Shown here: piece by piece, positions 1 to 48,449 of the stretch | How positions within the stretch are numbered: the stretch's first letter is position 1 | How the letters are laid out: every line of letters starts with the position of its first letter | IMG/VR virus record: IMGVR_UViG_3300020000_000001 | Span: 1 to 48,449 of that record | Length of the DNA stretch: 48,449 nucleotides | Source: a virus | Strand: one strand, 5' to 3' | The notes under the pieces: generated by a model | Seen by the model: only the letters and a program-made list of their open reading frames with translations | What the model was told of the DNA's origin: nothing | Database searches by the model: none | Position numbers and translations under genes: made by a program

Positions 1-94
1 CAATGCACAATAGGGTGATCGGCCCCCTCCCACAGAGGTCTCTCTAATGTCTCGTAAGCACGAAGGCGACTTAATTATCAAGTGGAAGGTGACG
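1..94. repeat. Terminal direct repeat, left copy
   Basis: The first 94 bases are identical to the last 94 (48356-48449), so the unique genome is about 48,355 bp. This may be the overlap left when a circular assembly was written out linearly, or a true redundant end. It contains the right half of inverted-repeat element A, the ribosome binding site and the first 16 codons of the gene starting at 47. A natural packaging terminus placed inside a promoter leader would be unusual, so an assembly overlap is the simpler reading. Confidence 0.95.
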
Positions 95-274
95 CTCCCC
101 GCCGCTCTGGCCGGACGAGTTGAGCACATGCTCCTCTCCCCTCTCCACAACAAACCCATCTACGCCTCTCGCGCCCGCCTCATTGAGGGCCTGTTGGAGT
201 ATTGGATCGCAAAGGAAAGCGGTTCCGTTCTTCCACCTCTCCCATCCCTCGAAGATTTAAGGAGCGCGGCCTAA
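47..274 (+). CDS. Putative ribbon-helix-helix-like small protein
   Basis: A 75-residue protein, not recognised with certainty. The N-terminal stretch KWKVTLPAALAGRVEHML followed by SRARLIEGLLEYWIAKE resembles the strand-helix-helix order of ribbon-helix-helix DNA-binding proteins, with a longer than usual link between the helices. It is the first gene behind the candidate promoter at 48338-48366, with AGAGG about nine bases before the ATG, so it is probably transcribed early. Its TAA overlaps the next ATG by one base (TAATG), so the two are translationally coupled. A regulator role is inference from fold-like pattern and position only. Confidence 0.7.
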   Translation: MSRKHEGDLIIKWKVTLPAALAGRVEHMLLSPLHNKPIYASRARLIEGLLEYWIAKESGSVLPPLPSLEDLRSAA

Positions 275-534
275 TGGCTGAAGCAACTCTCGACGTCTTG
301 AACCTCGCCGGCAAGACGCCGCAGGAACTCGAGCAACGTCGCCGCGATATCGTGGAAGATCTCAAGAAGAACTACAAAGGCTGGGACGACCCATCGGTCC
401 CAACTTCGCTCCTCCACGAACTCGCCGCACTGACCTCAACCCTCCGCCGCCGAACCTCTGGCCCGCCCGCCAAACCCAAGGTCCGTGCGAAGAAGGGCGT
501 TAGCACAACCGACGATCTAATGATCGACATCTAG
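274..534 (+). CDS. Small early protein with the shared DDLM C-terminal tail
   Basis: An 86-residue protein starting at the ATG that overlaps the upstream stop, with AAGGAG at 259-264. The first 60 residues look helical (KTPQELEQRRRDIVEDLKKNY). They lead into a basic, proline-containing linker (PPAKPKVRAKK) and end in STTDDLMIDI. The same ending closes four other unrelated proteins in this genome, at 3405-3713, 40703-41275, 42353-42790 and 44344-45114. No enzymatic motif is visible. The tail suggests binding to a common partner; the partner is unknown. Confidence 0.75.
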   Translation: MAEATLDVLNLAGKTPQELEQRRRDIVEDLKKNYKGWDDPSVPTSLLHELAALTSTLRRRTSGPPAKPKVRAKKGVSTTDDLMIDI

Positions 535-568
535 CCCAGCGGAGCAGAAGGGGCGGATCGGCGCTGGG
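535..568 (+). other. Intergenic stem-loop
   Basis: The seven bases CCCAGCG (535-541) pair perfectly with CGCTGGG (562-568) around a 20-base loop, beginning directly after the TAG at 532-534. No T-run follows, so it is not a standard intrinsic terminator. It may protect the upstream mRNA end or separate two cistrons. Confidence 0.6.
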
Positions 569-604
569 AGCGTAGCCGTGAAGCCACAACAAGGGAGACC
601 AGGG

Positions 605-874
605 ATGGTCGAAAGACACGTAAGTGAACTAACCGATCAGGAGATCGAAGCCGAACTCGCGGATCGCAAGGCGAGGAGAAAGGCCGAGGTCGAAAACAAC
701 AAGCCGGCGGTGACCGAAGTCCTACTCAAGGAAGGCGGTCAGTGGATCGTCTGGGCCGCAAACTCCGCCCGATTGGACCCCAATCATGCCGACAAGGGCG
801 GCTACACCGCCGTCCACGCGATCAAGTTCGACGATGGCTCCATCTGGGACTGCGTCGGTGGGTGGAGGGGATGA
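605..874 (+). CDS. Hypothetical early protein
   Basis: An 89-residue protein from the ATG at 605. I prefer this to the in-frame GTG at 578 because GGGAGA lies just upstream of it at 593-598. The N-terminal half is highly charged and probably one helix (ELTDQEIEAELADRKARRKAEVENNK). The C-terminal half looks like a small beta domain (WIVWAANSARLD ... AIKFDDGSIWDCVGGW). No family recognised. The stop overlaps the next ATG (ATGA), so it belongs to the same transcript as its neighbours. Confidence 0.65.
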   Translation: MVERHVSELTDQEIEAELADRKARRKAEVENNKPAVTEVLLKEGGQWIVWAANSARLDPNHADKGGYTAVHAIKFDDGSIWDCVGGWRG

Positions 875-960
875 ACTGGCCTACTGCTCTCGTCATCATA
901 ACCTTCTTCATCACACTTGCTGTGATGTCGGGGACGGCCTGCAAAGGAGCCCTACTATGA
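871..960 (+). CDS. 29-residue single-pass membrane peptide
   Basis: A very short gene whose ATG overlaps the upstream TGA and whose own TGA overlaps the ATG at 957. The peptide MNWPTALVIITFFITLAVM is one hydrophobic transmembrane segment followed by a short hydrophilic end with one cysteine. The upstream sequence GGTGGAGGGG is an adequate ribosome binding site. The chain of ATGA overlaps on both sides supports translation. Function unknown; small phage membrane peptides often act on the host envelope or stabilise other proteins. Confidence 0.6.
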   Translation: MNWPTALVIITFFITLAVMSGTACKGALL

Positions 961-1586
961 ACGACTCCCCCCTTCCCGCTCTCCCTCTCCCCCAGTTCAC
1001 CTTCCTCTGCGGCTCCCTCGGCCAGGGGCAGGTCGAACTCATGACCGAGCTTGTCTCTCGCGACGACAATCTGATCCGCATGGACTTCACCTACCCCATC
1101 CACAACATGCTGTCGGAGCTATTTCCCGACACCTGTCCCGCCATGCTGGACCCGCTCGCAAACCTCTCCCACGGCGTCCTAGGTCATCCAACCCGCGAGG
1201 CACTAAACCACGACTTCCCTTCCCTCGGCAACGTCGACATCAATCAATTCATCATCACCATGACGACTGGTCTCCGCCTCGCCTTCGGCCCGAACTCCCT
1301 CGGTATGCTGGCCTATCGATATATCGTCCAACACGACATCCTCGACAACTTCAAGCGCGTCATCTTCACCGACGCCCTAGACGAACGAGACATCAGTCTC
1401 TTCATCACCCATTACAATGCAGAGAATGTCCTCTGTCTTCATCTCGGCGACATGGACCGCCAATACGGCACCGCCGGTCTGGCCTGCTCACACATCTGGC
1501 TCTCCGAACCATCACTCTCCCGCCGCATCTCGACGCTCGAGAAGGAACTATCCAATGGACGACCTGTCTCCGGAAACCATAATTGA
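957..1586 (+). CDS. Degenerate deoxynucleoside monophosphate kinase-like protein
   Basis: A 209-residue protein with AAAGGAG at 943-949 and an ATGA overlap with the preceding gene. FLCGSLGQGQV (residues 16-26) has the spacing of a P-loop, GxxGxG, but the invariant lysine is glutamine (Q25) and the following Ser/Thr is valine (V26). The later segment VIFTDALDERDISLF is placed like the D-x-R-x-x-x-E region of phage dNMP kinases. The fold therefore appears kinase-like while the phosphate-binding lysine is missing, so it may have lost catalysis or bind nucleotides without hydrolysis. Assigned by pattern only. Confidence 0.55.
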   Translation: MNDSPLPALPLPQFTFLCGSLGQGQVELMTELVSRDDNLIRMDFTYPIHNMLSELFPDTCPAMLDPLANLSHGVLGHPTREALNHDFPSLGNVDINQFIITMTTGLRLAFGPNSLGMLAYRYIVQHDILDNFKRVIFTDALDERDISLFITHYNAENVLCLHLGDMDRQYGTAGLACSHIWLSEPSLSRRISTLEKELSNGRPVSGNHN

Positions 1587-2565
1587 ACTCCCCGGCTATA
1601 TCGATTCAACCATGCTCACATGCTTCCGTGGATGTGGGCAGAAGTTCTATAAGGAGTTCATCCTTGGCCGCCGTCCCCCAGGACTCTCGGTTGACCTTCA
1701 CGCCGGCGCCTGCTTTGCAACAGCAGTTGAAGTCGTTCGCCGAGCTATCCATCGAGACAAGAAGTCTTATGCTGACGCTCTTCTCCTCGCCCACGCCGCC
1801 TACGCTATGTCATGGGGTGACTTTGAGATCCCGCCCGAGAAGAATACGGCGAAGACCTTTGACCGCACGTGGGAAGCGGTAGAGGACTATTTTCGAGTTA
1901 ACAGTCCACTAACGGACCATGTCCAACCATACATGGCCGCTAATGGTGAGCCCACGCTCGAATACACCTTCGCCATTCCGCTCGAACCGACTATAGAAAT
2001 TCACTCAACAATGTGGAAGAGAGGCGAAGACCCCACTGCTGGTTGCTTCCCTTCTCATCCGAATGGCTCACCCTTCCTCTATACAGGAAGGTTCGACATG
2101 TTAGGAGCTATGAATGGCCGTCCTATTCCCGTGGACGAGAAGACCAGTGGTCGAACAGCTGATGGGAATTGGGCAGAGCAATGGAATCTACGTAATCAGT
2201 TCCTGGGATACGTATGGGCCTGCCAGCAGTGTGGCCTCGACGTCGATAGCCTTATGGTACGGGGAACCTCCATCCTTAAAACGAAGATCGGGCAAGCTGA
2301 AGCTGTCAAGACCTACAGCACAGGTCTCCTGTCTCGGTGGCATGAGCAACTCCGTCGGGATATGTGGAGAATAAGACGCTCCTGGGACGAGGAGTATTGG
2401 GACTGGAACTTCGGCGACACCTGCACGCAATATGGGAATTGCATCTTCATGAACTCCTGCCAATCCGACCATCCGGATACGTGGCTTCAGGAGTTCGAAA
2501 TCCGCACCTGGAACCCCCTTGCGAAGAACCCAGTCGGTCCGTCGCAGAGTAAGGATAAGTTCTAA
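1555..2565 (+). CDS. PD-(D/E)XK exonuclease, RecB/Cas4-like, probable Fe-S protein
   Basis: A 336-residue nuclease. The ATG at 1555 has GAAGGAA just upstream and overlaps the previous gene by 32 bases. The catalytic core is visible: GRFD (D181), then VDEKTS (D194, E195, K196), then NQFLGY (Q215), the usual order of RecB-family nucleases. Cysteines at 23 and 27 and at 290, 296 and 302 flank the core, as in AddB/Cas4-type enzymes where four cysteines hold a 4Fe-4S cluster. With the Sak4-like ATPase and its partner downstream it may form the phage recombination set, resecting double-strand ends. Confidence 0.85.
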   Translation: MDDLSPETIIELPGYIDSTMLTCFRGCGQKFYKEFILGRRPPGLSVDLHAGACFATAVEVVRRAIHRDKKSYADALLLAHAAYAMSWGDFEIPPEKNTAKTFDRTWEAVEDYFRVNSPLTDHVQPYMAANGEPTLEYTFAIPLEPTIEIHSTMWKRGEDPTAGCFPSHPNGSPFLYTGRFDMLGAMNGRPIPVDEKTSGRTADGNWAEQWNLRNQFLGYVWACQQCGLDVDSLMVRGTSILKTKIGQAEAVKTYSTGLLSRWHEQLRRDMWRIRRSWDEEYWDWNFGDTCTQYGNCIFMNSCQSDHPDTWLQEFEIRTWNPLAKNPVGPSQSKDKF

Positions 2566-2831
2566 TGGCAGTTATATCGACACTGCGATTTCTCTCTGTC
2601 ACCGACCCACGTCCCTATCCAGACCTCGAGCCGGAGGACGTGATAAACGTCGACCAGGCAGATATCCTCGTTCTCGATCAGGGGATGAGTAGCGGCCTTC
2701 CCTCCGTCGCCATCAAAGCCGATCTCCCTAACGGGGAAGTCGTCGTCATACAAACATCCGCCCGCCTCTTCTGTACCCATGCCCGAGCCATCATGGCCCG
2801 CTATCCTAGCCTATTCGAGGGAAAAGAATGA
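2565..2831 (+). CDS. Hypothetical protein
   Basis: An 88-residue protein whose ATG overlaps the TAA of the nuclease (TAATG), with AAGGATAAG just upstream. The sequence alternates short beta-like stretches (ISTLRFLSVTD, DILVLDQGM, GEVVVIQTSARLFC) and is mildly acidic. No family or motif recognised. Coupling to the nuclease suggests that the two are made together, but nothing ties it to the same reaction. Confidence 0.65.
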   Translation: MAVISTLRFLSVTDPRPYPDLEPEDVINVDQADILVLDQGMSSGLPSVAIKADLPNGEVVVIQTSARLFCTHARAIMARYPSLFEGKE

Positions 2832-3022
2832 CCATCGAAAGAGAGGGCGGTAACGTCGTATTCCTCTGTGACGACGTCCACTGCCAAGCCCGACATACAG
2901 AGGACAGTAAGGACTTCGCCTATACTTGGATGTCAGCGAAGAGGGCTGGCTGGGAGTCGAAGCGGATCGGTTCGGGGAAGAAAACTGAATGGGTCCACTC
3001 TTGCCCGGACTGCATTCTCTGA
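2828..3022 (+). CDS. Small zinc-ribbon protein
   Basis: A 64-residue protein starting at an ATGA overlap. Two cysteine pairs frame it: C-x4-C near the N-terminus (CDDVHC) and CPDC at the C-terminus, with conserved-looking W and G residues between (TWMSAKRAGWESKRIG). This layout matches a family of short zinc-binding proteins common in phages and prophages of Gram-negative hosts. It probably folds around one zinc ion. Its target is unknown. Confidence 0.7.
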   Translation: MTIEREGGNVVFLCDDVHCQARHTEDSKDFAYTWMSAKRAGWESKRIGSGKKTEWVHSCPDCIL

Positions 3023-3041
3023 CCATAAATGGGGGATATAA

Positions 3042-3326
3042 ATGACCAGGCCAGAATGGCTAAGTATCATAATCATGCTCGGGTCGATCCTCTTCGTCCT
3101 GATCATGATCCTCGTCTACATCCGCTTCATGTGGAACATGCAGTGCAAGCAATGGGATATGCTCTGCGCAAAGGACCTAGCCTATGACACAGAAACGAAG
3201 CTATTCATGGGGAACGTCAAGAGTCGCGAATTTGGGATACGTGAGAGAGGAATGCTGGGAGGGGAAGACACTGGTCTATTCCCGGGAAGTGGAGATGGCG
3301 GCAAACGTGGTCCCCGCCTTCGTTGA
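3042..3326 (+). CDS. Small membrane protein, C-terminal part doubtful
   Basis: A 94-residue reading frame with GGGGGAT before the ATG. Residues 6-30 (WLSIIIMLGSILFVLIMILVYIRFMW) form a clear transmembrane anchor, followed by MQCKQWDMLCAKDLAYDTETKLF. From about residue 66 the protein turns glycine-rich and simple, while the +1 frame becomes protein-like and continues to 3408. Either the two genes overlap by 143 bases or the true product shifts +1 near 3225-3240. The membrane anchor is sound; the C-terminus is not. Confidence 0.6.
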   Translation: MTRPEWLSIIIMLGSILFVLIMILVYIRFMWNMQCKQWDMLCAKDLAYDTETKLFMGNVKSREFGIRERGMLGGEDTGLFPGSGDGGKRGPRLR

Positions 3327-3408
3327 GGCCCGGCGCCGCGTCATCGCGATGCAAATGGCCGAAGCCGGCCACTCCTACACCGACAACGAGAGCGGAGGCG
3401 TCAATTGA
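3184..3408 (+). CDS. Hypothetical protein overlapping the membrane protein
   Basis: A 74-residue frame in +1 register to the previous gene. AAGGA at 3171-3175 sits eight bases before the ATG, so an independent start is plausible. From about residue 19 it reads like a normal protein (YVREECWEGKTLVYSREVEMAANVVPAFVEARRRVIAMQMAEAG), whereas the first 18 residues look like a shadow of the upstream frame. It may be a separate gene or the second half of a frameshifted one. Its stop overlaps the TTG start of the next gene. Confidence 0.55.
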   Translation: MTQKRSYSWGTSRVANLGYVREECWEGKTLVYSREVEMAANVVPAFVEARRRVIAMQMAEAGHSYTDNESGGVN

Positions 3409-3713
3409 CCACCCTCTACGACCTATCCGCCCGGCTGGACGATGCAGCAAAGCGGAACCCCGTAATCCAGCTCCATCGACTTAAGACACTCGTCTCGAGT
3501 CCGCCCTGTCTCTGTCTCGATTGCCATGAGTTCAAAAGCTATCTCGAACTCCTCGACGCAGAGGTATTTCATATCCAACTCCACACTCGCCAAGCTTGCT
3601 CAGATCGTTTTACTAAAGAACATCCTCCGAAGCCAGCCGCGCCCAAGCCTCCGTCTAAGCCATCACGAATATCAACAACAACCGACGACCTAATGACAGG
3701 ACTCGACATATGA
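3405..3713 (+). CDS. Cys-rich protein with the shared DDLM C-terminal tail
   Basis: A 102-residue protein with a TTG start that overlaps the previous TGA (TTGA); GGAGG at 3394-3398 supports this start. The centre holds a cysteine cluster (PPCLCLDCHEF) and another cysteine downstream (RQACSDRF), compatible with zinc binding. A proline-lysine linker (PPKPAAPKPPSKPSR) leads to ISTTTDDLMTGLDI, the tail shared with four other proteins. It ends on the ATG of the Sak4-like ATPase (TATGA), so the two are coupled. Function unknown. Confidence 0.7.
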   Translation: MTTLYDLSARLDDAAKRNPVIQLHRLKTLVSSPPCLCLDCHEFKSYLELLDAEVFHIQLHTRQACSDRFTKEHPPKPAAPKPPSKPSRISTTTDDLMTGLDI

Positions 3714-4669
3714 CGGATCAACTACAGCCTCCTGCTGGCCTCCTCGCCGGCCCTAGTGGCTCGGGTAAGACGGCGGCCCTCGTAACCCAGCTCGCAATGG
3801 GACTCGAAGTCTTCGTCATTGTCACCGAGCCCGACGGTGTCGCCTCCCTCCTCGATCGCTGCTTTGACTTAAAACTTCCAATCGACAAGCTGCATTGGAC
3901 CACCTGTCTCCCCGCCTCCGCCGGCTTCGACGGCCTCGAAGCCATGATCACCAGTATCTCGACCATGGATCAAAAGCAACTTGCCGATCAGCGGGATATG
4001 GGGAAGAAGGACTTCCGTGCCCCGGCCATGCGGTTTTTGAATGCGCTGAAAGATTTCCCATGCGAGCGGACTGGCCGACTTTATGGCTCCTTCACCACCT
4101 GGGACGACACCCGATCCTTAAATATCGACTCGCTGACCGGCTGGTCCCACATCGCCTGGGGCTGCACAGTGGGCTTCAAGCCGACCGCCAATCCGGGCGA
4201 GTGGGGGATCGCACAGAGCTTTATTTCCCAAATGCTTCTCAAAATCAACACCGACCGTCGATGCTACTTCAATCTCATCGCCCATGTCGAGAAAGAGATG
4301 GACGAAATGAGCGGCATCAAGCGGGTCATGGTGTCGACGATAGGTGCGAAGCTGGCGCCGAAGGTCCCGACGTTCTTCAGCGAAGTGATCCTTTGCAAGA
4401 GGCAAATCGCCTCGAACAGTCAAGCCGTCTTCACCTGGTCGACCATCGACTCCACTGCCGATCTTAAGAACCGCGCCCTTCCCATCGGCGCCACTCTCGC
4501 CCCCGATTTCAAACCAATCGTCGAGGCATATCAGCGCCGTAAGGCCATGATCAACGCCTCGAACGCAAGCAATCCTCCAGTCTACCCGAGCCAAGCAGCA
4601 CCACCGACGCCATCGCTGCCGACGGCTCCAATGAAACCGGCGTCAAGCGTAGGAGCAACTAAGCCATGA
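3710..4669 (+). CDS. Sak4-like RecA-fold ATPase, probable recombinase
   Basis: A 319-residue P-loop ATPase. Walker A is GPSGSGKT (residues 14-21); LNIDSLTGW (D140) is the Walker B-like strand. The pattern and length match the Sak4 type of phage RecA-like proteins, which load on single-stranded DNA and promote annealing or strand exchange together with a dedicated SSB. The last 45 residues are a proline and alanine-rich disordered tail. It overlaps the next gene, a probable SSB, by four bases, which is the usual partner arrangement. Together with the RecB-like nuclease at 1555 it would form a recombination or replication-repair set. Confidence 0.8.
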   Translation: MTDQLQPPAGLLAGPSGSGKTAALVTQLAMGLEVFVIVTEPDGVASLLDRCFDLKLPIDKLHWTTCLPASAGFDGLEAMITSISTMDQKQLADQRDMGKKDFRAPAMRFLNALKDFPCERTGRLYGSFTTWDDTRSLNIDSLTGWSHIAWGCTVGFKPTANPGEWGIAQSFISQMLLKINTDRRCYFNLIAHVEKEMDEMSGIKRVMVSTIGAKLAPKVPTFFSEVILCKRQIASNSQAVFTWSTIDSTADLKNRALPIGATLAPDFKPIVEAYQRRKAMINASNASNPPVYPSQAAPPTPSLPTAPMKPASSVGATKP

Positions 4670-5163
4670 GTAAGTTCGACCCCGACGACTTCATGCAGCA
4701 GACGATCGACGCCCCGATCTCTGACGACTACATCCTGTGTCCGGAGGGCGAATTCGAGGCACGGATCGACGACTTTGACTCGAAGATCTTCCGAACGAAT
4801 GAGTTCGTCTACAAGCAGGGTCCAAGCGAAGGTCTTCCGGGCGAAATGACGACCTTCAATTGCCCCTGGGTCATCAACGACGACCGCGCCAAGCAGGTCC
4901 TCAACCGGGACAAGGTCATCGTCTTCCAGCCGATCATCCTCGACTTCGACGACAACGGCAAGCTTGACCTTGGCATCAACAAGAACGTCAATCTCGGCCG
5001 CATCCGTACCGCTGTGGGTCAGAAGGACATGCTTCCGTGGGGTATCTCGAAGCTCCGCGGCCAGGGTCCCTGCATGGTCCGCGTTGTTCACAAGGACATC
5101 AAGCGGAAGGACGGCTCGATGATCAAGGTTGCGGAGGTGAACAGGGTCGTCCCGATTAAGTAA
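4666..5163 (+). CDS. Probable single-strand DNA-binding-like partner of Sak4
   Basis: A 165-residue protein beginning MSKFDPDDFMQQTI and continuing with a long beta-rich region (CPEGEFEARIDDF, KVIVFQPIILDFDDNGKL). Proteins of this kind are commonly encoded directly after Sak4/RecA-like ATPases in phages and are thought to be OB-fold single-strand DNA-binding proteins. The assignment rests on that neighbourhood and on the N-terminal pattern, not on a diagnostic motif. The C-terminus is basic-hydrophobic (NRVVPIK), unlike the acidic tip of bacterial SSB. A two-hairpin leader separates it from the next gene. Confidence 0.6.
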   Translation: MSKFDPDDFMQQTIDAPISDDYILCPEGEFEARIDDFDSKIFRTNEFVYKQGPSEGLPGEMTTFNCPWVINDDRAKQVLNRDKVIVFQPIILDFDDNGKLDLGINKNVNLGRIRTAVGQKDMLPWGISKLRGQGPCMVRVVHKDIKRKDGSMIKVAEVNRVVPIK

Positions 5164-5173
5164 GACACTGTAT

Positions 5174-5210
5174 CTCAAGGTAGCTCAGGGTATGGTCCCT
5201 CATCCTTGAG
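5174..5210 (+). other. Intergenic stem-loop 1 after the SSB-like gene
   Basis: CTCAAGG (5174-5180) pairs with CCTTGAG (5204-5210). Inside, AGGG (5187-5190) pairs with CCCT (5197-5200) around a six-base loop. It starts 10 bases after the stop of the SSB-like gene. The sequence that follows is GC-rich with no T-tract, so it is not a classic terminator. Confidence 0.6.
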
Positions 5211-5217
5211 CCGCACG

Positions 5218-5258
5218 GGGGACGCTGTAGCCATCCGATGCCCGCGTTACGGCGTCCC
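5218..5258 (+). other. Intergenic stem-loop 2 before the 5286 gene
   Basis: GGGACGC (5218-5224) pairs exactly with GCGTCCC (5252-5258), and GTA/TAC (5226-5228 with 5248-5250) extends the stem. It lies just upstream of the ribosome binding site AGGAG (5275-5279). In position it resembles the repeated GGGG/CCCC element found elsewhere, but the sequence differs. Confidence 0.55.
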
Positions 5259-5285
5259 TCAATCTTCCTCTCACAGGAGCACCAC

Positions 5286-5576
5286 ATGGCTGAAGCATAT
5301 AATAATCGTATAAGCGGCGCCGGCTCGCCAGTCGATCCCCGTCCTGGTTCTTCTCTCGACAGCCTTATCTCCAAACTCGGAGGCGCTTGCAGCGCAATCG
5401 TCCACCTAACCGCCCGCGTCGAGCAACTCGCCAACACAACCATGGGCGAAGCGACTTCCGATCGACCGCCAGCCCAGGTGAAGATCGACCATCCACCTTG
5501 CACCTTGCAAGAGCACATGGCTTATCTCGAAGACAACATCTCCCGTCTCGAGGCCCAGATCCAGAGGTTCTTCTAA
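5286..5576 (+). CDS. Hypothetical protein with a C-terminal coiled coil
   Basis: A 96-residue protein; AGGAG six bases before the ATG at 5286 fixes the start. The N-terminal third is polar and probably disordered (NNRISGAGSPVDPRPGSS). The middle is helical (LDSLISKLGGACSAIVHLTARVEQLAN). The end is a short heptad-like helix (MAYLEDNISRLEAQIQRFF). Its TAA overlaps the ATG of the ParB-methyltransferase, so it may be co-produced with it. No family recognised. Confidence 0.65.
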   Translation: MAEAYNNRISGAGSPVDPRPGSSLDSLISKLGGACSAIVHLTARVEQLANTTMGEATSDRPPAQVKIDHPPCTLQEHMAYLEDNISRLEAQIQRFF

Positions 5577-6910
5577 TGCACTTCGTAGCCCTTAAAGACA
5601 TTGAAGTCCGCGATCGTCAGCGGAAGGAAATCGATCCGACGAAACTCAATGAACTCGAATCTTCAATCTTGTCCGTAGGGCTACTCCATCCTCCCGCCTG
5701 TTGGTGGGATATAGACGTGGCCAAGTGGGTTCTTATGGTCGGCGAGACACGCCTCCGTGCCATACAGAACATTGCGAAGAAGAACCTCGTCTTCAAACAT
5801 GCCAGCGAGGACGTACCTCCCGGCTCCATCCCCATCAACCCGATCAACTATCTCAATGAAATGGGCCGCTTCGAGGCCGAGCTGGACGAGAATCTGCGCC
5901 GCGACGACCTGCCCTGGCAGGACAAGTGCGAGGCCCTGTCTAAGCTGCACATAATGCGGCGGAGAGAGAATCCCTCTCAAACCTTCATGGATACGGGGAA
6001 GGAGGTAATGGACAAGATCGGCATCACACATCCCCGTGCCGCCCTGAGGACTATCAGCGAGGCAGTTATCGTCGCCGAGCACCTCAACGACCCGACCATC
6101 AAACAGGCCCGGACGCAGAACGAAGCCCTCCAACTCATATACAAGAAGCAAGAAGAGAAGGCAATCGCCGCCCTCGTCAAACGCAACCTCATCAACCTGC
6201 GGGACCCAAATGGCACGCCTCTGGAGATACGAAACGGCGATCTTACCGTCGTCATGCCCGGTCTTGAGACGTCAATTGCTGACCTCATCATCGCTGACCC
6301 ACCTTATGGGATTGGGGCAGGTGGCGCAGGCTTCAGGGCCCGAACTGTACACCACCACAACTACGAGGATACTATGGAGAACGCGCAGTTATTGGCTCAG
6401 ACAATTCTCACCGAGGGATTTCGTATATGCAAGCCAAGGGCAAATATTTTCATCTTCTGCGACATAGAACTGTTCGACTGGCTGAAGGACGTAGCCAGCA
6501 ACATGGCGTGGGTGCCATTTAAGCGTCCTTTAATCTGGCGGAAGAGTGAGAGCGAGGGAATGGCGCCGTGGGGCGGCTCTGGTCCCCGCATAACAACGGA
6601 GTTTATCTTCTATGCGACCAAAGGACAAAGAGGTATGGTCTCGTCGCCGATCGACGTCTTCGACGTTAAGCGCGTTCCACGCAACGAGCGACTACATGCC
6701 GCAGAGAAACCCGTTGAGCTACTTAAGCAGCTCATCGCTTGTACCACGTTGCCTGGCGATCTTGTTCTCGATCCTTGTTGTGGTTCTGGCTCTGCTCTTG
6801 TCGCTTGCAAAGAAAGCGGTCGAAGAGGGCTTGGAATCGAGCGAGACACAGACTACTACAACACAGCTCTGACAAACATCAGCAAGGCGCCGGTGAAGAA
6901 TGAGACATGA
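5576..6910 (+). CDS. ParB-like domain fused to an N6/N4 DNA methyltransferase
   Basis: A 444-residue two-domain protein; the ATG overlaps the upstream TAA. Residues 1-90 are a ParB/Srx-type domain (VALKDIEVRDRQRKEID ... GETRLRAI, residues 56-63). The C-terminal half is an adenine or N4-cytosine methyltransferase: catalytic DPPY at 241-244, then the SAM-binding motif DPCCGSG at 399-405, the beta-class order. Such fusions are common in phages and often protect phage DNA from host restriction. The ParB part may locate the substrate or hydrolyse nucleotides. No recognition site can be read from sequence. Confidence 0.9.
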   Translation: MHFVALKDIEVRDRQRKEIDPTKLNELESSILSVGLLHPPACWWDIDVAKWVLMVGETRLRAIQNIAKKNLVFKHASEDVPPGSIPINPINYLNEMGRFEAELDENLRRDDLPWQDKCEALSKLHIMRRRENPSQTFMDTGKEVMDKIGITHPRAALRTISEAVIVAEHLNDPTIKQARTQNEALQLIYKKQEEKAIAALVKRNLINLRDPNGTPLEIRNGDLTVVMPGLETSIADLIIADPPYGIGAGGAGFRARTVHHHNYEDTMENAQLLAQTILTEGFRICKPRANIFIFCDIELFDWLKDVASNMAWVPFKRPLIWRKSESEGMAPWGGSGPRITTEFIFYATKGQRGMVSSPIDVFDVKRVPRNERLHAAEKPVELLKQLIACTTLPGDLVLDPCCGSGSALVACKESGRRGLGIERDTDYYNTALTNISKAPVKNET

Positions 6911-8702
6911 TCTCTTCTACGGCACCCGCGGTCCCCGAGACGCGAAGGTCGTGATCGTAGGAGAGTCTTGGGGGGCTGAAGAAGCCAGTGCACAGACAGC
7001 CATGGTTGGTACGTCTGGTACTGAACTGAACCGGATGCTTGCCGACGCCCGGATCGATCAATCCGACGTATTGTTCACCAATATGGTAGCGGAGAAGCCA
7101 CATGCCAACGAGACTTGGAGGTTCTTCGAACCTAAAGCCACTAAACCCCGTACAATTGACCGCCTTGCGCCTTCTCCTTCGACTTGCGACGAGATTAGCC
7201 GTCTTTACTCTCAGATTACATCTCACCCTCGTGACGTGGTCATTGCGGCGGGCAACTGGCCATTCTGGGCTCTTTCATCTAAGAGTGGCGTGGAGGTTCT
7301 CCGCACATCGAATAACCGAGCGATCCCTGTGGACGATCAAAGGCATGTCCCAACCGGAATAACGAGCCACCGCGGCTCAATGTGGTATTGTGAGTTCAAA
7401 CGCGAACTATACGAACCAGGATACTATGACCCCCATGTACCGACCAATATACCTCTACTCCCCATTATCCACCCCGCGGCGATCCAACGTGCGTGGTACC
7501 AGCGACCAGTCACGGTACACGATCTTAAAGCTCGCGTTCCGATGGCAAGAAAGCATGACTGGAGGCCAATCGGGGTCCAAGCCATCCATACTCCCTCCTT
7601 TTCCGACGTCGTGGACCAGCTCCGTCTGTGGCTGGCATCCGCTGACGACCTTCTCCGACTCAATGGCACCCTGCGACTGGCCTGCGATATCGAAACTCTG
7701 CGCCGCCGCTTTATCTCCGTCGTGGGATTTAGTTGTGGAGCGAGACAAGCGATTGCCATTCCGTTCATCAAATGTGACACAGCCGATGGAGCTTTTGAAC
7801 CTTATTGGTCCGTGGCCCATGAGGCCATCATTATTGGACTTATTCGACGAATTCTTCTTCACCCGGCGATACTGATCGAGGGACAGAACTTCATCTACGA
7901 CACACAATTCTTCCAATACGAAATGGGCGTAACGCCGACTGTCGACTTCGATACCATGATCGCCCAGAACACTCTCTTCCCCGGCACACCGAAGGCACTC
8001 GAATACCTCGCCTCCCTCTACTGCGACTACTATTGGTATTGGAAGGAGGATGCGAAAGACTGGAATACGGCAGGCAACATTCGCCAACTATGCGAATACA
8101 ATAATCTCGATTGTATGTGGACGTATGAATGCGCGGGGACCTTGCGTATGCTCGTCCAGCAAATGAACCAGCAGCCGCAATACGACTTCAAAATGCGCAT
8201 CAACGATCTCTGCCTCCGTATGATGAACCGAGGGATCAATGTTGACAAGACCTTACGTAATAAACTCAAAACTGATCTTAACGAGGTCTTGCTCGAGTTC
8301 TATACTGAACTGGAGCAGATCGTGCCCCAAGACATGGTCGAGCCGGGCCATAAAACCCGCTGGTACAAATCCGACAAACAGACTAAGAAGCTATTCTACG
8401 ACATCTTTAATATGCGGATCGTCCGACACTCGAAGACGGGTAAGCCAACATCCGGTAAACAAGCCCTCATGCAGCTTAAGAGGTGGTACCCGGAATTTAC
8501 AGGTCTCTTCAATCGTCTCGATTACGCCGGGTCAGTTGAGAATACGTGTCAGGTCGTCGCAACACCATTGGAGTCTAGTGGCCGTATCCAGTGCTCCTTT
8601 AATCCGGCAGGCACAGAGACACACAGGCTATCTAGTTCGGAAAATGCCTTCGGTCGTGGGACGAATTTTCAGAACCTCACAAGAGGAGAGGAAGACCAAT
8701 GA
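6900..8702 (+). CDS. Family A DNA polymerase, N-terminal part: UDG-like plus 3'-5' exonuclease plus start of polymerase domain
   Basis: A 600-residue protein. Residues 1-210 resemble uracil-DNA glycosylases (KVVIVGESWGAEEA ... LLPIIHPAAI), a fusion also known at the N-terminus of some phage polymerases. Next is a DnaQ-type proofreading exonuclease with all three motifs: CDIETL (D263, E265), NFIYD (D334) and YNNLD (Y400, D404). The rest is the start of a Pol I-type domain, reaching TETHRLSSS ... NFQNL and stopping just before motif A. Motifs A, B and C are encoded separately at 9888-10658, so this is one subunit of a split polymerase. It overlaps the methyltransferase by 11 bases. Confidence 0.9.
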   Translation: MRHDLFYGTRGPRDAKVVIVGESWGAEEASAQTAMVGTSGTELNRMLADARIDQSDVLFTNMVAEKPHANETWRFFEPKATKPRTIDRLAPSPSTCDEISRLYSQITSHPRDVVIAAGNWPFWALSSKSGVEVLRTSNNRAIPVDDQRHVPTGITSHRGSMWYCEFKRELYEPGYYDPHVPTNIPLLPIIHPAAIQRAWYQRPVTVHDLKARVPMARKHDWRPIGVQAIHTPSFSDVVDQLRLWLASADDLLRLNGTLRLACDIETLRRRFISVVGFSCGARQAIAIPFIKCDTADGAFEPYWSVAHEAIIIGLIRRILLHPAILIEGQNFIYDTQFFQYEMGVTPTVDFDTMIAQNTLFPGTPKALEYLASLYCDYYWYWKEDAKDWNTAGNIRQLCEYNNLDCMWTYECAGTLRMLVQQMNQQPQYDFKMRINDLCLRMMNRGINVDKTLRNKLKTDLNEVLLEFYTELEQIVPQDMVEPGHKTRWYKSDKQTKKLFYDIFNMRIVRHSKTGKPTSGKQALMQLKRWYPEFTGLFNRLDYAGSVENTCQVVATPLESSGRIQCSFNPAGTETHRLSSSENAFGRGTNFQNLTRGEEDQ

Positions 8703-9016
8703 AGGAAAAATACGTTGAAGCCGTCGCCAGCCTCCTAACAGCCGAGGCAGCAAAGACCGGCCTTCTCATCGAGGCAGGCTGGGCTGGCTACGCTCTGTCT
8801 CTCTCAAAGGGTGCGTCACAGGAGCAAATCGACGAGACGAAGATGGCATTCTTCGCCGGCGCCGATCACCTTTACTCCTCCATCATGAACACCCTCGATC
8901 CTGGGGTGGAGGAGACAGCCGATGACATGAAGAAGATGGAGCAAATACACAACGAACTCGGACGATTTCGCGAGCGGCTTAAACTCCGCTTCGCAAAGAC
9001 AAAGGGGCGAGCATGA
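8699..9016 (+). CDS. Hypothetical helical protein between the polymerase halves
   Basis: A 105-residue, mostly helical protein starting at an ATGA overlap with the first polymerase part; AAGAGGAG at 8681-8688 lies 10 bases before the ATG. The segment MAFFAGADHLYSSIMNTLDPG followed by MEQIHNELGRFRERLKLRF is typical of a small protein found in many phage early regions, of unknown function. No nuclease or maturase motif is visible, so it gives no hint of how the polymerase came to be split. Confidence 0.7.
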   Translation: MKEKYVEAVASLLTAEAAKTGLLIEAGWAGYALSLSKGASQEQIDETKMAFFAGADHLYSSIMNTLDPGVEETADDMKKMEQIHNELGRFRERLKLRFAKTKGRA

Positions 9017-9201
9017 TCTGGCTTAGACGAATATTCACCTGCTGGTGGGGAGGATGTGGAGGACGCGTATACGAGACGACCTGCACCTATCCCGACTGCA
9101 TGAGCGAGTCCATGCTAACCCATCCATCGTGTCACGAGGACTGCAATACACAGGCCCCGTTCTGGCGATGTAGTTATTGTGGAAGGACAAGCGATGACTG
9201 A
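9013..9201 (+). CDS. Small cysteine-rich protein
   Basis: A 62-residue protein starting with an ATGA overlap. It has nine cysteines, ending in CSYCGRTSDD, and also CTYPDC and CHEDC. This is consistent with one or two zinc sites. The N-terminus (MIWLRRIFTCWWGG) is hydrophobic but too short for a secure membrane segment. It overlaps the next gene by eight bases. Function unknown. Confidence 0.55.
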   Translation: MIWLRRIFTCWWGGCGGRVYETTCTYPDCMSESMLTHPSCHEDCNTQAPFWRCSYCGRTSDD

Positions 9202-9622
9202 TCAAGACAGAGGACATAAGAAGATTCTCGTCGTCGATTTCGACGGCGTGCTAAACAGCTATACGAGCGGCTGGGTCAGTGCAACCTTCATCCCCGATCC
9301 GCCGGTCGACGGAGCGATGGAGTGGTTATGGCAGATGTCGAGAGAGTTCAACCTGCAAATCTTCTCCTCTCGTAGCAAGGAAGACGGCGGGATCAAGGCC
9401 ATGTCAGACTACATCGGGTATTGGGCGAAGAAGATACTCGGTAACGCCGAGCCCGAATACAGGGCCAACGCCGTCATCAACCGAATCTGCAACGACCCAG
9501 CGGCGTGGCCAACACAGAAGCCCGCCGCCTTCGTCACTCTCGACGACCGAGCCATTTGCTTCACAGGTAAATGGCCCACACTCGACGAACTAAAGGGCTT
9601 CAAGCCCTGGAACAAAAGATGA
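9194..9622 (+). CDS. HAD-superfamily phosphatase-like protein
   Basis: A 142-residue protein; GGAAGGA at 9181-9187 selects the ATG at 9194 over an in-frame upstream start at 9179. The HAD motif I, DFDGV (D15, D17), follows a hydrophobic strand (KILVV). SSRS in the middle could be motif II, and TLDDRA near the C-terminus supplies the acidic motif IV. The size and pattern fit small phage HAD hydrolases, which remove phosphates from nucleotides or DNA ends. The substrate cannot be told. It lies between the polymerase halves, so a nucleotide or end-processing role is plausible. Confidence 0.8.
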   Translation: MTDQDRGHKKILVVDFDGVLNSYTSGWVSATFIPDPPVDGAMEWLWQMSREFNLQIFSSRSKEDGGIKAMSDYIGYWAKKILGNAEPEYRANAVINRICNDPAAWPTQKPAAFVTLDDRAICFTGKWPTLDELKGFKPWNKR

Positions 9623-9882
9623 GGAATATCCTCGCTCACATTCTCGACGAGAACGGGAGGCCGAGCAAGAAGCTCATTCCGCCCCGTTCCGTTGGCATGA
9701 TCATGGTCGAGGCTTGGACGGGAGTGGATGTCTGTTCAAGCTACGACCTGGTCAAAAGATGCCTCTTTGTCGTGAACCTACCCTATCACCATAATCAACC
9801 CATTTGGCTCTTCAACGGGGGCCTCGAAAACCAGTGGGTCCAGCATGGAGACGTAGTCGGCGTCACTAATAACAGGGGATAA
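9619..9882 (+). CDS. Hypothetical protein before the polymerase C-terminal part
   Basis: An 87-residue protein whose ATG overlaps the stop of the HAD gene (ATGA). It contains beta-like stretches (VGMIMVEAWTGVDV, KRCLFVVNLPYHH, PIWLFNGGLENQWVQHGDVVGV) and no known motif. The stop at 9880-9882 is five bases before the ATG of the polymerase C-terminal part, whose ribosome binding site (AGGGGAT) lies inside this gene's end. Confidence 0.6.
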   Translation: MRNILAHILDENGRPSKKLIPPRSVGMIMVEAWTGVDVCSSYDLVKRCLFVVNLPYHHNQPIWLFNGGLENQWVQHGDVVGVTNNRG

Positions 9883-9887
9883 GAACA

Positions 9888-10658
9888 ATGCCAACAACCG
9901 CATGGTTGAGTCAAGAGGAGCGTCTGCCAAATGTACGTAAAATTCTCATCCCCGATCCGGGATACGTCTGGTTCGAGGGCGACCTAAAAGGCGCCGACGC
10001 ACAAGTCGTCGCATGGGAGGCAGAAGATGAAGACCTTAAAGCCGCTTTCCGAGCCGGCATCGACATTCATGTCAAAAACGCTGAAGATATGTGGGGAAAA
10101 GAGTTCACGTGCCTTCCTACAAACTCTCACGCGAGAGATGCAAAGAGGCAGGAATGCAAGCATACAGTCCACGGGTGTAACTATGGTTGTACGCCTCGAA
10201 CCACTGCCATCCAGCGCGGGTGGACAGTGCATGAAGCTGAGCGTTTTCACAATCGCTGGTTCTCTCTTCACCCAGGCATCAAGAAGAATTTCCATTCCAA
10301 GATTGAGCGCTGGCTTCAAAAGAACAATACGGTCCAGAACGCGTTCGGCTACAAGAGGATCTTCTTCGATCGCCCCGACAACAATTTCACCGAAGCCCTA
10401 GCTTGGATACCCCAATCGACGGTAGCTTTTAATAGCTTCTTCGGCTTCTTCCAGCTTGAGGAGCTGTATCCTGAAGTCGAGCCACTGCTGCAGAACCACG
10501 ACTCGATGTGTTGGCAGTGGAAGAAAGAACTCATCCCCGCCAACGACAACATCCGCAAGGCCCTCCTCGTTAAAACGCCATACGACGATCCGCTCTATAT
10601 CCCATGGGATTTGAAGTCGAGTGAGAAGAGCTGGGGGGATATGCAGAAGTGTGCCTAG
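9888..10658 (+). CDS. Family A DNA polymerase, C-terminal catalytic part
   Basis: A 256-residue protein carrying the catalytic motifs of a Pol I-type polymerase. Motif A is FEGDLKGADAQVVAW (D32). The O-helix is RDAKRQECKHTVHGCNYG (K91, Y99, G100). Motif C is LLQNHDS (H204, D205). It begins with LPNVRKILIPDPGYVW, the sequence that normally follows the T-x-T-x-RLSSS ... NFQNL region with which the upstream part ends, so nothing essential seems missing. It has its own ribosome binding site and ATG. The two parts together are about 856 residues, a normal length. The active enzyme would have to assemble from both. Confidence 0.9.
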   Translation: MPTTAWLSQEERLPNVRKILIPDPGYVWFEGDLKGADAQVVAWEAEDEDLKAAFRAGIDIHVKNAEDMWGKEFTCLPTNSHARDAKRQECKHTVHGCNYGCTPRTTAIQRGWTVHEAERFHNRWFSLHPGIKKNFHSKIERWLQKNNTVQNAFGYKRIFFDRPDNNFTEALAWIPQSTVAFNSFFGFFQLEELYPEVEPLLQNHDSMCWQWKKELIPANDNIRKALLVKTPYDDPLYIPWDLKSSEKSWGDMQKCA

Positions 10659-10691
10659 GGGTCCTTTCACTGGCCTGTGAACTGCCCCCTT
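10656..10691 (+). promoter_or_regulatory. Conserved inverted-repeat element, copy D
   Basis: GGGG and GCCCCC frame a core in which TTCAC pairs with GTGAA. The element starts in the TAG stop of the polymerase part and ends 15 bases before the ATG of the DUF3987-like gene. Four other copies are at 31488-31523 (minus), 40389-40424, 43453-43487 and 48349-48383. Position between stop and start suggests an mRNA processing, translational or operator element. Confidence 0.75.
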
Positions 10692-10705
10692 AACCTGAGC
10701 ACACC

Positions 10706-11959
10706 ATGCCTCGTCACCATCCCCACTGGCTGAAAGCGTACTGTGACTACACGGCGGCAAGTGAGTCGCCGCTCTCCTTCCATTTCTGGACGGCTGTCTC
10801 TTGCGTGGCCGCGGTTCTTAAGAAGCGGGTATATAGGGACGAGCTGATATTTAAGTGGACGCCGAACTTCTACATCATTCTCGTCGCCCCGGCCGGGATA
10901 GCGTCGAAGTCGACCAGTCTCGGCCTCGGCTACGACCTGATCCGCCGATGTAAGAATGTAAAGAACCAGGAACTCGTCGAATTCGGACCCGACTCGATGA
11001 CCTGGCATGGGCTAGGCAAGAGGTTCGAGAAAGCAGGAGCATATGAAGAATATCCTGATTCTAGCGGTACCCTTAAGCGTGTATTTATGTCTCCTCTTAC
11101 TTGTTCCATCTCAGAACTCGGCACATTTCTACGTCCTGACGACTCTGGCCTCGTTAGCTTTCTTACTGACGTATGGGACGGTAAGGATCGTCCGTTCGAC
11201 CATGGAACGAAGGACAGCGGAGACATTAAAATCGACAACCCCTGGCTCAACATCATCGGAGCCACCACTCCCGAGTGGATGCAAACCAACTTCCCCCCTA
11301 ATCTTCTCAGTGAAGGACTCGGATCGCGGACTATCTTTGTCTATGCCGATCAGAAGAGACAACTTACGGCATATCCTTCAAGACTCACACGTGTTCCAGA
11401 TCATGCACGTAAAGCCACACAGTTGGTGGAGGACCTTCAGCAAATCGGAAAACTTGGAGGTTCTTACGAACTCACAGCAGACGCGTATACATGGGGAGAA
11501 GACTGGTACCGTCGCCATCATGCAGGAAGAGGTGTCCATGTCGCTTCCAGCAGGTACAGTGGTTATCTTGCCCGGAAGCAAACCCATATGCACAAGCTCG
11601 CTATGGTACTTGCGGCGAGCCAGCGCGATACTCTTGAGATTACACAGAGCGATCTTGAAGAGGCGGATACGCTCCTATCCACGACCGAGACAAGTATGAT
11701 TAAGGTCTTCGAAAGTGTCGGCCTGATCGATGAGGCGAAGCACATAGCCGAGCTGGTTCAGTTTGTCCGAGCCTACGGCTTCATAACTCCACGGGACCTA
11801 TACCGCCTATGCCACAACATCATGGCTCAGAAGGACTTCAACGCAGGTCTGAAATCCGCACTCGAAGGCGATCTGCTCGAAGTCGTCGATCATCAAGGGC
11901 AACGCGGGCTCTCGCCCAAGAAACAAAAGCCCGCCTCGATGAACGGTGGAATTCCCTAG
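10706..11959 (+). CDS. DUF3987-like P-loop ATPase, probable replication helicase or primase-helicase component
   Basis: A 417-residue protein, last gene of the plus-strand replication block. An N-terminal helical region (FHFWTAVSCVAAVLKKRV) leads to VAPAGIASKSTS (K68, S69), a Walker A variant as in DUF3987 proteins, where the second glycine is replaced. Later segments (SISELGTFL, WLNIIGATTPEW) fit the ATPase core and sensor region of that family, which often takes the place of the replicative helicase in phages. No zinc-binding primase domain is seen. It is preceded by inverted-repeat copy D, so it may be controlled separately from the polymerase. Helicase activity is inferred. Confidence 0.7.
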   Translation: MPRHHPHWLKAYCDYTAASESPLSFHFWTAVSCVAAVLKKRVYRDELIFKWTPNFYIILVAPAGIASKSTSLGLGYDLIRRCKNVKNQELVEFGPDSMTWHGLGKRFEKAGAYEEYPDSSGTLKRVFMSPLTCSISELGTFLRPDDSGLVSFLTDVWDGKDRPFDHGTKDSGDIKIDNPWLNIIGATTPEWMQTNFPPNLLSEGLGSRTIFVYADQKRQLTAYPSRLTRVPDHARKATQLVEDLQQIGKLGGSYELTADAYTWGEDWYRRHHAGRGVHVASSRYSGYLARKQTHMHKLAMVLAASQRDTLEITQSDLEEADTLLSTTETSMIKVFESVGLIDEAKHIAELVQFVRAYGFITPRDLYRLCHNIMAQKDFNAGLKSALEGDLLEVVDHQGQRGLSPKKQKPASMNGGIP

Positions 11960-12112
11960 GCGTCGCCCACCCACACCACGTCGCCTGTTGGAGTTTTCGC
12001 GGCGACTGCCTATCGTCTTTTCCTGGGAAGAAATATCCCCCCTTCATCAGACAGAAACCCTACGTCTGGATGCCAAAGAACTATGGCAGCCAGTGGCGCT
12101 ATACTCACCGAG
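11960..12112. other. Gap between convergent arms
   Basis: This 153-base space separates the stop of the plus-strand DUF3987-like gene from the stop of the giant minus-strand gene. I see no T-tailed hairpin for either direction. A plus-strand frame (11809-12270) runs through it and reads protein-like, including KPYVWMPKNYGSQWRYTHRAILLAE, but its only ATG lies deep in the upstream gene and its end runs 157 bases into the giant gene. It could be a frameshifted extension of the upstream gene or a small unrecognised gene. Confidence 0.4.
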
Positions 12113-15100
12113 CTATCTTACTCGCCGAACGTCAACGGTTGACTCAGGAAATAGCCGATCGATCTCACGGCTTATGGGCACATTGCGCCTTTGAGTCGGC
12201 ACCCCCCGCTCTCGAGCTATCAGCTCCCTTTCGCGACCTTGGATGGACGATCGAGCATTTTGTTCTGTAATCGTATAGCCCTTAGCAATCTGCGGAAGCT
12301 CTCTATTGTAACGCCGAATTGAATCGAGGACATCATTGATTTCGGCAGTATTGCCACCCTTCCGCGCCTCGAATAGCTGACCAAATAAGGTCTTCTGCTG
12401 CATCTCGTAGAATTTCTCCACCTCCGCCTTCGCCATAATGGAGTCCCATTTCGACTGCACCCGGAGGGCCTGATACCCCGTCGCCATAGCAAGCAACTCC
12501 CCGGCCTGTTCGGGGTCACGCCAATTAAACGAGGCAATAGTTGGGGCACTGTCTGGCCCGCCCCTACTCCTCTCTCGTCCCTCGCTGAATGCCCTCCACG
12601 TCCTCGTCATATCCGCTAACTGTCGAGGAATAGCACGTTCCCATCGTTTCGGGTCAGTCCCTTCGAGTTTATTGTCCAAGATAGCCTTGACCATATTGAA
12701 CCCCACGGAAAATACTGCACCCGAGGCGCGTTGACTCTGCTCAGCAATGACCCTGTTGGGGTCATCTGTAGTGTCGAAGAGCTTGCCGAGCTCAACAGGC
12801 AAGATCGGCCCGAGAGTGATGGCTTTGTGCCGATCGAGAACCGGGAACGGAACATTTTGCCCTGCCACCTTACCATCGAACCCTCGCCCAGGGGTTCCGG
12901 TGACGAAACTGCCCATAAGATCGAGTAGAGCGGGTATCCCATATCCTTGCCTCGCTAGGCCACCTAAGACCATATCTGGCGGAATCTTGCCATCGAAATG
13001 ACTAAGAATAAAGTCCCTCACCGCATGATCCACGTTCCAGTCTTTGCCGAAGAACCGATGCCCAACCATCTTAAGGATTTCTTTAAGATCGTCGAAGCCC
13101 GGTATCCCCGCCATCCCGCCCATGAGGGCAGCCATGACTAAGTAGCGCGGCAGGACGTCCGATTTATTATTCCCCAACATGAACAGCGTAGATTGCATAT
13201 AGAGCTTGAAGACAAAGATCGTCCCAGCAAGCCTTCCTCGCATAAACCGGGGTCTCGCCCATCGAGCATATTGAAACTGCGTCTGATTAGTGACATAGGA
13301 GGCGGTGATAATAGCCGCCGCCTGCGCGTCATTTCCGAGGCGCGATTTAAGCTCGTCGTATTCGCCTCTGTTCGCATTGATAGCCTCCTTAACGATCGGA
13401 GCATTCGGCTTATCCAAGGCCAGATTAAGACCAGCCCTATATGCTATCCGGCGGTTCCATTGCTCCGCCATTTCGAACATCCAGGCGCTCTTCTCCATAA
13501 ACGCCTGCCAGCCCTGCTGAGCCCGGTTCCCACCGAGCCCCTTCATCAGATTCATACCCTGTGAGGCCGCAGCCAGCTCCGACGCCTGCGACTCAGTAAT
13601 GATGCCTTTCTGAATTCCATAACTCATCGCCACAGTATCGAACGAGGCGCCGCCCTTACTTATCGCCGCGCTATAAGTCCCCCGCTTATAGAACGTCGAC
13701 AGCTGGCCCATCGCCTTCGCCATCGCTCTCGTCGCCGACACATCCCCAAACTTCGCAGCCAGATAGGGGAACGTGATCATCGGCGTCTGTGTGAGATTCT
13801 GCGTGGCGGCAGCAGGAACGTATCCCATGGCCCAGAGGAAAATACCCCCCTTAACTGCTCCGAAATCTCCCTTAGCCTCGAGGACGGTATTTTTAAGGTG
13901 GTCGGACATAAAGTCGGCAATTTTGTGAGCGTTATTCCCACCGACCAACCTTGCGGCCCGGATGTCGTCATTAAGTTCCCACGAATGCCTCGACCGTGCA
14001 TAGTACCTCCCAAGATGGAAGAAGTATCTTGCGAAGGATCGCTGGAAGTCAAAGCTATACCCCTTCGTATAGTTCTGTTTGAAGGCCTTCGGGAACTTCG
14101 TCGCCGTGGAGTGATTATACATAAGATTCTCAAGCGCATCAATCTGTGATGGCGTGAGATTCAGCTTGTCCCGAATTTCTTCCAACAACATCGGCGGAAG
14201 TCCGATGAACGGCGATGCTGCCTCAGGGAGTATCCCCACGTCCGGGTCCGGATATCCCGGAAACTGCTTCCGAAGGTCATCCACACGCGTCTGCTGCTGC
14301 CGCTCAGCACTCTTAAATCCAACCCGTTCGAAAGTTTCGAAATGGACGGTATTGCCGGCGGCGTCCTTCTGTATGACATAATGCCTCCCGAACCGCATGA
14401 AGGGGAAGAACGGTCTCGACATCATCGATTGGGTTCGAATATTAATCTCGTCGATCTTATTCGCGAGCTTCACGGGGTCCGTGATCACCCGCATTGCCGT
14501 CTGCATCGCGCTCTGACTTACGAGCTTAAGTACCTCATCATTCAGGACCTTAATCTTCCGAAATACCTCAAGCCCTTCCTTACTCAACTGATGCTTCGCG
14601 ACCAGCGCCTGCTGTTCCATCTGATTCGGATGCCGGACAACACCTCTTGCCTTCTCCTGCGGAGTCATGAAGTCGAGATTGACCAAATCATTGATGAAGG
14701 CAGTGAGATTCTCGCCCTGAGTCCCAAGTGCCTTCCAATCCTTCCGCACACGTATCGCGGCGTCGTGAATTTGCGTCTCGTCCAGTTGCATCCTCTTCAT
14801 CCGCTCAACATATCGGATCAGCGGGGCGAAGAACGGATTGGCCTGAGCGAGTTGCTCGAGCCCGGCCATATATTTGTAGAACCGATTAATCCGCGATGCG
14901 TGGACGGCGGACGAGGCGGGACCCGGCGATCCTGGAGCCCCCATCGCAGCTGCCGCTCTCATCGTATCCGCCGCCGGACTCCGCTCGGGAATAAACATAT
15001 CCGGCTCTTCCGCCGCCACCGCCCTCTGATCCGTCTTGACCAGATTGCTGTCTAGCTCGAGATACTGCGGATGCCCGAAACCAGCCTGCGTGGTAAGGAA

Positions 15101-18100
15101 GGAATTCAGCCAATCTGTCATCGGCTCGCTGGCGGTGAATGAGAGGCCACCGAACAGAGCCTGCGCATACGTCATCAGCGCCTTGAGCATGTCCGCAATG
15201 CCCTTCAGCGCCCGATCTACAATCGACAGAGGCTGTTCGTCTGTTGTCGCCCAGCGACTAACCTGATCCGCGAACCATTCGTCGAACCCAACCCAATACT
15301 CCCGCTCCGCCTGTGGGAGCGCATTCCAGTCCTTCTGTCTAAATCCTTCCTTCGTATACAGAGCATAGACCGAGGACATCCTCAGCCCCATCTTCTCCGT
15401 AAACCCACGAACTTGCTGCGCATCGGACAAAAACTTATCATACGCCCCCCGGATCGCGAGTTTGGTTGATGTGGGAAGAGCGTCGAAATGCTCATCCATC
15501 ACCGCATGTCCGAATTCATGGGTCAGGACGCCCCAGAGGAACGTAGCCGCCCTCGCCCCCGCAATATCCGCCGGCATATCGAATCGCGAAAGATCGACCT
15601 CAATTGTATGCGTCCGGGTTTTGGGAATATAAATATGCGTTGCGAGCGATGCGAGGCCGCCCGGCGCCTTCGCCATCTGTGCGGGCGTCCCATGAATGGC
15701 GAAGTTGATCTTTCCCTTAAAATTGAACCTCTTCGCAAACTGTTCCAAAACATCCCCAAACTTCAACGCCGCCCTATGCGACGTAGAGCGAGCTTCAGGC
15801 GGAATATTACGTAAATCGGTCGTTTCGAAGACCTCGAATTGCGGGCTCTTCGGCTGTACCTCGGCCGGCTCCATCGTCGGGTCGGCCATAAACCGTGGCA
15901 TACCCTGGCTCTGGAAATTCCACTGCGCCCGCCGATCGAACTCAATATATCCGACCTGATTGGAATACTTTAGACTATTCGCATCAGTCAATACACCTCT
16001 CTTCTTCAATATATCGATATATGAAATAGCCTCCGTACTGGTCTTGAAGCTATTTGGCAGGGCACTCCTCTGGTCTGGACCAGTAAAGAAGTTCTTAAAT
16101 CCCTGTGTCGGAGCATAGTTCAGCTCATTCCCCTCCCACCTTCCCATCCCCCATCCCGTAACAACGCCATTCGCAACGAAGGGCCTCGCAATCCACGGAC
16201 CATACTGGCTCGCCCGGATATTCGTTACGCCAAAGTCGCCGCCATACTGCCTCGCAAGATCGCGGGCCACCTTCGGGACAATCTCACCATAATACTTCTG
16301 CATTCCCTTATACTGTTTCGCCCTCTCCGGATCGACATTCGGATCAGTCGTAGCAGTGCCGTTATTTCCTGCTGAATACTGGAACGCAAGGTCGGGATTG
16401 CTCCATGTAATTCGTTGAATCCCCTTATCCGCCGCCCATCTTATGATACGACGTAGTAATAGCCTAGTCCAGTCTTCCGTCAACTTATACGGGGCGTCAG
16501 CTACTGCCTGCTGCAATATCTTATCGTGTTGGACGTTTTTGAAGAGAGCTTTTGAATACTCGAGAAATGCGTCGTGCGCCTTATCGCCCCAAGTCGTCCG
16601 GACATTCTCCAACGTCTGAATAACAACTTGAGCATCTTTCGCCGCGATCGCATTTCGGAGCCTATGATCATAGAATGTCACCGCATCAAGACTGCTCTTA
16701 CCAATACCAATAAGCTCTTCGAAGTTAAGAAATGCGACGTCTTGAGCAAGCTGCAGAGCATCTGTCTCTTTAATCAATTTCTCAGACAAATAGCCCAACT
16801 TCCTACCCGCCTGAAGCCAGTCGGTCTGAAACTCCTCCACATGCGCAACAAGCTGACCGGAGTAATCCTCACGAAGGGTGATGCGGCCGTGAGCTATGGT
16901 ATTCTCGTAGACTTTCTGTTCTTGACCATTAACTCTCGTCGTCTCGCCAAAATGCGGCGGCGTATAGCCTCTCGCCCGCCGAATATCCTCCTCATCCACA
17001 TATCCCGTATTATTGATGAGCGCATCAACCGCCCTCTCATTAAACGGGACCTGAATGGCGATAGTCGCATAGCCGCGCCGCTCGCCAGGAGCGGTGTATT
17101 CACCGTACTCCACAACTGGCTTCCTAATAGCATCCCTCAACGTAGCCCGAAGACCGTTCAACCTCTCTTGATTTCGATTCCATTCTTCAAGTAGAGGCTG
17201 TCGGACCGTAACCCAATTCGTCGAAATAGGGATATTATCGAGCTGCGTATTCAGCTCCTGATTACGCAGCCAGAGGGTTGCGACTTCCTGTCTCGCCTCC
17301 TCCTCCCTCGGAAGCAACTTATTCGACGTATCATCACGAATGACCTCCTTCAACTTATACTGATTATCGCGGAGGTGATTGATGACATCTTGCTTCGTAA
17401 TTCGCGGCGCCGAAGCCGTCGCTCTCGCCGCATCGCCCTTCGCCTTCTGTAATTCCTGCCTCTCCTGCTGTACAGCCTGAAGCATGTCTTGAGACGGCTT
17501 TTGACCAGGATTTTCCTGCTTCCACTGAACCAACGCCGCCTGGGCTCCTTGGCTCGGGGCGTCGAGATCGTGTTGGGTCGGCTGGATGTTCGCTCCATGT
17601 GCAGAGAAGAAGTCATCAAGCCCCGTCCACGTTAATTCATCGAGCTTAACACCACGATTGACAAGTATTCCCCGCATGTCCTGCGCCGAGGCAGACTCGG
17701 GCAAATACTGCTGCGCAACCTGCTCCGCCTTCGAATACCAAAGAGGCCCCGGACCCTGCTTTTCAGCCTCCGGTTCTACCGCTGCCGCCGCCCTTGTTGT
17801 CGGGATTTGGGAGGTAAAGTTCCCACCCTCCGGCGACAGAGTAGCCGGGGTGTCCAGAGAAGTATTCTCCGGCCTCGTAACTATCTCCCTCAACAGCCCG
17901 AGCTGCTGAGGATTGAAGTCCTGCCCTGGCTTTAGCTCCTCGAACGCTTGTATGATTTGCTCGGGGGTTGGCGGCTCCTTCTTTGTCGACGAAGGGGCCT
18001 CCTTGCTCACTCCGGCAGCGACAGCCCCAAACGGCCCTCCAACCAGAGCACCCCCGAGCGCATTCTCCAATATATCCCACGCTTGACTCTCCGTGAATCC

Positions 18101-18937
18101 CTTTACCCCAGTTTCCTTATTGATAAGGCCAGCCTTTACTGCCTCCTGAGCACCCTCCGTAACGCCTTCCGCAGCCGCACTCTTACCAGCTTCAATCGCA
18201 ATTCTCTTGATAAGACCTTGTTTGACGAGCTCCTTCCCACCAGTAGCAAGCAACTTCCCACCGGGTATAAGGCCAGCCATATCAAGTCCCGACATGATTG
18301 GAAGGACCATGGCCGACAGCTTCGCCGCACGCGTCGGCTCAACACCCGCCGCTTTGAGGTCTTGGAAGACTTCACCGTAGTTTGGAGCCGCGCTGCCAGC
18401 GAATGCACCAATACCCGCTCCAATTGGGCCACCAACGGCATAGCCGGCAACTCCCGCGGCAATCGGAGCCGCCGTCGAAGCAGCGCCCGTGCCAAACGTC
18501 TCCCCTGCCCAGGTCGCCGCATCGCCGAACCCCTTTATATCCCGTAATTTCGGGGCGATGAGCTGATAATCCTCTGGCGTCTTGACATCTTTAAGATAAT
18601 TCGCCCCAGTCTGTAATGGTTCTTTGAAATGGTCTGGGGCAAGAAGCGAAAGCCCCTCTAACGTCTGGCCATAGAGCTGGGGCTGTTGCTGGCCAATTCC
18701 CGTAACAATACCTCTCGTGACAGAATAGTGATCTTGCGGCTGAGACGTATTGAATACCTGATCGTCGGTCAGTCCCGCAGGAGTGGACGCAGAGGCACTC
18801 GCCGGCGGCGAAGTAGATTGAGGGCCAAACACATCGGCGTCAGACATTCCACCCACACCACTAGTCGCCGGAGCTATAGTGGGGACAGGAGCGGACTGTG
18901 CATCATTGCCGAATACTTCTGCGTCCGTAAAACTCAT
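12113..18937 (-). CDS. Giant ejection/polyvalent virion protein with zincin metallopeptidase motif
   Basis: About 2,274 residues from the ATG at 18937, chosen because it overlaps the upstream stop (ATGA); an in-frame ATG at 18964 is possible. The N-terminus repeats a short D-(A/D)-x-V-F motif three times. Residues roughly 150-200 are glycine/alanine-rich and hydrophobic (AGYAVGGPIGAGIGAFAG). Around 695-712, EEFQTDWLQAGRKLGY, and near 880, GMQKYYGEIVPK, mark a domain found in large polyvalent phage proteins. HEFGH at 1140-1144 with a later FDEWFAD is a zincin protease signature. The C-terminus resembles other giant podovirus virion proteins. It is probably packaged and injected with the DNA. 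I see no RNA polymerase motifs. Confidence 0.85.
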   Translation of the reverse strand: MSFTDAEVFGNDAQSAPVPTIAPATSGVGGMSDADVFGPQSTSPPASASASTPAGLTDDQVFNTSQPQDHYSVTRGIVTGIGQQQPQLYGQTLEGLSLLAPDHFKEPLQTGANYLKDVKTPEDYQLIAPKLRDIKGFGDAATWAGETFGTGAASTAAPIAAGVAGYAVGGPIGAGIGAFAGSAAPNYGEVFQDLKAAGVEPTRAAKLSAMVLPIMSGLDMAGLIPGGKLLATGGKELVKQGLIKRIAIEAGKSAAAEGVTEGAQEAVKAGLINKETGVKGFTESQAWDILENALGGALVGGPFGAVAAGVSKEAPSSTKKEPPTPEQIIQAFEELKPGQDFNPQQLGLLREIVTRPENTSLDTPATLSPEGGNFTSQIPTTRAAAAVEPEAEKQGPGPLWYSKAEQVAQQYLPESASAQDMRGILVNRGVKLDELTWTGLDDFFSAHGANIQPTQHDLDAPSQGAQAALVQWKQENPGQKPSQDMLQAVQQERQELQKAKGDAARATASAPRITKQDVINHLRDNQYKLKEVIRDDTSNKLLPREEEARQEVATLWLRNQELNTQLDNIPISTNWVTVRQPLLEEWNRNQERLNGLRATLRDAIRKPVVEYGEYTAPGERRGYATIAIQVPFNERAVDALINNTGYVDEEDIRRARGYTPPHFGETTRVNGQEQKVYENTIAHGRITLREDYSGQLVAHVEEFQTDWLQAGRKLGYLSEKLIKETDALQLAQDVAFLNFEELIGIGKSSLDAVTFYDHRLRNAIAAKDAQVVIQTLENVRTTWGDKAHDAFLEYSKALFKNVQHDKILQQAVADAPYKLTEDWTRLLLRRIIRWAADKGIQRITWSNPDLAFQYSAGNNGTATTDPNVDPERAKQYKGMQKYYGEIVPKVARDLARQYGGDFGVTNIRASQYGPWIARPFVANGVVTGWGMGRWEGNELNYAPTQGFKNFFTGPDQRSALPNSFKTSTEAISYIDILKKRGVLTDANSLKYSNQVGYIEFDRRAQWNFQSQGMPRFMADPTMEPAEVQPKSPQFEVFETTDLRNIPPEARSTSHRAALKFGDVLEQFAKRFNFKGKINFAIHGTPAQMAKAPGGLASLATHIYIPKTRTHTIEVDLSRFDMPADIAGARAATFLWGVLTHEFGHAVMDEHFDALPTSTKLAIRGAYDKFLSDAQQVRGFTEKMGLRMSSVYALYTKEGFRQKDWNALPQAEREYWVGFDEWFADQVSRWATTDEQPLSIVDRALKGIADMLKALMTYAQALFGGLSFTASEPMTDWLNSFLTTQAGFGHPQYLELDSNLVKTDQRAVAAEEPDMFIPERSPAADTMRAAAAMGAPGSPGPASSAVHASRINRFYKYMAGLEQLAQANPFFAPLIRYVERMKRMQLDETQIHDAAIRVRKDWKALGTQGENLTAFINDLVNLDFMTPQEKARGVVRHPNQMEQQALVAKHQLSKEGLEVFRKIKVLNDEVLKLVSQSAMQTAMRVITDPVKLANKIDEINIRTQSMMSRPFFPFMRFGRHYVIQKDAAGNTVHFETFERVGFKSAERQQQTRVDDLRKQFPGYPDPDVGILPEAASPFIGLPPMLLEEIRDKLNLTPSQIDALENLMYNHSTATKFPKAFKQNYTKGYSFDFQRSFARYFFHLGRYYARSRHSWELNDDIRAARLVGGNNAHKIADFMSDHLKNTVLEAKGDFGAVKGGIFLWAMGYVPAAATQNLTQTPMITFPYLAAKFGDVSATRAMAKAMGQLSTFYKRGTYSAAISKGGASFDTVAMSYGIQKGIITESQASELAAASQGMNLMKGLGGNRAQQGWQAFMEKSAWMFEMAEQWNRRIAYRAGLNLALDKPNAPIVKEAINANRGEYDELKSRLGNDAQAAAIITASYVTNQTQFQYARWARPRFMRGRLAGTIFVFKLYMQSTLFMLGNNKSDVLPRYLVMAALMGGMAGIPGFDDLKEILKMVGHRFFGKDWNVDHAVRDFILSHFDGKIPPDMVLGGLARQGYGIPALLDLMGSFVTGTPGRGFDGKVAGQNVPFPVLDRHKAITLGPILPVELGKLFDTTDDPNRVIAEQSQRASGAVFSVGFNMVKAILDNKLEGTDPKRWERAIPRQLADMTRTWRAFSEGRERSRGGPDSAPTIASFNWRDPEQAGELLAMATGYQALRVQSKWDSIMAKAEVEKFYEMQQKTLFGQLFEARKGGNTAEINDVLDSIRRYNRELPQIAKGYTITEQNARSSIQGRERELIARERGVPTQRRNVPISREIDRLFPESTVDVRRVR

Positions 18938-19686
18938 GGAGCTACCCACATCTGCCCGGTCCATTTAAGCGGACCTTTTGGCGTCGAATACACCGTTCCG
19001 GGCGTTCGGAGCTTAGGATCACGCGGCGCATCAGTTGTTCCCGCAACAGCGGGAGCCGCCCCGCCCGGCAATATGTCGCCAGTGTCCCCCTGATCACCAC
19101 CTCCGCCCGGCGCGGCTGCTGGAGGCAAGAGACCAAGCTGATTGATGAGCGGATTGTTCCGAGCCCACGTATCCATATCCAGAACAGGCGCCTTCGGAGC
19201 CATCGGCGAACCCGGCGGCTTAAGAACATCGTTGTTCTGCTTATCAACAACGGCATTCGCGGCGTTCGTATTTCGGACATAGTTCTGATACATGGCCGAA
19301 AGTCGGATACGAGCTGACTGATCGGCTCGTAGTCTCTTCCCTTCCTCAATCGCGCCAGTGAGCGACGACCTCGTAGCAGCAGTATTGGCTCGAGCCTCGG
19401 CCGCCCCGGCCTGACTCGCCCTCAACTCGCTCTTCGAATCAATCTCCTGTTGCTTCTGTTCCTGTGCGGTCTGCGCGTTCATTGCCTCACCAGCCCCGCC
19501 AACACCTTTGGCGAACTGGACAGTTCCGCCTCCCCACTGCGGAATCATCGCATTGGTTCCGAAAGCGAGAAGAGCACTTAACATCTTCGGATCAGCCATG
19601 AAGCTGCTAACCGCACCCTGTGCCTGCGGGTCCGGCGTCACCCCAGTCATGGGACCGGGGGAGAAGTAGTCAATCGGACTAGCCAT
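18934..19686 (-). CDS. Internal virion protein
   Basis: A 250-residue protein; GGGGAGG just before the ATG at 19686 favours this start over the GTG at 19692. The first 75 residues are Gly, Pro and Ala-rich with helical hydrophobic parts (MLSALLAFGTNAMIPQWGGGTVQFAKGVGGAGEAMNAQ). Next is a long helix (AQEQKQQEIDSKSELRASQAGAAEARANTAATRS) and then a Pro/Gly-rich C-terminal half. This make-up, and its place between capsid-tail genes and the giant protein, is typical of podovirus internal or ejection proteins. No enzymatic motif. Confidence 0.7.
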   Translation of the reverse strand: MASPIDYFSPGPMTGVTPDPQAQGAVSSFMADPKMLSALLAFGTNAMIPQWGGGTVQFAKGVGGAGEAMNAQTAQEQKQQEIDSKSELRASQAGAAEARANTAATRSSLTGAIEEGKRLRADQSARIRLSAMYQNYVRNTNAANAVVDKQNNDVLKPPGSPMAPKAPVLDMDTWARNNPLINQLGLLPPAAAPGGGGDQGDTGDILPGGAAPAVAGTTDAPRDPKLRTPGTVYSTPKGPLKWTGQMWVAP

Positions 19687-20353
19687 ACACACCTCCCCAT
19701 GCGCTCGGCTTCAGGTCCATCGCCTGACCAAGCGTTGTCGGCATTCGCATTCCTCGTCCCGCCCCCGGCATCAGGGCCTGAAGGAGCTGCATCAGCTCGC
19801 TCTGTCCCATTTGGCCTCGTTGCGGCTGTGCGGGCGTCGACGGCTTAACGACATCCGGTCCTGCCGGCTTCGTAATGCCGCCAAGAAGCTTCGCAATGTC
19901 CAACGGCGGCTTCGGTGTCGCGGGACTACCGATCGGCTTAAGAAGCGGATTCGTCTCCGGACTGCCACCATAGTTCCCCGGCGTTCCCTGACCGAGACCC
20001 GGAGGCCGAGCCATTGGCATCGGGACAGGCGCTGGCTTGGGCTCGAGAGCATCGCCAATCCCCGTCATCGCCTGGGACTGTGGATAGGAGACGCCCGGAC
20101 TCTGGCTCATCGGCGGCGCATTCGGTGGCATCGCCGGATCGCCCGTCGGCATTCCCGTCGTCGGATCCATCGAGGGCGGCATCGGAGCTGCCCCTGTCGA
20201 CATCGGCATCGCCCCAGCTCCAGCGACGTTCGGTATTCCGGCTGTAGGGGGCATTGCACCGCCCTGTGCACCGCCCCCTCCCGCACCTCCCGGCCCACCA
20301 AAGAGCATCGAGAACATCGACATCAGAGTCGTCGGGTCCATTCCTGGAAACAT
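19679..20353 (-). CDS. Low-complexity Pro/Met/Gly-rich virion protein
   Basis: A 224-residue protein with AGGGAGAG before the ATG. It is dominated by proline, methionine and glycine (MPPTAGIPNVAGAGAMPMS and similar), with a short helix near the end (SELMQLLQALMPGAGRGMRM). Such sequences are disordered and occur in phage internal proteins that must unfold to leave the capsid. It overlaps the next gene by eight bases. Role inferred from composition and neighbours only. Confidence 0.6.
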   Translation of the reverse strand: MFPGMDPTTLMSMFSMLFGGPGGAGGGGAQGGAMPPTAGIPNVAGAGAMPMSTGAAPMPPSMDPTTGMPTGDPAMPPNAPPMSQSPGVSYPQSQAMTGIGDALEPKPAPVPMPMARPPGLGQGTPGNYGGSPETNPLLKPIGSPATPKPPLDIAKLLGGITKPAGPDVVKPSTPAQPQRGQMGQSELMQLLQALMPGAGRGMRMPTTLGQAMDLKPSAWGGVYG

Positions 20354-20368
20354 CTTCTCTCTCCCTTT

Positions 20369-21235
20369 CTACTTAAACAACCAAGGCATGAGAGCACCAG
20401 CTCCCGCCCCAATTCCCGTCCCGATTCCTGGCATCACCATCGAGCCCAAAGCTGCCCCCGATGCCGCTCCACCCAACGTCGACATCGCCATATTCGGCTG
20501 CGGAACCGACCCAGTGCTGACCGTCGTCGAGCCCGGCATGGCTCCTAACATCCCGAGGATGTCACGCGCCTTCGCGTAATCGAGACCGCCCGTATCAGCG
20601 AAGAAGTTCTGGACAAGCTCGTTGAGCTTCGCTTGATCCATGGACTGTTGGGCGTCACCCACAGCACTAGTAGCCTGTCCCGGAGCCGTAAGAGCGCCCT
20701 GCACCGTGGGGGCGAGACCCATCGCCTTGAGCTGGGCGTCAATGTTGGTCTTGTAAAGGTCCTCGGTAGTTTTCGCGGTTGTATCGCCAACGGCATTAAG
20801 CATACCTCGGGTGGCAATCCCTTCTGCAACTCCTTGTCGAGAAGAGCCGAAATTGCCGGTACTAACTGCCTCGTTCCGTATCGCGGGGAGCGCTTGCTCC
20901 TGATACGCCTGGACAATAGGCCGAGTTGTCGCATCGATAGTCCCCTGAAGAGCTGTATTGTATTGTGGGTCCCAAAAGTTCCCACTTGTCATAAACTTAT
21001 TCGCGCCCGCCGCCGCATCTGCGACGCCCTGCATATTGCCCGTCGCGTCGAGCACCTGCTGCTGTCCAGATGTCTGGTTCGGATTGAACCCCGCAATCGT
21101 AGACCCCTGATATCGCTGCGGCGTCTGCGCTGCGAACGCCTTTAAATACGGCATCGCAAACCCGTACATCTGCTCCTGCTCCGGAGACAGCTTTACGGTC
21201 GTCGATTGCGTAGGAGCCTGACCACCACCGCCCAT
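20369..21235 (-). CDS. Internal virion/DNA-ejection protein with C-terminal membrane segment
   Basis: A 288-residue protein whose ATG overlaps the upstream TAA. The central part (GFNPNQTSGQQQVLDATGN, NFGSSRQGVAEGIATRG) has the pattern of a structural protein frequent in podoviruses, alanine and glutamine-rich and helical. The last 40 residues (GGAASGAALGSMVMPGIGTGIGAGAGALMPWLF) form a glycine-zipper-like hydrophobic segment, suited to inserting in the host membrane during DNA delivery. The family assignment is by pattern; ejection is inferred. Confidence 0.65.
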   Translation of the reverse strand: MGGGGQAPTQSTTVKLSPEQEQMYGFAMPYLKAFAAQTPQRYQGSTIAGFNPNQTSGQQQVLDATGNMQGVADAAAGANKFMTSGNFWDPQYNTALQGTIDATTRPIVQAYQEQALPAIRNEAVSTGNFGSSRQGVAEGIATRGMLNAVGDTTAKTTEDLYKTNIDAQLKAMGLAPTVQGALTAPGQATSAVGDAQQSMDQAKLNELVQNFFADTGGLDYAKARDILGMLGAMPGSTTVSTGSVPQPNMAMSTLGGAASGAALGSMVMPGIGTGIGAGAGALMPWLFK

Positions 21236-21666
21236 TATTGCACCTTTAAGGTTGTGACTTTGCGCGTGAACATCGTCCCGTGCTTCACGATGCCTGGAAT
21301 CCTCTTACCCCATCCATCCCGACCATATGCCTCAACATACCCACACCCACTATCCAGGCAGAACTTCTCCAGTGCCGCCTCCGTAATATCGTAAAACTGG
21401 TCTAAATTATTCCCCGCAATCAACACAACCTTTAGCATCTTATTTGCAGGATAATGGACTATTTGAGTGAAGAGGATGAGGGAAATCGACTCTTTGGCCC
21501 CTATTGCCCACACATTCATCCACCCATCCAGAGCCGCCTGCCGCAGCGAATCCTTCGTCCACCATAAGTCCCAAACATGACGAATGGTCTCGAGTTCCTT
21601 ATCGATCGCAGGCCAGTAGAACATGACCTGATCGGGGGTTAGAAGATATGCCTCACCATCCATCAT
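21235..21666 (-). CDS. GNAT-fold-like virion-region protein
   Basis: A 143-residue protein. The C-terminal half (CGYVEAYGRDGWGKRIPGIVKHGTMFTRKVTTLKV) matches the end of small GNAT acetyltransferase-like proteins that podoviruses encode near tail genes. The middle (WAIGAKESISLILFTQIVHYP) fits the central beta strands. The classic acetyl-CoA loop is not clear, so it may be structural rather than enzymatic. Start at 21666 overlaps the upstream stop; a second ATG follows at once. Confidence 0.6.
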   Translation of the reverse strand: MMDGEAYLLTPDQVMFYWPAIDKELETIRHVWDLWWTKDSLRQAALDGWMNVWAIGAKESISLILFTQIVHYPANKMLKVVLIAGNNLDQFYDITEAALEKFCLDSGCGYVEAYGRDGWGKRIPGIVKHGTMFTRKVTTLKVQ

Positions 21667-22862
21667 TTAAGCCCATATACATCTATATCACCAGCCGTGA
21701 AGTTTGTGGCTGCTCCAGACCAAGTAAGCTGGAACGCATTGACAGGACCAAGGCTCGAAGAATCAATCTGATTAGCCAAACTCGGAGTGAACATAGAATG
21801 TACACCGACGTATTGATTATTCGTCTGATCACAACGAGTTATCATAAACATACCAACCGCCGTAGTAGCAGTCCCAAACGCAGTACCACCGTTAGCTTGC
21901 TTCACGCTACCATAAGACGCCCCATTATTACCACTTAACGCGCATTGAATAGCACGAGAAGTTCCACTACTCTGCCCTATACCGCGTAGAGACACCAAAA
22001 GCATCTTATAACCGGCGAGGCCGGTAAAATTCCACGTCGCCGCTGCGGGGAAGCTCGCCGACGTGATTAACGTCATTCCTCCGCCAGTCGGCTGAGCAAA
22101 CCACCCCTTCGTCCCTGAACCATCCGTCCCGTATAGTTGGGAATTCCCCGGACTCCCCACATCACCAGACAGTTTCAGTCCCGAACCATCCGCCGTGATT
22201 GACATCTGCTGAACAGTCCGCAAAGACGTCTGGTCGGATATGATTCCATTTCCCTGCGGGGTAGCGATGCGGAAATTCGCCCACTGAACTATCCAATTCG
22301 CCCCATCTGAGATGAGACCCATTCGTTGATTCGTAGACAACACAACGCTCGCCGCCGTACTGCCATCGGGGAAGATAATAGCTCCGTCCGGCGTAACGAC
22401 AGTAAGATTTCCACCACTTCCACCGTCGAGAGTATAGAAGGAATAGTTTACTCCACCATTACCAGTATTCGTCGGTAGATTAACGGTCCTATTCGCATTG
22501 AAACTAACACAATTCGAGCCCGATTGCGCTCTCGTCAACGTAGTTGGCGTCGAGCTTATACCAAGACTTTTATTGAAGCCCCAAAGAGCGCCCGATTCGT
22601 TCGTCCCAGCAGCTCCAATCTTAACCCAGAGGCCATTTTGGAACCTATACGTCCCCGGTCCATCGCCCGGATTCCACGCTGTCCCATCTGCATGGACGAC
22701 CATGCCTTCGCGGGGGCGAGTAGGCGCGTTTCTCGACGGTCTTAAGTCAACTGCCGTCGTTTCATTAAGATCTTTCGACAGAATACGCAATTCTTCCCTA
22801 AGCCACTGACGTAGCTCAACAACATCACCCTCGTCTGGTAATTCGCGAGGATTATAGGACAT
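21663..22862 (-). CDS. Tail fibre or receptor-binding protein
   Basis: A 399-residue protein with a helical, charged N-terminus (VVELRQWLREELRILSKDLNETT) for attachment, then beta-rich, Gly/Ser/Thr/Asn-rich sequence typical of trimeric fibres (YSFYTLDGGSGGNLTVVTPDG). The C-terminal domain (LLVSLRGIGQSSGTSRAIQCALSGNN ... GDIDVYGL) resembles the tip domains of phage fibres. It overlaps the nozzle-like gene by one base. A second fibre-like protein is at 26221-27417, with a similar C-terminal style (ADVRLYKIG), so the phage may carry two host-range proteins. Confidence 0.7.
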   Translation of the reverse strand: MSYNPRELPDEGDVVELRQWLREELRILSKDLNETTAVDLRPSRNAPTRPREGMVVHADGTAWNPGDGPGTYRFQNGLWVKIGAAGTNESGALWGFNKSLGISSTPTTLTRAQSGSNCVSFNANRTVNLPTNTGNGGVNYSFYTLDGGSGGNLTVVTPDGAIIFPDGSTAASVVLSTNQRMGLISDGANWIVQWANFRIATPQGNGIISDQTSLRTVQQMSITADGSGLKLSGDVGSPGNSQLYGTDGSGTKGWFAQPTGGGMTLITSASFPAAATWNFTGLAGYKMLLVSLRGIGQSSGTSRAIQCALSGNNGASYGSVKQANGGTAFGTATTAVGMFMITRCDQTNNQYVGVHSMFTPSLANQIDSSSLGPVNAFQLTWSGAATNFTAGDIDVYGLK

Positions 22863-24451
22863 TAATAATCACCCAACTGCTCAACATTGAGCTTATACCC
22901 ATCAATTCTCCACTGAACACCACTTCCAGCGAATTCTATCGCCATCGCCCGACCGCTCATCGGCTCCGGATCACAATACGGCGCGACCGTCGGATCATGT
23001 ATGTCCGCCTGCCCCCAAGTCACCGGACCATCAACCGTTGTTTGCATTCCAAAGCGGGCGCTGACTGGTCCGCCTTGAATCTTTGGCCAAACTCTGTTCC
23101 AAAGTGTCTCCCTCTGGAAATCCACAATGGGGTCTCCATCCCGAGTTTTACCCGTAATAGAGGTAGCAATTCGTTGCAGGGTGGTATTGATGGCGGCGCC
23201 GTCCCTTGTCGTTCCTGAGTCCATATTGTAAATCTTGGTATTGGCAGGGGACGCGAGAAGTAGCCTCCTTCGCTGAAGATCGGACCAAGGTCCCGTATCG
23301 TCATCCCAAAGCTCCTCATTCGCCTCCCAATCCTCATCACTCGGGCTCTCAATCCCACCCACCGCCGCATGACGGAAGGTGATGCCATCGGCCTCCGTAA
23401 TCGGCCACACATTTCCATGCGAATAGTTCATTATCATAGCCCGATCGGGCACACTAGACCCCGGACCAGGATAGCAAAACCAAATCTCCTTAGTAACGGG
23501 GTTATCGAATAGGAAGCTCTGATCAAAGTTCGCCGTATCGATCTGACTGAACAGTGTCTTCCTCTGTCTCTTATCGAGAATGGAGTTGACTGTATTTCCA
23601 TTGTGCCAGATGATATCGTCTTGGGTGACGACGACCTGTTTCGTCCCATCCCCCGTATTACAGACACATCTCGCAGCTAGGATACCGGAGGTGGTCAACC
23701 AAGCAGACTCTCCGAAGTCGAAAATAAACCTTCCACCGATAAATCGAGCCTTCCATGTCGAACTTTCCTTATAAATAAACATCTGCGAGCCGAAAGGCAG
23801 GGCATCCTGCAAGACGCCACTCGCTACGTCGGGAAAATCTCTCCTCCCCGCATCCTTCGTCGTGTCAGTATAGTCCCACGAATTCGGCAAGCTCCCCGGA
23901 TCGGCCGGATGACTCCACTGACACGTGTGAGGCATCGTGACGCCGTTGTCGATCAGACTAAAAGCCATCAAATACGGGCCGAAAGACCGAAGAATCTTCG
24001 TCCTAAGTAGTGCAGGCCAATTGGTAAGGTTTGCGAGCTTAGTCCCAACGCTTTGAGTACCCCAAAACTGAGGAATATCGGAACCATCGTTAAGCAGAGG
24101 CACGCCGCCAAGGAAAGTCCCATTCCAATTGGGAGTATCCGCTGCCGTATAATTAACATCAACCCCCGCGCTCTGCCTCGTGATATTGGTATGATTCGCG
24201 CCGTCATAGACATATGCCTTCGTTAGGCTCGTATAGATCCAAAAGTTCGCCGCAACCCCCGAAACCGGAAGAAGGAAGTGCGGGGCGACCGTCGGCGTGC
24301 CAAAGACCTGGGCCCAGCCAAGGAGGCTTTCGAGCCCATTGTCTCTCGCCCGCATATTCATAGCCTGAGTCCAGGCTTCAGGCGGAAGCTGATACGGCGG
24401 GATATCCGCTACCGCACCGAACGATGCGATTTTGTCGATCTCAACTTCCAT
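22862..24451 (-). CDS. Tail nozzle/stabilisation-like protein
   Basis: A 529-residue protein. I take the ATG at 24451, preceded by AAGGGG, rather than the upstream frame start at 24505. The beginning (FGAVADIPPYQLPPEAWTQAMNMRARDNGLESLLGWAQVFG) is the hallmark of short-tail proteins of the T7 gp12 or P22 gp10 group, which form the lower tube of podovirus tails. The rest is beta-rich with many aromatic residues (WTTDTKDAGRRDF-like stretches around mid-protein). It lies between the lysis cassette and the fibre gene. Confidence 0.7.
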   Translation of the reverse strand: MEVEIDKIASFGAVADIPPYQLPPEAWTQAMNMRARDNGLESLLGWAQVFGTPTVAPHFLLPVSGVAANFWIYTSLTKAYVYDGANHTNITRQSAGVDVNYTAADTPNWNGTFLGGVPLLNDGSDIPQFWGTQSVGTKLANLTNWPALLRTKILRSFGPYLMAFSLIDNGVTMPHTCQWSHPADPGSLPNSWDYTDTTKDAGRRDFPDVASGVLQDALPFGSQMFIYKESSTWKARFIGGRFIFDFGESAWLTTSGILAARCVCNTGDGTKQVVVTQDDIIWHNGNTVNSILDKRQRKTLFSQIDTANFDQSFLFDNPVTKEIWFCYPGPGSSVPDRAMIMNYSHGNVWPITEADGITFRHAAVGGIESPSDEDWEANEELWDDDTGPWSDLQRRRLLLASPANTKIYNMDSGTTRDGAAINTTLQRIATSITGKTRDGDPIVDFQRETLWNRVWPKIQGGPVSARFGMQTTVDGPVTWGQADIHDPTVAPYCDPEPMSGRAMAIEFAGSGVQWRIDGYKLNVEQLGDY

Positions 24452-24770
24452 CGTGTTTAAACCCCTTATCAGCAATCTGATTGACCCGACTGATCGTGCT
24501 CTCAACCATCCGAGCCATTCGTTCTTGCGCCTCCGTCTGGCTCTTCACAAAAGCGTCCAGACGCTTCCCCTGCGACAGAACTCTCTCATCCATCGCATTC
24601 ATCCGTTCCTCGTGGCGGCCCTGTGTAACTAACACAGCGACCATTTGCTTCATCTCCGCCTCAACTCCTGCCATCCGCTTCCCCAGGCTATTCACGGCGT
24701 ATGATATTCCCCCAGCCGCAAATACTATAGCCGCGAGGTTAATTAGAACCCCCATTGCGTCCCATTGCAT
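24441..24770 (-). CDS. Membrane-anchored coiled-coil protein, lysis-associated candidate
   Basis: A 109-residue protein with an N-terminal transmembrane segment (VLINLAAIVFAAGGISYAV) followed by a long charged coiled coil (KRMAGVEAEMKQMVAVLVTQGRHEERMNAMDERVLSQGKRLDAF). This topology fits an inner-membrane spanin or a hemolysin XhlA-like accessory. It lies directly after the o-spanin candidate on the minus strand and overlaps the nozzle gene by 11 bases. A structural role cannot be excluded. Confidence 0.6.
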   Translation of the reverse strand: MQWDAMGVLINLAAIVFAAGGISYAVNSLGKRMAGVEAEMKQMVAVLVTQGRHEERMNAMDERVLSQGKRLDAFVKSQTEAQERMARMVESTISRVNQIADKGFKHDGS

Positions 24771-24777
24771 CGTTGCC

Positions 24778-25074
24778 TCACTTGCAGAGCTTAAGTTTTA
24801 GCTCCTCATTTCCTGGACAGTTACAGAGATACGTCTTCTCATTCGCCGCGAGGCGATTTTTAATCTCTGTCGTCGTCGCAATCGAACCTACCCCACGTTG
24901 CCCCGCGAGCGGCTGATACGCCGAACAGAAACTGTCACTTGGGCTCAAGCTGGCGCAGGAAGTCGTCAGCAGAACCAGGATTACTAGTGAATTCTTGAAG
25001 AGCCTTCTTGCCAAACTCCGTCCTGGCCAAGATAATTGCGCTCTCACGTGCGATCTCCTCGTCTCTTCCTGCAT
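24778..25074 (-). CDS. Outer-membrane spanin (o-spanin/Rz1-like) lipoprotein
   Basis: Up to 99 residues from the ATG at 25074. A lipoprotein signal is clear: RRLFKNSLVILVLLTTSC, with lipobox LTTSC and the lipid-carrying cysteine at 40. A TTG at 25014 would give a more usual 20-residue signal. The mature part has FCSAYQPL ... TTTEIKNRLAANEKTYLCNC, the conserved pattern of many o-spanins. It overlaps the gene at 24935-25159 in another frame, as Rz1 does with Rz. It would link to an inner-membrane partner to disrupt the outer membrane at lysis. Confidence 0.75.
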   Translation of the reverse strand: MQEETRRSHVRAQLSWPGRSLARRLFKNSLVILVLLTTSCASLSPSDSFCSAYQPLAGQRGVGSIATTTEIKNRLAANEKTYLCNCPGNEELKLKLCK

Positions 25075-25159
25075 CGTGCGCCCGCTTATACTCAATGAAA
25101 TCAAAGATAGCGTTGACCATCTTGAGCAAAGCGAGCGCCAATTGGACCCAACCAGACAT
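24935..25159 (-). CDS. Small lysis-cassette protein overlapping the o-spanin, possible i-spanin
   Basis: A 74-residue protein with an amphipathic or membrane N-terminus (WVQLALALLKMVNAIFDFI) and a charged helical C-terminus (RAHDAGRDEEIARESAIILARTEFGKKALQEF). The o-spanin gene begins inside it in a different frame, the arrangement of Rz and Rz1. It is shorter than a usual i-spanin and the membrane segment is not strong, so this is a candidate only; the 24441-24770 protein is the competitor. Its ATG comes directly after the holin stop. Confidence 0.55.
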   Translation of the reverse strand: MSGWVQLALALLKMVNAIFDFIEYKRAHDAGRDEEIARESAIILARTEFGKKALQEFTSNPGSADDFLRQLEPK

Positions 25160-25519
25160 TTACATACCCAAGCTGCCGACACCACCGACAGGCGGCGGAG
25201 GCGTCTGGGCCGACACATTCGACGGTGTGGCCGCGGAGATCGCCGGCGTCTCAACCGAATTCGGGTTAAGATTGACGTTCTTCACGATATTCACACCATT
25301 CGAATCTTTCAGCGTGGCGACCTGGGAGATAATAGCCGACTTGCGGCTAGTAACGAACGTCCAGATTGCCGAGCCCAACACGACAGCCGGACCAGCGAAT
25401 TGTGAGATCGCAGTCGAGATGCCAGTCCACTGGTCAGATGTCATCCAGCCGAAGCCGCTGACAATCATCCCAGTGAACATGAGAAGCTGTTGCATAAGCT
25501 GTAGTTGTTGCGGAGTCAT
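25160..25519 (-). CDS. Holin-like membrane protein
   Basis: A 119-residue protein. Two hydrophobic segments, LLMFTGMIVSGFGWMTS and FAGPAVVLGSAIWTFVTS, are joined by DQWTGISTAISQ and followed by RKSAIISQVATLKDSNGVNIV. This matches a class of phage holins in which a short W-containing segment precedes the final helix. The C-terminal 40 residues are proline-rich and soluble. Its ATG overlaps the stop of the endolysin gene (TAATG), the usual partner. It would open the inner membrane to let the lysozyme out. Confidence 0.75.
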   Translation of the reverse strand: MTPQQLQLMQQLLMFTGMIVSGFGWMTSDQWTGISTAISQFAGPAVVLGSAIWTFVTSRKSAIISQVATLKDSNGVNIVKNVNLNPNSVETPAISAATPSNVSAQTPPPPVGGVGSLGM

Positions 25520-26217
25520 TATCCTACCTCTCTTTTTACTACGACTTCAACTCCCGGCGGAGCCTTAATGGTGATCTCCACCACACCCTCCCCAACCGGC
25601 TCCTTCACATCACCCCAACTCTTGACGAGCTCATTCTTATCAAGGGCTGAGTTGGTGTCGACGTTCCCCGTGACACCGGGGCACCCTGAAGGCTCTGGAC
25701 CCATATTCCCATCACTATACTGCCAGAGCCAATAATTCTTCCAAATCTGTGTCGGCCATTTCGGCGTCGCCCCGTATTGGGCAATCCAGAGCCGATGCTG
25801 GGCGAGGAACGCGTCAGTCTTCACCCCAACCTGTTCCTTAATCACATTTCCGCTATACAAGACCGGCCGACGGCCACTGAGATCAGTGACGGTTTGTAGA
25901 AAGAGCTTAAGATCGTTGAGCGAAACGCCGGCGTCCTCGTGATCGGCGGCGAGAAGGTCCTCCGGCGCCACATCCGCCTTATCGACGAAATATTCCGCCT
26001 GCTTCCTCATATCCCCAGGACGGAGAAAGTGATACGCTCCCCAAAGCAGGCCCGTATTCCGTGCCGCCTTCTTCGCGGCGACGTAATTCGGGTCGACATA
26101 ATTCGTCGACTCGGTCGCTTTATGGATGACACCCACGATACCGGCGAGCTTTACATCCACCCAACTGGCGACGGTATTATGATGCGAGAGATCGAGAACG
26201 AGACGATTCGGAGCCAT
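25519..26217 (-). CDS. Endolysin, GH25 lysozyme
   Basis: A 232-residue muramidase. VLDLSHHN (D9) opens the barrel, IHKATES and GAYHFLRP are family strands, and ADHEDAG supplies catalytic D92 and E94. WQYSDG near residue 170 completes the GH25 signature. It cuts the glycan backbone of peptidoglycan. There is no signal peptide, so export depends on the holin next door. The last 25 residues are a short beta tail (VVEITIKAPPGVEVVVK) without a recognised wall-binding domain. The gene sits inside the tail cluster, not at its end. Confidence 0.9.
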   Translation of the reverse strand: MAPNRLVLDLSHHNTVASWVDVKLAGIVGVIHKATESTNYVDPNYVAAKKAARNTGLLWGAYHFLRPGDMRKQAEYFVDKADVAPEDLLAADHEDAGVSLNDLKLFLQTVTDLSGRRPVLYSGNVIKEQVGVKTDAFLAQHRLWIAQYGATPKWPTQIWKNYWLWQYSDGNMGPEPSGCPGVTGNVDTNSALDKNELVKSWGDVKEPVGEGVVEITIKAPPGVEVVVKREVG

Positions 26218-26220
26218 GTT

Positions 26221-27417
26221 TTATCCTATCTTATACAGCCGGACATCGGCATACACTTCATTTTCGCCTGAAGATATCGCTTTACCGCCCTTAATTAACG
26301 GAGTCGATATAAGCTGATTGATTGTATAGTTTTGGAGTTCGATACTCTTCGTCCCCGCAATTGTGAAGCGATCGGAAATAGATGTCTGGATGCAGATGTC
26401 CATAAGCTGTATGTTGCCGCCACCATCGTCTTGCCCTTGCCATCTTCCACCAACTCCATGGACAAGTGTGGTCCCGTCAGTTGTGTTACGTAGACGTAAT
26501 TTGCTCATACAATGTTGGACGCCACCCTGGCTCGCACTTCCAGTGAATTGCGTTGTAGCGAAGACCTCAGCCCAATACGTCCCAGCCGCAAGTGAGATCA
26601 CATTCGCTGACGTAGTGACAGTAAGATCGTCTTGTTTTTCAGTCTGAAGAGTTCGTGTACTCCACGAGCCGCTAGTGAGCGCATCACCGTCTGTTCCACT
26701 ACCCTTCTCATCTCGAATATGATAGAGGCCTTTAATGAAACTTCCCGCTTCGAGGCTCAACTTCGCCGGCGTCACATTCGCATCAAGGAGGCCCGCTGTC
26801 GCTACCTGACCAAATTGAAGAACTGCCCCATTTCGTAACAATACAAGCCCATCGGAACCAGCCACAATATCGGCCGGATCACCGGACGAATTTGCTGATC
26901 GTCCGATAACAGACAAACCAGCACTATCCCGCAGAATAGCGTCAGTGACAGCGTTTGCAACCATATCTCCTGTTGTGATGAAGGGGCGAAGTCGGACCGC
27001 AACCCACGCCGTTCCAGTCCACTGGACCAATGCTCCCTCAAACTGACGAGTGAGGATCATGTCCGTAGCGCCGTTAATCGTCCCACTGAGAGTGACGGTG
27101 TTGGCGCTGGCGTCCGTCTTCATAACAGTCGTCGACCAGCCATCATCCCCCGCCGTAAGAGACGGAAGTGAGTGACTCTGACTACTGCCCACCGCATTCG
27201 CGACGACAAGAGCATTCATATCCGTCGCAGCAATAGCATCGCTAGTTGTCGTTGCACGGGAGCGAGCGAAACGAACCGCTCTATCCGCATTCGGGAACGT
27301 CCCACGCAAGACCGCCTTAATCAGTCGAAGGTGGTCATCGCCCTGCTTCTTCTTATCCGTTCCGGGCGGATTAGACTGATTGAGATCGGAGACGAATGAA
27401 CCTGCTTCGAGACTCAT
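26221..27417 (-). CDS. Tail fibre-like protein
   Basis: A 398-residue protein. The N-terminus (SLEAGSFVSDLNQSNPPGTDKKKQGDDHLRLIKAVLRGTFPNAD) is the common attachment start of phage fibres. The segment KLSLEAGSFIKGL (about residue 220) repeats its first words. The body is beta-rich (GTINGATDMILTRQ, ADIVAGSDGLVLLRNGAVL) and the C-terminal domain ends in ADVRLYKIG. It lies between the adaptor and endolysin genes with an ATGA overlap to the adaptor. It probably contacts the receptor or joins the second fibre to the tail. Confidence 0.7.
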   Translation of the reverse strand: MSLEAGSFVSDLNQSNPPGTDKKKQGDDHLRLIKAVLRGTFPNADRAVRFARSRATTTSDAIAATDMNALVVANAVGSSQSHSLPSLTAGDDGWSTTVMKTDASANTVTLSGTINGATDMILTRQFEGALVQWTGTAWVAVRLRPFITTGDMVANAVTDAILRDSAGLSVIGRSANSSGDPADIVAGSDGLVLLRNGAVLQFGQVATAGLLDANVTPAKLSLEAGSFIKGLYHIRDEKGSGTDGDALTSGSWSTRTLQTEKQDDLTVTTSANVISLAAGTYWAEVFATTQFTGSASQGGVQHCMSKLRLRNTTDGTTLVHGVGGRWQGQDDGGGNIQLMDICIQTSISDRFTIAGTKSIELQNYTINQLISTPLIKGGKAISSGENEVYADVRLYKIG

Positions 27418-28073
27418 AGGTTAGCCCCCATAACTAACGGACCGGCACTGTCTTCCAGTGCGAGAATGTCCGCAAACGTCGCCGCCCTGCCACGCTGACG
27501 AACACCATCGAATATCTGCGCTGCTCTATCATCCCGCATGTCTTGGGCCATACGGAAGCCGCATTCCCCAATCAACCACCACTTCGCGCTCTTATGCGCG
27601 AGCCATTCGTTCGCAGTGGCGAGAGCAAAATCCTCCGCATACTTATAGTAAGACCAAGTGAAGGTGGTTGTAGTCGTGGCGGGGATGATGAAATCGATGA
27701 CCTGATTGCGAATGACGTAGACTTTAAAGCCATTCGTCATCGTGAGATCACTGCCCTGATACGCTTTTACGGCGTCGGCATAGATCGCCTTCGGCGAGAG
27801 AAAGGTCGGCGTGCTCTCATTCGTCTTGACATAGTGGATATATTCGTCATCTGAGGGACGGGCAAAACGCGTCGGCAAGTTCACCGTATGGCCGGGTGCA
27901 GTGAGGATAAGAGACTGGCTCTCCTGGAGAAGGAACTTCGGCAGCGTCTTCCCCATTTCGAGATCATCTTGCGCCTCTTGAAAACACGCAGCAATCTGCG
28001 TTTCGAGCGTGTTTCCCTGCCTCCGGAAACCAAGCCCCCTATTCACCCTCTGAACCGCTTCTGAACCAAGCAT
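27414..28073 (-). CDS. Head-tail adaptor, T7 gp11/tail tubular A-like
   Basis: A 219-residue protein. The ATG at 28073 follows GGGGGAC and overlaps the upstream TAA. The pattern AVQRVNRGLGFRRQGNTLETQIAACFQEAQDDLEMGKTLPKFLLQ, then VNLPTRFARPSDDEYI, then a basic helical end, is that of the short-tail adaptor that binds under the portal (tail tubular protein A). It ties this phage to a podovirus tail. Known role of the family: ring between portal and nozzle. Confidence 0.75.
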   Translation of the reverse strand: MLGSEAVQRVNRGLGFRRQGNTLETQIAACFQEAQDDLEMGKTLPKFLLQESQSLILTAPGHTVNLPTRFARPSDDEYIHYVKTNESTPTFLSPKAIYADAVKAYQGSDLTMTNGFKVYVIRNQVIDFIIPATTTTTFTWSYYKYAEDFALATANEWLAHKSAKWWLIGECGFRMAQDMRDDRAAQIFDGVRQRGRAATFADILALEDSAGPLVMGANL

Positions 28074-29737
28074 TACCAAGTCCCCCACGTTCCCATCTGT
28101 CCCGGCGACACACCGATGACGGGCGGATTCCTCAACTCACCCAAGACGATCGGCGGAGGAGGCGGCGGAAACAAATTCGGATTAAGCGGTTGCGAAGCCC
28201 GCACACTCGCCGGATAGAAAGGCCTCTGCGGCAACGGCCAGTCGGTTTGGCGGAACGGAAGCTGATCCTGACCGATAAGATTGACATTGTAGGCCGATGC
28301 CCAACCTCTAGTCGGCTGCCACGGCTGGCCCGGAGCCGGCCAATGATACTGATTCAAAGGCATCTGGACGCTGACAGCGAGCGTCGAGAGTAGGAGATTC
28401 TGCGTCCAACCATTCTGCCACGAAACAGGCAGCGATCGGTCGCTTCTTACAACACCAGGAGGGAAGACATCCTGACCAACAAGATTAGGATTGAAGTAAG
28501 ATGTCCACGTCCTATCCGGCTGGCTGGCTCGTTGAGGAACTGGCCAATCATACTGCGCAAAAGGAACGGCCTCGACAGGCGTTAGGGTGGATTGCAGAAG
28601 GTTCTGCGTCCATCCACTTCGCCACGAAATCCCTTGCGGCTGCGAGACATATATACCATTAACCGGCGGGAGAAGGAGCTGGAGCGCGGACGAAATCCAC
28701 GTCCTATCCGGCTGCACAGTACGCTGCGGTAAGGGCCAATTCGTCTGATTAAACGGCGTCTGGTCCGCGGTGACGAGGGTGGAGAGGAGGAGATTTTGTG
28801 TCCAATCTCTCCGCCACGAAACTGGCTGAACCTCATCATAGATCGCCGGCTTCCGGCCAGGGGGAAATACATCCTTCCCAACAAGATTCGGGTTGTAAGC
28901 CCACGTCCACGTCGCGCCCGCAGGAAGCGGACTTCTCGGCGCCAGATCGAACACCGCACCCTTACGTCCGGGCGGCATCGCATCTTTGCCGATGAGATTC
29001 TGGTTATAAGACGATGTCCACGTTCGCGTCTGCGTGGGATACGGGCGAGTTGTATTCTTGTTCTCAGCACTCTGTGAGCCAGCGGGGGCTGTAGCCGCAC
29101 CTGCGGGTTTAAGAGCAACACCCGCAATCGTCCAATCTGTCGCACCAGTCCAGGTCCACGAATGCGTCGTGGTCCCGGCGGCGCCAGGCTCGTCACTTAT
29201 TCGATTATCATGTTCGCCATTCGAGACGATAAGATTGGCCGCCGCACGCTGCGTTTGGCCAGCTCCGATAGTAATCGAGGTCGCCGCATTGCCGATAATA
29301 ATGCCGCCGACAACAACATCGCCGACAGCTGAGGCAACAGAAATACTCGCAGAGGCAGAAGTTCCTGCCCCGGAATCCGCAGCGGCCACCACCCCTATCG
29401 GCGTCGTCTGATCGACGCCAGTATAAGACGATCCTGTCACCGTCACACCATCATTCGCCCCGCTAATCGAAGCGACGATATTGTGAGTGCCGGTTGCAGG
29501 ATTCTTCAATCCCCAGAACGTGCCACGAAGCCCGTGACCGACAGGATTGACGTTGTTCAACGACGTCATGGCGACGCCGTTATAAGTCACACCTGTAACA
29601 TTGCCAATTGCGCCCGAAGTAAGACCTACCTCGACGATGAGGTAGGTGTTAGCTCCAGTGACAGTGTGCGCCGAAGTGACCGAACTCGGTTGAGTGAGAT
29701 CGGTCTTGGTAGACGACGCATCAAACGCAATGGCCAT
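28073..29737 (-). CDS. Virion protein with Ig-like N-terminus and alternating W/N/P-rich repeats
   Basis: A 554-residue protein. Residues 1-220 are a beta-rich domain (YLIVEVGLTSGAIGNVTGVTYNGVAMTSL ... DWTIAGVALKP). Roughly 230-530 hold eight or more related repeats of about 30-40 residues in two alternating types: one with N-x-NL(I/V)G-(K/Q)D-x-x-PPG, the other with SW-x-x-GWTQNLL-x-STL ... (N/D)WP-x-PQR-x-x-QPDR. The end is a proline run (PPPPPP) and a Gly-rich tip. It lies just before the adaptor gene. Likely a virion surface or tail fibre-like protein; function unknown. Confidence 0.6.
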   Translation of the reverse strand: MAIAFDASSTKTDLTQPSSVTSAHTVTGANTYLIVEVGLTSGAIGNVTGVTYNGVAMTSLNNVNPVGHGLRGTFWGLKNPATGTHNIVASISGANDGVTVTGSSYTGVDQTTPIGVVAAADSGAGTSASASISVASAVGDVVVGGIIIGNAATSITIGAGQTQRAAANLIVSNGEHDNRISDEPGAAGTTTHSWTWTGATDWTIAGVALKPAGAATAPAGSQSAENKNTTRPYPTQTRTWTSSYNQNLIGKDAMPPGRKGAVFDLAPRSPLPAGATWTWAYNPNLVGKDVFPPGRKPAIYDEVQPVSWRRDWTQNLLLSTLVTADQTPFNQTNWPLPQRTVQPDRTWISSALQLLLPPVNGIYVSQPQGISWRSGWTQNLLQSTLTPVEAVPFAQYDWPVPQRASQPDRTWTSYFNPNLVGQDVFPPGVVRSDRSLPVSWQNGWTQNLLLSTLAVSVQMPLNQYHWPAPGQPWQPTRGWASAYNVNLIGQDQLPFRQTDWPLPQRPFYPASVRASQPLNPNLFPPPPPPIVLGELRNPPVIGVSPGQMGTWGTW

Positions 29738-29745
29738 TTAGACCC

Positions 29746-30267
29746 TTAGTATGGCTCGTAGAGAACGTGCGCGTTGCACAGTCCGCTCGATCCGCCCGAA
29801 GTCGACGAGTTGAACAGAACACTCTCACCCAACGCCGCCGTGTTTCCGAGAATGGACCACTGTTGCGTGGGGGAGGCATTCCACCGCTCAATTCCGCCGA
29901 AGAGATTCAAGCTGAACTGAAGCTTAGGATCGGTGGTCGCCGCGGATGCCTGTGGACCGTTGGTCGCCGCAGCAACGAATGTTACTGGCGGAGCGGCCAA
30001 AGCCGCTGTCGACGGATGCAACGGACCGTCACTGTTCGGCGACGCAAGGGCCGTCACTGCTCCAGCTTCCAACGTCGAGGCCCTAGCCAGCTGCATCGCG
30101 GCGACCGTAGATGCTGTCGCCATTCCGTTGACCGAGACCTCAAGCACATCGATCAACTGGGTCGACGAACCGCCCTTAATCGCTCCGTAAGTCGCGTTCG
30201 TCAGGTTCGCCGTATACGTCGCGGCGGTAAACGTCTGACCGAGCAGTGCAAGACTTCGTTTAGCCAT
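29746..30267 (-). CDS. Structural protein, head or neck region
   Basis: A 173-residue protein; AGGAG six bases before the ATG at 30267 chooses it over the upstream frame start. It is Ala/Thr/Ser/Asn-rich and beta-like (TFTAATYTANLTNATYGAI, QLIDVLEVSVNGMATAS) and ends in CNAHVLYEPY. This composition is common to phage head decoration or fibre-base proteins. The place between head and tail genes agrees. No family identified. Confidence 0.55.
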   Translation of the reverse strand: MAKRSLALLGQTFTAATYTANLTNATYGAIKGGSSTQLIDVLEVSVNGMATASTVAAMQLARASTLEAGAVTALASPNSDGPLHPSTAALAAPPVTFVAAATNGPQASAATTDPKLQFSLNLFGGIERWNASPTQQWSILGNTAALGESVLFNSSTSGGSSGLCNAHVLYEPY

Positions 30268-30643
30268 TGTTATCTCCTGGTTTGAGGATTGGACGGGAAG
30301 CGGTTCCGCCCACAATGACAAGCTTGCCGCTTCTCACTTCATCAGCGAGCTGCTGAAAAGACCGATGAACGTAGCCGGACTCGTGCGTCACGGCTGCACA
30401 GCCGTCGCAAAGGTATCTGTCACACTTGACGCAGTGATTACGCGGCCTCGTGCGCCACGGATTCTCGACCCAGACGCCGCCGCAATGACAACATCCGAGA
30501 GTTCGGAGCCGCGTGACCGAACCCTCCTTCACTGCGTCGGGATGGATGCCCATACTCTCCGCCTTCGCGGCAGGTATGCCGGGACTCGCTCGATGATTGA
30601 GCTCGAGCTCGCCAGAGTGCGCGTCTTTCGTAAAGAAAGCCAT
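30260..30643 (-). CDS. Zinc-finger protein in the head gene cluster
   Basis: A 127-residue protein with a dense Cys cluster: LGCCHCGG (51, 52, 54), then CVKC (71, 74), CDGC (79, 82) and H87. RTRPRNHCVKCDRYLCDGCA resembles a treble-clef or ribbon zinc finger seen in small phage proteins next to capsid genes. The N- and C-termini are polar. The start overlaps the upstream stop (ATGA). It may bind nucleic acid or stabilise a virion interface; the known family has no tested function that I can name. Confidence 0.65.
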   Translation of the reverse strand: MAFFTKDAHSGELELNHRASPGIPAAKAESMGIHPDAVKEGSVTRLRTLGCCHCGGVWVENPWRTRPRNHCVKCDRYLCDGCAAVTHESGYVHRSFQQLADEVRSGKLVIVGGTASRPILKPGDNNG

Positions 30644-31140
30644 CAGAAGCTGCTCCTAATCGCCTCGAGCTTCGCCTCAACATCGCTCAGCTGCTTCTCT
30701 CTCGCTACGATGTGTTCGTCGAGCTCTTCAATCTTCGCAACCCGCACGGCGACATCAGCGTCGAGGACTCTGAGCACCTCATCTACATGAGCCTGCTGTT
30801 CTTCGACGAGCTTCTTCGACGCATCGACGATTTCGCGGCTCTCCCTCTCCGTCCGGACCTTAGTATCAATGGCGGAGTCGGTTATCTTCCTCGCCCACTC
30901 GACCATCTCAGCAGCTCTCTGCACAACAGCATCGCTGTCGCGGATGAGCTGGAGCATATCATTCTGAAGGCCCTGAAGAGCAACACGCTCATCCGTGAGC
31001 ACCTTGCTCTTTTCCTCCGCATCGGCCGAGACCTGCTTGAGCTCCTCAACCTGCTTCTTATATTTCTCCGGATCAGCCAAGACGGTGATCAGGGCCTGAA
31101 GCTCACTCGCCCCAGTGCCGATCGTGTATGGACTAAGCAT
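30643..31140 (-). CDS. Coiled-coil protein
   Basis: A 165-residue protein with AAGGAG before the ATG. Residues 25-160 are almost continuous charged helix with heptads (DPEKYKKQVEELKQ, REIVDASKKLVEEQQAHVDEVLR, EHIVAREKQLSDVEAKLEAI). It could act as a structural rod or an assembly chaperone. Its place between capsid-associated and tail genes suggests a virion or assembly role. No enzymatic motif. Confidence 0.6.
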   Translation of the reverse strand: MLSPYTIGTGASELQALITVLADPEKYKKQVEELKQVSADAEEKSKVLTDERVALQGLQNDMLQLIRDSDAVVQRAAEMVEWARKITDSAIDTKVRTERESREIVDASKKLVEEQQAHVDEVLRVLDADVAVRVAKIEELDEHIVAREKQLSDVEAKLEAIRSSF

Positions 31141-31150
31141 TTGGGGCTCC

Positions 31151-31474
31151 TTATGTATCTGTCACAGCAGAGACCTTCATGGTCCCCGGAGCGAAGTCTT
31201 TGATGTTGACGCCGAAGTATTCCGTCTGGCCGGCAGTGAGCCTCTTCGACGCCCCAGCAACCGCCGTGGGTGCCAAGCCGAATAGAAGATTCCCAATCCC
31301 ATCCAGCTCAATCCGGACGAACTTGGTCTTCACGTTGAACGCGGCGCTGAGGCCTGGAGTAGCAGTGAAGCTAATCACCTGCTCAGCGATCGACGGCTCC
31401 TCACCGACAGCTTGTCGAAAGCCGCCGGTGACTTCGGTCATCTTCTCATATTCACTGATGAACATTCTTGCCAT
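31151..31474 (-). CDS. Small beta-rich head-associated protein
   Basis: A 107-residue protein. GGAGG stands before the ATG, directly behind inverted-repeat copy E. Beta-like strands (QVISFTATPGLSAAFNVKTKFVRIELDG) and a compact length suggest a decoration or cement protein. The neighbours at 31523 and 32045 are of similar size and character, giving three small beta proteins after the capsid gene. Exact role unknown. Confidence 0.6.
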   Translation of the reverse strand: MARMFISEYEKMTEVTGGFRQAVGEEPSIAEQVISFTATPGLSAAFNVKTKFVRIELDGIGNLLFGLAPTAVAGASKRLTAGQTEYFGVNIKDFAPGTMKVSAVTDT

Positions 31475-31487
31475 TTCGACCTCCGTG

Positions 31488-31523
31488 AAGGGGGTAATTC
31501 ACCCTACTGTGAAAGGACCCCTT
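31488..31523 (-). promoter_or_regulatory. Conserved inverted-repeat element, copy E (minus strand)
   Basis: Read on the minus strand, it begins in the TAA stop of the 31523-31969 gene with AAGGGGTCC, continues TTTCAC ... GTGAA, and closes with ACCCCCTT. GGAGG and the ATG at 31474 follow. It matches plus-strand copy D most closely (AGGGGTCCTTTCAC). Being in the late arm and in transcript orientation, it argues that the element works in RNA or in both arms. Confidence 0.75.
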
Positions 31524-31969
31524 TAGTTGACGGCGGCCGAGAACGGAGTCGCAGGCGCAGCTCCAGACAGTTGGCCTCGAACATGCCAGAAGCCGGCCTG
31601 GACGTCTTCAACCTCCACCCACTCACCGAGGGTGACTGAGCCAGTATTCGTCCGATCGAGGGTGATAGTATCCGAGGCTGCCACTGCGGCGAAGGCAAAG
31701 TTATTCACCGTTCCCAAATCGGAATCGAGACACGCGATAATTCCGCGCATCACATCAATTCCGTTCTGGACCTGAATCTTATGCGACACAGATGTCGCCA
31801 GGACACTCACGCGGAAGAGGAATTTCGCGCCATTCCCTACGCTCTTCGGCAATGTCACGACGCTGCCAGCGAGTGTGTCGAGAAGGATCGTTCTGCCGTA
31901 GTGCTGGGCTTGAAGTTGGAGCGCCGCACCCGCCGGAACGGCCGCCTGTGTTAGCTTCTGTAATCGCAT
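31523..31969 (-). CDS. Small beta-rich head-associated protein
   Basis: A 148-residue protein with AAGGAG before the ATG. The sequence (GRTILLDTLAGSVVTLPKSVGNGAKFLFRVSVLATSVSHKIQVQ) is typical of phage proteins with a beta-sandwich. Its size and place two genes after the capsid protein fit a decoration or head-fibre role. A terminator-like hairpin separates it from the gene before it, and inverted-repeat copy E follows it. Confidence 0.6.
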   Translation of the reverse strand: MRLQKLTQAAVPAGAALQLQAQHYGRTILLDTLAGSVVTLPKSVGNGAKFLFRVSVLATSVSHKIQVQNGIDVMRGIIACLDSDLGTVNNFAFAAVAASDTITLDRTNTGSVTLGEWVEVEDVQAGFWHVRGQLSGAAPATPFSAAVN

Positions 31970-32000
31970 CTTCGTCTCCTTGATGTTTCATTGTTATATG

Positions 32001-32026
32001 GAAAAGGAAGGGGCTTTTGCGCCCCT
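32001..32026 (-). terminator. Probable intrinsic terminator within the head operon
   Basis: On the minus strand, AGGGGC pairs with GCCCCT around the six-base loop GCAAAA (pairs 32021-32026 with 32009-32014). The downstream sequence TCCTTTTC is pyrimidine-rich, with four Ts. It lies between the genes at 32045-32422 and 31523-31969. It could lower transcription after the capsid genes. Strength is uncertain because the T-run is short and interrupted. Confidence 0.5.
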
Positions 32027-32044
32027 CCAAGTATCAGGGAGGCC

Positions 32045-32422
32045 CTACGGCGACGTCTGGGTTCCAGCCGCCGCGAAGCCGACCCATCCAAGAGCCTGCG
32101 TTGTAGACCCCGTACAGATCAGCTCAATTGCCTGCGTCGCAGTACAGACGAGAGCCGCGGTGAACGCGGCGTCGCCGTCCGTTTTGAAGGTGATCGAGCC
32201 ACCACCTCTATTCACAACCGTGAACCGGAGGCCCTGGATGGCAGCCGATGACGTCGGAAGCAAGACGTCAATCGCACCAGCAGGATTGAGGAAGAGAAGA
32301 GGCGGCGAATTCAGCGGCAATGCCCAATTGTCCGCCGGGATATAAGTCGCCGACTCCATCACAAGACCGCGCCCGACACGGATATCCCGCATACGAGCGC
32401 CTTCGATATTAGTTCGACCCAT
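32045..32422 (-). CDS. Small beta-rich head-associated protein
   Basis: A 125-residue protein with AAAGGAGG before the ATG, the strongest ribosome binding site in this arm. LRFTVVNRGGGSITFKTDGDAAFTAALVCTATQAIELICTG is a beta-rich stretch seen in head decoration or fibre-like proteins. It directly follows the major capsid gene, so a decoration protein made in high amount is the likely role. Confidence 0.6.
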   Translation of the reverse strand: MGRTNIEGARMRDIRVGRGLVMESATYIPADNWALPLNSPPLLFLNPAGAIDVLLPTSSAAIQGLRFTVVNRGGGSITFKTDGDAAFTAALVCTATQAIELICTGSTTQALGWVGFAAAGTQTSP

Positions 32423-32439
32423 GAGGTCCTCCTTTAGGC

Positions 32440-32490
32440 CGGTCTCGCGGGATTGCGAGCCGATTAGTCCATTGGATTTTAAACCAACGG
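32440..32490 (-). other. Two stem-loops after the major capsid gene
   Basis: On the minus strand the first hairpin lies a few bases past the capsid stop: CCGTTGG and CCAATGG pair (one mismatch) around TTTAAAAT, positions 32490-32469. The second is CGGCTCGC with GCGAGACCG (one bulged A), positions 32462-32440. Neither is followed by a T-run. They may shield the 3' end of the capsid message from decay or mark a processing site. Confidence 0.5.
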
Positions 32491-32493
32491 TCG

Positions 32494-33723
32494 TTAGGCC
32501 GAGATATTTCCGAGATACGCCATCGTCAGGCCGCCGTAGTCGACTTCCATCGACGCATCGGTCTGCCAGAAGCCCCGACGAACGTCCTCGTCCTTGTTCT
32601 GGACATCATCGGACGCCTTTCCATCAGGACGGCCCTTCTGGGTGACGTATTTGATCGCGTCGAAGTCGAGAATAAAGGCGCTCTTCCGATATAGAGGATG
32701 CCGGGAGAGGAGCGGATGACTCCGCAGCATCACCTTCCCGTTCGGGAGGACGAATTCCTGGAAATCCATCCCGTAGGTGGTGACCTTGTTGTTCACATTG
32801 AACAACACCTCGTTCGCGAAGATCTTCGACAGCTCGATGAGAGCCTGATTGCCCGCGAACACAATCCTCTGATCGCCCGCGCCGGTGTCGAAGTCGAACA
32901 CAGGAGCGATGGCGTCCAAGAAAGACGATGGTGTGACGCTAGCCGGGAAGACCGTTACATTGGTTGAAGGAATGAACGACCGAATGCCGCCCATATACCT
33001 TAGTGGTTTACCGTTTTCGCCCACCGTCTCGCTCGGACGCCCAAACAGCATCGACCACTCGATATCGGAAGAATGCTTGAACATCTTCCGCTTCTTGTCT
33101 TCCGAGTAGTTGTTGTTCGTCCGGGTCTTCGTGTTGTCGGCTGTTCCAGTCAGCTCGTAGGTATCTTTGAAGATCTGGATGAAGTTGTTGTACTTGATCG
33201 GATTACGGCTGACTGCCGGCGGGACGCCGGTGCCTTCCGCGTAGGCCGAAGAGATGACCGTGAGCCACTGATCGTTCGCGATCGACGCCGCAGTGGTTCC
33301 GCCAACACCTCTAGACACAGTAAATATCGTGTCGGACTGGACATCCTGCACACGAACGATTTCGTGGTTGAAGGTGGCGTTGTCAGCGAGAGGCTCAACG
33401 AGGAGGATATCCCCGTTCTTCAAATTCGTTGCAGTTCCCAAATTCGCCCCCAAAGTCGTCGAGGTCGGATCAAGGCTATCCACAACGAAGACCGTGTCAC
33501 CAGCGGCGAGCGCGCCATTGATCTGGAGGCGAATGAGCACGTTGCCCTCAGCCCACCATGCGAACTCCGGGTCGTCGGTCGTCCGCTTTCCTGCCTTCGA
33601 AGACAGGGCGAAGATCGGCGCAGTACCATTCGGATTGAAGCGGAGGATTCCCTCACGGAAATTTTTCGGACGCTCGTCCGTCCCCCAGTCTCCGGTTCCC
33701 CGGAGTCCAGCAATACCAGACAT
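32494..33723 (-). CDS. Major capsid protein, SU10/DUF5309-like
   Basis: A 409-residue protein. FIQIFKDTYELTGTADNTKT, followed by KRKMFKHSSDIEWSMLFGRPSE and YMGGIRSFIPSTN, matches the SU10-type major capsid family (DUF5309), an HK97-fold group. The insertion at about residues 60-150 is beta-rich (GDTVFVVDSLDPTST) and could be a surface domain. The order scaffold, then capsid, then small decoration-like proteins agrees. A perfect hairpin just upstream of the ATG may stabilise this abundant message. Confidence 0.85.
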   Translation of the reverse strand: MSGIAGLRGTGDWGTDERPKNFREGILRFNPNGTAPIFALSSKAGKRTTDDPEFAWWAEGNVLIRLQINGALAAGDTVFVVDSLDPTSTTLGANLGTATNLKNGDILLVEPLADNATFNHEIVRVQDVQSDTIFTVSRGVGGTTAASIANDQWLTVISSAYAEGTGVPPAVSRNPIKYNNFIQIFKDTYELTGTADNTKTRTNNNYSEDKKRKMFKHSSDIEWSMLFGRPSETVGENGKPLRYMGGIRSFIPSTNVTVFPASVTPSSFLDAIAPVFDFDTGAGDQRIVFAGNQALIELSKIFANEVLFNVNNKVTTYGMDFQEFVLPNGKVMLRSHPLLSRHPLYRKSAFILDFDAIKYVTQKGRPDGKASDDVQNKDEDVRRGFWQTDASMEVDYGGLTMAYLGNISA

Positions 33724-33738
33724 CTTTTTAACTCCCCA

Positions 33739-33755
33739 AGGACGCGGAGCGTCCT
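33739..33755 (-). promoter_or_regulatory. Stem-loop in the leader of the capsid gene
   Basis: AGGACGC and GCGTCCT form a seven-base perfect stem around a three-base loop, followed by GGGGAG and the capsid ATG about 15 bases later. It lies between the scaffold and capsid genes. Without a T-run it is more likely a 5' mRNA stabiliser or processing site than a terminator. Confidence 0.55.
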
Positions 33756-33769
33756 AAGACCGACTTAGA

Positions 33770-34852
33770 TCACTGGCCAGCGAACATCGCTTCCCAGGGC
33801 TCCAACTCGGGTGCTTGACCATTTGCCGCTGGTCCCGGAACAGCCGGGACGAAGGGCGATTGCGGAGGAGGCCTGACACTAGCTGCGGGAGGACTTCCAG
33901 CTGCCGGATGCACTTGTGGCTGGGCAGTTCCGCCAGCGACAGGAGCAGGAGTTCCGGTGAACGGAATCTTTGCAGCCATCATAACGAGAGGACCGAGAAG
34001 ATTGATCATCTCTTCCTTCGACACATTCGGATTCATCTGTCGAAACGCCACACCATACCTATTCACGATATCCCGATGCTGGGCCTTATTGAGCTGAGGC
34101 CACGCGGCGTAGAAAGAGTCCTCGTTCGTAGTCGCACGCTTAGTATCTTCAAGCCCACGCTGAATCATCGTAGGGATCAGTTTACTAAGCTGCATCAGCA
34201 TGTTCGCATTCGTCTTTACGAAAGTTCGTGCGCAAAGCCGTTGAACTGTGCCAACTGTGTCAGTCTCGAGTGCCTGGACTTCCTCTGGAGTGAGCGCGAA
34301 CATAGTCGCGGCCACATGGTCAATGGTCGCTTGCTCATTCGATAGAATACCCTGAGCAAGAACCGCGGGGTCATACAGGTCGAGGGCAGGACTTTGACCT
34401 GAGGCGGGGGGAGTCGCCGCCGGGGGTTGACCTCCGTCTCCTGGTGCCGCCGGCTGAACGACTGGAGGCTGTGCTGCTGCCGGAGCCGCTGGGGCTGGAA
34501 CAACAGGCGCAGCCGCCGGCGGAACACCGACAGCGGGAGCTACAACCGGGGGAGCAGGCTCAGACCCCGGAAACACTGGATCGGCCGAAGGGCCGTCGAA
34601 GATGGATTGGAAATCCAAACTCGCATCGCCGGGAGACGCATCTTCGCGCGTCGTCGAACCAGCGTTGGACGGATCGGGAGGAGGCTGCGGGCCTCCTGGA
34701 GCAATGGTAGGGGCCGCCGATGCAGGCGAGGCAGATGGCGGGGAGGAAGATCCGGTTGACCCGGAGCCCGTGGCGCCACCAGCCGGTGCTCCAGCAGCCC
34801 CCTCATTGGGTGGCGAGAAGACAGCGCGATTGAAAACGGAAAACCTATTCAT
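33770..34852 (-). CDS. Probable scaffolding protein
   Basis: A 360-residue protein between portal and capsid genes, the standard place for a scaffold. About 160 N-terminal residues are Pro/Ala/Gly-rich and disordered, with acidic patches (TTREDASPGDASLDFQSIFDG). The centre is helical (LAQGILSNEQATIDHVAATMFALTPEEVQALE ... MLMQLSKLIPTMIQRGLEDTKRA). The end is again proline-rich and closes with PWEAMFAGQ. This fits internal scaffolds that guide capsid assembly and then leave. Confidence 0.7.
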   Translation of the reverse strand: MNRFSVFNRAVFSPPNEGAAGAPAGGATGSGSTGSSSPPSASPASAAPTIAPGGPQPPPDPSNAGSTTREDASPGDASLDFQSIFDGPSADPVFPGSEPAPPVVAPAVGVPPAAAPVVPAPAAPAAAQPPVVQPAAPGDGGQPPAATPPASGQSPALDLYDPAVLAQGILSNEQATIDHVAATMFALTPEEVQALETDTVGTVQRLCARTFVKTNANMLMQLSKLIPTMIQRGLEDTKRATTNEDSFYAAWPQLNKAQHRDIVNRYGVAFRQMNPNVSKEEMINLLGPLVMMAAKIPFTGTPAPVAGGTAQPQVHPAAGSPPAASVRPPPQSPFVPAVPGPAANGQAPELEPWEAMFAGQ

Positions 34853-35160
34853 TGTTCATCTTCCTCGGTCTTGCGCAGCTCTTCAGCCACGGCTATGGTA
34901 ACAGAAGGCAGGTCTCTGGCTACAACCAATCCAGAAAGGGCGCCCTTTTTGTACTCCTGAGCAATCATCCCATCAATCGAACCACTTGGCGACAATATCT
35001 CATCTGCTCTTATCTGCATCTGGGCTTCGAGAAGCCCCTGATACACAAGCCAGCCAGGATGCTTAATTAGCATACGAAGCAGGTCGCCGCGCTCCTTATC
35101 AACCGCATCGGCCTTGCGGGCGGCCTTCCGCATTTCCTCCTGAATCTTATCAAGTGGCAT
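34849..35160 (-). CDS. Small helical protein after the portal
   Basis: A 103-residue protein from the ATG at 35160, preceded by GGGGACGAG and overlapping the portal stop by 11 bases; longer frames upstream lie inside the portal gene. It is charged and helical at first (LDKIQEEMRKAARKADAVDKERGDLLRML) with LVYQGLLEAQMQIRADEIL and a KKGALSGLVVARD segment. Similar small proteins often follow the portal gene in podoviruses. Function unknown; perhaps a portal or scaffold helper. Confidence 0.6.
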   Translation of the reverse strand: MPLDKIQEEMRKAARKADAVDKERGDLLRMLIKHPGWLVYQGLLEAQMQIRADEILSPSGSIDGMIAQEYKKGALSGLVVARDLPSVTIAVAEELRKTEEDEQ

Positions 35161-37108
35161 ATTCGCTCGTCCCCGCTGCTTCGCCTCCAAGTTGAGGCAG
35201 ACCCGCATCGTTAGAAGCCGACATTCCAGGGCTCGCCATGCCGCCGGACCCACCGGGCGCTGGTAACATCGGGATAGAGCCGGGGGCAGGCTCCTGACCA
35301 GGCTGCAAGACTTGGACCTTGAACTGATTTATATTCTTCAGCCCGCCAAGCTGCGCTGTCCAGGCGAATATCCGCCCCCAATCGTATGACATCGCGACTT
35401 GTGGAGGCATCCTCATTATACCAGCCAAGACCTCTTTCCATAAATTCGCCTGTGCCATTCGATCGATGGGCAGAGTTCCATCGACAGGGATAAGATCAAA
35501 GAACCCGACAATATCCTCGGGAGAGACGTTCATAAAGTTGGCGCCGGCCTCAGTAGCGAACGACCCGACACGACGCAGCTTCGCCTGCGCGCTATACATT
35601 TGTTGACTAGTCTGGACTAGCTTCTGACTATGAGGGGCGAACCCCATTCCAGACATATATTCGGAGATTGTCTTGAGACGATTAATGCCAAAAGCTGTGG
35701 TAGTTCGGACTTCCGTAGCTGTCTTCCTCTGGTTTCCTCCCATAGACCCCATGATTTGATCGTTGATTCCGATCGTTCGCTCGCCAATCGCGAACATCGC
35801 TTGGAAGTCGGCCATATGAGCCTGAGTAACATCTCGGACCTCAACCTGCTTAAACATCTGATTGAGGTCAGTTCCATAGGCCTCAGGACGAAGACGCCAC
35901 AGAAAACCAGGACCCGTATTTTGGACATCCTTGATAACGAGCTTCGACGGGTCGACAATAAACTGGTTGTTGAGGGATTGACGGACGTTATAAAAGTGGG
36001 AGTTAAGCAGCCAGTCAACGGTGTTTTGGATGGGGTCCATGATTTCGAGAATGCCACGCGAGTAGAGCCCATAACCTTCTACCTCATTCTCCATAATGTC
36101 GAAGGGGAACTGACAATGCCACATACCAAGCGGCGTGGCGCCGCAAATGAGGGAGAGGTCCTCGGTTATCGTAAAGCACCAAATCTGCGGATAATTCGTC
36201 TGTCCCACGCCCCATTCTTTCGGGACGAGATTGACATAGACTTCATAGAAAACGCCTCCCGCAGGATGCTTTACTTTATCATCAACAGCAATATCCTCAT
36301 TCATCAAGGGTCGTTGGAGGATGGAGGAGCCTTCGCTAGACCCACCAACACTGCCCGTCCGATCCGCGATATGGCCCGCAATTTTGTCAATGTTGATAAA
36401 GTAACCAGCCCGTTGTCGTTCGAGGATTTGGTTCCAGCCGAGCCTCTTACGAATACCAAGGAACTCACCACTCTGAAACCTCTTGACTGGTACCCGTGGA
36501 TCGGGAAAGAAGTCCCACGGGGATACATTATAAACACAGTTCCCTTCATATCCCGGAATCTCCTGCGTGACCTGATACACACCCATCTGGCCAGTATTCG
36601 GGTCTTGCATTTCGACTAGCTGGCCGAAGTTAAGTATCTTCTTCTCCCAGTAGCTTCCAATAACGCCGATCCCATACTTCCCCGTATCGTAGAGCCAGAT
36701 ATAATACGGGACAACGAACTGACCCACCTCATACTGATATCCAATCAGCGCCTCGACCGCTTGGACCTGCTGCTCGCCTTCGCCATGTCGCCCGTTGAAC
36801 TGATGAACGGGCGAGCGACTAAAAAACACCGATGTCCAATAGGTATGCGCAGACATGAGAAGAGCGTAGCTGTATGGAACCTGGATCGTTGTGTACGAGG
36901 GGACGCCAGAGAGATCACGACGGTTAGTCCGGATGGCATCCGCCTCACTCGGCTTGATGTAGGCGAGGGTTGTTTCTTCGGCATCCTGCCACTTAAAATG
37001 TTGGAGCTGTTGACCCCGCTTTGCGAGCGCAATTCGGGTCTGGAGCATCGAGACCAGCTTCTTATGAAGCGGACTTTCTTGCGGGATATTAAGTGAGCGA
37101 GCTGGCAT
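35150..37108 (-). CDS. Portal protein
   Basis: A 652-residue protein directly after the terminase large subunit, overlapping it by one base. PYSYALLMSAHTYWTSVFFSRSP, then QVQAVEALIGYQYEVGQF and YDTGKYGIGVIGSYWEKK, fit the podovirus portal pattern. Later PVDGTLPIDRMAQANLWKEVLAGIMRM matches its crown region. The Gln/Gly/Pro-rich C-terminus (MLPAPGGSGGMASPGMS) is disordered. Twelve copies would form the DNA channel and motor dock. A long plus-strand reading frame inside it is a shadow of its codon use. Confidence 0.85.
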   Translation of the reverse strand: MPARSLNIPQESPLHKKLVSMLQTRIALAKRGQQLQHFKWQDAEETTLAYIKPSEADAIRTNRRDLSGVPSYTTIQVPYSYALLMSAHTYWTSVFFSRSPVHQFNGRHGEGEQQVQAVEALIGYQYEVGQFVVPYYIWLYDTGKYGIGVIGSYWEKKILNFGQLVEMQDPNTGQMGVYQVTQEIPGYEGNCVYNVSPWDFFPDPRVPVKRFQSGEFLGIRKRLGWNQILERQRAGYFINIDKIAGHIADRTGSVGGSSEGSSILQRPLMNEDIAVDDKVKHPAGGVFYEVYVNLVPKEWGVGQTNYPQIWCFTITEDLSLICGATPLGMWHCQFPFDIMENEVEGYGLYSRGILEIMDPIQNTVDWLLNSHFYNVRQSLNNQFIVDPSKLVIKDVQNTGPGFLWRLRPEAYGTDLNQMFKQVEVRDVTQAHMADFQAMFAIGERTIGINDQIMGSMGGNQRKTATEVRTTTAFGINRLKTISEYMSGMGFAPHSQKLVQTSQQMYSAQAKLRRVGSFATEAGANFMNVSPEDIVGFFDLIPVDGTLPIDRMAQANLWKEVLAGIMRMPPQVAMSYDWGRIFAWTAQLGGLKNINQFKVQVLQPGQEPAPGSIPMLPAPGGSGGMASPGMSASNDAGLPQLGGEAAGTSEYAT

Positions 37109-38667
37109 TATGGAGCCCTTCCTGCTGTGATGTATCCGCCGAAGTCCTCCACATCGTCTGAATCGAGCTCGCCACTCGCGCTCAGACGGTCGAGATAAGG
37201 GTTCGCCAAATCTGCAAGGGCAATCGACGATGCATCGAGGTCGTCGTCGTTCCCCTGATACGTGGGTCCATATTCGTTATATTGTGAGATAAATGCGTCG
37301 TTTTCCTCCCCGACAACAAGTAACCCCTCGGGACCCAGGGTGCCGATTGTAGACATAATTCGCGCGAACTTTTTCTGCTTTGTGACGAACGGGATAACTT
37401 GGAAATAAGTACCACGCCGCTTCATCTCCTGCTCGAGCATCCACTTTAGAACCCTCTGGTAAGCAATAGCCTCAACAACTATTCTAGCAACACGCCATTC
37501 ACGCGCCAGAGATAAAGCAGTAGTAACAGACCAATTAGGCTCATGGCCCCGATTGCGACGATAATCCAAAAGCTCGTATCGTCCTTGGTGCCGCCCCCAG
37601 ACATACTGAGCCTCCCAATCCTTCGTCTGCATAGCCCGCGCTATTTGCGCTTCACTTGGCGGCGGGACGGGGTCGATCCCCAGAACTGCATAGCACCCGC
37701 GCGGCTTCTCATAATCTCTGATATTAAGCCACGTAGTGCGGAAAGAGGATGTCTCCTTCGAGATGAGACGACATTCCATTTCACGCGCAAATATCGAAAG
37801 CTTATTTCTCCTGACCGCCGCCTTCTTATCAGCACGAAGTTCCTCTGTCGTGAAACGATCAGGCCATGAACTGATCTGGTCGTCCACACCTGAATCGAGT
37901 GTCTCTTTCGTCCAACAAGGGAAGACGACACTGTGCCATTGATCGTCGTTAAGACACTGCTGGCTAATATCCTCTTCGTGCTGGGGTGTGATGGCCATGG
38001 CAAGCTTGGCATTCGGTTCATCCGTTATTGGGGCGAGACTGTTCTTGACCGCCCCGAGGATGAGATTAGATGTCTTTTCCCTCTGAGCTAGGGTAGCCGC
38101 CGTCTCGTCCGTTTGCGGGTCATCGATGATGATGAGGTCAGGTCGATAGTCGTCGAAATTAATTCCACGCAGAGAGCCAGTAATTCCGGCTCCAAGGACG
38201 TTAACGGTATGGCCAAATGTCTTATGAACAATCTCGATTTGACTCTCTTCCCATTTCCTCCCTTTCTCGAGTCGGAAAGTATCTCGCCAGAGATGATTAC
38301 GCTCGATTCGATTCTTGAGCCAGGAGACAGAACGGAACGCATCGGCCTCACTTACCCCGATATAGAGGATGGTCCGAGAAATTCCATATGAAATCCTCTT
38401 CGCGGCGAAGGTCCGGAGGGTAGTTGTCTTCCGGCCGCCGCGGAATATTTCGAGCATAACAAGCCGCTTCCTCGGGTTCTCGAGCGGCTCCCACATCTCC
38501 TTCGCCCAGACGGGGCTTTTCTGCCGGAAGGTGCCAGGAAAAAAGACCTTTCCAAAAAGCTCTGAATCGACCGCGCATAGTTTGACTAGCTCCGCTAGAT
38601 CAATAGATTGCGGGGTATCGGTCTCAAGGCTGTCGGCGGGTAGAGCTAGATCTTCTTCTTCCGCCAC
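37108..38667 (-). CDS. terL: Terminase large subunit
   Basis: A 519-residue packaging motor protein. The ATPase A-site is FRGGRKTT (residues 75-82), a variant in which glycine-arginine-lysine replaces the usual GK pair. Walker B is DLIIIDDPQTDE (D182, D183). The RNase H-like nuclease half begins at GIDPVPP (about residue 335) and closes with DDDLDASSIAL (about 480). It cuts the concatemer and pumps DNA into the head. It overlaps the nuclease-like gene upstream by 22 bases. Confidence 0.92.
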   Translation of the reverse strand: MAEEEDLALPADSLETDTPQSIDLAELVKLCAVDSELFGKVFFPGTFRQKSPVWAKEMWEPLENPRKRLVMLEIFRGGRKTTTLRTFAAKRISYGISRTILYIGVSEADAFRSVSWLKNRIERNHLWRDTFRLEKGRKWEESQIEIVHKTFGHTVNVLGAGITGSLRGINFDDYRPDLIIIDDPQTDETAATLAQREKTSNLILGAVKNSLAPITDEPNAKLAMAITPQHEEDISQQCLNDDQWHSVVFPCWTKETLDSGVDDQISSWPDRFTTEELRADKKAAVRRNKLSIFAREMECRLISKETSSFRTTWLNIRDYEKPRGCYAVLGIDPVPPPSEAQIARAMQTKDWEAQYVWGRHQGRYELLDYRRNRGHEPNWSVTTALSLAREWRVARIVVEAIAYQRVLKWMLEQEMKRRGTYFQVIPFVTKQKKFARIMSTIGTLGPEGLLVVGEENDAFISQYNEYGPTYQGNDDDLDASSIALADLANPYLDRLSASGELDSDDVEDFGGYITAGRAP

Positions 38668-39245
38668 TTAAAGACCCCCCATTGAGGCGGATGACCATCG
38701 GGATCATCGCTTAGAATGTGCGTTTGTTGGACGTAGGCGAGTAAGTCCTCGATCATTACGACTTCACACGGAAACGGCATCTGTGGGTCGTAGGTCTTAA
38801 CTATCTCGACGCAGAAGACCGGCTTCTGATATATAGCACTCAGGACCGGCTTGTATAACTTCTCGCATTGCCACCACGTTTCGGGCATGTGTTGGCTTTT
38901 GACTTCGAGGAGAAATACCAGCTCAGGCAAGACAATAAAGGCGTCAGGAATAATAGTACGATAACCATTGTCGTCAGAGAAATGTATGCAATGCTGAATA
39001 TGAACAGGCCGATGCATGTGGCCCAGACCATCGTGCAGCCACTCGTAAACCTGCCACTCATATCGTATACCGTTCGCTCTTGCGGCCGACATACTAGGAT
39101 GAATCTGCGTCTGCGTTCGCGCCGCCCCGATTGAGATATTACGTGGGAAACCGACGAGAGGCTTAAAGCGAAGCGGCGGCGGGACATCGACTAGGGGGTT
39201 GGAGTTTCCCTTGTCACTAAGTGGAGATATTGAGGGGAGCACCAT
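38646..39245 (-). CDS. Small PD-(D/E)XK nuclease-like protein between terminase genes
   Basis: A 199-residue protein with GAGGTAAGAG before the ATG. The nuclease core is visible: E63 in YEWQVYEWL, P100-D101 in TIIPDAF, then E114-V-K116 in LLEVKSQH with Q118. This is the arrangement of Vsr/HJC-like small nucleases. It lies between the terminase subunit genes, so it may trim or nick DNA during packaging, or resolve branched DNA before packaging. The exact substrate cannot be read from sequence. Confidence 0.75.
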   Translation of the reverse strand: MVLPSISPLSDKGNSNPLVDVPPPLRFKPLVGFPRNISIGAARTQTQIHPSMSAARANGIRYEWQVYEWLHDGLGHMHRPVHIQHCIHFSDDNGYRTIIPDAFIVLPELVFLLEVKSQHMPETWWQCEKLYKPVLSAIYQKPVFCVEIVKTYDPQMPFPCEVVMIEDLLAYVQQTHILSDDPDGHPPQWGVFKWRKKKI

Positions 39246-39333
39246 CTCTTACCTCTTACCGTCACACACTGTTCCCGCCGCCTTCTCCGGCAACCCCGAG
39301 GTGCCGAAGCTAGTAACCCACTCCCGTCAACTC

Positions 39334-39573
39334 CTAGGGCTGAACGGGAGGGGCTGGTGTTGGCGTCGGCGCTGCCGGGGTATTCTCCTGCACAGCGGCG
39401 GCGAGGGAGGTGGTGTTGGCCTGGATGTCGTCGGCGAGAGCCTGGAGTGCCGCCGGGTCTTCAGCCTTGATCGCTTCGTCGAGGCGTTGGTGCAAAGATT
39501 CGAGCAAGGTCTTCGCTGAGGTAATCACCGCCGTCTGCTCCGCCACCCGATTGCGGATGTCTTGGATGTCCAT
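39334..39573 (-). CDS. Small helical protein overlapping the terminase small subunit
   Basis: A 79-residue protein. TTGGAG seven bases before the ATG at 39573 selects this start; longer in-frame starts lie in the terminase gene. DIQDIRNRVAEQTAVITSAKTLLESLHQRL, then ALQALADDIQANTTSLAAAVQENTPA, is a pattern found in many phages as a short helical protein of unknown function. Its last ten residues are proline-rich. It overlaps the terminase small subunit end by 113 bases in another frame. Confidence 0.65.
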   Translation of the reverse strand: MDIQDIRNRVAEQTAVITSAKTLLESLHQRLDEAIKAEDPAALQALADDIQANTTSLAAAVQENTPAAPTPTPAPPVQP

Positions 39574-40330
39574 GAACATCTCCAATATCGTTGTTTGAAG
39601 GTGAAGTAGCTTGTGGAGAAGGGCTACCATTTGTAGAACTGCCTGGAGACCCCGTCCCCACTTCCACGGCAGTAAGCTCGAGAAGGTCGAGCTGTTCCGG
39701 CTGATTAGTTGGAGCTTTGCTCCGAGCTGGGAGTTGAGCTTCTCCGAATGGCGGAGGAGAGAGAGAAGGTTGATGTTGGATAAGTCCATCGTAGACTTCA
39801 GCCCTCTTTCCCTCTGCAATACGGAGAGCATTCCGCGCTTCCTCTAATGCCGTCGCGCTGACGCCTTGAACAACAACGGTCTGCGTTCGGGCATCGTTGT
39901 TCACTGTCACCTCGACAGCGGGGGAGGTTTTAGGTGTATAGCCGAGGCGATCGAGAGCGGAGTTCATGGTCGAGGTCGCGAGGGCGAGGGGGACTTGATC
40001 CTTCTTCTTCTCGAACTGCTCAATGACGGAGTCGAGGGAGAGCTCGGCGACCTTCGTCAGCTTATTGAGTAGGGTGAAGTCGTGTGTCCGCCGCCATTCG
40101 TCTTTCCGCTGGGCGAGGTATTCGTTGAACATATCCGTGTTGACGATCATCGAGATCGTGTTCGGGGCCTTACCTAGCTCCTTTGCGATATCGTTATTCG
40201 ACGCGGCGGGGGCGCGGATCAGGATGTCAGCGATCGCGGAGTACCAACGGTTCCACCTCCCTTCGTAGGGATTCTTCTGCACTGCCATTTGGCGGCGCGT
40301 GACGTGGGATCGGGCGGGTTCAAGGGGCAT
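39461..40330 (-). CDS. terS: Terminase small subunit
   Basis: A 289-residue protein. GGAG about nine bases before the ATG at 40330 favours this start over those at 40357 and 40288. NNDIAKELGKAPNTISMIVNTDMFNEYL (about 45-72) is a helix-turn-helix, the DNA-recognition part of small terminases. A helical oligomerisation region follows (LLNKLTKVAELSLDSVIEQFEKKKDQVP). The last 90 residues are Pro/Ser/Gly-rich, disordered and share DNA with the next gene. It is the first late gene on the minus strand and would select phage DNA for packaging. Confidence 0.8.
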   Translation of the reverse strand: MPLEPARSHVTRRQMAVQKNPYEGRWNRWYSAIADILIRAPAASNNDIAKELGKAPNTISMIVNTDMFNEYLAQRKDEWRRTHDFTLLNKLTKVAELSLDSVIEQFEKKKDQVPLALATSTMNSALDRLGYTPKTSPAVEVTVNNDARTQTVVVQGVSATALEEARNALRIAEGKRAEVYDGLIQHQPSLSPPPFGEAQLPARSKAPTNQPEQLDLLELTAVEVGTGSPGSSTNGSPSPQATSPSNNDIGDVHGHPRHPQSGGGADGGDYLSEDLARIFAPTPRRSDQG

Positions 40331-40388
40331 TTTCTGGCTCCAAAACGGATATAACATGGGAGGGAGGGTGGCGTAAGGGGATAGCGAT

Positions 40389-40424
40389 AAGGGGGCCGTT
40401 CACAGCATTGTGCTCTGCCCCCTT
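40389..40424. promoter_or_regulatory. Conserved inverted-repeat element, copy C
   Basis: AAGGGGGC and GCCCCCTT form the outer arms and CACA/TGTG the core. It lies about 60 bases upstream of the terminase small subunit start on minus and about 280 bases before the gene at 40703 on plus, in the divergent control region. Unlike the other copies it has no plus-strand gene directly behind it, so it may serve the minus-strand arm or both. Confidence 0.7.
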
Positions 40425-40529
40425 CACCCGACATTCAGGACAGGTCCCTCTATCCACGCCAACTCGCAGCGCCGCGTGTGGCCAGGCCGAACACACATGA
40501 GTCGTCAATAGGGGACGTATGGCACTGGA

Positions 40530-40595
40530 GCATAGCAGCTATGCGCGGCCCGGCTGGGGAACCCATGCTGCACTGCACCATCACGCTTTAGTGAT
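40530..40595. promoter_or_regulatory. Two palindromes upstream of the 40616 promoter
   Basis: GCATAG-CAG-CTATGC (40530-40544) and ATCAC-N6-GTGAT (40580-40595) are two perfect inverted repeats in the intergenic region, the second ending 20 bases before the -35 of the candidate promoter. They have the size and position of operator sites for a dimeric regulator. The rest of 40425-40702 has no convincing gene. Confidence 0.45.
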
Positions 40596-40615
40596 CGGTA
40601 GTCGGGCGATTGGAC

Positions 40616-40643
40616 TTGCATTCCATACGTAGGGTGCTAATGT
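40616..40643 (+). promoter_or_regulatory. Candidate sigma70-type promoter for the 40703 gene
   Basis: TTGCAT (40616-40621) and TAATGT (40638-40643) are spaced by 16 bases, with TGC directly before the -10 giving an extended -10. The expected start point is near 40650, about 50 bases before the ATG at 40703. It is the clearest promoter on the plus side of the divergent region. It would be read by host RNA polymerase. Confidence 0.6.
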
Positions 40644-40702
40644 ATGTATGCCGGTTGGCAGCGGGGCAGCCCGCCCCGCGAGCCGGCGGAGCACTAACCG
40701 CC

Positions 40703-41275
40703 ATGACGAACATTGACGAGGATACCAACGTGACCCGCAAGGCAGTTGCCAAGCACTTTCTCCTGGACGAGAATGGCGAGGTCACGCAGGATGAGACCAA
40801 GGCCAAGGGCTTCCGCTATCACCAAATCTCGACTGGCGAGAAGTTCGACTACATCGTGACCCCGGCCGCGATCCTCATGCTGGCTTGCTTTGGCGGCAAG
40901 ACACTGGCTACCAACGAAGCCTCTCAGGTTAGGAATAACCCGAAAGGCGCCGGAGGCGACGCGGAACAGATGGAGGCGATCAAGAATCGTTTCGCCCTCC
41001 TGGACCAAGGCGAGTGGGTGGACAGGACCCGCGAAGCCGCCGCCCCGAACCTCGATTGGCTGGCTGAAGCCGTGGTCACGGTCATGCTGGCAGACGGCAG
41101 GATTACGGAGGAGCAAGCCTCTGGTGACGCGAAAGCGAAAGTTCGCCAGAAGCTCGACGACGACGCGGCCTACGTCAAGACCGTTCGTCAGCATCCCCGA
41201 GTTGCCGCCGAGTACGCGAGGCTCGCGGGAAGGGTGGTCCGGACGACCGACGACTTGATGGCCGCGATCACTTAG
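40703..41275 (+). CDS. Early protein with the shared DDLM tail, own promoter and terminator
   Basis: A 190-residue protein; GGCGGAG lies about 12 bases before the ATG at 40703, and the frame upstream is unconvincing. FRYHQISTGEKFDYIVTPAAILMLACFGGKTLATNEASQVRN, followed by NRFALLDQGEWVDR, is a pattern seen in conserved phage proteins of unknown function. The second half is helical. It ends VVRTTDDLMAAIT, the tail shared with four others, though here without a proline-rich linker. It stands alone between a sigma70-like promoter and a strong intrinsic terminator, so it is expressed as a single unit, probably early. Confidence 0.75.
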   Translation: MTNIDEDTNVTRKAVAKHFLLDENGEVTQDETKAKGFRYHQISTGEKFDYIVTPAAILMLACFGGKTLATNEASQVRNNPKGAGGDAEQMEAIKNRFALLDQGEWVDRTREAAAPNLDWLAEAVVTVMLADGRITEEQASGDAKAKVRQKLDDDAAYVKTVRQHPRVAAEYARLAGRVVRTTDDLMAAIT

Positions 41276-41297
41276 TTCGCCGAAGGGCTGCAAGGAC

Positions 41298-41334
41298 GGG
41301 GCCTCTGGGAAACCAGGGGCTCCGCTCCTTTTTT
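41298..41334 (+). terminator. Intrinsic terminator after the 40703 gene
   Basis: An 11-pair stem (41298-41308 with 41313-41323, two G-T pairs) closes on a GAAA tetraloop. Six Ts follow at 41329-41334, five bases after the stem. This is the best rho-independent terminator in the window and ends the single-gene transcript that starts near 40650. Confidence 0.85.
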
Positions 41335-41928
41335 CTGGCCCTCCCGCGACCGAACACAACCGAGACCCGCAAAATCATATCTCAACAATCGGCCTACGAT
41401 GGCCGCCAGTGCGTCGGATCGGGGGCGCCGCTACCTTGGGGGCGCAACACAACCGAATCGCATGGGTGGCCGACGTAGGGCATTCAACGTCGAGATCACC
41501 TCTACGACACGTCGACTCATACATCGGCTGATACCTCGAGCTAGCTCTATCCCGTAATTTCCGTCTAGGTACCCGCATGGCCCCCCGCCGAGGTACCTAA
41601 ATTCCCGAGGTAAGTGGGTTCCTCCCCCCTCCCCGAATATTTCTTATAGACCTCTATAGAGACCCCCGAGCAGGGACTCCCGACTACGGGCGCCGACGTG
41701 GGGCTCTCCCCCGGCCAGTGCGGGTATCTCAGACCAAAAGCGGGTTCTGAGCTATGTTAAGGTAGGACAGGACGTAGGAGTCGACGTAAGATTGAGGTAT
41801 CGTTGAGTTAGGACATAACAAATGCCTTAATCTGAACACAATCCTGCCCCACTGTTGCCACATTTAACCTCCACAATCAGGGCGCCATCCGGCGAAGGTC
41901 CGCCCGGAACCTGGCTCAGGAGCACCAA
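41335..41928. other. 590-base noncoding region with many inverted repeats
   Basis: No supported gene. Structures seen: CGACGT/ACGTCG near 41471-41492; TAGGTACC (41566-41573) with GGTACCTA (41592-41599); the palindrome TATAGA-CC-TCTATA at 41645-41658; CTCAGA/TCTGAG at 41728-41751; ACACAACCGA twice (about 41354 and 41448); and the word GAGGTA or AGGTAG several times. TTGAGG-N16-CATAAC near 41793-41820 could be a weak promoter for the genes from 41929. A replication origin or regulatory hub is possible. Confidence 0.6.
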
Positions 41929-42114
41929 ATGCCCTACACATCCCACACCATCTACTTCGGCACACTCCAGACTACGGTCGGCGTGACGATCAGACCGACC
42001 CCATCACTGACGCTGGATGAACTGCACAAGCTGATCGCAGAGCTGCAAGCCATCCACGACGATATGGAAGCCCGCACTTCCATGCTGGCAGATCAAGGCG
42101 AGTGGAAGCGATGA
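41929..42114 (+). CDS. Small hypothetical early protein
   Basis: A 61-residue protein with AGGAG before the ATG. The N-terminal half is beta-like (IYFGTLQTTVGVTIRPTP), the rest one helix (TLDELHKLIAELQAIHDDMEARTSML). No family recognised. It opens a chain of overlapping small genes that runs to 43454. Confidence 0.6.
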   Translation: MPYTSHTIYFGTLQTTVGVTIRPTPSLTLDELHKLIAELQAIHDDMEARTSMLADQGEWKR

Positions 42115-42356
42115 TCCTCGGCTTGGCCATCTACGACCTAGCGACAAAGAGCATCCGCTTTGTGGTGGAGGTGAAAACCTCCCCACGGGGCGATGTCTTC
42201 ATCCGTCTAGACCACACAACGCCACGCACATACTGTTTTCCCGACGCATGGCGGGGCGAATATGAGTGGCTAGACGCCCACATCCCGCTCGCAGAGCGAT
42301 TGAAGTATGAGACTGACTTCGATCTCATCTGGGGAACAATGACGGAGCACCCATGA
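42111..42356 (+). CDS. Small hypothetical early protein
   Basis: An 81-residue protein whose ATG overlaps the previous stop (ATGA). LAIYDLATKSIRFVVEVKTSPRGDVFIRLDH is beta-like and the second half aromatic-rich (YCFPDAWRGEYEWLDAHIPLAERLKYETDFDLIW). No motif is known to me. It overlaps the next gene by four bases. Confidence 0.6.
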   Translation: MILGLAIYDLATKSIRFVVEVKTSPRGDVFIRLDHTTPRTYCFPDAWRGEYEWLDAHIPLAERLKYETDFDLIWGTMTEHP

Positions 42357-42790
42357 GTACGCCTCTCCTACTCGCCGACCCGCATAAGGACGTTCTACCG
42401 CATTCCTACGTCATGCAGGTGACAACATCGCAATGCTCTTCTTGTGGCCACATCGGCCAAAGCTGCGAGACATTCGCTAAGACATGGATGAAGGGACAAT
42501 GGGGAAAGCCCTTCCCTAATCTTCGACCCCTGAACGGTCCGCCGAAATACCGCCTCCCCATCGAACGGGTGACACGAGCTAAGTTCTCAATTCCCTTCTG
42601 CGACCACTGTTTAGACCCGAATAAGGTGGTCGAGAACCTCCCCTATCCACCCACCCCCGCACCATTGAAGACAGTCGTTGGCATGACGCAGGACGGGACG
42701 CTGACGGCAGCACCCAAGCCAGCAAAACCCAAGACGGCGGGATCGAAGTCAACCAGCACCGACGACTTGATGAAAGGTCTGGACCTATGA
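42353..42790 (+). CDS. Zinc-ribbon protein with the shared DDLM C-terminal tail
   Basis: A 145-residue protein. One ribbon is visible as CSSC (28, 31), paired with CDHC (near 83-86), which would hold one zinc. A linker of Pro, Ala and Lys (AAPKPAKPKTAGSKS) follows, and the end is TSTDDLMKGLDL, the shared tail. The layout of folded Cys domain, flexible basic linker and tail recurs in the 44344-45114 protein and in part in 3405-3713. The tail probably docks the protein on a common target. Start by ATGA overlap. Confidence 0.75.
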   Translation: MSTPLLLADPHKDVLPHSYVMQVTTSQCSSCGHIGQSCETFAKTWMKGQWGKPFPNLRPLNGPPKYRLPIERVTRAKFSIPFCDHCLDPNKVVENLPYPPTPAPLKTVVGMTQDGTLTAAPKPAKPKTAGSKSTSTDDLMKGLDL

Positions 42791-42972
42791 TCAACCTTGT
42801 ATATCCTGAGAAGCGCCGTGTCACAACCCAACAAATCGCGACGTGGTGGCATGACGCCGTAGACAATGGTCAGATCGACCGCGCCGCCCGCCACGGTGAC
42901 GAGATCGTGACGAACGACATGATGGTCGCCGACCTCGAAGACATCGGCTTCATTTCACGGGGGAAGGACTAA
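42787..42972 (+). CDS. Small hypothetical early protein
   Basis: A 61-residue protein whose ATG overlaps the previous stop. It is mostly helical (TTQQIATWWHDAVDNGQIDRAARHG ... MMVADLEDIGFISRG). The pattern of short amphipathic helices could form a small helical bundle. No family recognised. It overlaps the next ATG by one base. Confidence 0.6.
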   Translation: MINLVYPEKRRVTTQQIATWWHDAVDNGQIDRAARHGDEIVTNDMMVADLEDIGFISRGKD

Positions 42973-43454
42973 TGATGAAGATCAAAGACCTTACCACGAA
43001 AGACCCCATCTTCTCCCATCATAACGAGGAGACAGGCGTCTGGACCCACATCGCCGCCGCCCGCTTGGCCACCGCTCTGGACGGCAAGAAGGAATTCATT
43101 CGCCCCGTCACGATCGACGAGAAGACATACCAGCTCATCCTCACGTGCAACGGGGTCGAGCAACCCTGTGTCGAAAGATGGAAGGTTCGCTATCTCCTCA
43201 ACGCATCCGACCCATTCTCTCTCCCCCTTCCCATCTTCATCGAATGGGAGGACAAACATCACACCCTCGCCGACGGTAACCATCGCCTCTGCGCGCTCTA
43301 TCAACTCGGCGTACCACGTATATTAGTATACCTAGCTCCCCCCGATCTCTGGCGTCAGTTCGAGGTCGAACTCTCGCCAATGGCTCAAGCAATCGTCAAC
43401 ATGCCGGGATATATGTCCGGCTCCTACTCCCACCTTCGCAAGAAGGATGATTAA
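42972..43454 (+). CDS. ParB/sulfiredoxin-like domain protein
   Basis: A 160-residue protein starting at the ATG that overlaps TAA. HTLADGNHRLCALYQLGVPRILVYLA carries the G-x-HR-x-x-A motif of the ParB/Srx fold, and PIFIEWEDKHH is the strand before it. It is a second member of this fold besides the methyltransferase fusion at 5576. Such proteins bind or hydrolyse CTP/ATP or act as nucleases; which of these applies is unknown. The gene ends directly on inverted-repeat copy B. Confidence 0.65.
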   Translation: MMKIKDLTTKDPIFSHHNEETGVWTHIAAARLATALDGKKEFIRPVTIDEKTYQLILTCNGVEQPCVERWKVRYLLNASDPFSLPLPIFIEWEDKHHTLADGNHRLCALYQLGVPRILVYLAPPDLWRQFEVELSPMAQAIVNMPGYMSGSYSHLRKKDD

Positions 43455-43487
43455 GGGGCCAGTTCACAGGGCTGTGCATTGCCCCCT
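43453..43487 (+). promoter_or_regulatory. Conserved inverted-repeat element, copy B
   Basis: GGGGC and GCCCC pair as outer arms and CACAG with CTGTG as the inner stem, loop GG. It starts in the TAA stop of the ParB-like gene and ends about 34 bases before the ATG of the VWA gene. The inner stem sequence differs from copies C, D and E while keeping pairing. Confidence 0.75.
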
Positions 43488-43520
43488 CGCTCTACCTCCA
43501 ATCCACAAAGGGACCACAAA

Positions 43521-44186
43521 ATGTCAAACGTAACAATCCGATCCGGCCTCCCATCCAAGACCCCAGAGTCGAATGACCTCGACTACATGCTCATCGATGG
43601 CTCCGCCTCGATGCAAACGAAGTGGTGGAACTTCCTGACCGCCGGCGACATCTTCCTCGAGGAAGCGAAGAAGAACGGCGTTAAGTCCCATTTGGTTGTT
43701 CACGTATTCGATACCGAAGATCACGAGATGATTCAGCGTGACGAGCCTCTGGCAACCGCTAAAACGTTTGCTGAGGAGCCAATCGGTTCGCACTTCGGTG
43801 GGACACCCCTCTATGACGCCATCGTCTTGATGGGTATGCGTCTTAAAGAACGCAACCCCTCGAAAGCCTCAATCGTCATCATCACCGACGGCGACGATCT
43901 CGACTCCCGCACCAACGTCAACGATGCGAAGCGTGTTCTCGACTGGTGCCGGGCGAGAGGCTGGCAGGTGACATTCATCGGCTGCGACTTCAACAACGAC
44001 GACCAGAGCAAATTGCTCGGCGCCGATGCCTCGAACACAATCGGTGTGGATCGCAAGCTTCTCAACGACGCCGCCCGCAATCTGGCGACGAAACGAGCCG
44101 CATACAGCCGCGATGGCGACAACATCGCCTTCACCGACGATGAGAAGAAGAAGTTCGGTGGCTATCTGACCGACGGGACGAAGTAA
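43521..44186 (+). CDS. Von Willebrand factor A domain protein
   Basis: A 221-residue protein; AAAGGGA lies before the ATG at 43521. The metal site (MIDAS) is complete: DGSAS (D26, S28, S30), threonine in GGTPLYDA (T95), and ITDGDD (D123). It is therefore a single VWA domain, a fold that binds partners through Mg2+ or Mn2+. The C-terminus is charged with a lysine-rich end (DDEKKKFGGYLTDGTK). No partner ATPase of the MoxR type is next to it. It stands behind inverted-repeat copy B, so it may be expressed separately. Confidence 0.85.
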   Translation: MSNVTIRSGLPSKTPESNDLDYMLIDGSASMQTKWWNFLTAGDIFLEEAKKNGVKSHLVVHVFDTEDHEMIQRDEPLATAKTFAEEPIGSHFGGTPLYDAIVLMGMRLKERNPSKASIVIITDGDDLDSRTNVNDAKRVLDWCRARGWQVTFIGCDFNNDDQSKLLGADASNTIGVDRKLLNDAARNLATKRAAYSRDGDNIAFTDDEKKKFGGYLTDGTK

Positions 44187-44351
44187 ATGACCAAGACGGA
44201 GGATCTTAGGAGAGAATATCATCGTCATCGCGAAGGTGAGACCGACACATTAGTCGCCGCCTTCGCGATGATATATGAACAAATCACGGGCAAGCAAGTC
44301 TCCGACCGACTCCGTGAACAACTCTATCAAGCGGTGCGCTTCGATGGCTGA
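44187..44351 (+). CDS. 54-residue hypothetical protein
   Basis: A short gene that starts directly after the TAA of the VWA gene. It reads MTKTEDLRREYHRHREGET, then LVAAFAMIYEQITGKQVSDRL and ends VRFDG. It is helical and charged at first. Its stop overlaps the next gene by eight bases, so it fits the same chain of coupled genes. There is little ribosome binding sequence before the ATG, so it may rely on reinitiation. Function unknown. Confidence 0.6.
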   Translation: MTKTEDLRREYHRHREGETDTLVAAFAMIYEQITGKQVSDRLREQLYQAVRFDG

Positions 44352-45114
44352 TTTAAAGCTCGAGACACTTATTAAAGTCCTCATGATGACGACGAGCGAC
44401 ACCGATGGGGAGGCGCTGGCGGCTATCCGCCGCGCCAACTCCATGCTCAAGACCGCCCACGTTGATTGGTCCGAACTCCTTCACGGCAAAGTCACCGTTG
44501 TCGCCGACCCCTTCGACTCAATCGCGGCGCCGCGCAAGGCGACCTCATCCGCATCCGTCACCGTCCCCCGTCCACCACAGGCTCCAACATCACCTTTCCG
44601 CTCAGCGACGCCGGCCTCGCCACCACCTCCACCCCCATCGAGCTATCGGCGAGGTAATACCAATCGCTTCGCCGCCGAATGCCTCACCTGCAACGCCCAC
44701 GTCGACGTTGGCTACGGCGCTCTCTTCTCCCACACCCACAACGGTCAACAAACAACCTGGGTCCTATGCGAGCCCTGCAACGACAAGAACCGAACCAACC
44801 AATACACCTCTGCCTTCATCAACGCCGCCGTCAACATCGCCGTCCGTCGCAAAGCAACCCAAGCCCGAGCCCGAAGGGCAACCTTCACTGGAACCTGCTA
44901 CAACTGCGACAATACATCGACCACCAACACAGCCCGAGCAGTAAGTGGGACCACAAATCAGCTCTTCTGCATTCGCTGTGACGAAGCACTCGATGATGGC
45001 TCGCTGAACATGAATGCCGTAATCACGAACCGCCAAACACGGCTCGCCAGCCGCGGCCCCCGAACTAAGCGCAAGGTCACCACCGCTGACCTTATGAAAG
45101 ACATCGACTTTTGA
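44344..45114 (+). CDS. Double zinc-ribbon protein with DUF2786-like N-terminus and the shared tail
   Basis: A 256-residue protein. ETLIKVLMMTTSDTDGEALAAIRRANSML (about 6-35) resembles the DUF2786-type helical domain. A Pro/Ser-rich linker follows (PASPPPPPPSSY). Two Cys-pair ribbons come next: CLTC ... CEPC and CYNC ... CIRC, separated by about 30 and 27 residues, probably two zinc sites. The end is RKVTTADLMKDIDF, the tail shared with four others, with one Ala in place of the first Asp. It may bind nucleic acid; the partner reached by the tail is unknown. Its TGA overlaps the next TTG (TTGA). Confidence 0.75.
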   Translation: MADLKLETLIKVLMMTTSDTDGEALAAIRRANSMLKTAHVDWSELLHGKVTVVADPFDSIAAPRKATSSASVTVPRPPQAPTSPFRSATPASPPPPPPSSYRRGNTNRFAAECLTCNAHVDVGYGALFSHTHNGQQTTWVLCEPCNDKNRTNQYTSAFINAAVNIAVRRKATQARARRATFTGTCYNCDNTSTTNTARAVSGTTNQLFCIRCDEALDDGSLNMNAVITNRQTRLASRGPRTKRKVTTADLMKDIDF

Positions 45115-45500
45115 AACCACAATGGACCAAATGCTTCTCCCCTCAAGTCAATGCGCACCACAACCGCATCGACGAGTTACGGAATGCGGTGCTCCTTCGT
45201 CCGAGCCCGCATCCCCTCTTCTACGGCCTCCGCGAACCGAATGGCTACTTCATGGCCGAATGGGACAGTCTTAGTCCAGCTGAACGGAAGGCGATCGAAC
45301 GCGACGCCGAAATGCGAATGTTCCAAATCGAGGAGGCAAAACTCACATGCCCCGTATTGTACTCTCCAACGCCGCCCACACTGCCATTCGTCGAGCGACG
45401 ATTCGAGAAATGGGTAGCTGGTCTAACGAGTGGTCAAGGCGCGTACCAGGGACGAACTATTGGGAAGTCGAGCTCTCGCTCGAAGCGATACAGGACATAA
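45111..45500 (+). CDS. Hypothetical protein with TTG start
   Basis: A 129-residue frame starting from a TTG that overlaps the previous stop. The N-terminal 90 residues look real (FSPQVNAHHNRIDELRNAVLLRP ... EWDSLSPAERKAIERDAEMRMFQIEEAKLTC). Past about residue 90 it overlaps the gene at 45347-45607 in another frame, and the final 40 residues are less convincing. The only nearby ATG in frame is at 45252. The start lacks a strong ribosome binding site, so coupling is assumed. Confidence 0.5.
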   Translation: MKPQWTKCFSPQVNAHHNRIDELRNAVLLRPSPHPLFYGLREPNGYFMAEWDSLSPAERKAIERDAEMRMFQIEEAKLTCPVLYSPTPPTLPFVERRFEKWVAGLTSGQGAYQGRTIGKSSSRSKRYRT

Positions 45501-45607
45501 TGACCTACCAACACCCACGCGAACCCCTCTCGGACACCATCGTCCGCATGTTCGCCATCTACGACAGAAGAAGGAATGAGCATCGCCATGACCGCACCAA
45601 TGTCTAA
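45347..45607 (+). CDS. Hypothetical protein
   Basis: An 86-residue protein; GGAGG lies about ten bases before the ATG. MPRIVLSNAAHTAIRRATIREMG, then NYWEVELSLEAIQDIM, then RMFAIYDRRR, reads as a compact alpha/beta domain and is more protein-like than the frame it overlaps. No family recognised. It overlaps the next gene by 32 bases. Confidence 0.6.
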   Translation: MPRIVLSNAAHTAIRRATIREMGSWSNEWSRRVPGTNYWEVELSLEAIQDIMTYQHPREPLSDTIVRMFAIYDRRRNEHRHDRTNV

Positions 45608-45794
45608 TTTCACAAACGAAATGCGCATTCGGACCCAGATCATCACCCTCCAGTCAGTTGAGGTCGCTGCCCTCAAGACCCTAAATCATGCGAGCACCAC
45701 AGACCCTCAACTCCGCCAAATACTTCAGCTCTTCGCCGACAACATTGCGGTGGAGATTAAGGAAATGCGTGGAAAACTAGAGGACAAAACATGA
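45576..45794 (+). CDS. Small helical early protein
   Basis: A 72-residue protein. AAGAAGGA directly touches the ATG at 45576, so the in-frame ATG at 45588, 12 bases on, may be the true start. The body is helical (MRIRTQIITLQSVEVAALKTLNH, QLRQILQLFADNIAVEIKEMRGKLED). No motif recognised. Its stop overlaps the next ATG. Confidence 0.6.
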   Translation: MSIAMTAPMSNFTNEMRIRTQIITLQSVEVAALKTLNHASTTDPQLRQILQLFADNIAVEIKEMRGKLEDKT

Positions 45795-46108
45795 CCAAAT
45801 TCGTCCCGCCGAAGAACAGTTCAGTTCCACCACCCATCCCATCCAGCGAGAAGGGGTGGTTCTCCTCTGTCTTCAAGACCCGTCCGCAATTGGAGGCAGA
45901 AATTCGGACGCTCAAAACCGAGAACGCCCTTCTCCGAGCCCGCACTCACACCATCATCGCCGCCGACGGGAGTGGGACGCAGGCCAGGACAGAGCATAGC
46001 AAAGCTGTCGGCGCCCCCACATCTATCCCATGCGTTCAGTGCGGCAAGACGCGGGACATTCTCGGCGAAATCCTCGCGAAACATGAAGGGAAGTCCTATG
46101 CCAGATGA
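45791..46108 (+). CDS. Hypothetical protein with one Cys pair
   Basis: A 105-residue protein starting with an ATGA overlap. A proline-rich N-terminus (PPKNSSVPPPIPSSEK) is followed by a coiled-coil helix (RPQLEAEIRTLKTENALLRAR), a flexible stretch, and CVQCGKTRDILGEILAKHEG, which has one cysteine pair. The second pair needed for a zinc ribbon is missing, so it might dimerise around zinc. Function unknown. Confidence 0.6.
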   Translation: MTKFVPPKNSSVPPPIPSSEKGWFSSVFKTRPQLEAEIRTLKTENALLRARTHTIIAADGSGTQARTEHSKAVGAPTSIPCVQCGKTRDILGEILAKHEGKSYAR

Positions 46109-46730
46109 AACGAGGACATCAGTCCCGTCAACAACACGCGCCCCGTCGCAGGAGGTCGTCTCGCGAACCAAGAGCGAACGAGCTATCGAAGACTCCATGC
46201 GACAGTGGTATGCAATGAGAGACGAACGAGACGAGGCCCTCTCTCGCATCGACGAACTCGAGCGCCAGCTCTCTCAAGCCACGACGGAGACTTCCGTCTA
46301 TCTAACCCGCAATACGGATCTTGAGCACAAGTATGAAAACCTCCTTATCCGCTTCACGCAAATCCAATCCGCACTTAGCAACGTCGGAGGGCTGGCAGAT
46401 ACCATCTCCCTGTCTGTTAGTGAGGTTCTATCTCTCTCCCGCACCCGGCTACCTCCCCCGACCAATAGGTCGGATGATAGTGAGGGACATGTACGACGCG
46501 AAGGAAGTGAGCCTTCACCTTCAACTTCTCCTCAAATCAGGGATACTCTCAAAGCCCTCGACGAACTCACAACCGTCCTCGACGCGAAAGACCAAGCGAG
46601 GGAAGCGGAAGAGGACGAGAAACTCAAGGGGTTAGCCCGACGACTATCCCCTGAGTCCGAACCACCTATCGTCGATGAAAGAAGGAAGCCTTCATGGCTA
46701 AGTTCCAATTCTCAATCTCCCAAACCATAA
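46098..46730 (+). CDS. Coiled-coil early protein
   Basis: A 210-residue protein from the ATG at 46098 with GAAGGGAAG before it. The first 25 residues are disordered (PSTTRAPSQEVVSRTKSE). The next 60 form a charged coiled coil (RDERDEALSRIDELERQLSQATTETSVYLTRNTDLEHKYENLL). The last third is Ser/Pro/Glu-rich with a helix (IRDTLKALDELTTVLDAKDQAREAEEDEKL). It resembles coiled-coil accessory proteins of many phages. Function unknown. Confidence 0.6.
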   Translation: MPDETRTSVPSTTRAPSQEVVSRTKSERAIEDSMRQWYAMRDERDEALSRIDELERQLSQATTETSVYLTRNTDLEHKYENLLIRFTQIQSALSNVGGLADTISLSVSEVLSLSRTRLPPPTNRSDDSEGHVRREGSEPSPSTSPQIRDTLKALDELTTVLDAKDQAREAEEDEKLKGLARRLSPESEPPIVDERRKPSWLSSNSQSPKP

Positions 46731-47365
46731 CCATGGACACGGCCGACTGGCCTCAACGCGGCCGCGACAGACTAGCGGCGGAACTCGAGAAGCAGGGTTG
46801 GCGGCGGGACAACGGCATGGTCCCCACCGCCGCAATGCACGACGACGCAATTCGTGTGCTGATCGACGAGGACAAAGCCTTCCTCGACCATATCCGTCAC
46901 GACATGCGGAAGCTCGAGACGAAGGACGTCAAAATCGTCTGTATCGATCGCGAGTTCGATCCAGGCACACCCCTATCGATCCCGGCAGCACCTGTCCCGA
47001 GCCAGCCAACCGAAGGCCAGCTCAAGACCAAAACGGCGGCCGAAATCGCCGCCGAGACAGCAGCTAAGGTCAACGCAGCACACGAGGAGGCCAATCGTGC
47101 CAGGGCCCAGACGCATAGTGGGACGAGTGAAGTGGCAAAACACCAGCAACAGCCTGATGAAGGTGCCAAAGGCACAATCGCGAGCCAGGCTTCTGCTCGG
47201 CTCGACACCGTCAATCCGAACCCCAACGCAGCGGGAAAAGGGGACTCGGCTTCGACTAGCAAAGAGCAACCCAAGAACCCAACTCTGACCCAGCCGGCTC
47301 CCAAGATCGACGATAGCAAAGCCGGCGCCATCCAGGGCGCCCGCGACTCAACGCAGAAGAAATAA
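46694..47365 (+). CDS. Hypothetical protein with disordered C-terminal half
   Basis: A 223-residue protein with GAAGGAAG before the ATG and a 37-base overlap with the previous gene. Residues 1-90 appear folded (FSISQTITMDTADWPQRGRDRLAAELEKQGWRRDN ... VKIVCIDREFD). The rest is Ala/Lys/Glu/Gln-rich and disordered (KTKTAAEIAAETAAKVNAAHEEANRARAQ and similar). Such tails are common in phage DNA- or host-binding proteins but do not reveal the role. Confidence 0.6.
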   Translation: MAKFQFSISQTITMDTADWPQRGRDRLAAELEKQGWRRDNGMVPTAAMHDDAIRVLIDEDKAFLDHIRHDMRKLETKDVKIVCIDREFDPGTPLSIPAAPVPSQPTEGQLKTKTAAEIAAETAAKVNAAHEEANRARAQTHSGTSEVAKHQQQPDEGAKGTIASQASARLDTVNPNPNAAGKGDSASTSKEQPKNPTLTQPAPKIDDSKAGAIQGARDSTQKK

Positions 47366-47375
47366 GGACCAACTC

Positions 47376-47528
47376 ATGAATCCCCATGGCGGACAAGGAC
47401 CCACATGTCCTAAATGCGGCAAGCCCGTTCTTGCTGAAGAGAAGTTTAAGCTCCGCCATGGGGACGTCGAACACCCGTCCTGCGACGAGATCAAGCATCA
47501 GATTCCAGTAGAGGAAGAGAAGAAATGA
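47376..47528 (+). CDS. 50-residue zinc-ribbon-like protein
   Basis: A short gene with AAGGA about eight bases before the ATG at 47376. It begins MNPHGGQGPTCPKCGKPVL and carries a further EHPSCDEIKHQI; CPKC, H and C could hold one zinc. The end is acidic-basic (PVEEEKK). Its TGA overlaps the ATG of the next gene (ATGA), so it is part of the operon. Function unknown. Confidence 0.6.
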   Translation: MNPHGGQGPTCPKCGKPVLAEEKFKLRHGDVEHPSCDEIKHQIPVEEEKK

Positions 47529-47668
47529 ACTGGACCTACCTATTCCCTTCCCTCTCAATCGCCCTCAATCTCGGCGCAGCGACAATGTACGCATTCAGTT
47601 CCGATTGGAACAGAACAATCTACTGGCTGGCCGCCGCGACCCTGACGACCTGCATCACAGTGAGGTAG
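47525..47668 (+). CDS. 47-residue double-pass membrane peptide
   Basis: A short gene whose ATG overlaps the previous stop. YLFPSLSIALNLGAATMYAF and IYWLAAATLTTCITV are two hydrophobic segments with SSDWNRT between, so it should sit in the inner membrane with both ends on one side. Very similar small peptides are frequent in phage genomes. It is far from the lysis cassette and so is not an obvious holin. Function unknown. Confidence 0.65.
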   Translation: MNWTYLFPSLSIALNLGAATMYAFSSDWNRTIYWLAAATLTTCITVR

Positions 47669-47670
47669 AG

Positions 47671-47865
47671 ATGCGAAACGAGATCCACGGCCCACCCGAG
47701 CAACTCCTCATTCCCTGTGTTGGTTGTGGGAAGGATGTCACCGTCCTCCACACACCAAATGGCATAGTACCGGGGAACTATGCTCTCATAGCGGATACTG
47801 TCTGGCACGACGAGTGCTGGGCCGAACAAGTCAAAGACTGGAAAGGAAATGGCTATGACACGTAA
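47671..47865 (+). CDS. Small zinc-binding-like protein
   Basis: A 64-residue protein with GAGGTAGAG directly before the ATG. CVGCGKDVTV (C16, C19) and WHDECW (H, C) are the likely zinc ligands, forming a compact ribbon around one metal. It belongs to the group of Cys-pair proteins abundant in this early region. It overlaps the next gene by 17 bases. Function unknown. Confidence 0.6.
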   Translation: MRNEIHGPPEQLLIPCVGCGKDVTVLHTPNGIVPGNYALIADTVWHDECWAEQVKDWKGNGYDT

Positions 47866-48301
47866 GCCCCCAGCTCTCTCCTCCTTCGCCCCCGAAATCC
47901 TCGCGACGCTGATCGAGGGCTCTCGCCGCACCATCGAACTCGAAATGCCCTACAGCGAGGCCGTCGTTATGAGGATGCGGCTGCACTCTCTCCGCGCCCG
48001 TATGCGGCTGGACGGTCACGCCCTCCTCGACATCGTCCAGGGCGCAAAAGTGACTATCTCCTGGTCCTTGGACACGAAAGTTCGTGAATCAACCCGCGGC
48101 GTCCGCTACCCAGCTGAGCCGGGGACTGTCGTCAAGCTCATCATCGCCCCGCAAGACCTCAAGTTTACTGAGGCAATCAGGAAGGCGGGGATAGCTGTCG
48201 AGCCGCCCCCGGCCATCGCCGCAATCGCGGACGTCGATCCATCCGGCATCACACCGGAGGATGTGATTGAGGACTTCTTAGGTAAGAAGAAAGCAGGATA
48301 G
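47849..48301 (+). CDS. Hypothetical early protein
   Basis: A 150-residue protein; AAAGGAA lies before the ATG. A helical start (SSFAPEILATLIEGSRRTIELEMPYSEAVVMRMRLHSLRARMRLD) is followed by a beta-like middle (AKVTISWSLDTKV, GTVVKLIIAPQDLKF) and an acidic end (DPSGITPEDVIEDFLG). The end is weakly like the shared tail (acidic with Leu/Ile) but lacks DDLM. It is the last gene before the junction. No family recognised. Confidence 0.6.
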   Translation: MAMTRKPPALSSFAPEILATLIEGSRRTIELEMPYSEAVVMRMRLHSLRARMRLDGHALLDIVQGAKVTISWSLDTKVRESTRGVRYPAEPGTVVKLIIAPQDLKFTEAIRKAGIAVEPPPAIAAIADVDPSGITPEDVIEDFLGKKKAG

Positions 48302-48337
48302 CCTCAAAAATAAATCGCTGAGCCCGGCACCGACTGT

Positions 48338-48366
48338 TTGACATTGGTAAGGGGGCAATGCACAAT
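48338..48366 (+). promoter_or_regulatory. Candidate sigma70-type promoter for the left arm
   Basis: TTGACA (48338-48343) is a perfect -35, and CACAAT (48361-48366) is a good -10, 17 bases apart. The expected start is near 48373, equal to base 18 after closing the circle, about 30 bases before the gene at 47. Inverted-repeat copy A covers the spacer, the -10 and the start point, so a bound protein or RNA fold there would control this promoter. Confidence 0.7.
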
Positions 48367-48383
48367 AGGGTGATCGGCCCCCT
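48349..48383 (+). promoter_or_regulatory. Conserved inverted-repeat element, copy A
   Basis: GGGGGC and GCCCCC pair as outer arms and CAC with GTG as the core. This copy runs across the end of the window: bases 1-28 repeat its right part. It overlaps the -10 and start point of the promoter at 48338-48366 and precedes the gene at 47 (48402 in this copy). It is the most diverged of the five copies. Confidence 0.7.
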
Positions 48384-48449
48384 CCCACAGAGGTCTCTCT
48401 AATGTCTCGTAAGCACGAAGGCGACTTAATTATCAAGTGGAAGGTGACG
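48356..48449. repeat. Terminal direct repeat, right copy
   Basis: These 94 bases equal bases 1-94 exactly. They include the first 16 codons of the gene starting at 47 (here 48402-48449, incomplete at the window end). A reader counting genes should not count this second copy. See the left copy for interpretation. Confidence 0.95.

Follow-up and report, generated by a model that had tools for sequence, protein, structure and literature searches.

The viral DNA analyzed here (48,449 nucleotides, IMG/VR record IMGVR_UViG_3300020000_000001; hereafter the window) encodes its family A DNA polymerase in two separate ORFs with four genes between them (Table 1), as had been described in an earlier note made from the sequence alone. 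That the two products must form one two-chain polymerase, as the note had concluded, remains the interpretation best supported: 59 of 158 clusters of related loci retain the split, both halves are under purifying selection and the split representatives have no match in Rfam at gathering score, whereas assembly itself is inferred. We consider it likely that the replicase consists of two chains, that its gene has recurrently undergone fission in one loop by stop/start coupling and that other genes were inserted later, with assembly and activity being inferred.

The clusters were derived from 240 fetched loci containing both halves, which at 95% identity of the C half gave 59 split and 99 unsplit clusters. 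The three large scans kept only the best 80 of 348, the best 80 of 377 and the best 80 of 238 confirmed matches, therefore the 59:99 ratio describes the fetched loci and not nature. L006, L007, L008, L014, L015 and L016 were left out by hand before this count, L006 and L007 being weak matches to one-chain polymerases, and seven loci (L035, L051, L098, L099, L105, L108 and L199) were left out for want of one half. In an initial count, seven near-copies had been excluded by name together with 13 further loci, these 13 being duplicate fetches, the copy of the window itself (L008) or, in the case of L099, a locus without C half. A near-identity search of the window against phage DNA gave no match.

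Table 1. Coordinates of the polymerase halves, intervening genes and start signals in the window
Feature	Position	Strand	Description
Polymerase N half	6900..8702	+	600 aa; UDG-like domain, 3'-5' exonuclease, thumb, first palm strands; C-terminal end NFQNLTRGEEDQ, then stop
Shine-Dalgarno-like AGAGGAGAGGA	8682..8702	+	Inside last N-half codons, then ATGA overlap with next gene
Gap gene 1	8699..9016	+	105 aa; no Pfam or PHROG match
Gap gene 2	9013..9201	+	62 aa, Cys-rich; no Pfam or PHROG match
Gap gene 3	9194..9622	+	HAD-type phosphatase-like; DFDGV near N terminus; phrog_23773, phrog_1238
Gap gene 4	9619..9882	+	87 aa; dUTPase relic, catalytic motifs lost
Shine-Dalgarno-like AGGGGAT and ATG start of C half	9874..9890	+	-6.5 kcal/mol
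Polymerase C half	9888..10658	+	256 aa; palm and fingers; motif A (DLKGAD), motif B region, motif C (HDS)

The two polymerase chains

Profile searches supported the domain content that had been proposed for both proteins. The N half, claimed to carry UDG-like, exonuclease and palm-proximal regions, matched the Pfam families UDG (E 6.5e-11) and DNA_pol_A_exo1 (E 1.6e-8) and the start of DNA_pol_A (profile positions 11-125, E 3.6e-4, 20 bits, under the curated cut-off). The C half, which had been said to hold motifs A to C, matched DNA_pol_A positions 136-287 (E 2.1e-16; 60.3 bits against a cut-off of 34.3), and these two halves were the only PF00476 matches in the whole record. In the 1445 positions of the PHROG family phrog_17 (DNA polymerase) the N half spans 477-989 and the C half 996-1233, thus the cut is nearly seamless; nothing was lost relative to unsplit relatives, in agreement with the earlier remark that no part appears to be missing.

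The exonuclease residues D263, E265, D334 and D404 of the N half were invariant in a five-row alignment, and across 49 C halves the catalytic aspartates D32 and D205 (motifs A and C, respectively) showed no variation. When the C half was modeled alone (AlphaFold, pLDDT 95.7), residues 15-253 of the prediction aligned to residues 635-876 of Bst Pol I (Z 23.6, 228 aligned, rmsd 2.1 Å), and the 50 structure matches listed were polymerases only. The predicted C half meets the description of a Klenow-like palm and fingers. Family A polymerases are usually single polypeptides, although this is not strictly a defining trait, and in this respect the window fails: there are two ORFs with their own stops and starts, and four genes between.

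A contrary view would be that the phage replicates with a host polymerase, the C half being merely a relic or having some other, stand-alone function. Motif C reads HDS and not HDE, and there are no activity data. However, HDS is the norm of the family (55 of 59 split and 93 of 99 unsplit clusters), the motif A pattern is present in 58 and HD[SAGTE] in all 59 of the split clusters, and purifying selection acts on both halves (dN/dS 0.086-0.155 in the 8 of 18 half-comparisons with computable dS). Moreover, the gene order methylase - polymerase - DUF3987 is that of the unsplit relative Mel-JY34. We regard this contrary view as highly improbable.

The break and the genes that fill it

The cut lies in a surface loop, after NLQN and before LPNxRK, which in the profile alignment sits between NLQNIP and IRQAF of Bst Pol I; the C half of the window starts about 12 residues ahead of LPN. 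In the predicted structure of a fused relative, L027 (pLDDT 88.1, pTM 0.87), the loop block 571-580 has a mean pLDDT of 54, the lowest of the polymerase region. All 59 split clusters are cut at the same loop as the window. The N half ends 5-8 residues past NLQN in 56 of them, and in 53 an ATG or GTG is found within -8 to +3 nt of the N-half stop.

The KG[DE]E codons near the N-half end often constitute a Shine-Dalgarno (SD) sequence, and in the window the anti-SD duplex energy of AGAGGAGAGGA is -9.1 kcal/mol. The median anti-SD energy after NLQN was -8.3 in 44 split loci versus -5.4 in 37 unsplit loci, and values of -7 or lower were obtained with 31 of the former versus 10 of the latter. The mean synonymous-codon z was -0.64 in split and -0.04 in unsplit loci; the SD excess is mostly a matter of amino-acid composition, which speaks against the explanation favored below. 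Moreover, the last codons ahead of any phage gene may bear an SD in any case. Among the exceptions, L039 is without an SD after NLQN (+0.4), and L002, L003 and L029 have weak ones.

In the window the first four junctions overlap (in order ATGA, ATGA, ATGACTGA and ATGA) and the C half begins 5 nt past gap gene 4, preceded by its own SD-like sequence; the coupled overlaps and separate starts reported earlier were thus both found. Gap gene 3 has an alternative GTG start at 9179, and its product, when run from there, matched phrog_23773 (E 7.4e-23) and phrog_1238 (E 9.1e-10). It contains DFDGV, which we take to be a HAD-type phosphatase motif, and by its sequence looks like a phosphatase of this type; a homologue is located upstream of the polymerase in L002 (1804-2184). 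By tblastn, the product of gap gene 4 resembled the dUTPases encoded in the gaps of L002 (E 5e-8) and L003 (E 9e-11), but SRSGLA, GVIDPDY and GFGSTG were absent from the alignment. It had no Pfam match, the similarity being to intact gap dUTPases only, and on this comparison it is a degenerate dUTPase without catalytic motifs. A complete dUTPase was looked for elsewhere in the window and not found. The dUTPase ancestry of the 9619 product, the phosphatase likeness of the 9194 product and the HDS form of motif C had escaped the earlier note.

The contents of the gap vary between relatives, the number of genes ranging from none upward. There is no gene between the halves in 12 of the 59 split representatives (gap of 43 nt or less), whereas in 47 the gap is at least 78 nt, many of these containing complete genes; the gap genes include dUTPase, RNR and small genes. 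L187 is gapless, L163 with the same flanks has one small gene between two ATGA overlaps, and the more distant L184 is also gapless, which points to insertion after fission.

Alternatively, the halves might be exons, with the gap being an intron or an intein-like element removed from RNA or protein. Group I introns do occur in phage polymerase genes, the authors describing phage MEP401 raised this possibility for its split PolA in the part of their account available to us (PMC10580990), and one of 42 gap proteins scanned, in the split locus L058 of a lineage outside the window's clade, is an HNH_3 protein. Against this, Rfam at gathering score gave no match in the window or in the other 58 split representatives, so that the intron ribozyme in relatives which the earlier note had named as refuting evidence was looked for without a match; nor was there a match up to E 1 in window positions 8500-10100. 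Furthermore, the 12 representatives mentioned above have no gene-sized gap, the genes in the gap are of ordinary kinds, dUTPase and RNR among them, and N halves that stop so soon after NLQN leave no space for an intein half. No homing endonuclease family was matched by the four gap products in Pfam or PHROG, as had been claimed. With no ribozyme, no intein halves and no endonuclease in the window gap, the intron, intein and homing-endonuclease readings were rejected; removal of the gap by splicing appears very unlikely.

A base error could produce the gapless cases, and the split could then be a frameshift or assembly artefact. This explanation can practically be dismissed in view of the 47 gaps of at least 78 nt, many with complete genes, and of the recurrence of the pattern across 59 clusters as well as in Vibrio phage VS-ABTNL-3, an isolate.

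Distribution of split and unsplit polymerases

The comparison with unsplit relatives, which the earlier note had called for, indicates that the split is old and recurrent and not peculiar to the window's phage. The tree of 84 rows requires 11 changes between the split and unsplit states, at least 8 of them forced by starred (well-supported) branches, and the tree of 158 rows requires 12, at least 7 of them on well-supported branches. A single split clade was rejected by the AU test (p 1.8e-41), performed with a 36-row subset that was chosen after the tree had been seen. Dozens of related viruses have the gene broken at this loop, apparently as the result of several separate events.

One ancient fission followed by many re-fusions would also leave a two-chained polymerase in the window, and parsimony cannot exclude it. 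Several early-branching lineages are split, L027 is unsplit within a split clade, and most N halves share a nearly identical end point. However, a split root costs 20 changes on the 84-row and 24 on the 158-row tree, as compared with 13 and 15 under a fission-only scheme and 11-12 with unordered changes. Moreover, L086 is split within an unsplit clade (path lengths near 0.5 to L075 and L093; 69% identical to L075), and all four outgroup rows are unsplit. A single origin is possible, but we consider it unlikely.

Two further observations count against the explanation favored below. The correlation between N- and C-half identities was slightly lower in split (r 0.73) than in unsplit pairs (r 0.81). 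In addition, of 54 long N halves, 16 lack one or more of the loose exonuclease patterns, all three of which are present in the window. HDS in motif C, considered as a mark of the split, was ruled out as equally common in unsplit relatives.

Proposed course of events and known systems

In the explanation that we favor, recurrent fission with later insertion, the phage replicase would be a two-chain family A DNA polymerase. The N chain would contribute the UDG-like domain, the exonuclease, the thumb and the first palm strands, which include the HRLSS...NLQN segment; from the C chain would come the palm and fingers carrying the catalytic aspartates. By inference, both chains would be made from one polycistronic message and would join non-covalently to form a composite, active catalytic site. 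The gene would have been divided in the flexible surface loop. As the conserved KG[DE]E codons of this loop read as an SD-like sequence, a stop close by that overlaps a start (ATGA, TAATG or TAGTG) would yield two coupled genes in one step, although a causal role of the SD in fission is only inferred. Several phage lineages would have undergone this same fission, and in at least L027 the halves were probably rejoined. Once formed, the stop/start junction may have become a landing site for other genes: the clade of the window would have received a dUTPase on a single occasion, a sister clade RNR, and other lineages small genes. The window's own dUTPase would have decayed and three further genes been added, the order of these events being likewise inferred.

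A more speculative variant, which we find doubtful, is that the loop is a hotspot of recurrent fission because a constraint on the protein (KG[DE]E) writes an SD into the gene, and that the junction captures genes whose products (dUTPase, RNR), co-translated with the two polymerase chains, become bridging components of a replisome in which nucleotides are cleaned or supplied at the active site. A parallel would be some retroviruses, in which the pol gene includes dUTPase.

The only clear precedent for a split phage PolA found in a full-text search, which covered few subscription papers, was that of the Methylophilales phages MEP401 and MEP402 (Zobellviridae; PMC10580990). According to the available part of that account, their family A polymerase is likewise encoded by two ORFs, which flank a small unknown one, and most group I relatives are split too. 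The cut in MEP401 is later, after IKTLFLSRYGE and before motif A, whereas that of the window precedes LPNVRK. In the same part of the account no UDG-like domain is named, intron and split remain undecided, and neither repeated origins nor coupling is reported.

Vibrio phage vB_VspS_VS-ABTNL-3 (MF497422) is annotated with two proteins cut at the same loop as in the window, with one 555-nt gene between the halves, a methyltransferase upstream and, judged by eye, a homologue of the window's DUF3987 protein downstream. Its gap protein is unrelated in sequence, however, and both trees place the phage a long way from the window. Microcystis phage Mel-JY34 (PP438425) and ctMlz233 (MW202489) have a homologous UDG-exo-pol protein with a methylase upstream, but as one chain. 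The DNA polymerase I gp205 of Pseudomonas phage PaBG has the same UDG - exonuclease - polymerase order but is described, in the part of the source accessible to us, as one protein (PMC7412058; no sequence comparison). As far as the accessible text of PMC6892783 goes, the replicase gene of Pseudomonas phage MIJ3, PolB, is likewise in two ORFs, but it is of family B and interrupted by an intein that carries an HNH endonuclease.

One enzyme here displays the unsplit state, the split without insert, the split with one gene and the split with several genes side by side, therefore the order of fission and insertion and the role of the internal SD are directly testable. Two-chain family A polymerases of natural origin would lend themselves as scaffolds for split-enzyme tools. 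Gene callers may label the short C half a truncated polymerase.

Two polymerase genes and the position of the cut

The viral record of 48,449 bases carries two ORFs whose products match phrog_17 consecutively, at positions 477-989 for the N half and 996-1233 for the C half, and no other product of the whole record matched PF00476. This match to adjoining parts of one profile bears out the earlier note, which had described a family A DNA polymerase divided between two genes with four genes between them. The first four junctions are stop/start overlaps, and the C half starts 5 nt past the end of the last gap gene.

Coordinates of features in the window
Feature	Position	Strand
Polymerase N half: UDG-like domain, 3'-5' exonuclease, first part of family A polymerase	6900-8702
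Polymerase C half: remainder of family A polymerase	9888-10658
Very long ORF (2283 aa), downstream of the replication genes	12113-18964	minus

Comparison with unsplit relatives placed the interruption between the motifs NLQN and LPNxRK. In the unsplit proteins NLQNIP is followed by a variable loop and LPNIRKLF; in the split ones the first chain ends a few residues past NLQN and the second begins directly ahead of LPNxRK. In a profile of 27 unsplit proteins the loop maps between NLQNIP and IRQAF of Bst Pol I. L027, a fused relative, was predicted at pLDDT 88.1 and pTM 0.87, with a mean of 54 over the block 571-580. Predicted alone, the window C half scored pLDDT 95.7; residues 15-253 of this model superpose on Bst Pol I 635-876 with Z 23.6 and an rmsd of 2.1 A. 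Because the predicted C half and the loop align in this way, the cut in these models runs through the palm, leaving strands and the HRLSS...NFQN segment with the N chain and both catalytic aspartates with the C chain. By analogy with family A structure, we infer that neither chain would be able to work alone.

Recurrence of the split among relatives

The sample comprised 252 fetched loci and the window; 6 were excluded manually and a further 7 because one half was missing, leaving 240 with both. With the three large scans contributing their best 80 matches each, grouping at 95% C-half identity gave 158 clusters, of which 59 are split, 99 unsplit and none mixed. The split state required 11 changes on the 84-row tree and 12 on the 158-row tree, of which at least 8 and at least 7, respectively, are forced by starred branches. 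Fissions only would need 13 and 15 changes, a split root with fusions only 20 and 24. A single split clade was rejected by the AU test (p 1.8e-41; 36 rows, selected after the tree was seen). In the window's clade 29 of the 30 rows are split; the sole exception, L027 (unsplit polymerase, 3252-5717), is nested among them and is the best candidate for a possible re-fusion.

Judged from sequence, both halves are kept. Of 18 half-comparisons, 8 had a computable dS, and in these dN/dS lay between 0.086 and 0.155 (0.131 for the window N half against the relative L001); the others were saturated, including the window C half against L001 (dN 0.163). Of the 59 split C halves, 58 have motif A and all 59 have HD[SAGTE]. 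Motif C reads HDS rather than HDE in 55/59 split and 93/99 unsplit clusters, the window among them.

Contents and origin of the gap

The earlier note had also seen nothing like a homing endonuclease, intein or intron protein among the four gap genes. At the gathering score none of the 59 split representatives (the window, 43 loci and a further 15) matched an Rfam family, and the window's gap gave no match at E 1 either. These searches speak against the intron reading.

Gap size ranges from -8 to 2899 nt, and is at most 43 nt in 12 of the 59. Among the 44 split loci of the first set, a gap dUTPase was matched in 20, counting the window's relic, from which the catalytic motifs are gone. All 20 fall in the window's subclade (23 split rows and L027), where L005, L019 and L026 lack it; L005 has probably lost the dUTPase and retained the split. 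In a sister clade three loci carry RNR in the gap. Pfam searches of 42 gap proteins, selected from 62 picked earlier plus some missed by the ORF picker, returned dUTPase (13), RNR barrel (3), methyltransferase (2) and singles including Lon_C, HNH_3 and SNase.

L187 is gapless, and in L163, 77% identical to it, one small gene sits at the corresponding junction, flanked by an ATGA on either side. Since L184, which lies outside this pair, is also gapless, these loci favour fission first and insertion second.

The junction and other interrupted polymerases

Split N halves terminate 5-8 residues past NLQN in 56 of 59 cases, and in 53 of 59 a start codon (ATG or GTG) in a different frame lies within -8 to +3 nt of the N stop. 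The final N-half codons (KG[DE]E) yield a Shine-Dalgarno-like sequence, with a median anti-SD energy of -8.3 in 44 split loci versus -5.4 at the equivalent position of 37 unsplit ones (three unsplit rows without the motif pattern were left out). The signal comes mostly from the amino acids, with a small contribution of synonymous choice (mean z -0.64 split, -0.04 unsplit). We infer that the loop was prone to fission because a near-Shine-Dalgarno sequence was already present.

A literature search found no account of fission having recurred at this loop. For MEP401 and MEP402 a split PolA with a single small ORF has been published (PMC10580990); its cut lies slightly later than in the window. 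The annotation of Vibrio phage VS-ABTNL-3 shows the same split as the window's. Polymerases are also interrupted elsewhere: within the exonuclease region in Caulobacter phage Kuura (L012, 3971-7375), with two small genes between, and between exonuclease and thumb in MW202554 (L014, 1727-4364), with two CDSs and a short interval. The C half of L242 (5001-6626) has an intein-like insert within AWVPQ^STVA, which starts with Cys and ends with GN before Ser.

Follow-up and report, generated by a model that had tools for sequence, protein, structure and literature searches.

A common acidic-hydrophobic terminal tail on unrelated early phage proteins as a putative docking tag

The tip of the bacterial SSB, DDDIPF, is an acidic-hydrophobic end that follows a flexible linker and docks many partners. 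For the pattern described below, the nearest precedent is found in the interchangeable clamp-binding C-termini of phage T4. There, unrelated proteins end in very similar short acidic-hydrophobic segments, which can replace each other and bind a single hub (PMC2988020); in gp55, the clamp-binding segment comes after a variable linker (PMC2988020). In phage HK620, Sak4 depends on the last six residues (NDYPPF) of the SSB that is encoded by the neighboring gene (PMC5928155).

Here we consider the viral DNA IMGVR_UViG_3300020000_000001, analyzed over its positions 1-48,449 (the window, 48,449 nucleotides in length). As in T4, several unrelated proteins of this phage possess a common short acidic-hydrophobic C-terminus (Table 1) and, as in HK620, a gene for a RecA-core ATPase is adjacent to an SSB-like gene, the similarity to the SSB fold being weak. 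All five tail bearers are encoded on the early strand. The comparison set comprised 26 complete genomes, all of which have an early/replication module in common with the window phage; most structural families of the window occur in about half or fewer of these genomes.

Table 1. Tail-bearing proteins of the window and the other genes considered in the text
Feature	Position	Strand	C-terminal segment (nucleotide positions)	Remarks
Protein a, 86 aa	274..534	+	STTDDLMIDI (502-531)	
Protein z, 102 aa	3405..3713	+	TTTDDLMTGLDI (3675-3710)	TTG start; one CxxC pair
Protein b, 190 aa	40703..41275	+	RTTDDLMAAIT (41240-41272)	
Protein c, 145 aa	42353..42790	+	TSTDDLMKGLDL (42752-42787)	Two CxxC pairs
Protein d, 256 aa	44344..45114	+	VTTADLMKDIDF (45076-45111)	Four CxxC pairs
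Small universal early protein, 75 aa	47..274	+	LPSLEDLRSAA (239-271)	
Sak4-like RecA-core ATPase	3710..4669	+		PHROG 124, E 4.4e-6; in 26/26 genomes
SSB-like protein, 165 aa	4666..5163	+		AlphaFold2 pLDDT 96.3; gene adjoins sak4
PD-(D/E)XK nuclease	1555..2565	+		PDDEXK_1, E 2e-4, just under the curated cut-off; in 26/26 genomes

Terminal tails on proteins with unrelated bodies

Translation reproduces exactly the five C-termini listed in a first-pass annotation of this DNA. Of the 64 genes, five match the pattern [ST]x[AD]DLM no more than 14 residues from the C-terminus, and the remaining 14,255 residues contain no match. Composition-preserving shuffling, repeated 20,000 times, never gave more than one matching protein and gave one in 30 cases. 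The same annotation had described the bodies as unrelated, three of them as Cys-rich, and this is borne out. BLASTP among the five bodies without their tails yielded no match, and the profile of family c (the homologues of protein c), also deprived of tails, does not reach protein z (E 0.22), so that homology among the bodies is rejected. The Cys-rich bodies are those of proteins z, c and d, which, to judge from their CxxC pairs, may bind zinc. A Lys/Pro/Ser-rich linker, likewise proposed, precedes the tail in four of the five proteins and is missing from protein b.

In a more general form that covers the related phages, the tail can be written as [V/I/F/T]-[D/S/T/N]-x-[D/E]-x-L-[L/M/F], often located after a flexible linker, and it can terminate at the core itself (TVDDL, PSLEDL). 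Many of the cores come near D-x-D-x-L-L, a pattern common at the start of helices. The product of the small universal gene, which lies directly upstream of the gene for protein a (the nuclease gene is downstream), is a possible sixth, weaker bearer; its family is present in 26/26 genomes, and the C-terminus reads PSLEELR in the G021 member and NLKDLIDG in that of G027.

Conservation and genome-specific variation of the tail

The tail is conserved in relatives of the window phage. Family b, as detected with a body-only profile, is found in 40 of 44 records and in all 26 complete genomes, usually as two paralogues, and most of its members keep the tail, which remains aligned though body identity to the window protein is as low as 14-29%. 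The tail of this family is predicted to be helical (pLDDT 82-87); for the fold, there was no solved-structure match below E 0.001, and the structure matches obtained are uncharacterised viral proteins only. Homologues of protein a, or genes in the same slot, are tailed in most relatives (STDDLLGGLDI in L020, TSLKDFLS in L009, VNADDLLSELGL in G010). Protein d has homologues in three other genomes, among which that of G001 ends in VNLDDLNSIF and that of G021 in IKLEDLI. The gene for protein z is directly upstream of sak4, with an ATGA overlap, and no homologue of its body was found; in this slot, the window, L005 and G001/L012 have different bodies, each of which ends in the tail of its own genome.

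The tail varies in concert within genomes. Relatives carry their own version on several proteins without detectable body homology, up to six per genome: such tags include S-V-D-D-L-x-x-M-F on five proteins, T-L-E-D-L-I on five, E-P-S-L-E-D-L on six (one of them N-terminal), and N-L-D-D-L-I on five (two N-terminal). Genome-specific patterns, composed after the tails had been seen, gave 5 terminal matches in G001, 6 in G002, 5 in G021, 5 in G027, 3 in G041 and 3 in G019, with 0 internal matches in each. A screen of C-terminus pairs over the 26 genomes, restricted to pairs with no BLASTP-detectable body homology (41,667 within and 166,668 between genomes), yielded a within/between rate ratio of 14 at scores of at least 32 and 20 at scores of at least 35; the 14 within-genome pairs at the former threshold mostly represent the tail motif. 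Tails of family b match the non-b tails of the same genome at 0.471 versus 0.341 under 20,000 genome permutations, none of which reached the observed value, the tails in this comparison being hand-picked. The b-tail profile applied to non-b C-termini retrieved 27 ends versus 12 composition-shuffled ones at score 8; because this excess is modest, the general motif is to be regarded as loose, its strength residing in the genome-specific sharing. In G014 and G037, the tails are weak or missing, and the same is true of one b paralogue or both in other genomes. The first-pass annotation would have been refuted by homologues that lack the tail together with relatives devoid of multi-gene sharing; this refutation fails, the relatives having tails in common among multiple genes.

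The tag is not strictly C-terminal, as homologous proteins can bear it at the N-terminus. In family c, which has homologues in 22/26 genomes, the motif is C-terminal in the window clade and N-terminal in many distant phages: outside the window clade, it is N-terminal in 8/19 homologues, against a background of 48/1432 among the non-b N-termini as a whole (Fisher P 1.6e-7). The N-versus-C screen over all genes showed an excess of about two-fold only. Enzymes are also found among the bearers, namely, a dNMP kinase, a ParB-methyltransferase and, with an N-terminal motif, an endonuclease-I-like protein in G002, and a UvrD-type helicase and an endonuclease-I-like protein, both with N-terminal motifs, in G027. 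The N-terminal FDPDxFM of the SSB-like protein resembles the motif by eye and was rejected as not significant against the tail profile (median score within the top 11.6% of internal segments); in the model of this protein, the segment is folded.

A putative docking site and the alternatives

We favor, with a probability of roughly 0.6, the reading in which the tail serves as a docking peptide at the protein terminus, presented by unrelated early proteins to one common putative site. This short acidic-hydrophobic segment, probably a helix of one to two turns, would be offered by several unrelated early proteins to a single binding site, which would gather small accessory proteins at one place, along with DNA enzymes in some of the genomes. 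The site would most likely be located on a conserved phage-encoded replication/recombination protein, and we propose that the tag differs among genomes because this site drifts and all bearers follow. The idea of a shared docking tag on early proteins, already put forward in the first-pass annotation, is well supported as an inference by the terminal placement, the unrelated bodies, the conservation and the concerted change. Protein binding by the tag, the existence of a single hub and its identity are likewise inferred; for the hub itself, the outcome is a ranking. The Sak4-like ATPase leads, given its presence in all 26 genomes and the reliance of HK620 Sak4 on an acidic-hydrophobic hexapeptide, a tip that the SSB-like proteins of the present phages do not have; it is followed by DNA polymerase A and, as an alternative candidate, the SSB-like protein, the best PDB matches of which are bacterial SSBs, albeit weak ones (E 0.013, TM 0.31). 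DUF3987 was rejected, being undetected in G019, which has tails (the G019 record may be incomplete), and a hub in the structural module is disfavored by the swapping of such modules among genomes with a tagged early module. The beta clamp, gp45 and a phage ribonucleotide reductase were rejected as phage-encoded hubs inasmuch as the families are absent from the 26 genomes: the gp45-type clamp PF09116 and the bacterial clamp PF02767 gave 0/26 each, although a divergent clamp could escape detection, and the reductase large subunit was not found. Sequence searches with individual tails among solved structures returned no match, nor did a search of the literature for a C-terminal motif conserved among phage proteins.

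The absence of a phage reductase and of a recognisable clamp would also suit a hub of host origin (beta clamp, NrdA, RNA polymerase or a partner of the host SSB), with the tails mimicking a docking peptide of the host and thereby taking over or inhibiting that hub. Acidic-hydrophobic C-termini do dock host replication proteins, one bearer in G002 is the dNMP kinase, and the extreme C-terminus of E. coli NrdB (sequence confirmed), which docks NrdA, resembles the VDTDALL and TDDLM tails. Still, NrdB is a single protein with a different spacing of hydrophobic residues; the Gln required by the beta-clamp motif (QLxLF type) is missing from all five window tails; the tag varies strongly among genomes, whereas the clamp and reductase pockets of hosts are conserved; and similar tail cores turn up in uncultured phages as well as in a phage of Vibrio and one of Microcystis. 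We therefore deem a host hub unlikely. Less likely again is that the tails are self-association helices through which the bearers assemble mutually, with no separate hub. Short amphipathic helices can oligomerise, and one helix is common to several proteins, family c bearing it at either end; but short, strongly acidic tails that end at the core fit docking in a groove better than a coil, and some genomes have single enzymes among the bearers.

The reading of the shared ends as functionless remnants of recombination or gene-end duplication draws on the codons. From codon differences among the tails, selection had been ascribed to the peptide rather than to the DNA, which was too strong: synonymous-codon identity in the window cores is somewhat above expectation (25 versus 14.8 with all-gene usage, P 0.006; versus 16.6 with plus-strand usage, P 0.031). 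However, the DNA similarity ends at the core, the 60 nt upstream being just 22-38% identical, family b retains the peptide despite the divergence of its bodies, N-termini bear it too, and the variants change together within a genome, all of which renders remnants highly improbable. The least probable of the alternatives is a signal for capsid targeting or degradation: terminal tags of this sort are known elsewhere in phages and bacteria, but the structural modules differ among genomes with the tagged early module, all window bearers are on the early strand, and acidic ends, together with the N-terminal placement in some homologues, are unlike C-terminal degrons.

The docking reading can be extended to a mostly uncultured clade that shares one replication/recombination module. 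Each genome would use an address tag private to it, borne N- or C-terminally by as many as six unrelated proteins, DNA enzymes included; the tag would assemble them on a single phage-encoded hub that is neither a recognised sliding clamp nor an SSB tip, and its variants change together in each lineage. This extension is tentative, with a chance that we would place slightly below even. The concerted change in each lineage, if true, would further prevent relatives that co-infect a cell from mixing their complexes. If the docking reading is right, a compact interaction code would label the members of one phage complex among proteins of unknown function and would be legible from sequence alone where most early genes lack annotation; it would point to candidate accessory factors of the Sak4/SSB/PolA module and show one short motif evolving in concert on unrelated proteins.

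Comparison with known systems

The likeness to SSB tips that the first-pass annotation had noted holds in kind only, as no window tail ends in -DDxIPF; real SSB-type IPF tips are located on other proteins in G014 and G019. In bacteria, one protein, SSB, addresses many partners, whereas here many proteins carry a common tag. The SSB of HK620 bears a peptide similar to the bacterial tip; in contrast, the SSB-like protein of the window ends in EVNRVVPIK, without an acidic-hydrophobic tip, and a different tail is borne by other proteins. The window clade differs from T4 in having 5-6 bearers per genome, mostly small proteins of unknown function, in the use of N-terminal motifs as well, and in the variation between genomes. 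If the docking reading is right, these phages would join T4 as the second phage case of docking ends common to several proteins, with a larger number of bearers in each genome and no recognised clamp.

A shared terminal peptide in the window

Upon translation, the five C-termini proved exactly as the first-pass annotation had reported, and BLASTP agreed with it that the bodies of the bearers are unrelated; CxxC pairs are present in 3405, 42353 and 44344, in line with its description of three bodies as Cys-rich. Among the 64 called genes of the window, the pattern [ST]x[AD]DLM matches five times, always within the last 14 residues, and has no match in the remaining 14,255 residues; none of 20,000 composition-preserving shuffles placed it on more than one protein, and 30 of them placed it on one. 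An assignment of 3405 to the 42353 family was rejected: the iterated-profile match came solely via the tail and, with tails removed, gave E 0.22.

Features of the window
Feature	Coordinates	Strand	Remark
Window	48,449 bases		whole IMG/VR virus record
Small protein	47-274		
Bearer a	274-534		
Bearer z	3405-3713		
sak4	3710-4669	+	
SSB-like gene	4666-5163		
DNA polymerase A	6900-10658	+	two genes: 6900-8702 (N-terminal UDG-like domain), 9888-10658
Small ORFs between its parts	8699-9016, 9194-9622, 9571-9882		among others
Virion protein	12113-18964	-	2,283 aa; DarB-like antirestriction match (PHROG 10089, E 5.7e-23)
Terminase large subunit	37108-38667	-	end DDVEDFGGYITAGRAP
Bearer b	40703-41275		
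Bearer c	42353-42790		
VWA-domain protein	43521-44186	+	end DDEKKKFGGYLTDGTK
Bearer d	44344-45114		

Is it the peptide or the DNA that is shared? Among the window copies, the 18 bases of the core are 72-94% identical, and the 60 bases preceding it 22-38%, the level of unrelated sequences. The conservation in relatives is at the peptide level. The earlier claim that the peptide is selected, and not the DNA, is slightly too strong as to the DNA, because codon identity within the core somewhat exceeds expectation (P 0.006 under the codon usage of all genes, P 0.031 under that of plus-strand genes). Short gene-end copying could have helped the tail to spread. The ends of the terminase large subunit and of the VWA-domain protein resemble each other; that of the latter was found again in three relatives (G001, G002 and G021), that of the former was not.

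Genome-specific versions in related phages

Scanning for Sak4 and for the SSB-like protein, together with the annotated phages MW202489, PP438425 (Microcystis) and MF497422 (Vibrio), yielded many related loci; out of these, 26 long genome records, including the window, were analysed, the genes of relatives being the output of a simple caller, several contigs being possibly incomplete, and the G006 record lacking its final 1.3 kb. The first 25 kb of the window has no close relative among INPHARED phages. All 26 genomes encode the small protein, the nuclease, the SSB-like protein, the ParB-methyltransferase, PolA and family b (that of 40703), as well as Sak4, counting one tblastn match in G006; DUF3987 is found in 25 of the 26 and family c (that of 42353) in 22. 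Unlike this early module, most structural families of the window reach roughly half of the genomes at most.

In many relatives, the tail has a version peculiar to that genome, which terminates several proteins whose bodies are unrelated.

Terminal tags in four relatives, with matches to patterns written post hoc, the tails having already been seen
Genome	C-terminal	N-terminal	Terminal matches	Internal matches
G001	RTVDDLAAMLG, VNLDDLNSIF, ASLDDLCNMF, ASVDDLADMF, ATIDDLEGMF		5	0
G002	EPSLEDL, EPSVQEL, EPATEDL, GPAIEDL, GPTISDL	SEPSLEDL	6	0
G021	TTLEELI, ESLEALI, IKLEDLI, PTLEDLI, VTADALI		5	0
G027	VNLDDLI, VSLDDLA, NLKDLIDG	MNLDDLI, NLNDLI	5	0

Because these patterns are post hoc, we also ran a motif-free screen, comparing within versus between genomes every C-terminus pair of proteins without BLASTP-detectable body homology. 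Strong matches are 14 times (score at least 32) and 20 times (at least 35) commoner within genomes, and the majority of the 14 best within-genome pairs represent this tail motif, four of those coming from the window. In a permutation test, family-b versus other tails scored 0.471 within genomes, a value that was not attained in any of 20,000 permutations (0.341 when permuted), and the result holds within each of two clades (0/20,000 and 5/5,000); since its tails were hand-picked, the motif-free screen is the less biased test. In its general form the motif is loose, G014 and G037 have a weak tag, and an N-versus-C-terminus screen gave weak enrichment.

Family b, found in 40 of 44 records and usually in two copies per genome (26/26 genomes, body-only profile), mostly keeps the tail, though its bodies are 14-29% identical to the window protein. 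The model of one homologue (locus L033; pLDDT 93.7) ends in a predicted helix over the tail (residues 171-177, pLDDT 82-87) and, when compared with solved structures, has no relative below E 0.001. Protein a and its positional equivalents directly upstream of the nuclease carry the tail in most relatives. Beyond the window clade, 8 of 19 family-c homologues have the motif at the N-terminus, versus 48 of all 1432 non-b proteins; it is C-terminal in the window, G001, G002 and G021. The slot directly upstream of sak4 is occupied by three different bodies (in the window; in L005; in G001 and L012), each ending in the tail of its own genome. Enzymes are tagged as well: a dNMP kinase and the methyltransferase in G002, a UvrD-type helicase in G027 and, N-terminally in both, an endonuclease-I-like protein, so called because its homologues in PP438425 and MF497422 are annotated in this way.

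A putative docking peptide and its candidate partners

The core that recurs among the tails, a hydrophobic residue or Thr followed by D/S/T/N, x, D/E, x, L and L/M/F, would fit the start of a helix, in which hydrophobic contacts come after a capping residue. The terminal placement, the frequent flexible linkers, the use of either terminus, the unrelated bearers and the concerted variation are to be expected if the tail is a peptide that docks to a single partner with a drifting binding site. This partner most likely lies in the conserved early module. We rank Sak4 as the first candidate because Sak4 of phage HK620 needs an acidic-hydrophobic hexapeptide at the C-terminus of its SSB (PMC5928155), the SSB-like proteins of these genomes have no such tip, and in several genomes the gene ahead of sak4 encodes a tailed protein. 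PolA, the SSB-like protein or a host factor are possible partners, too; DUF3987 was not detected in G019, a genome with tails. The NrdB C-terminus closely resembles the tail, which leaves a low probability for docking to the host ribonucleotide reductase; no reductase large subunit, bacterial beta clamp or gp45-type clamp was recognised in the 26 genomes.

Two of these proteins have further peculiarities. In the window clade, the end of Sak4 is extended by a proline-rich stretch containing a conserved [LV]P[AT]AP[ML]xP-like peptide, which distant relatives lack, and DNA polymerase A, encoded by two genes in the window, is a single gene in G019.

Comparison with known docking ends

The likeness to SSB tips initially suggested for the tails is one of kind: none of the window tails is an SSB tip, and the true IPF tips in G014 and G019 sit on proteins separate from the tailed ones. 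At the gene before the nuclease in five loci (L060, L077, L079, L080 and L081), a separate protein ending in GDDLDIPF, a bacterial SSB-type tip, adjoins a DDLL-type-tailed protein. Beta-clamp motifs differ in having a Gln that the tail lacks. The nearest precedent in kind for the shared tail is provided by T4 gp43, gp55 and gp33, whose highly similar, interchangeable acidic-hydrophobic C-termini bind gp45 (PMC2988020).
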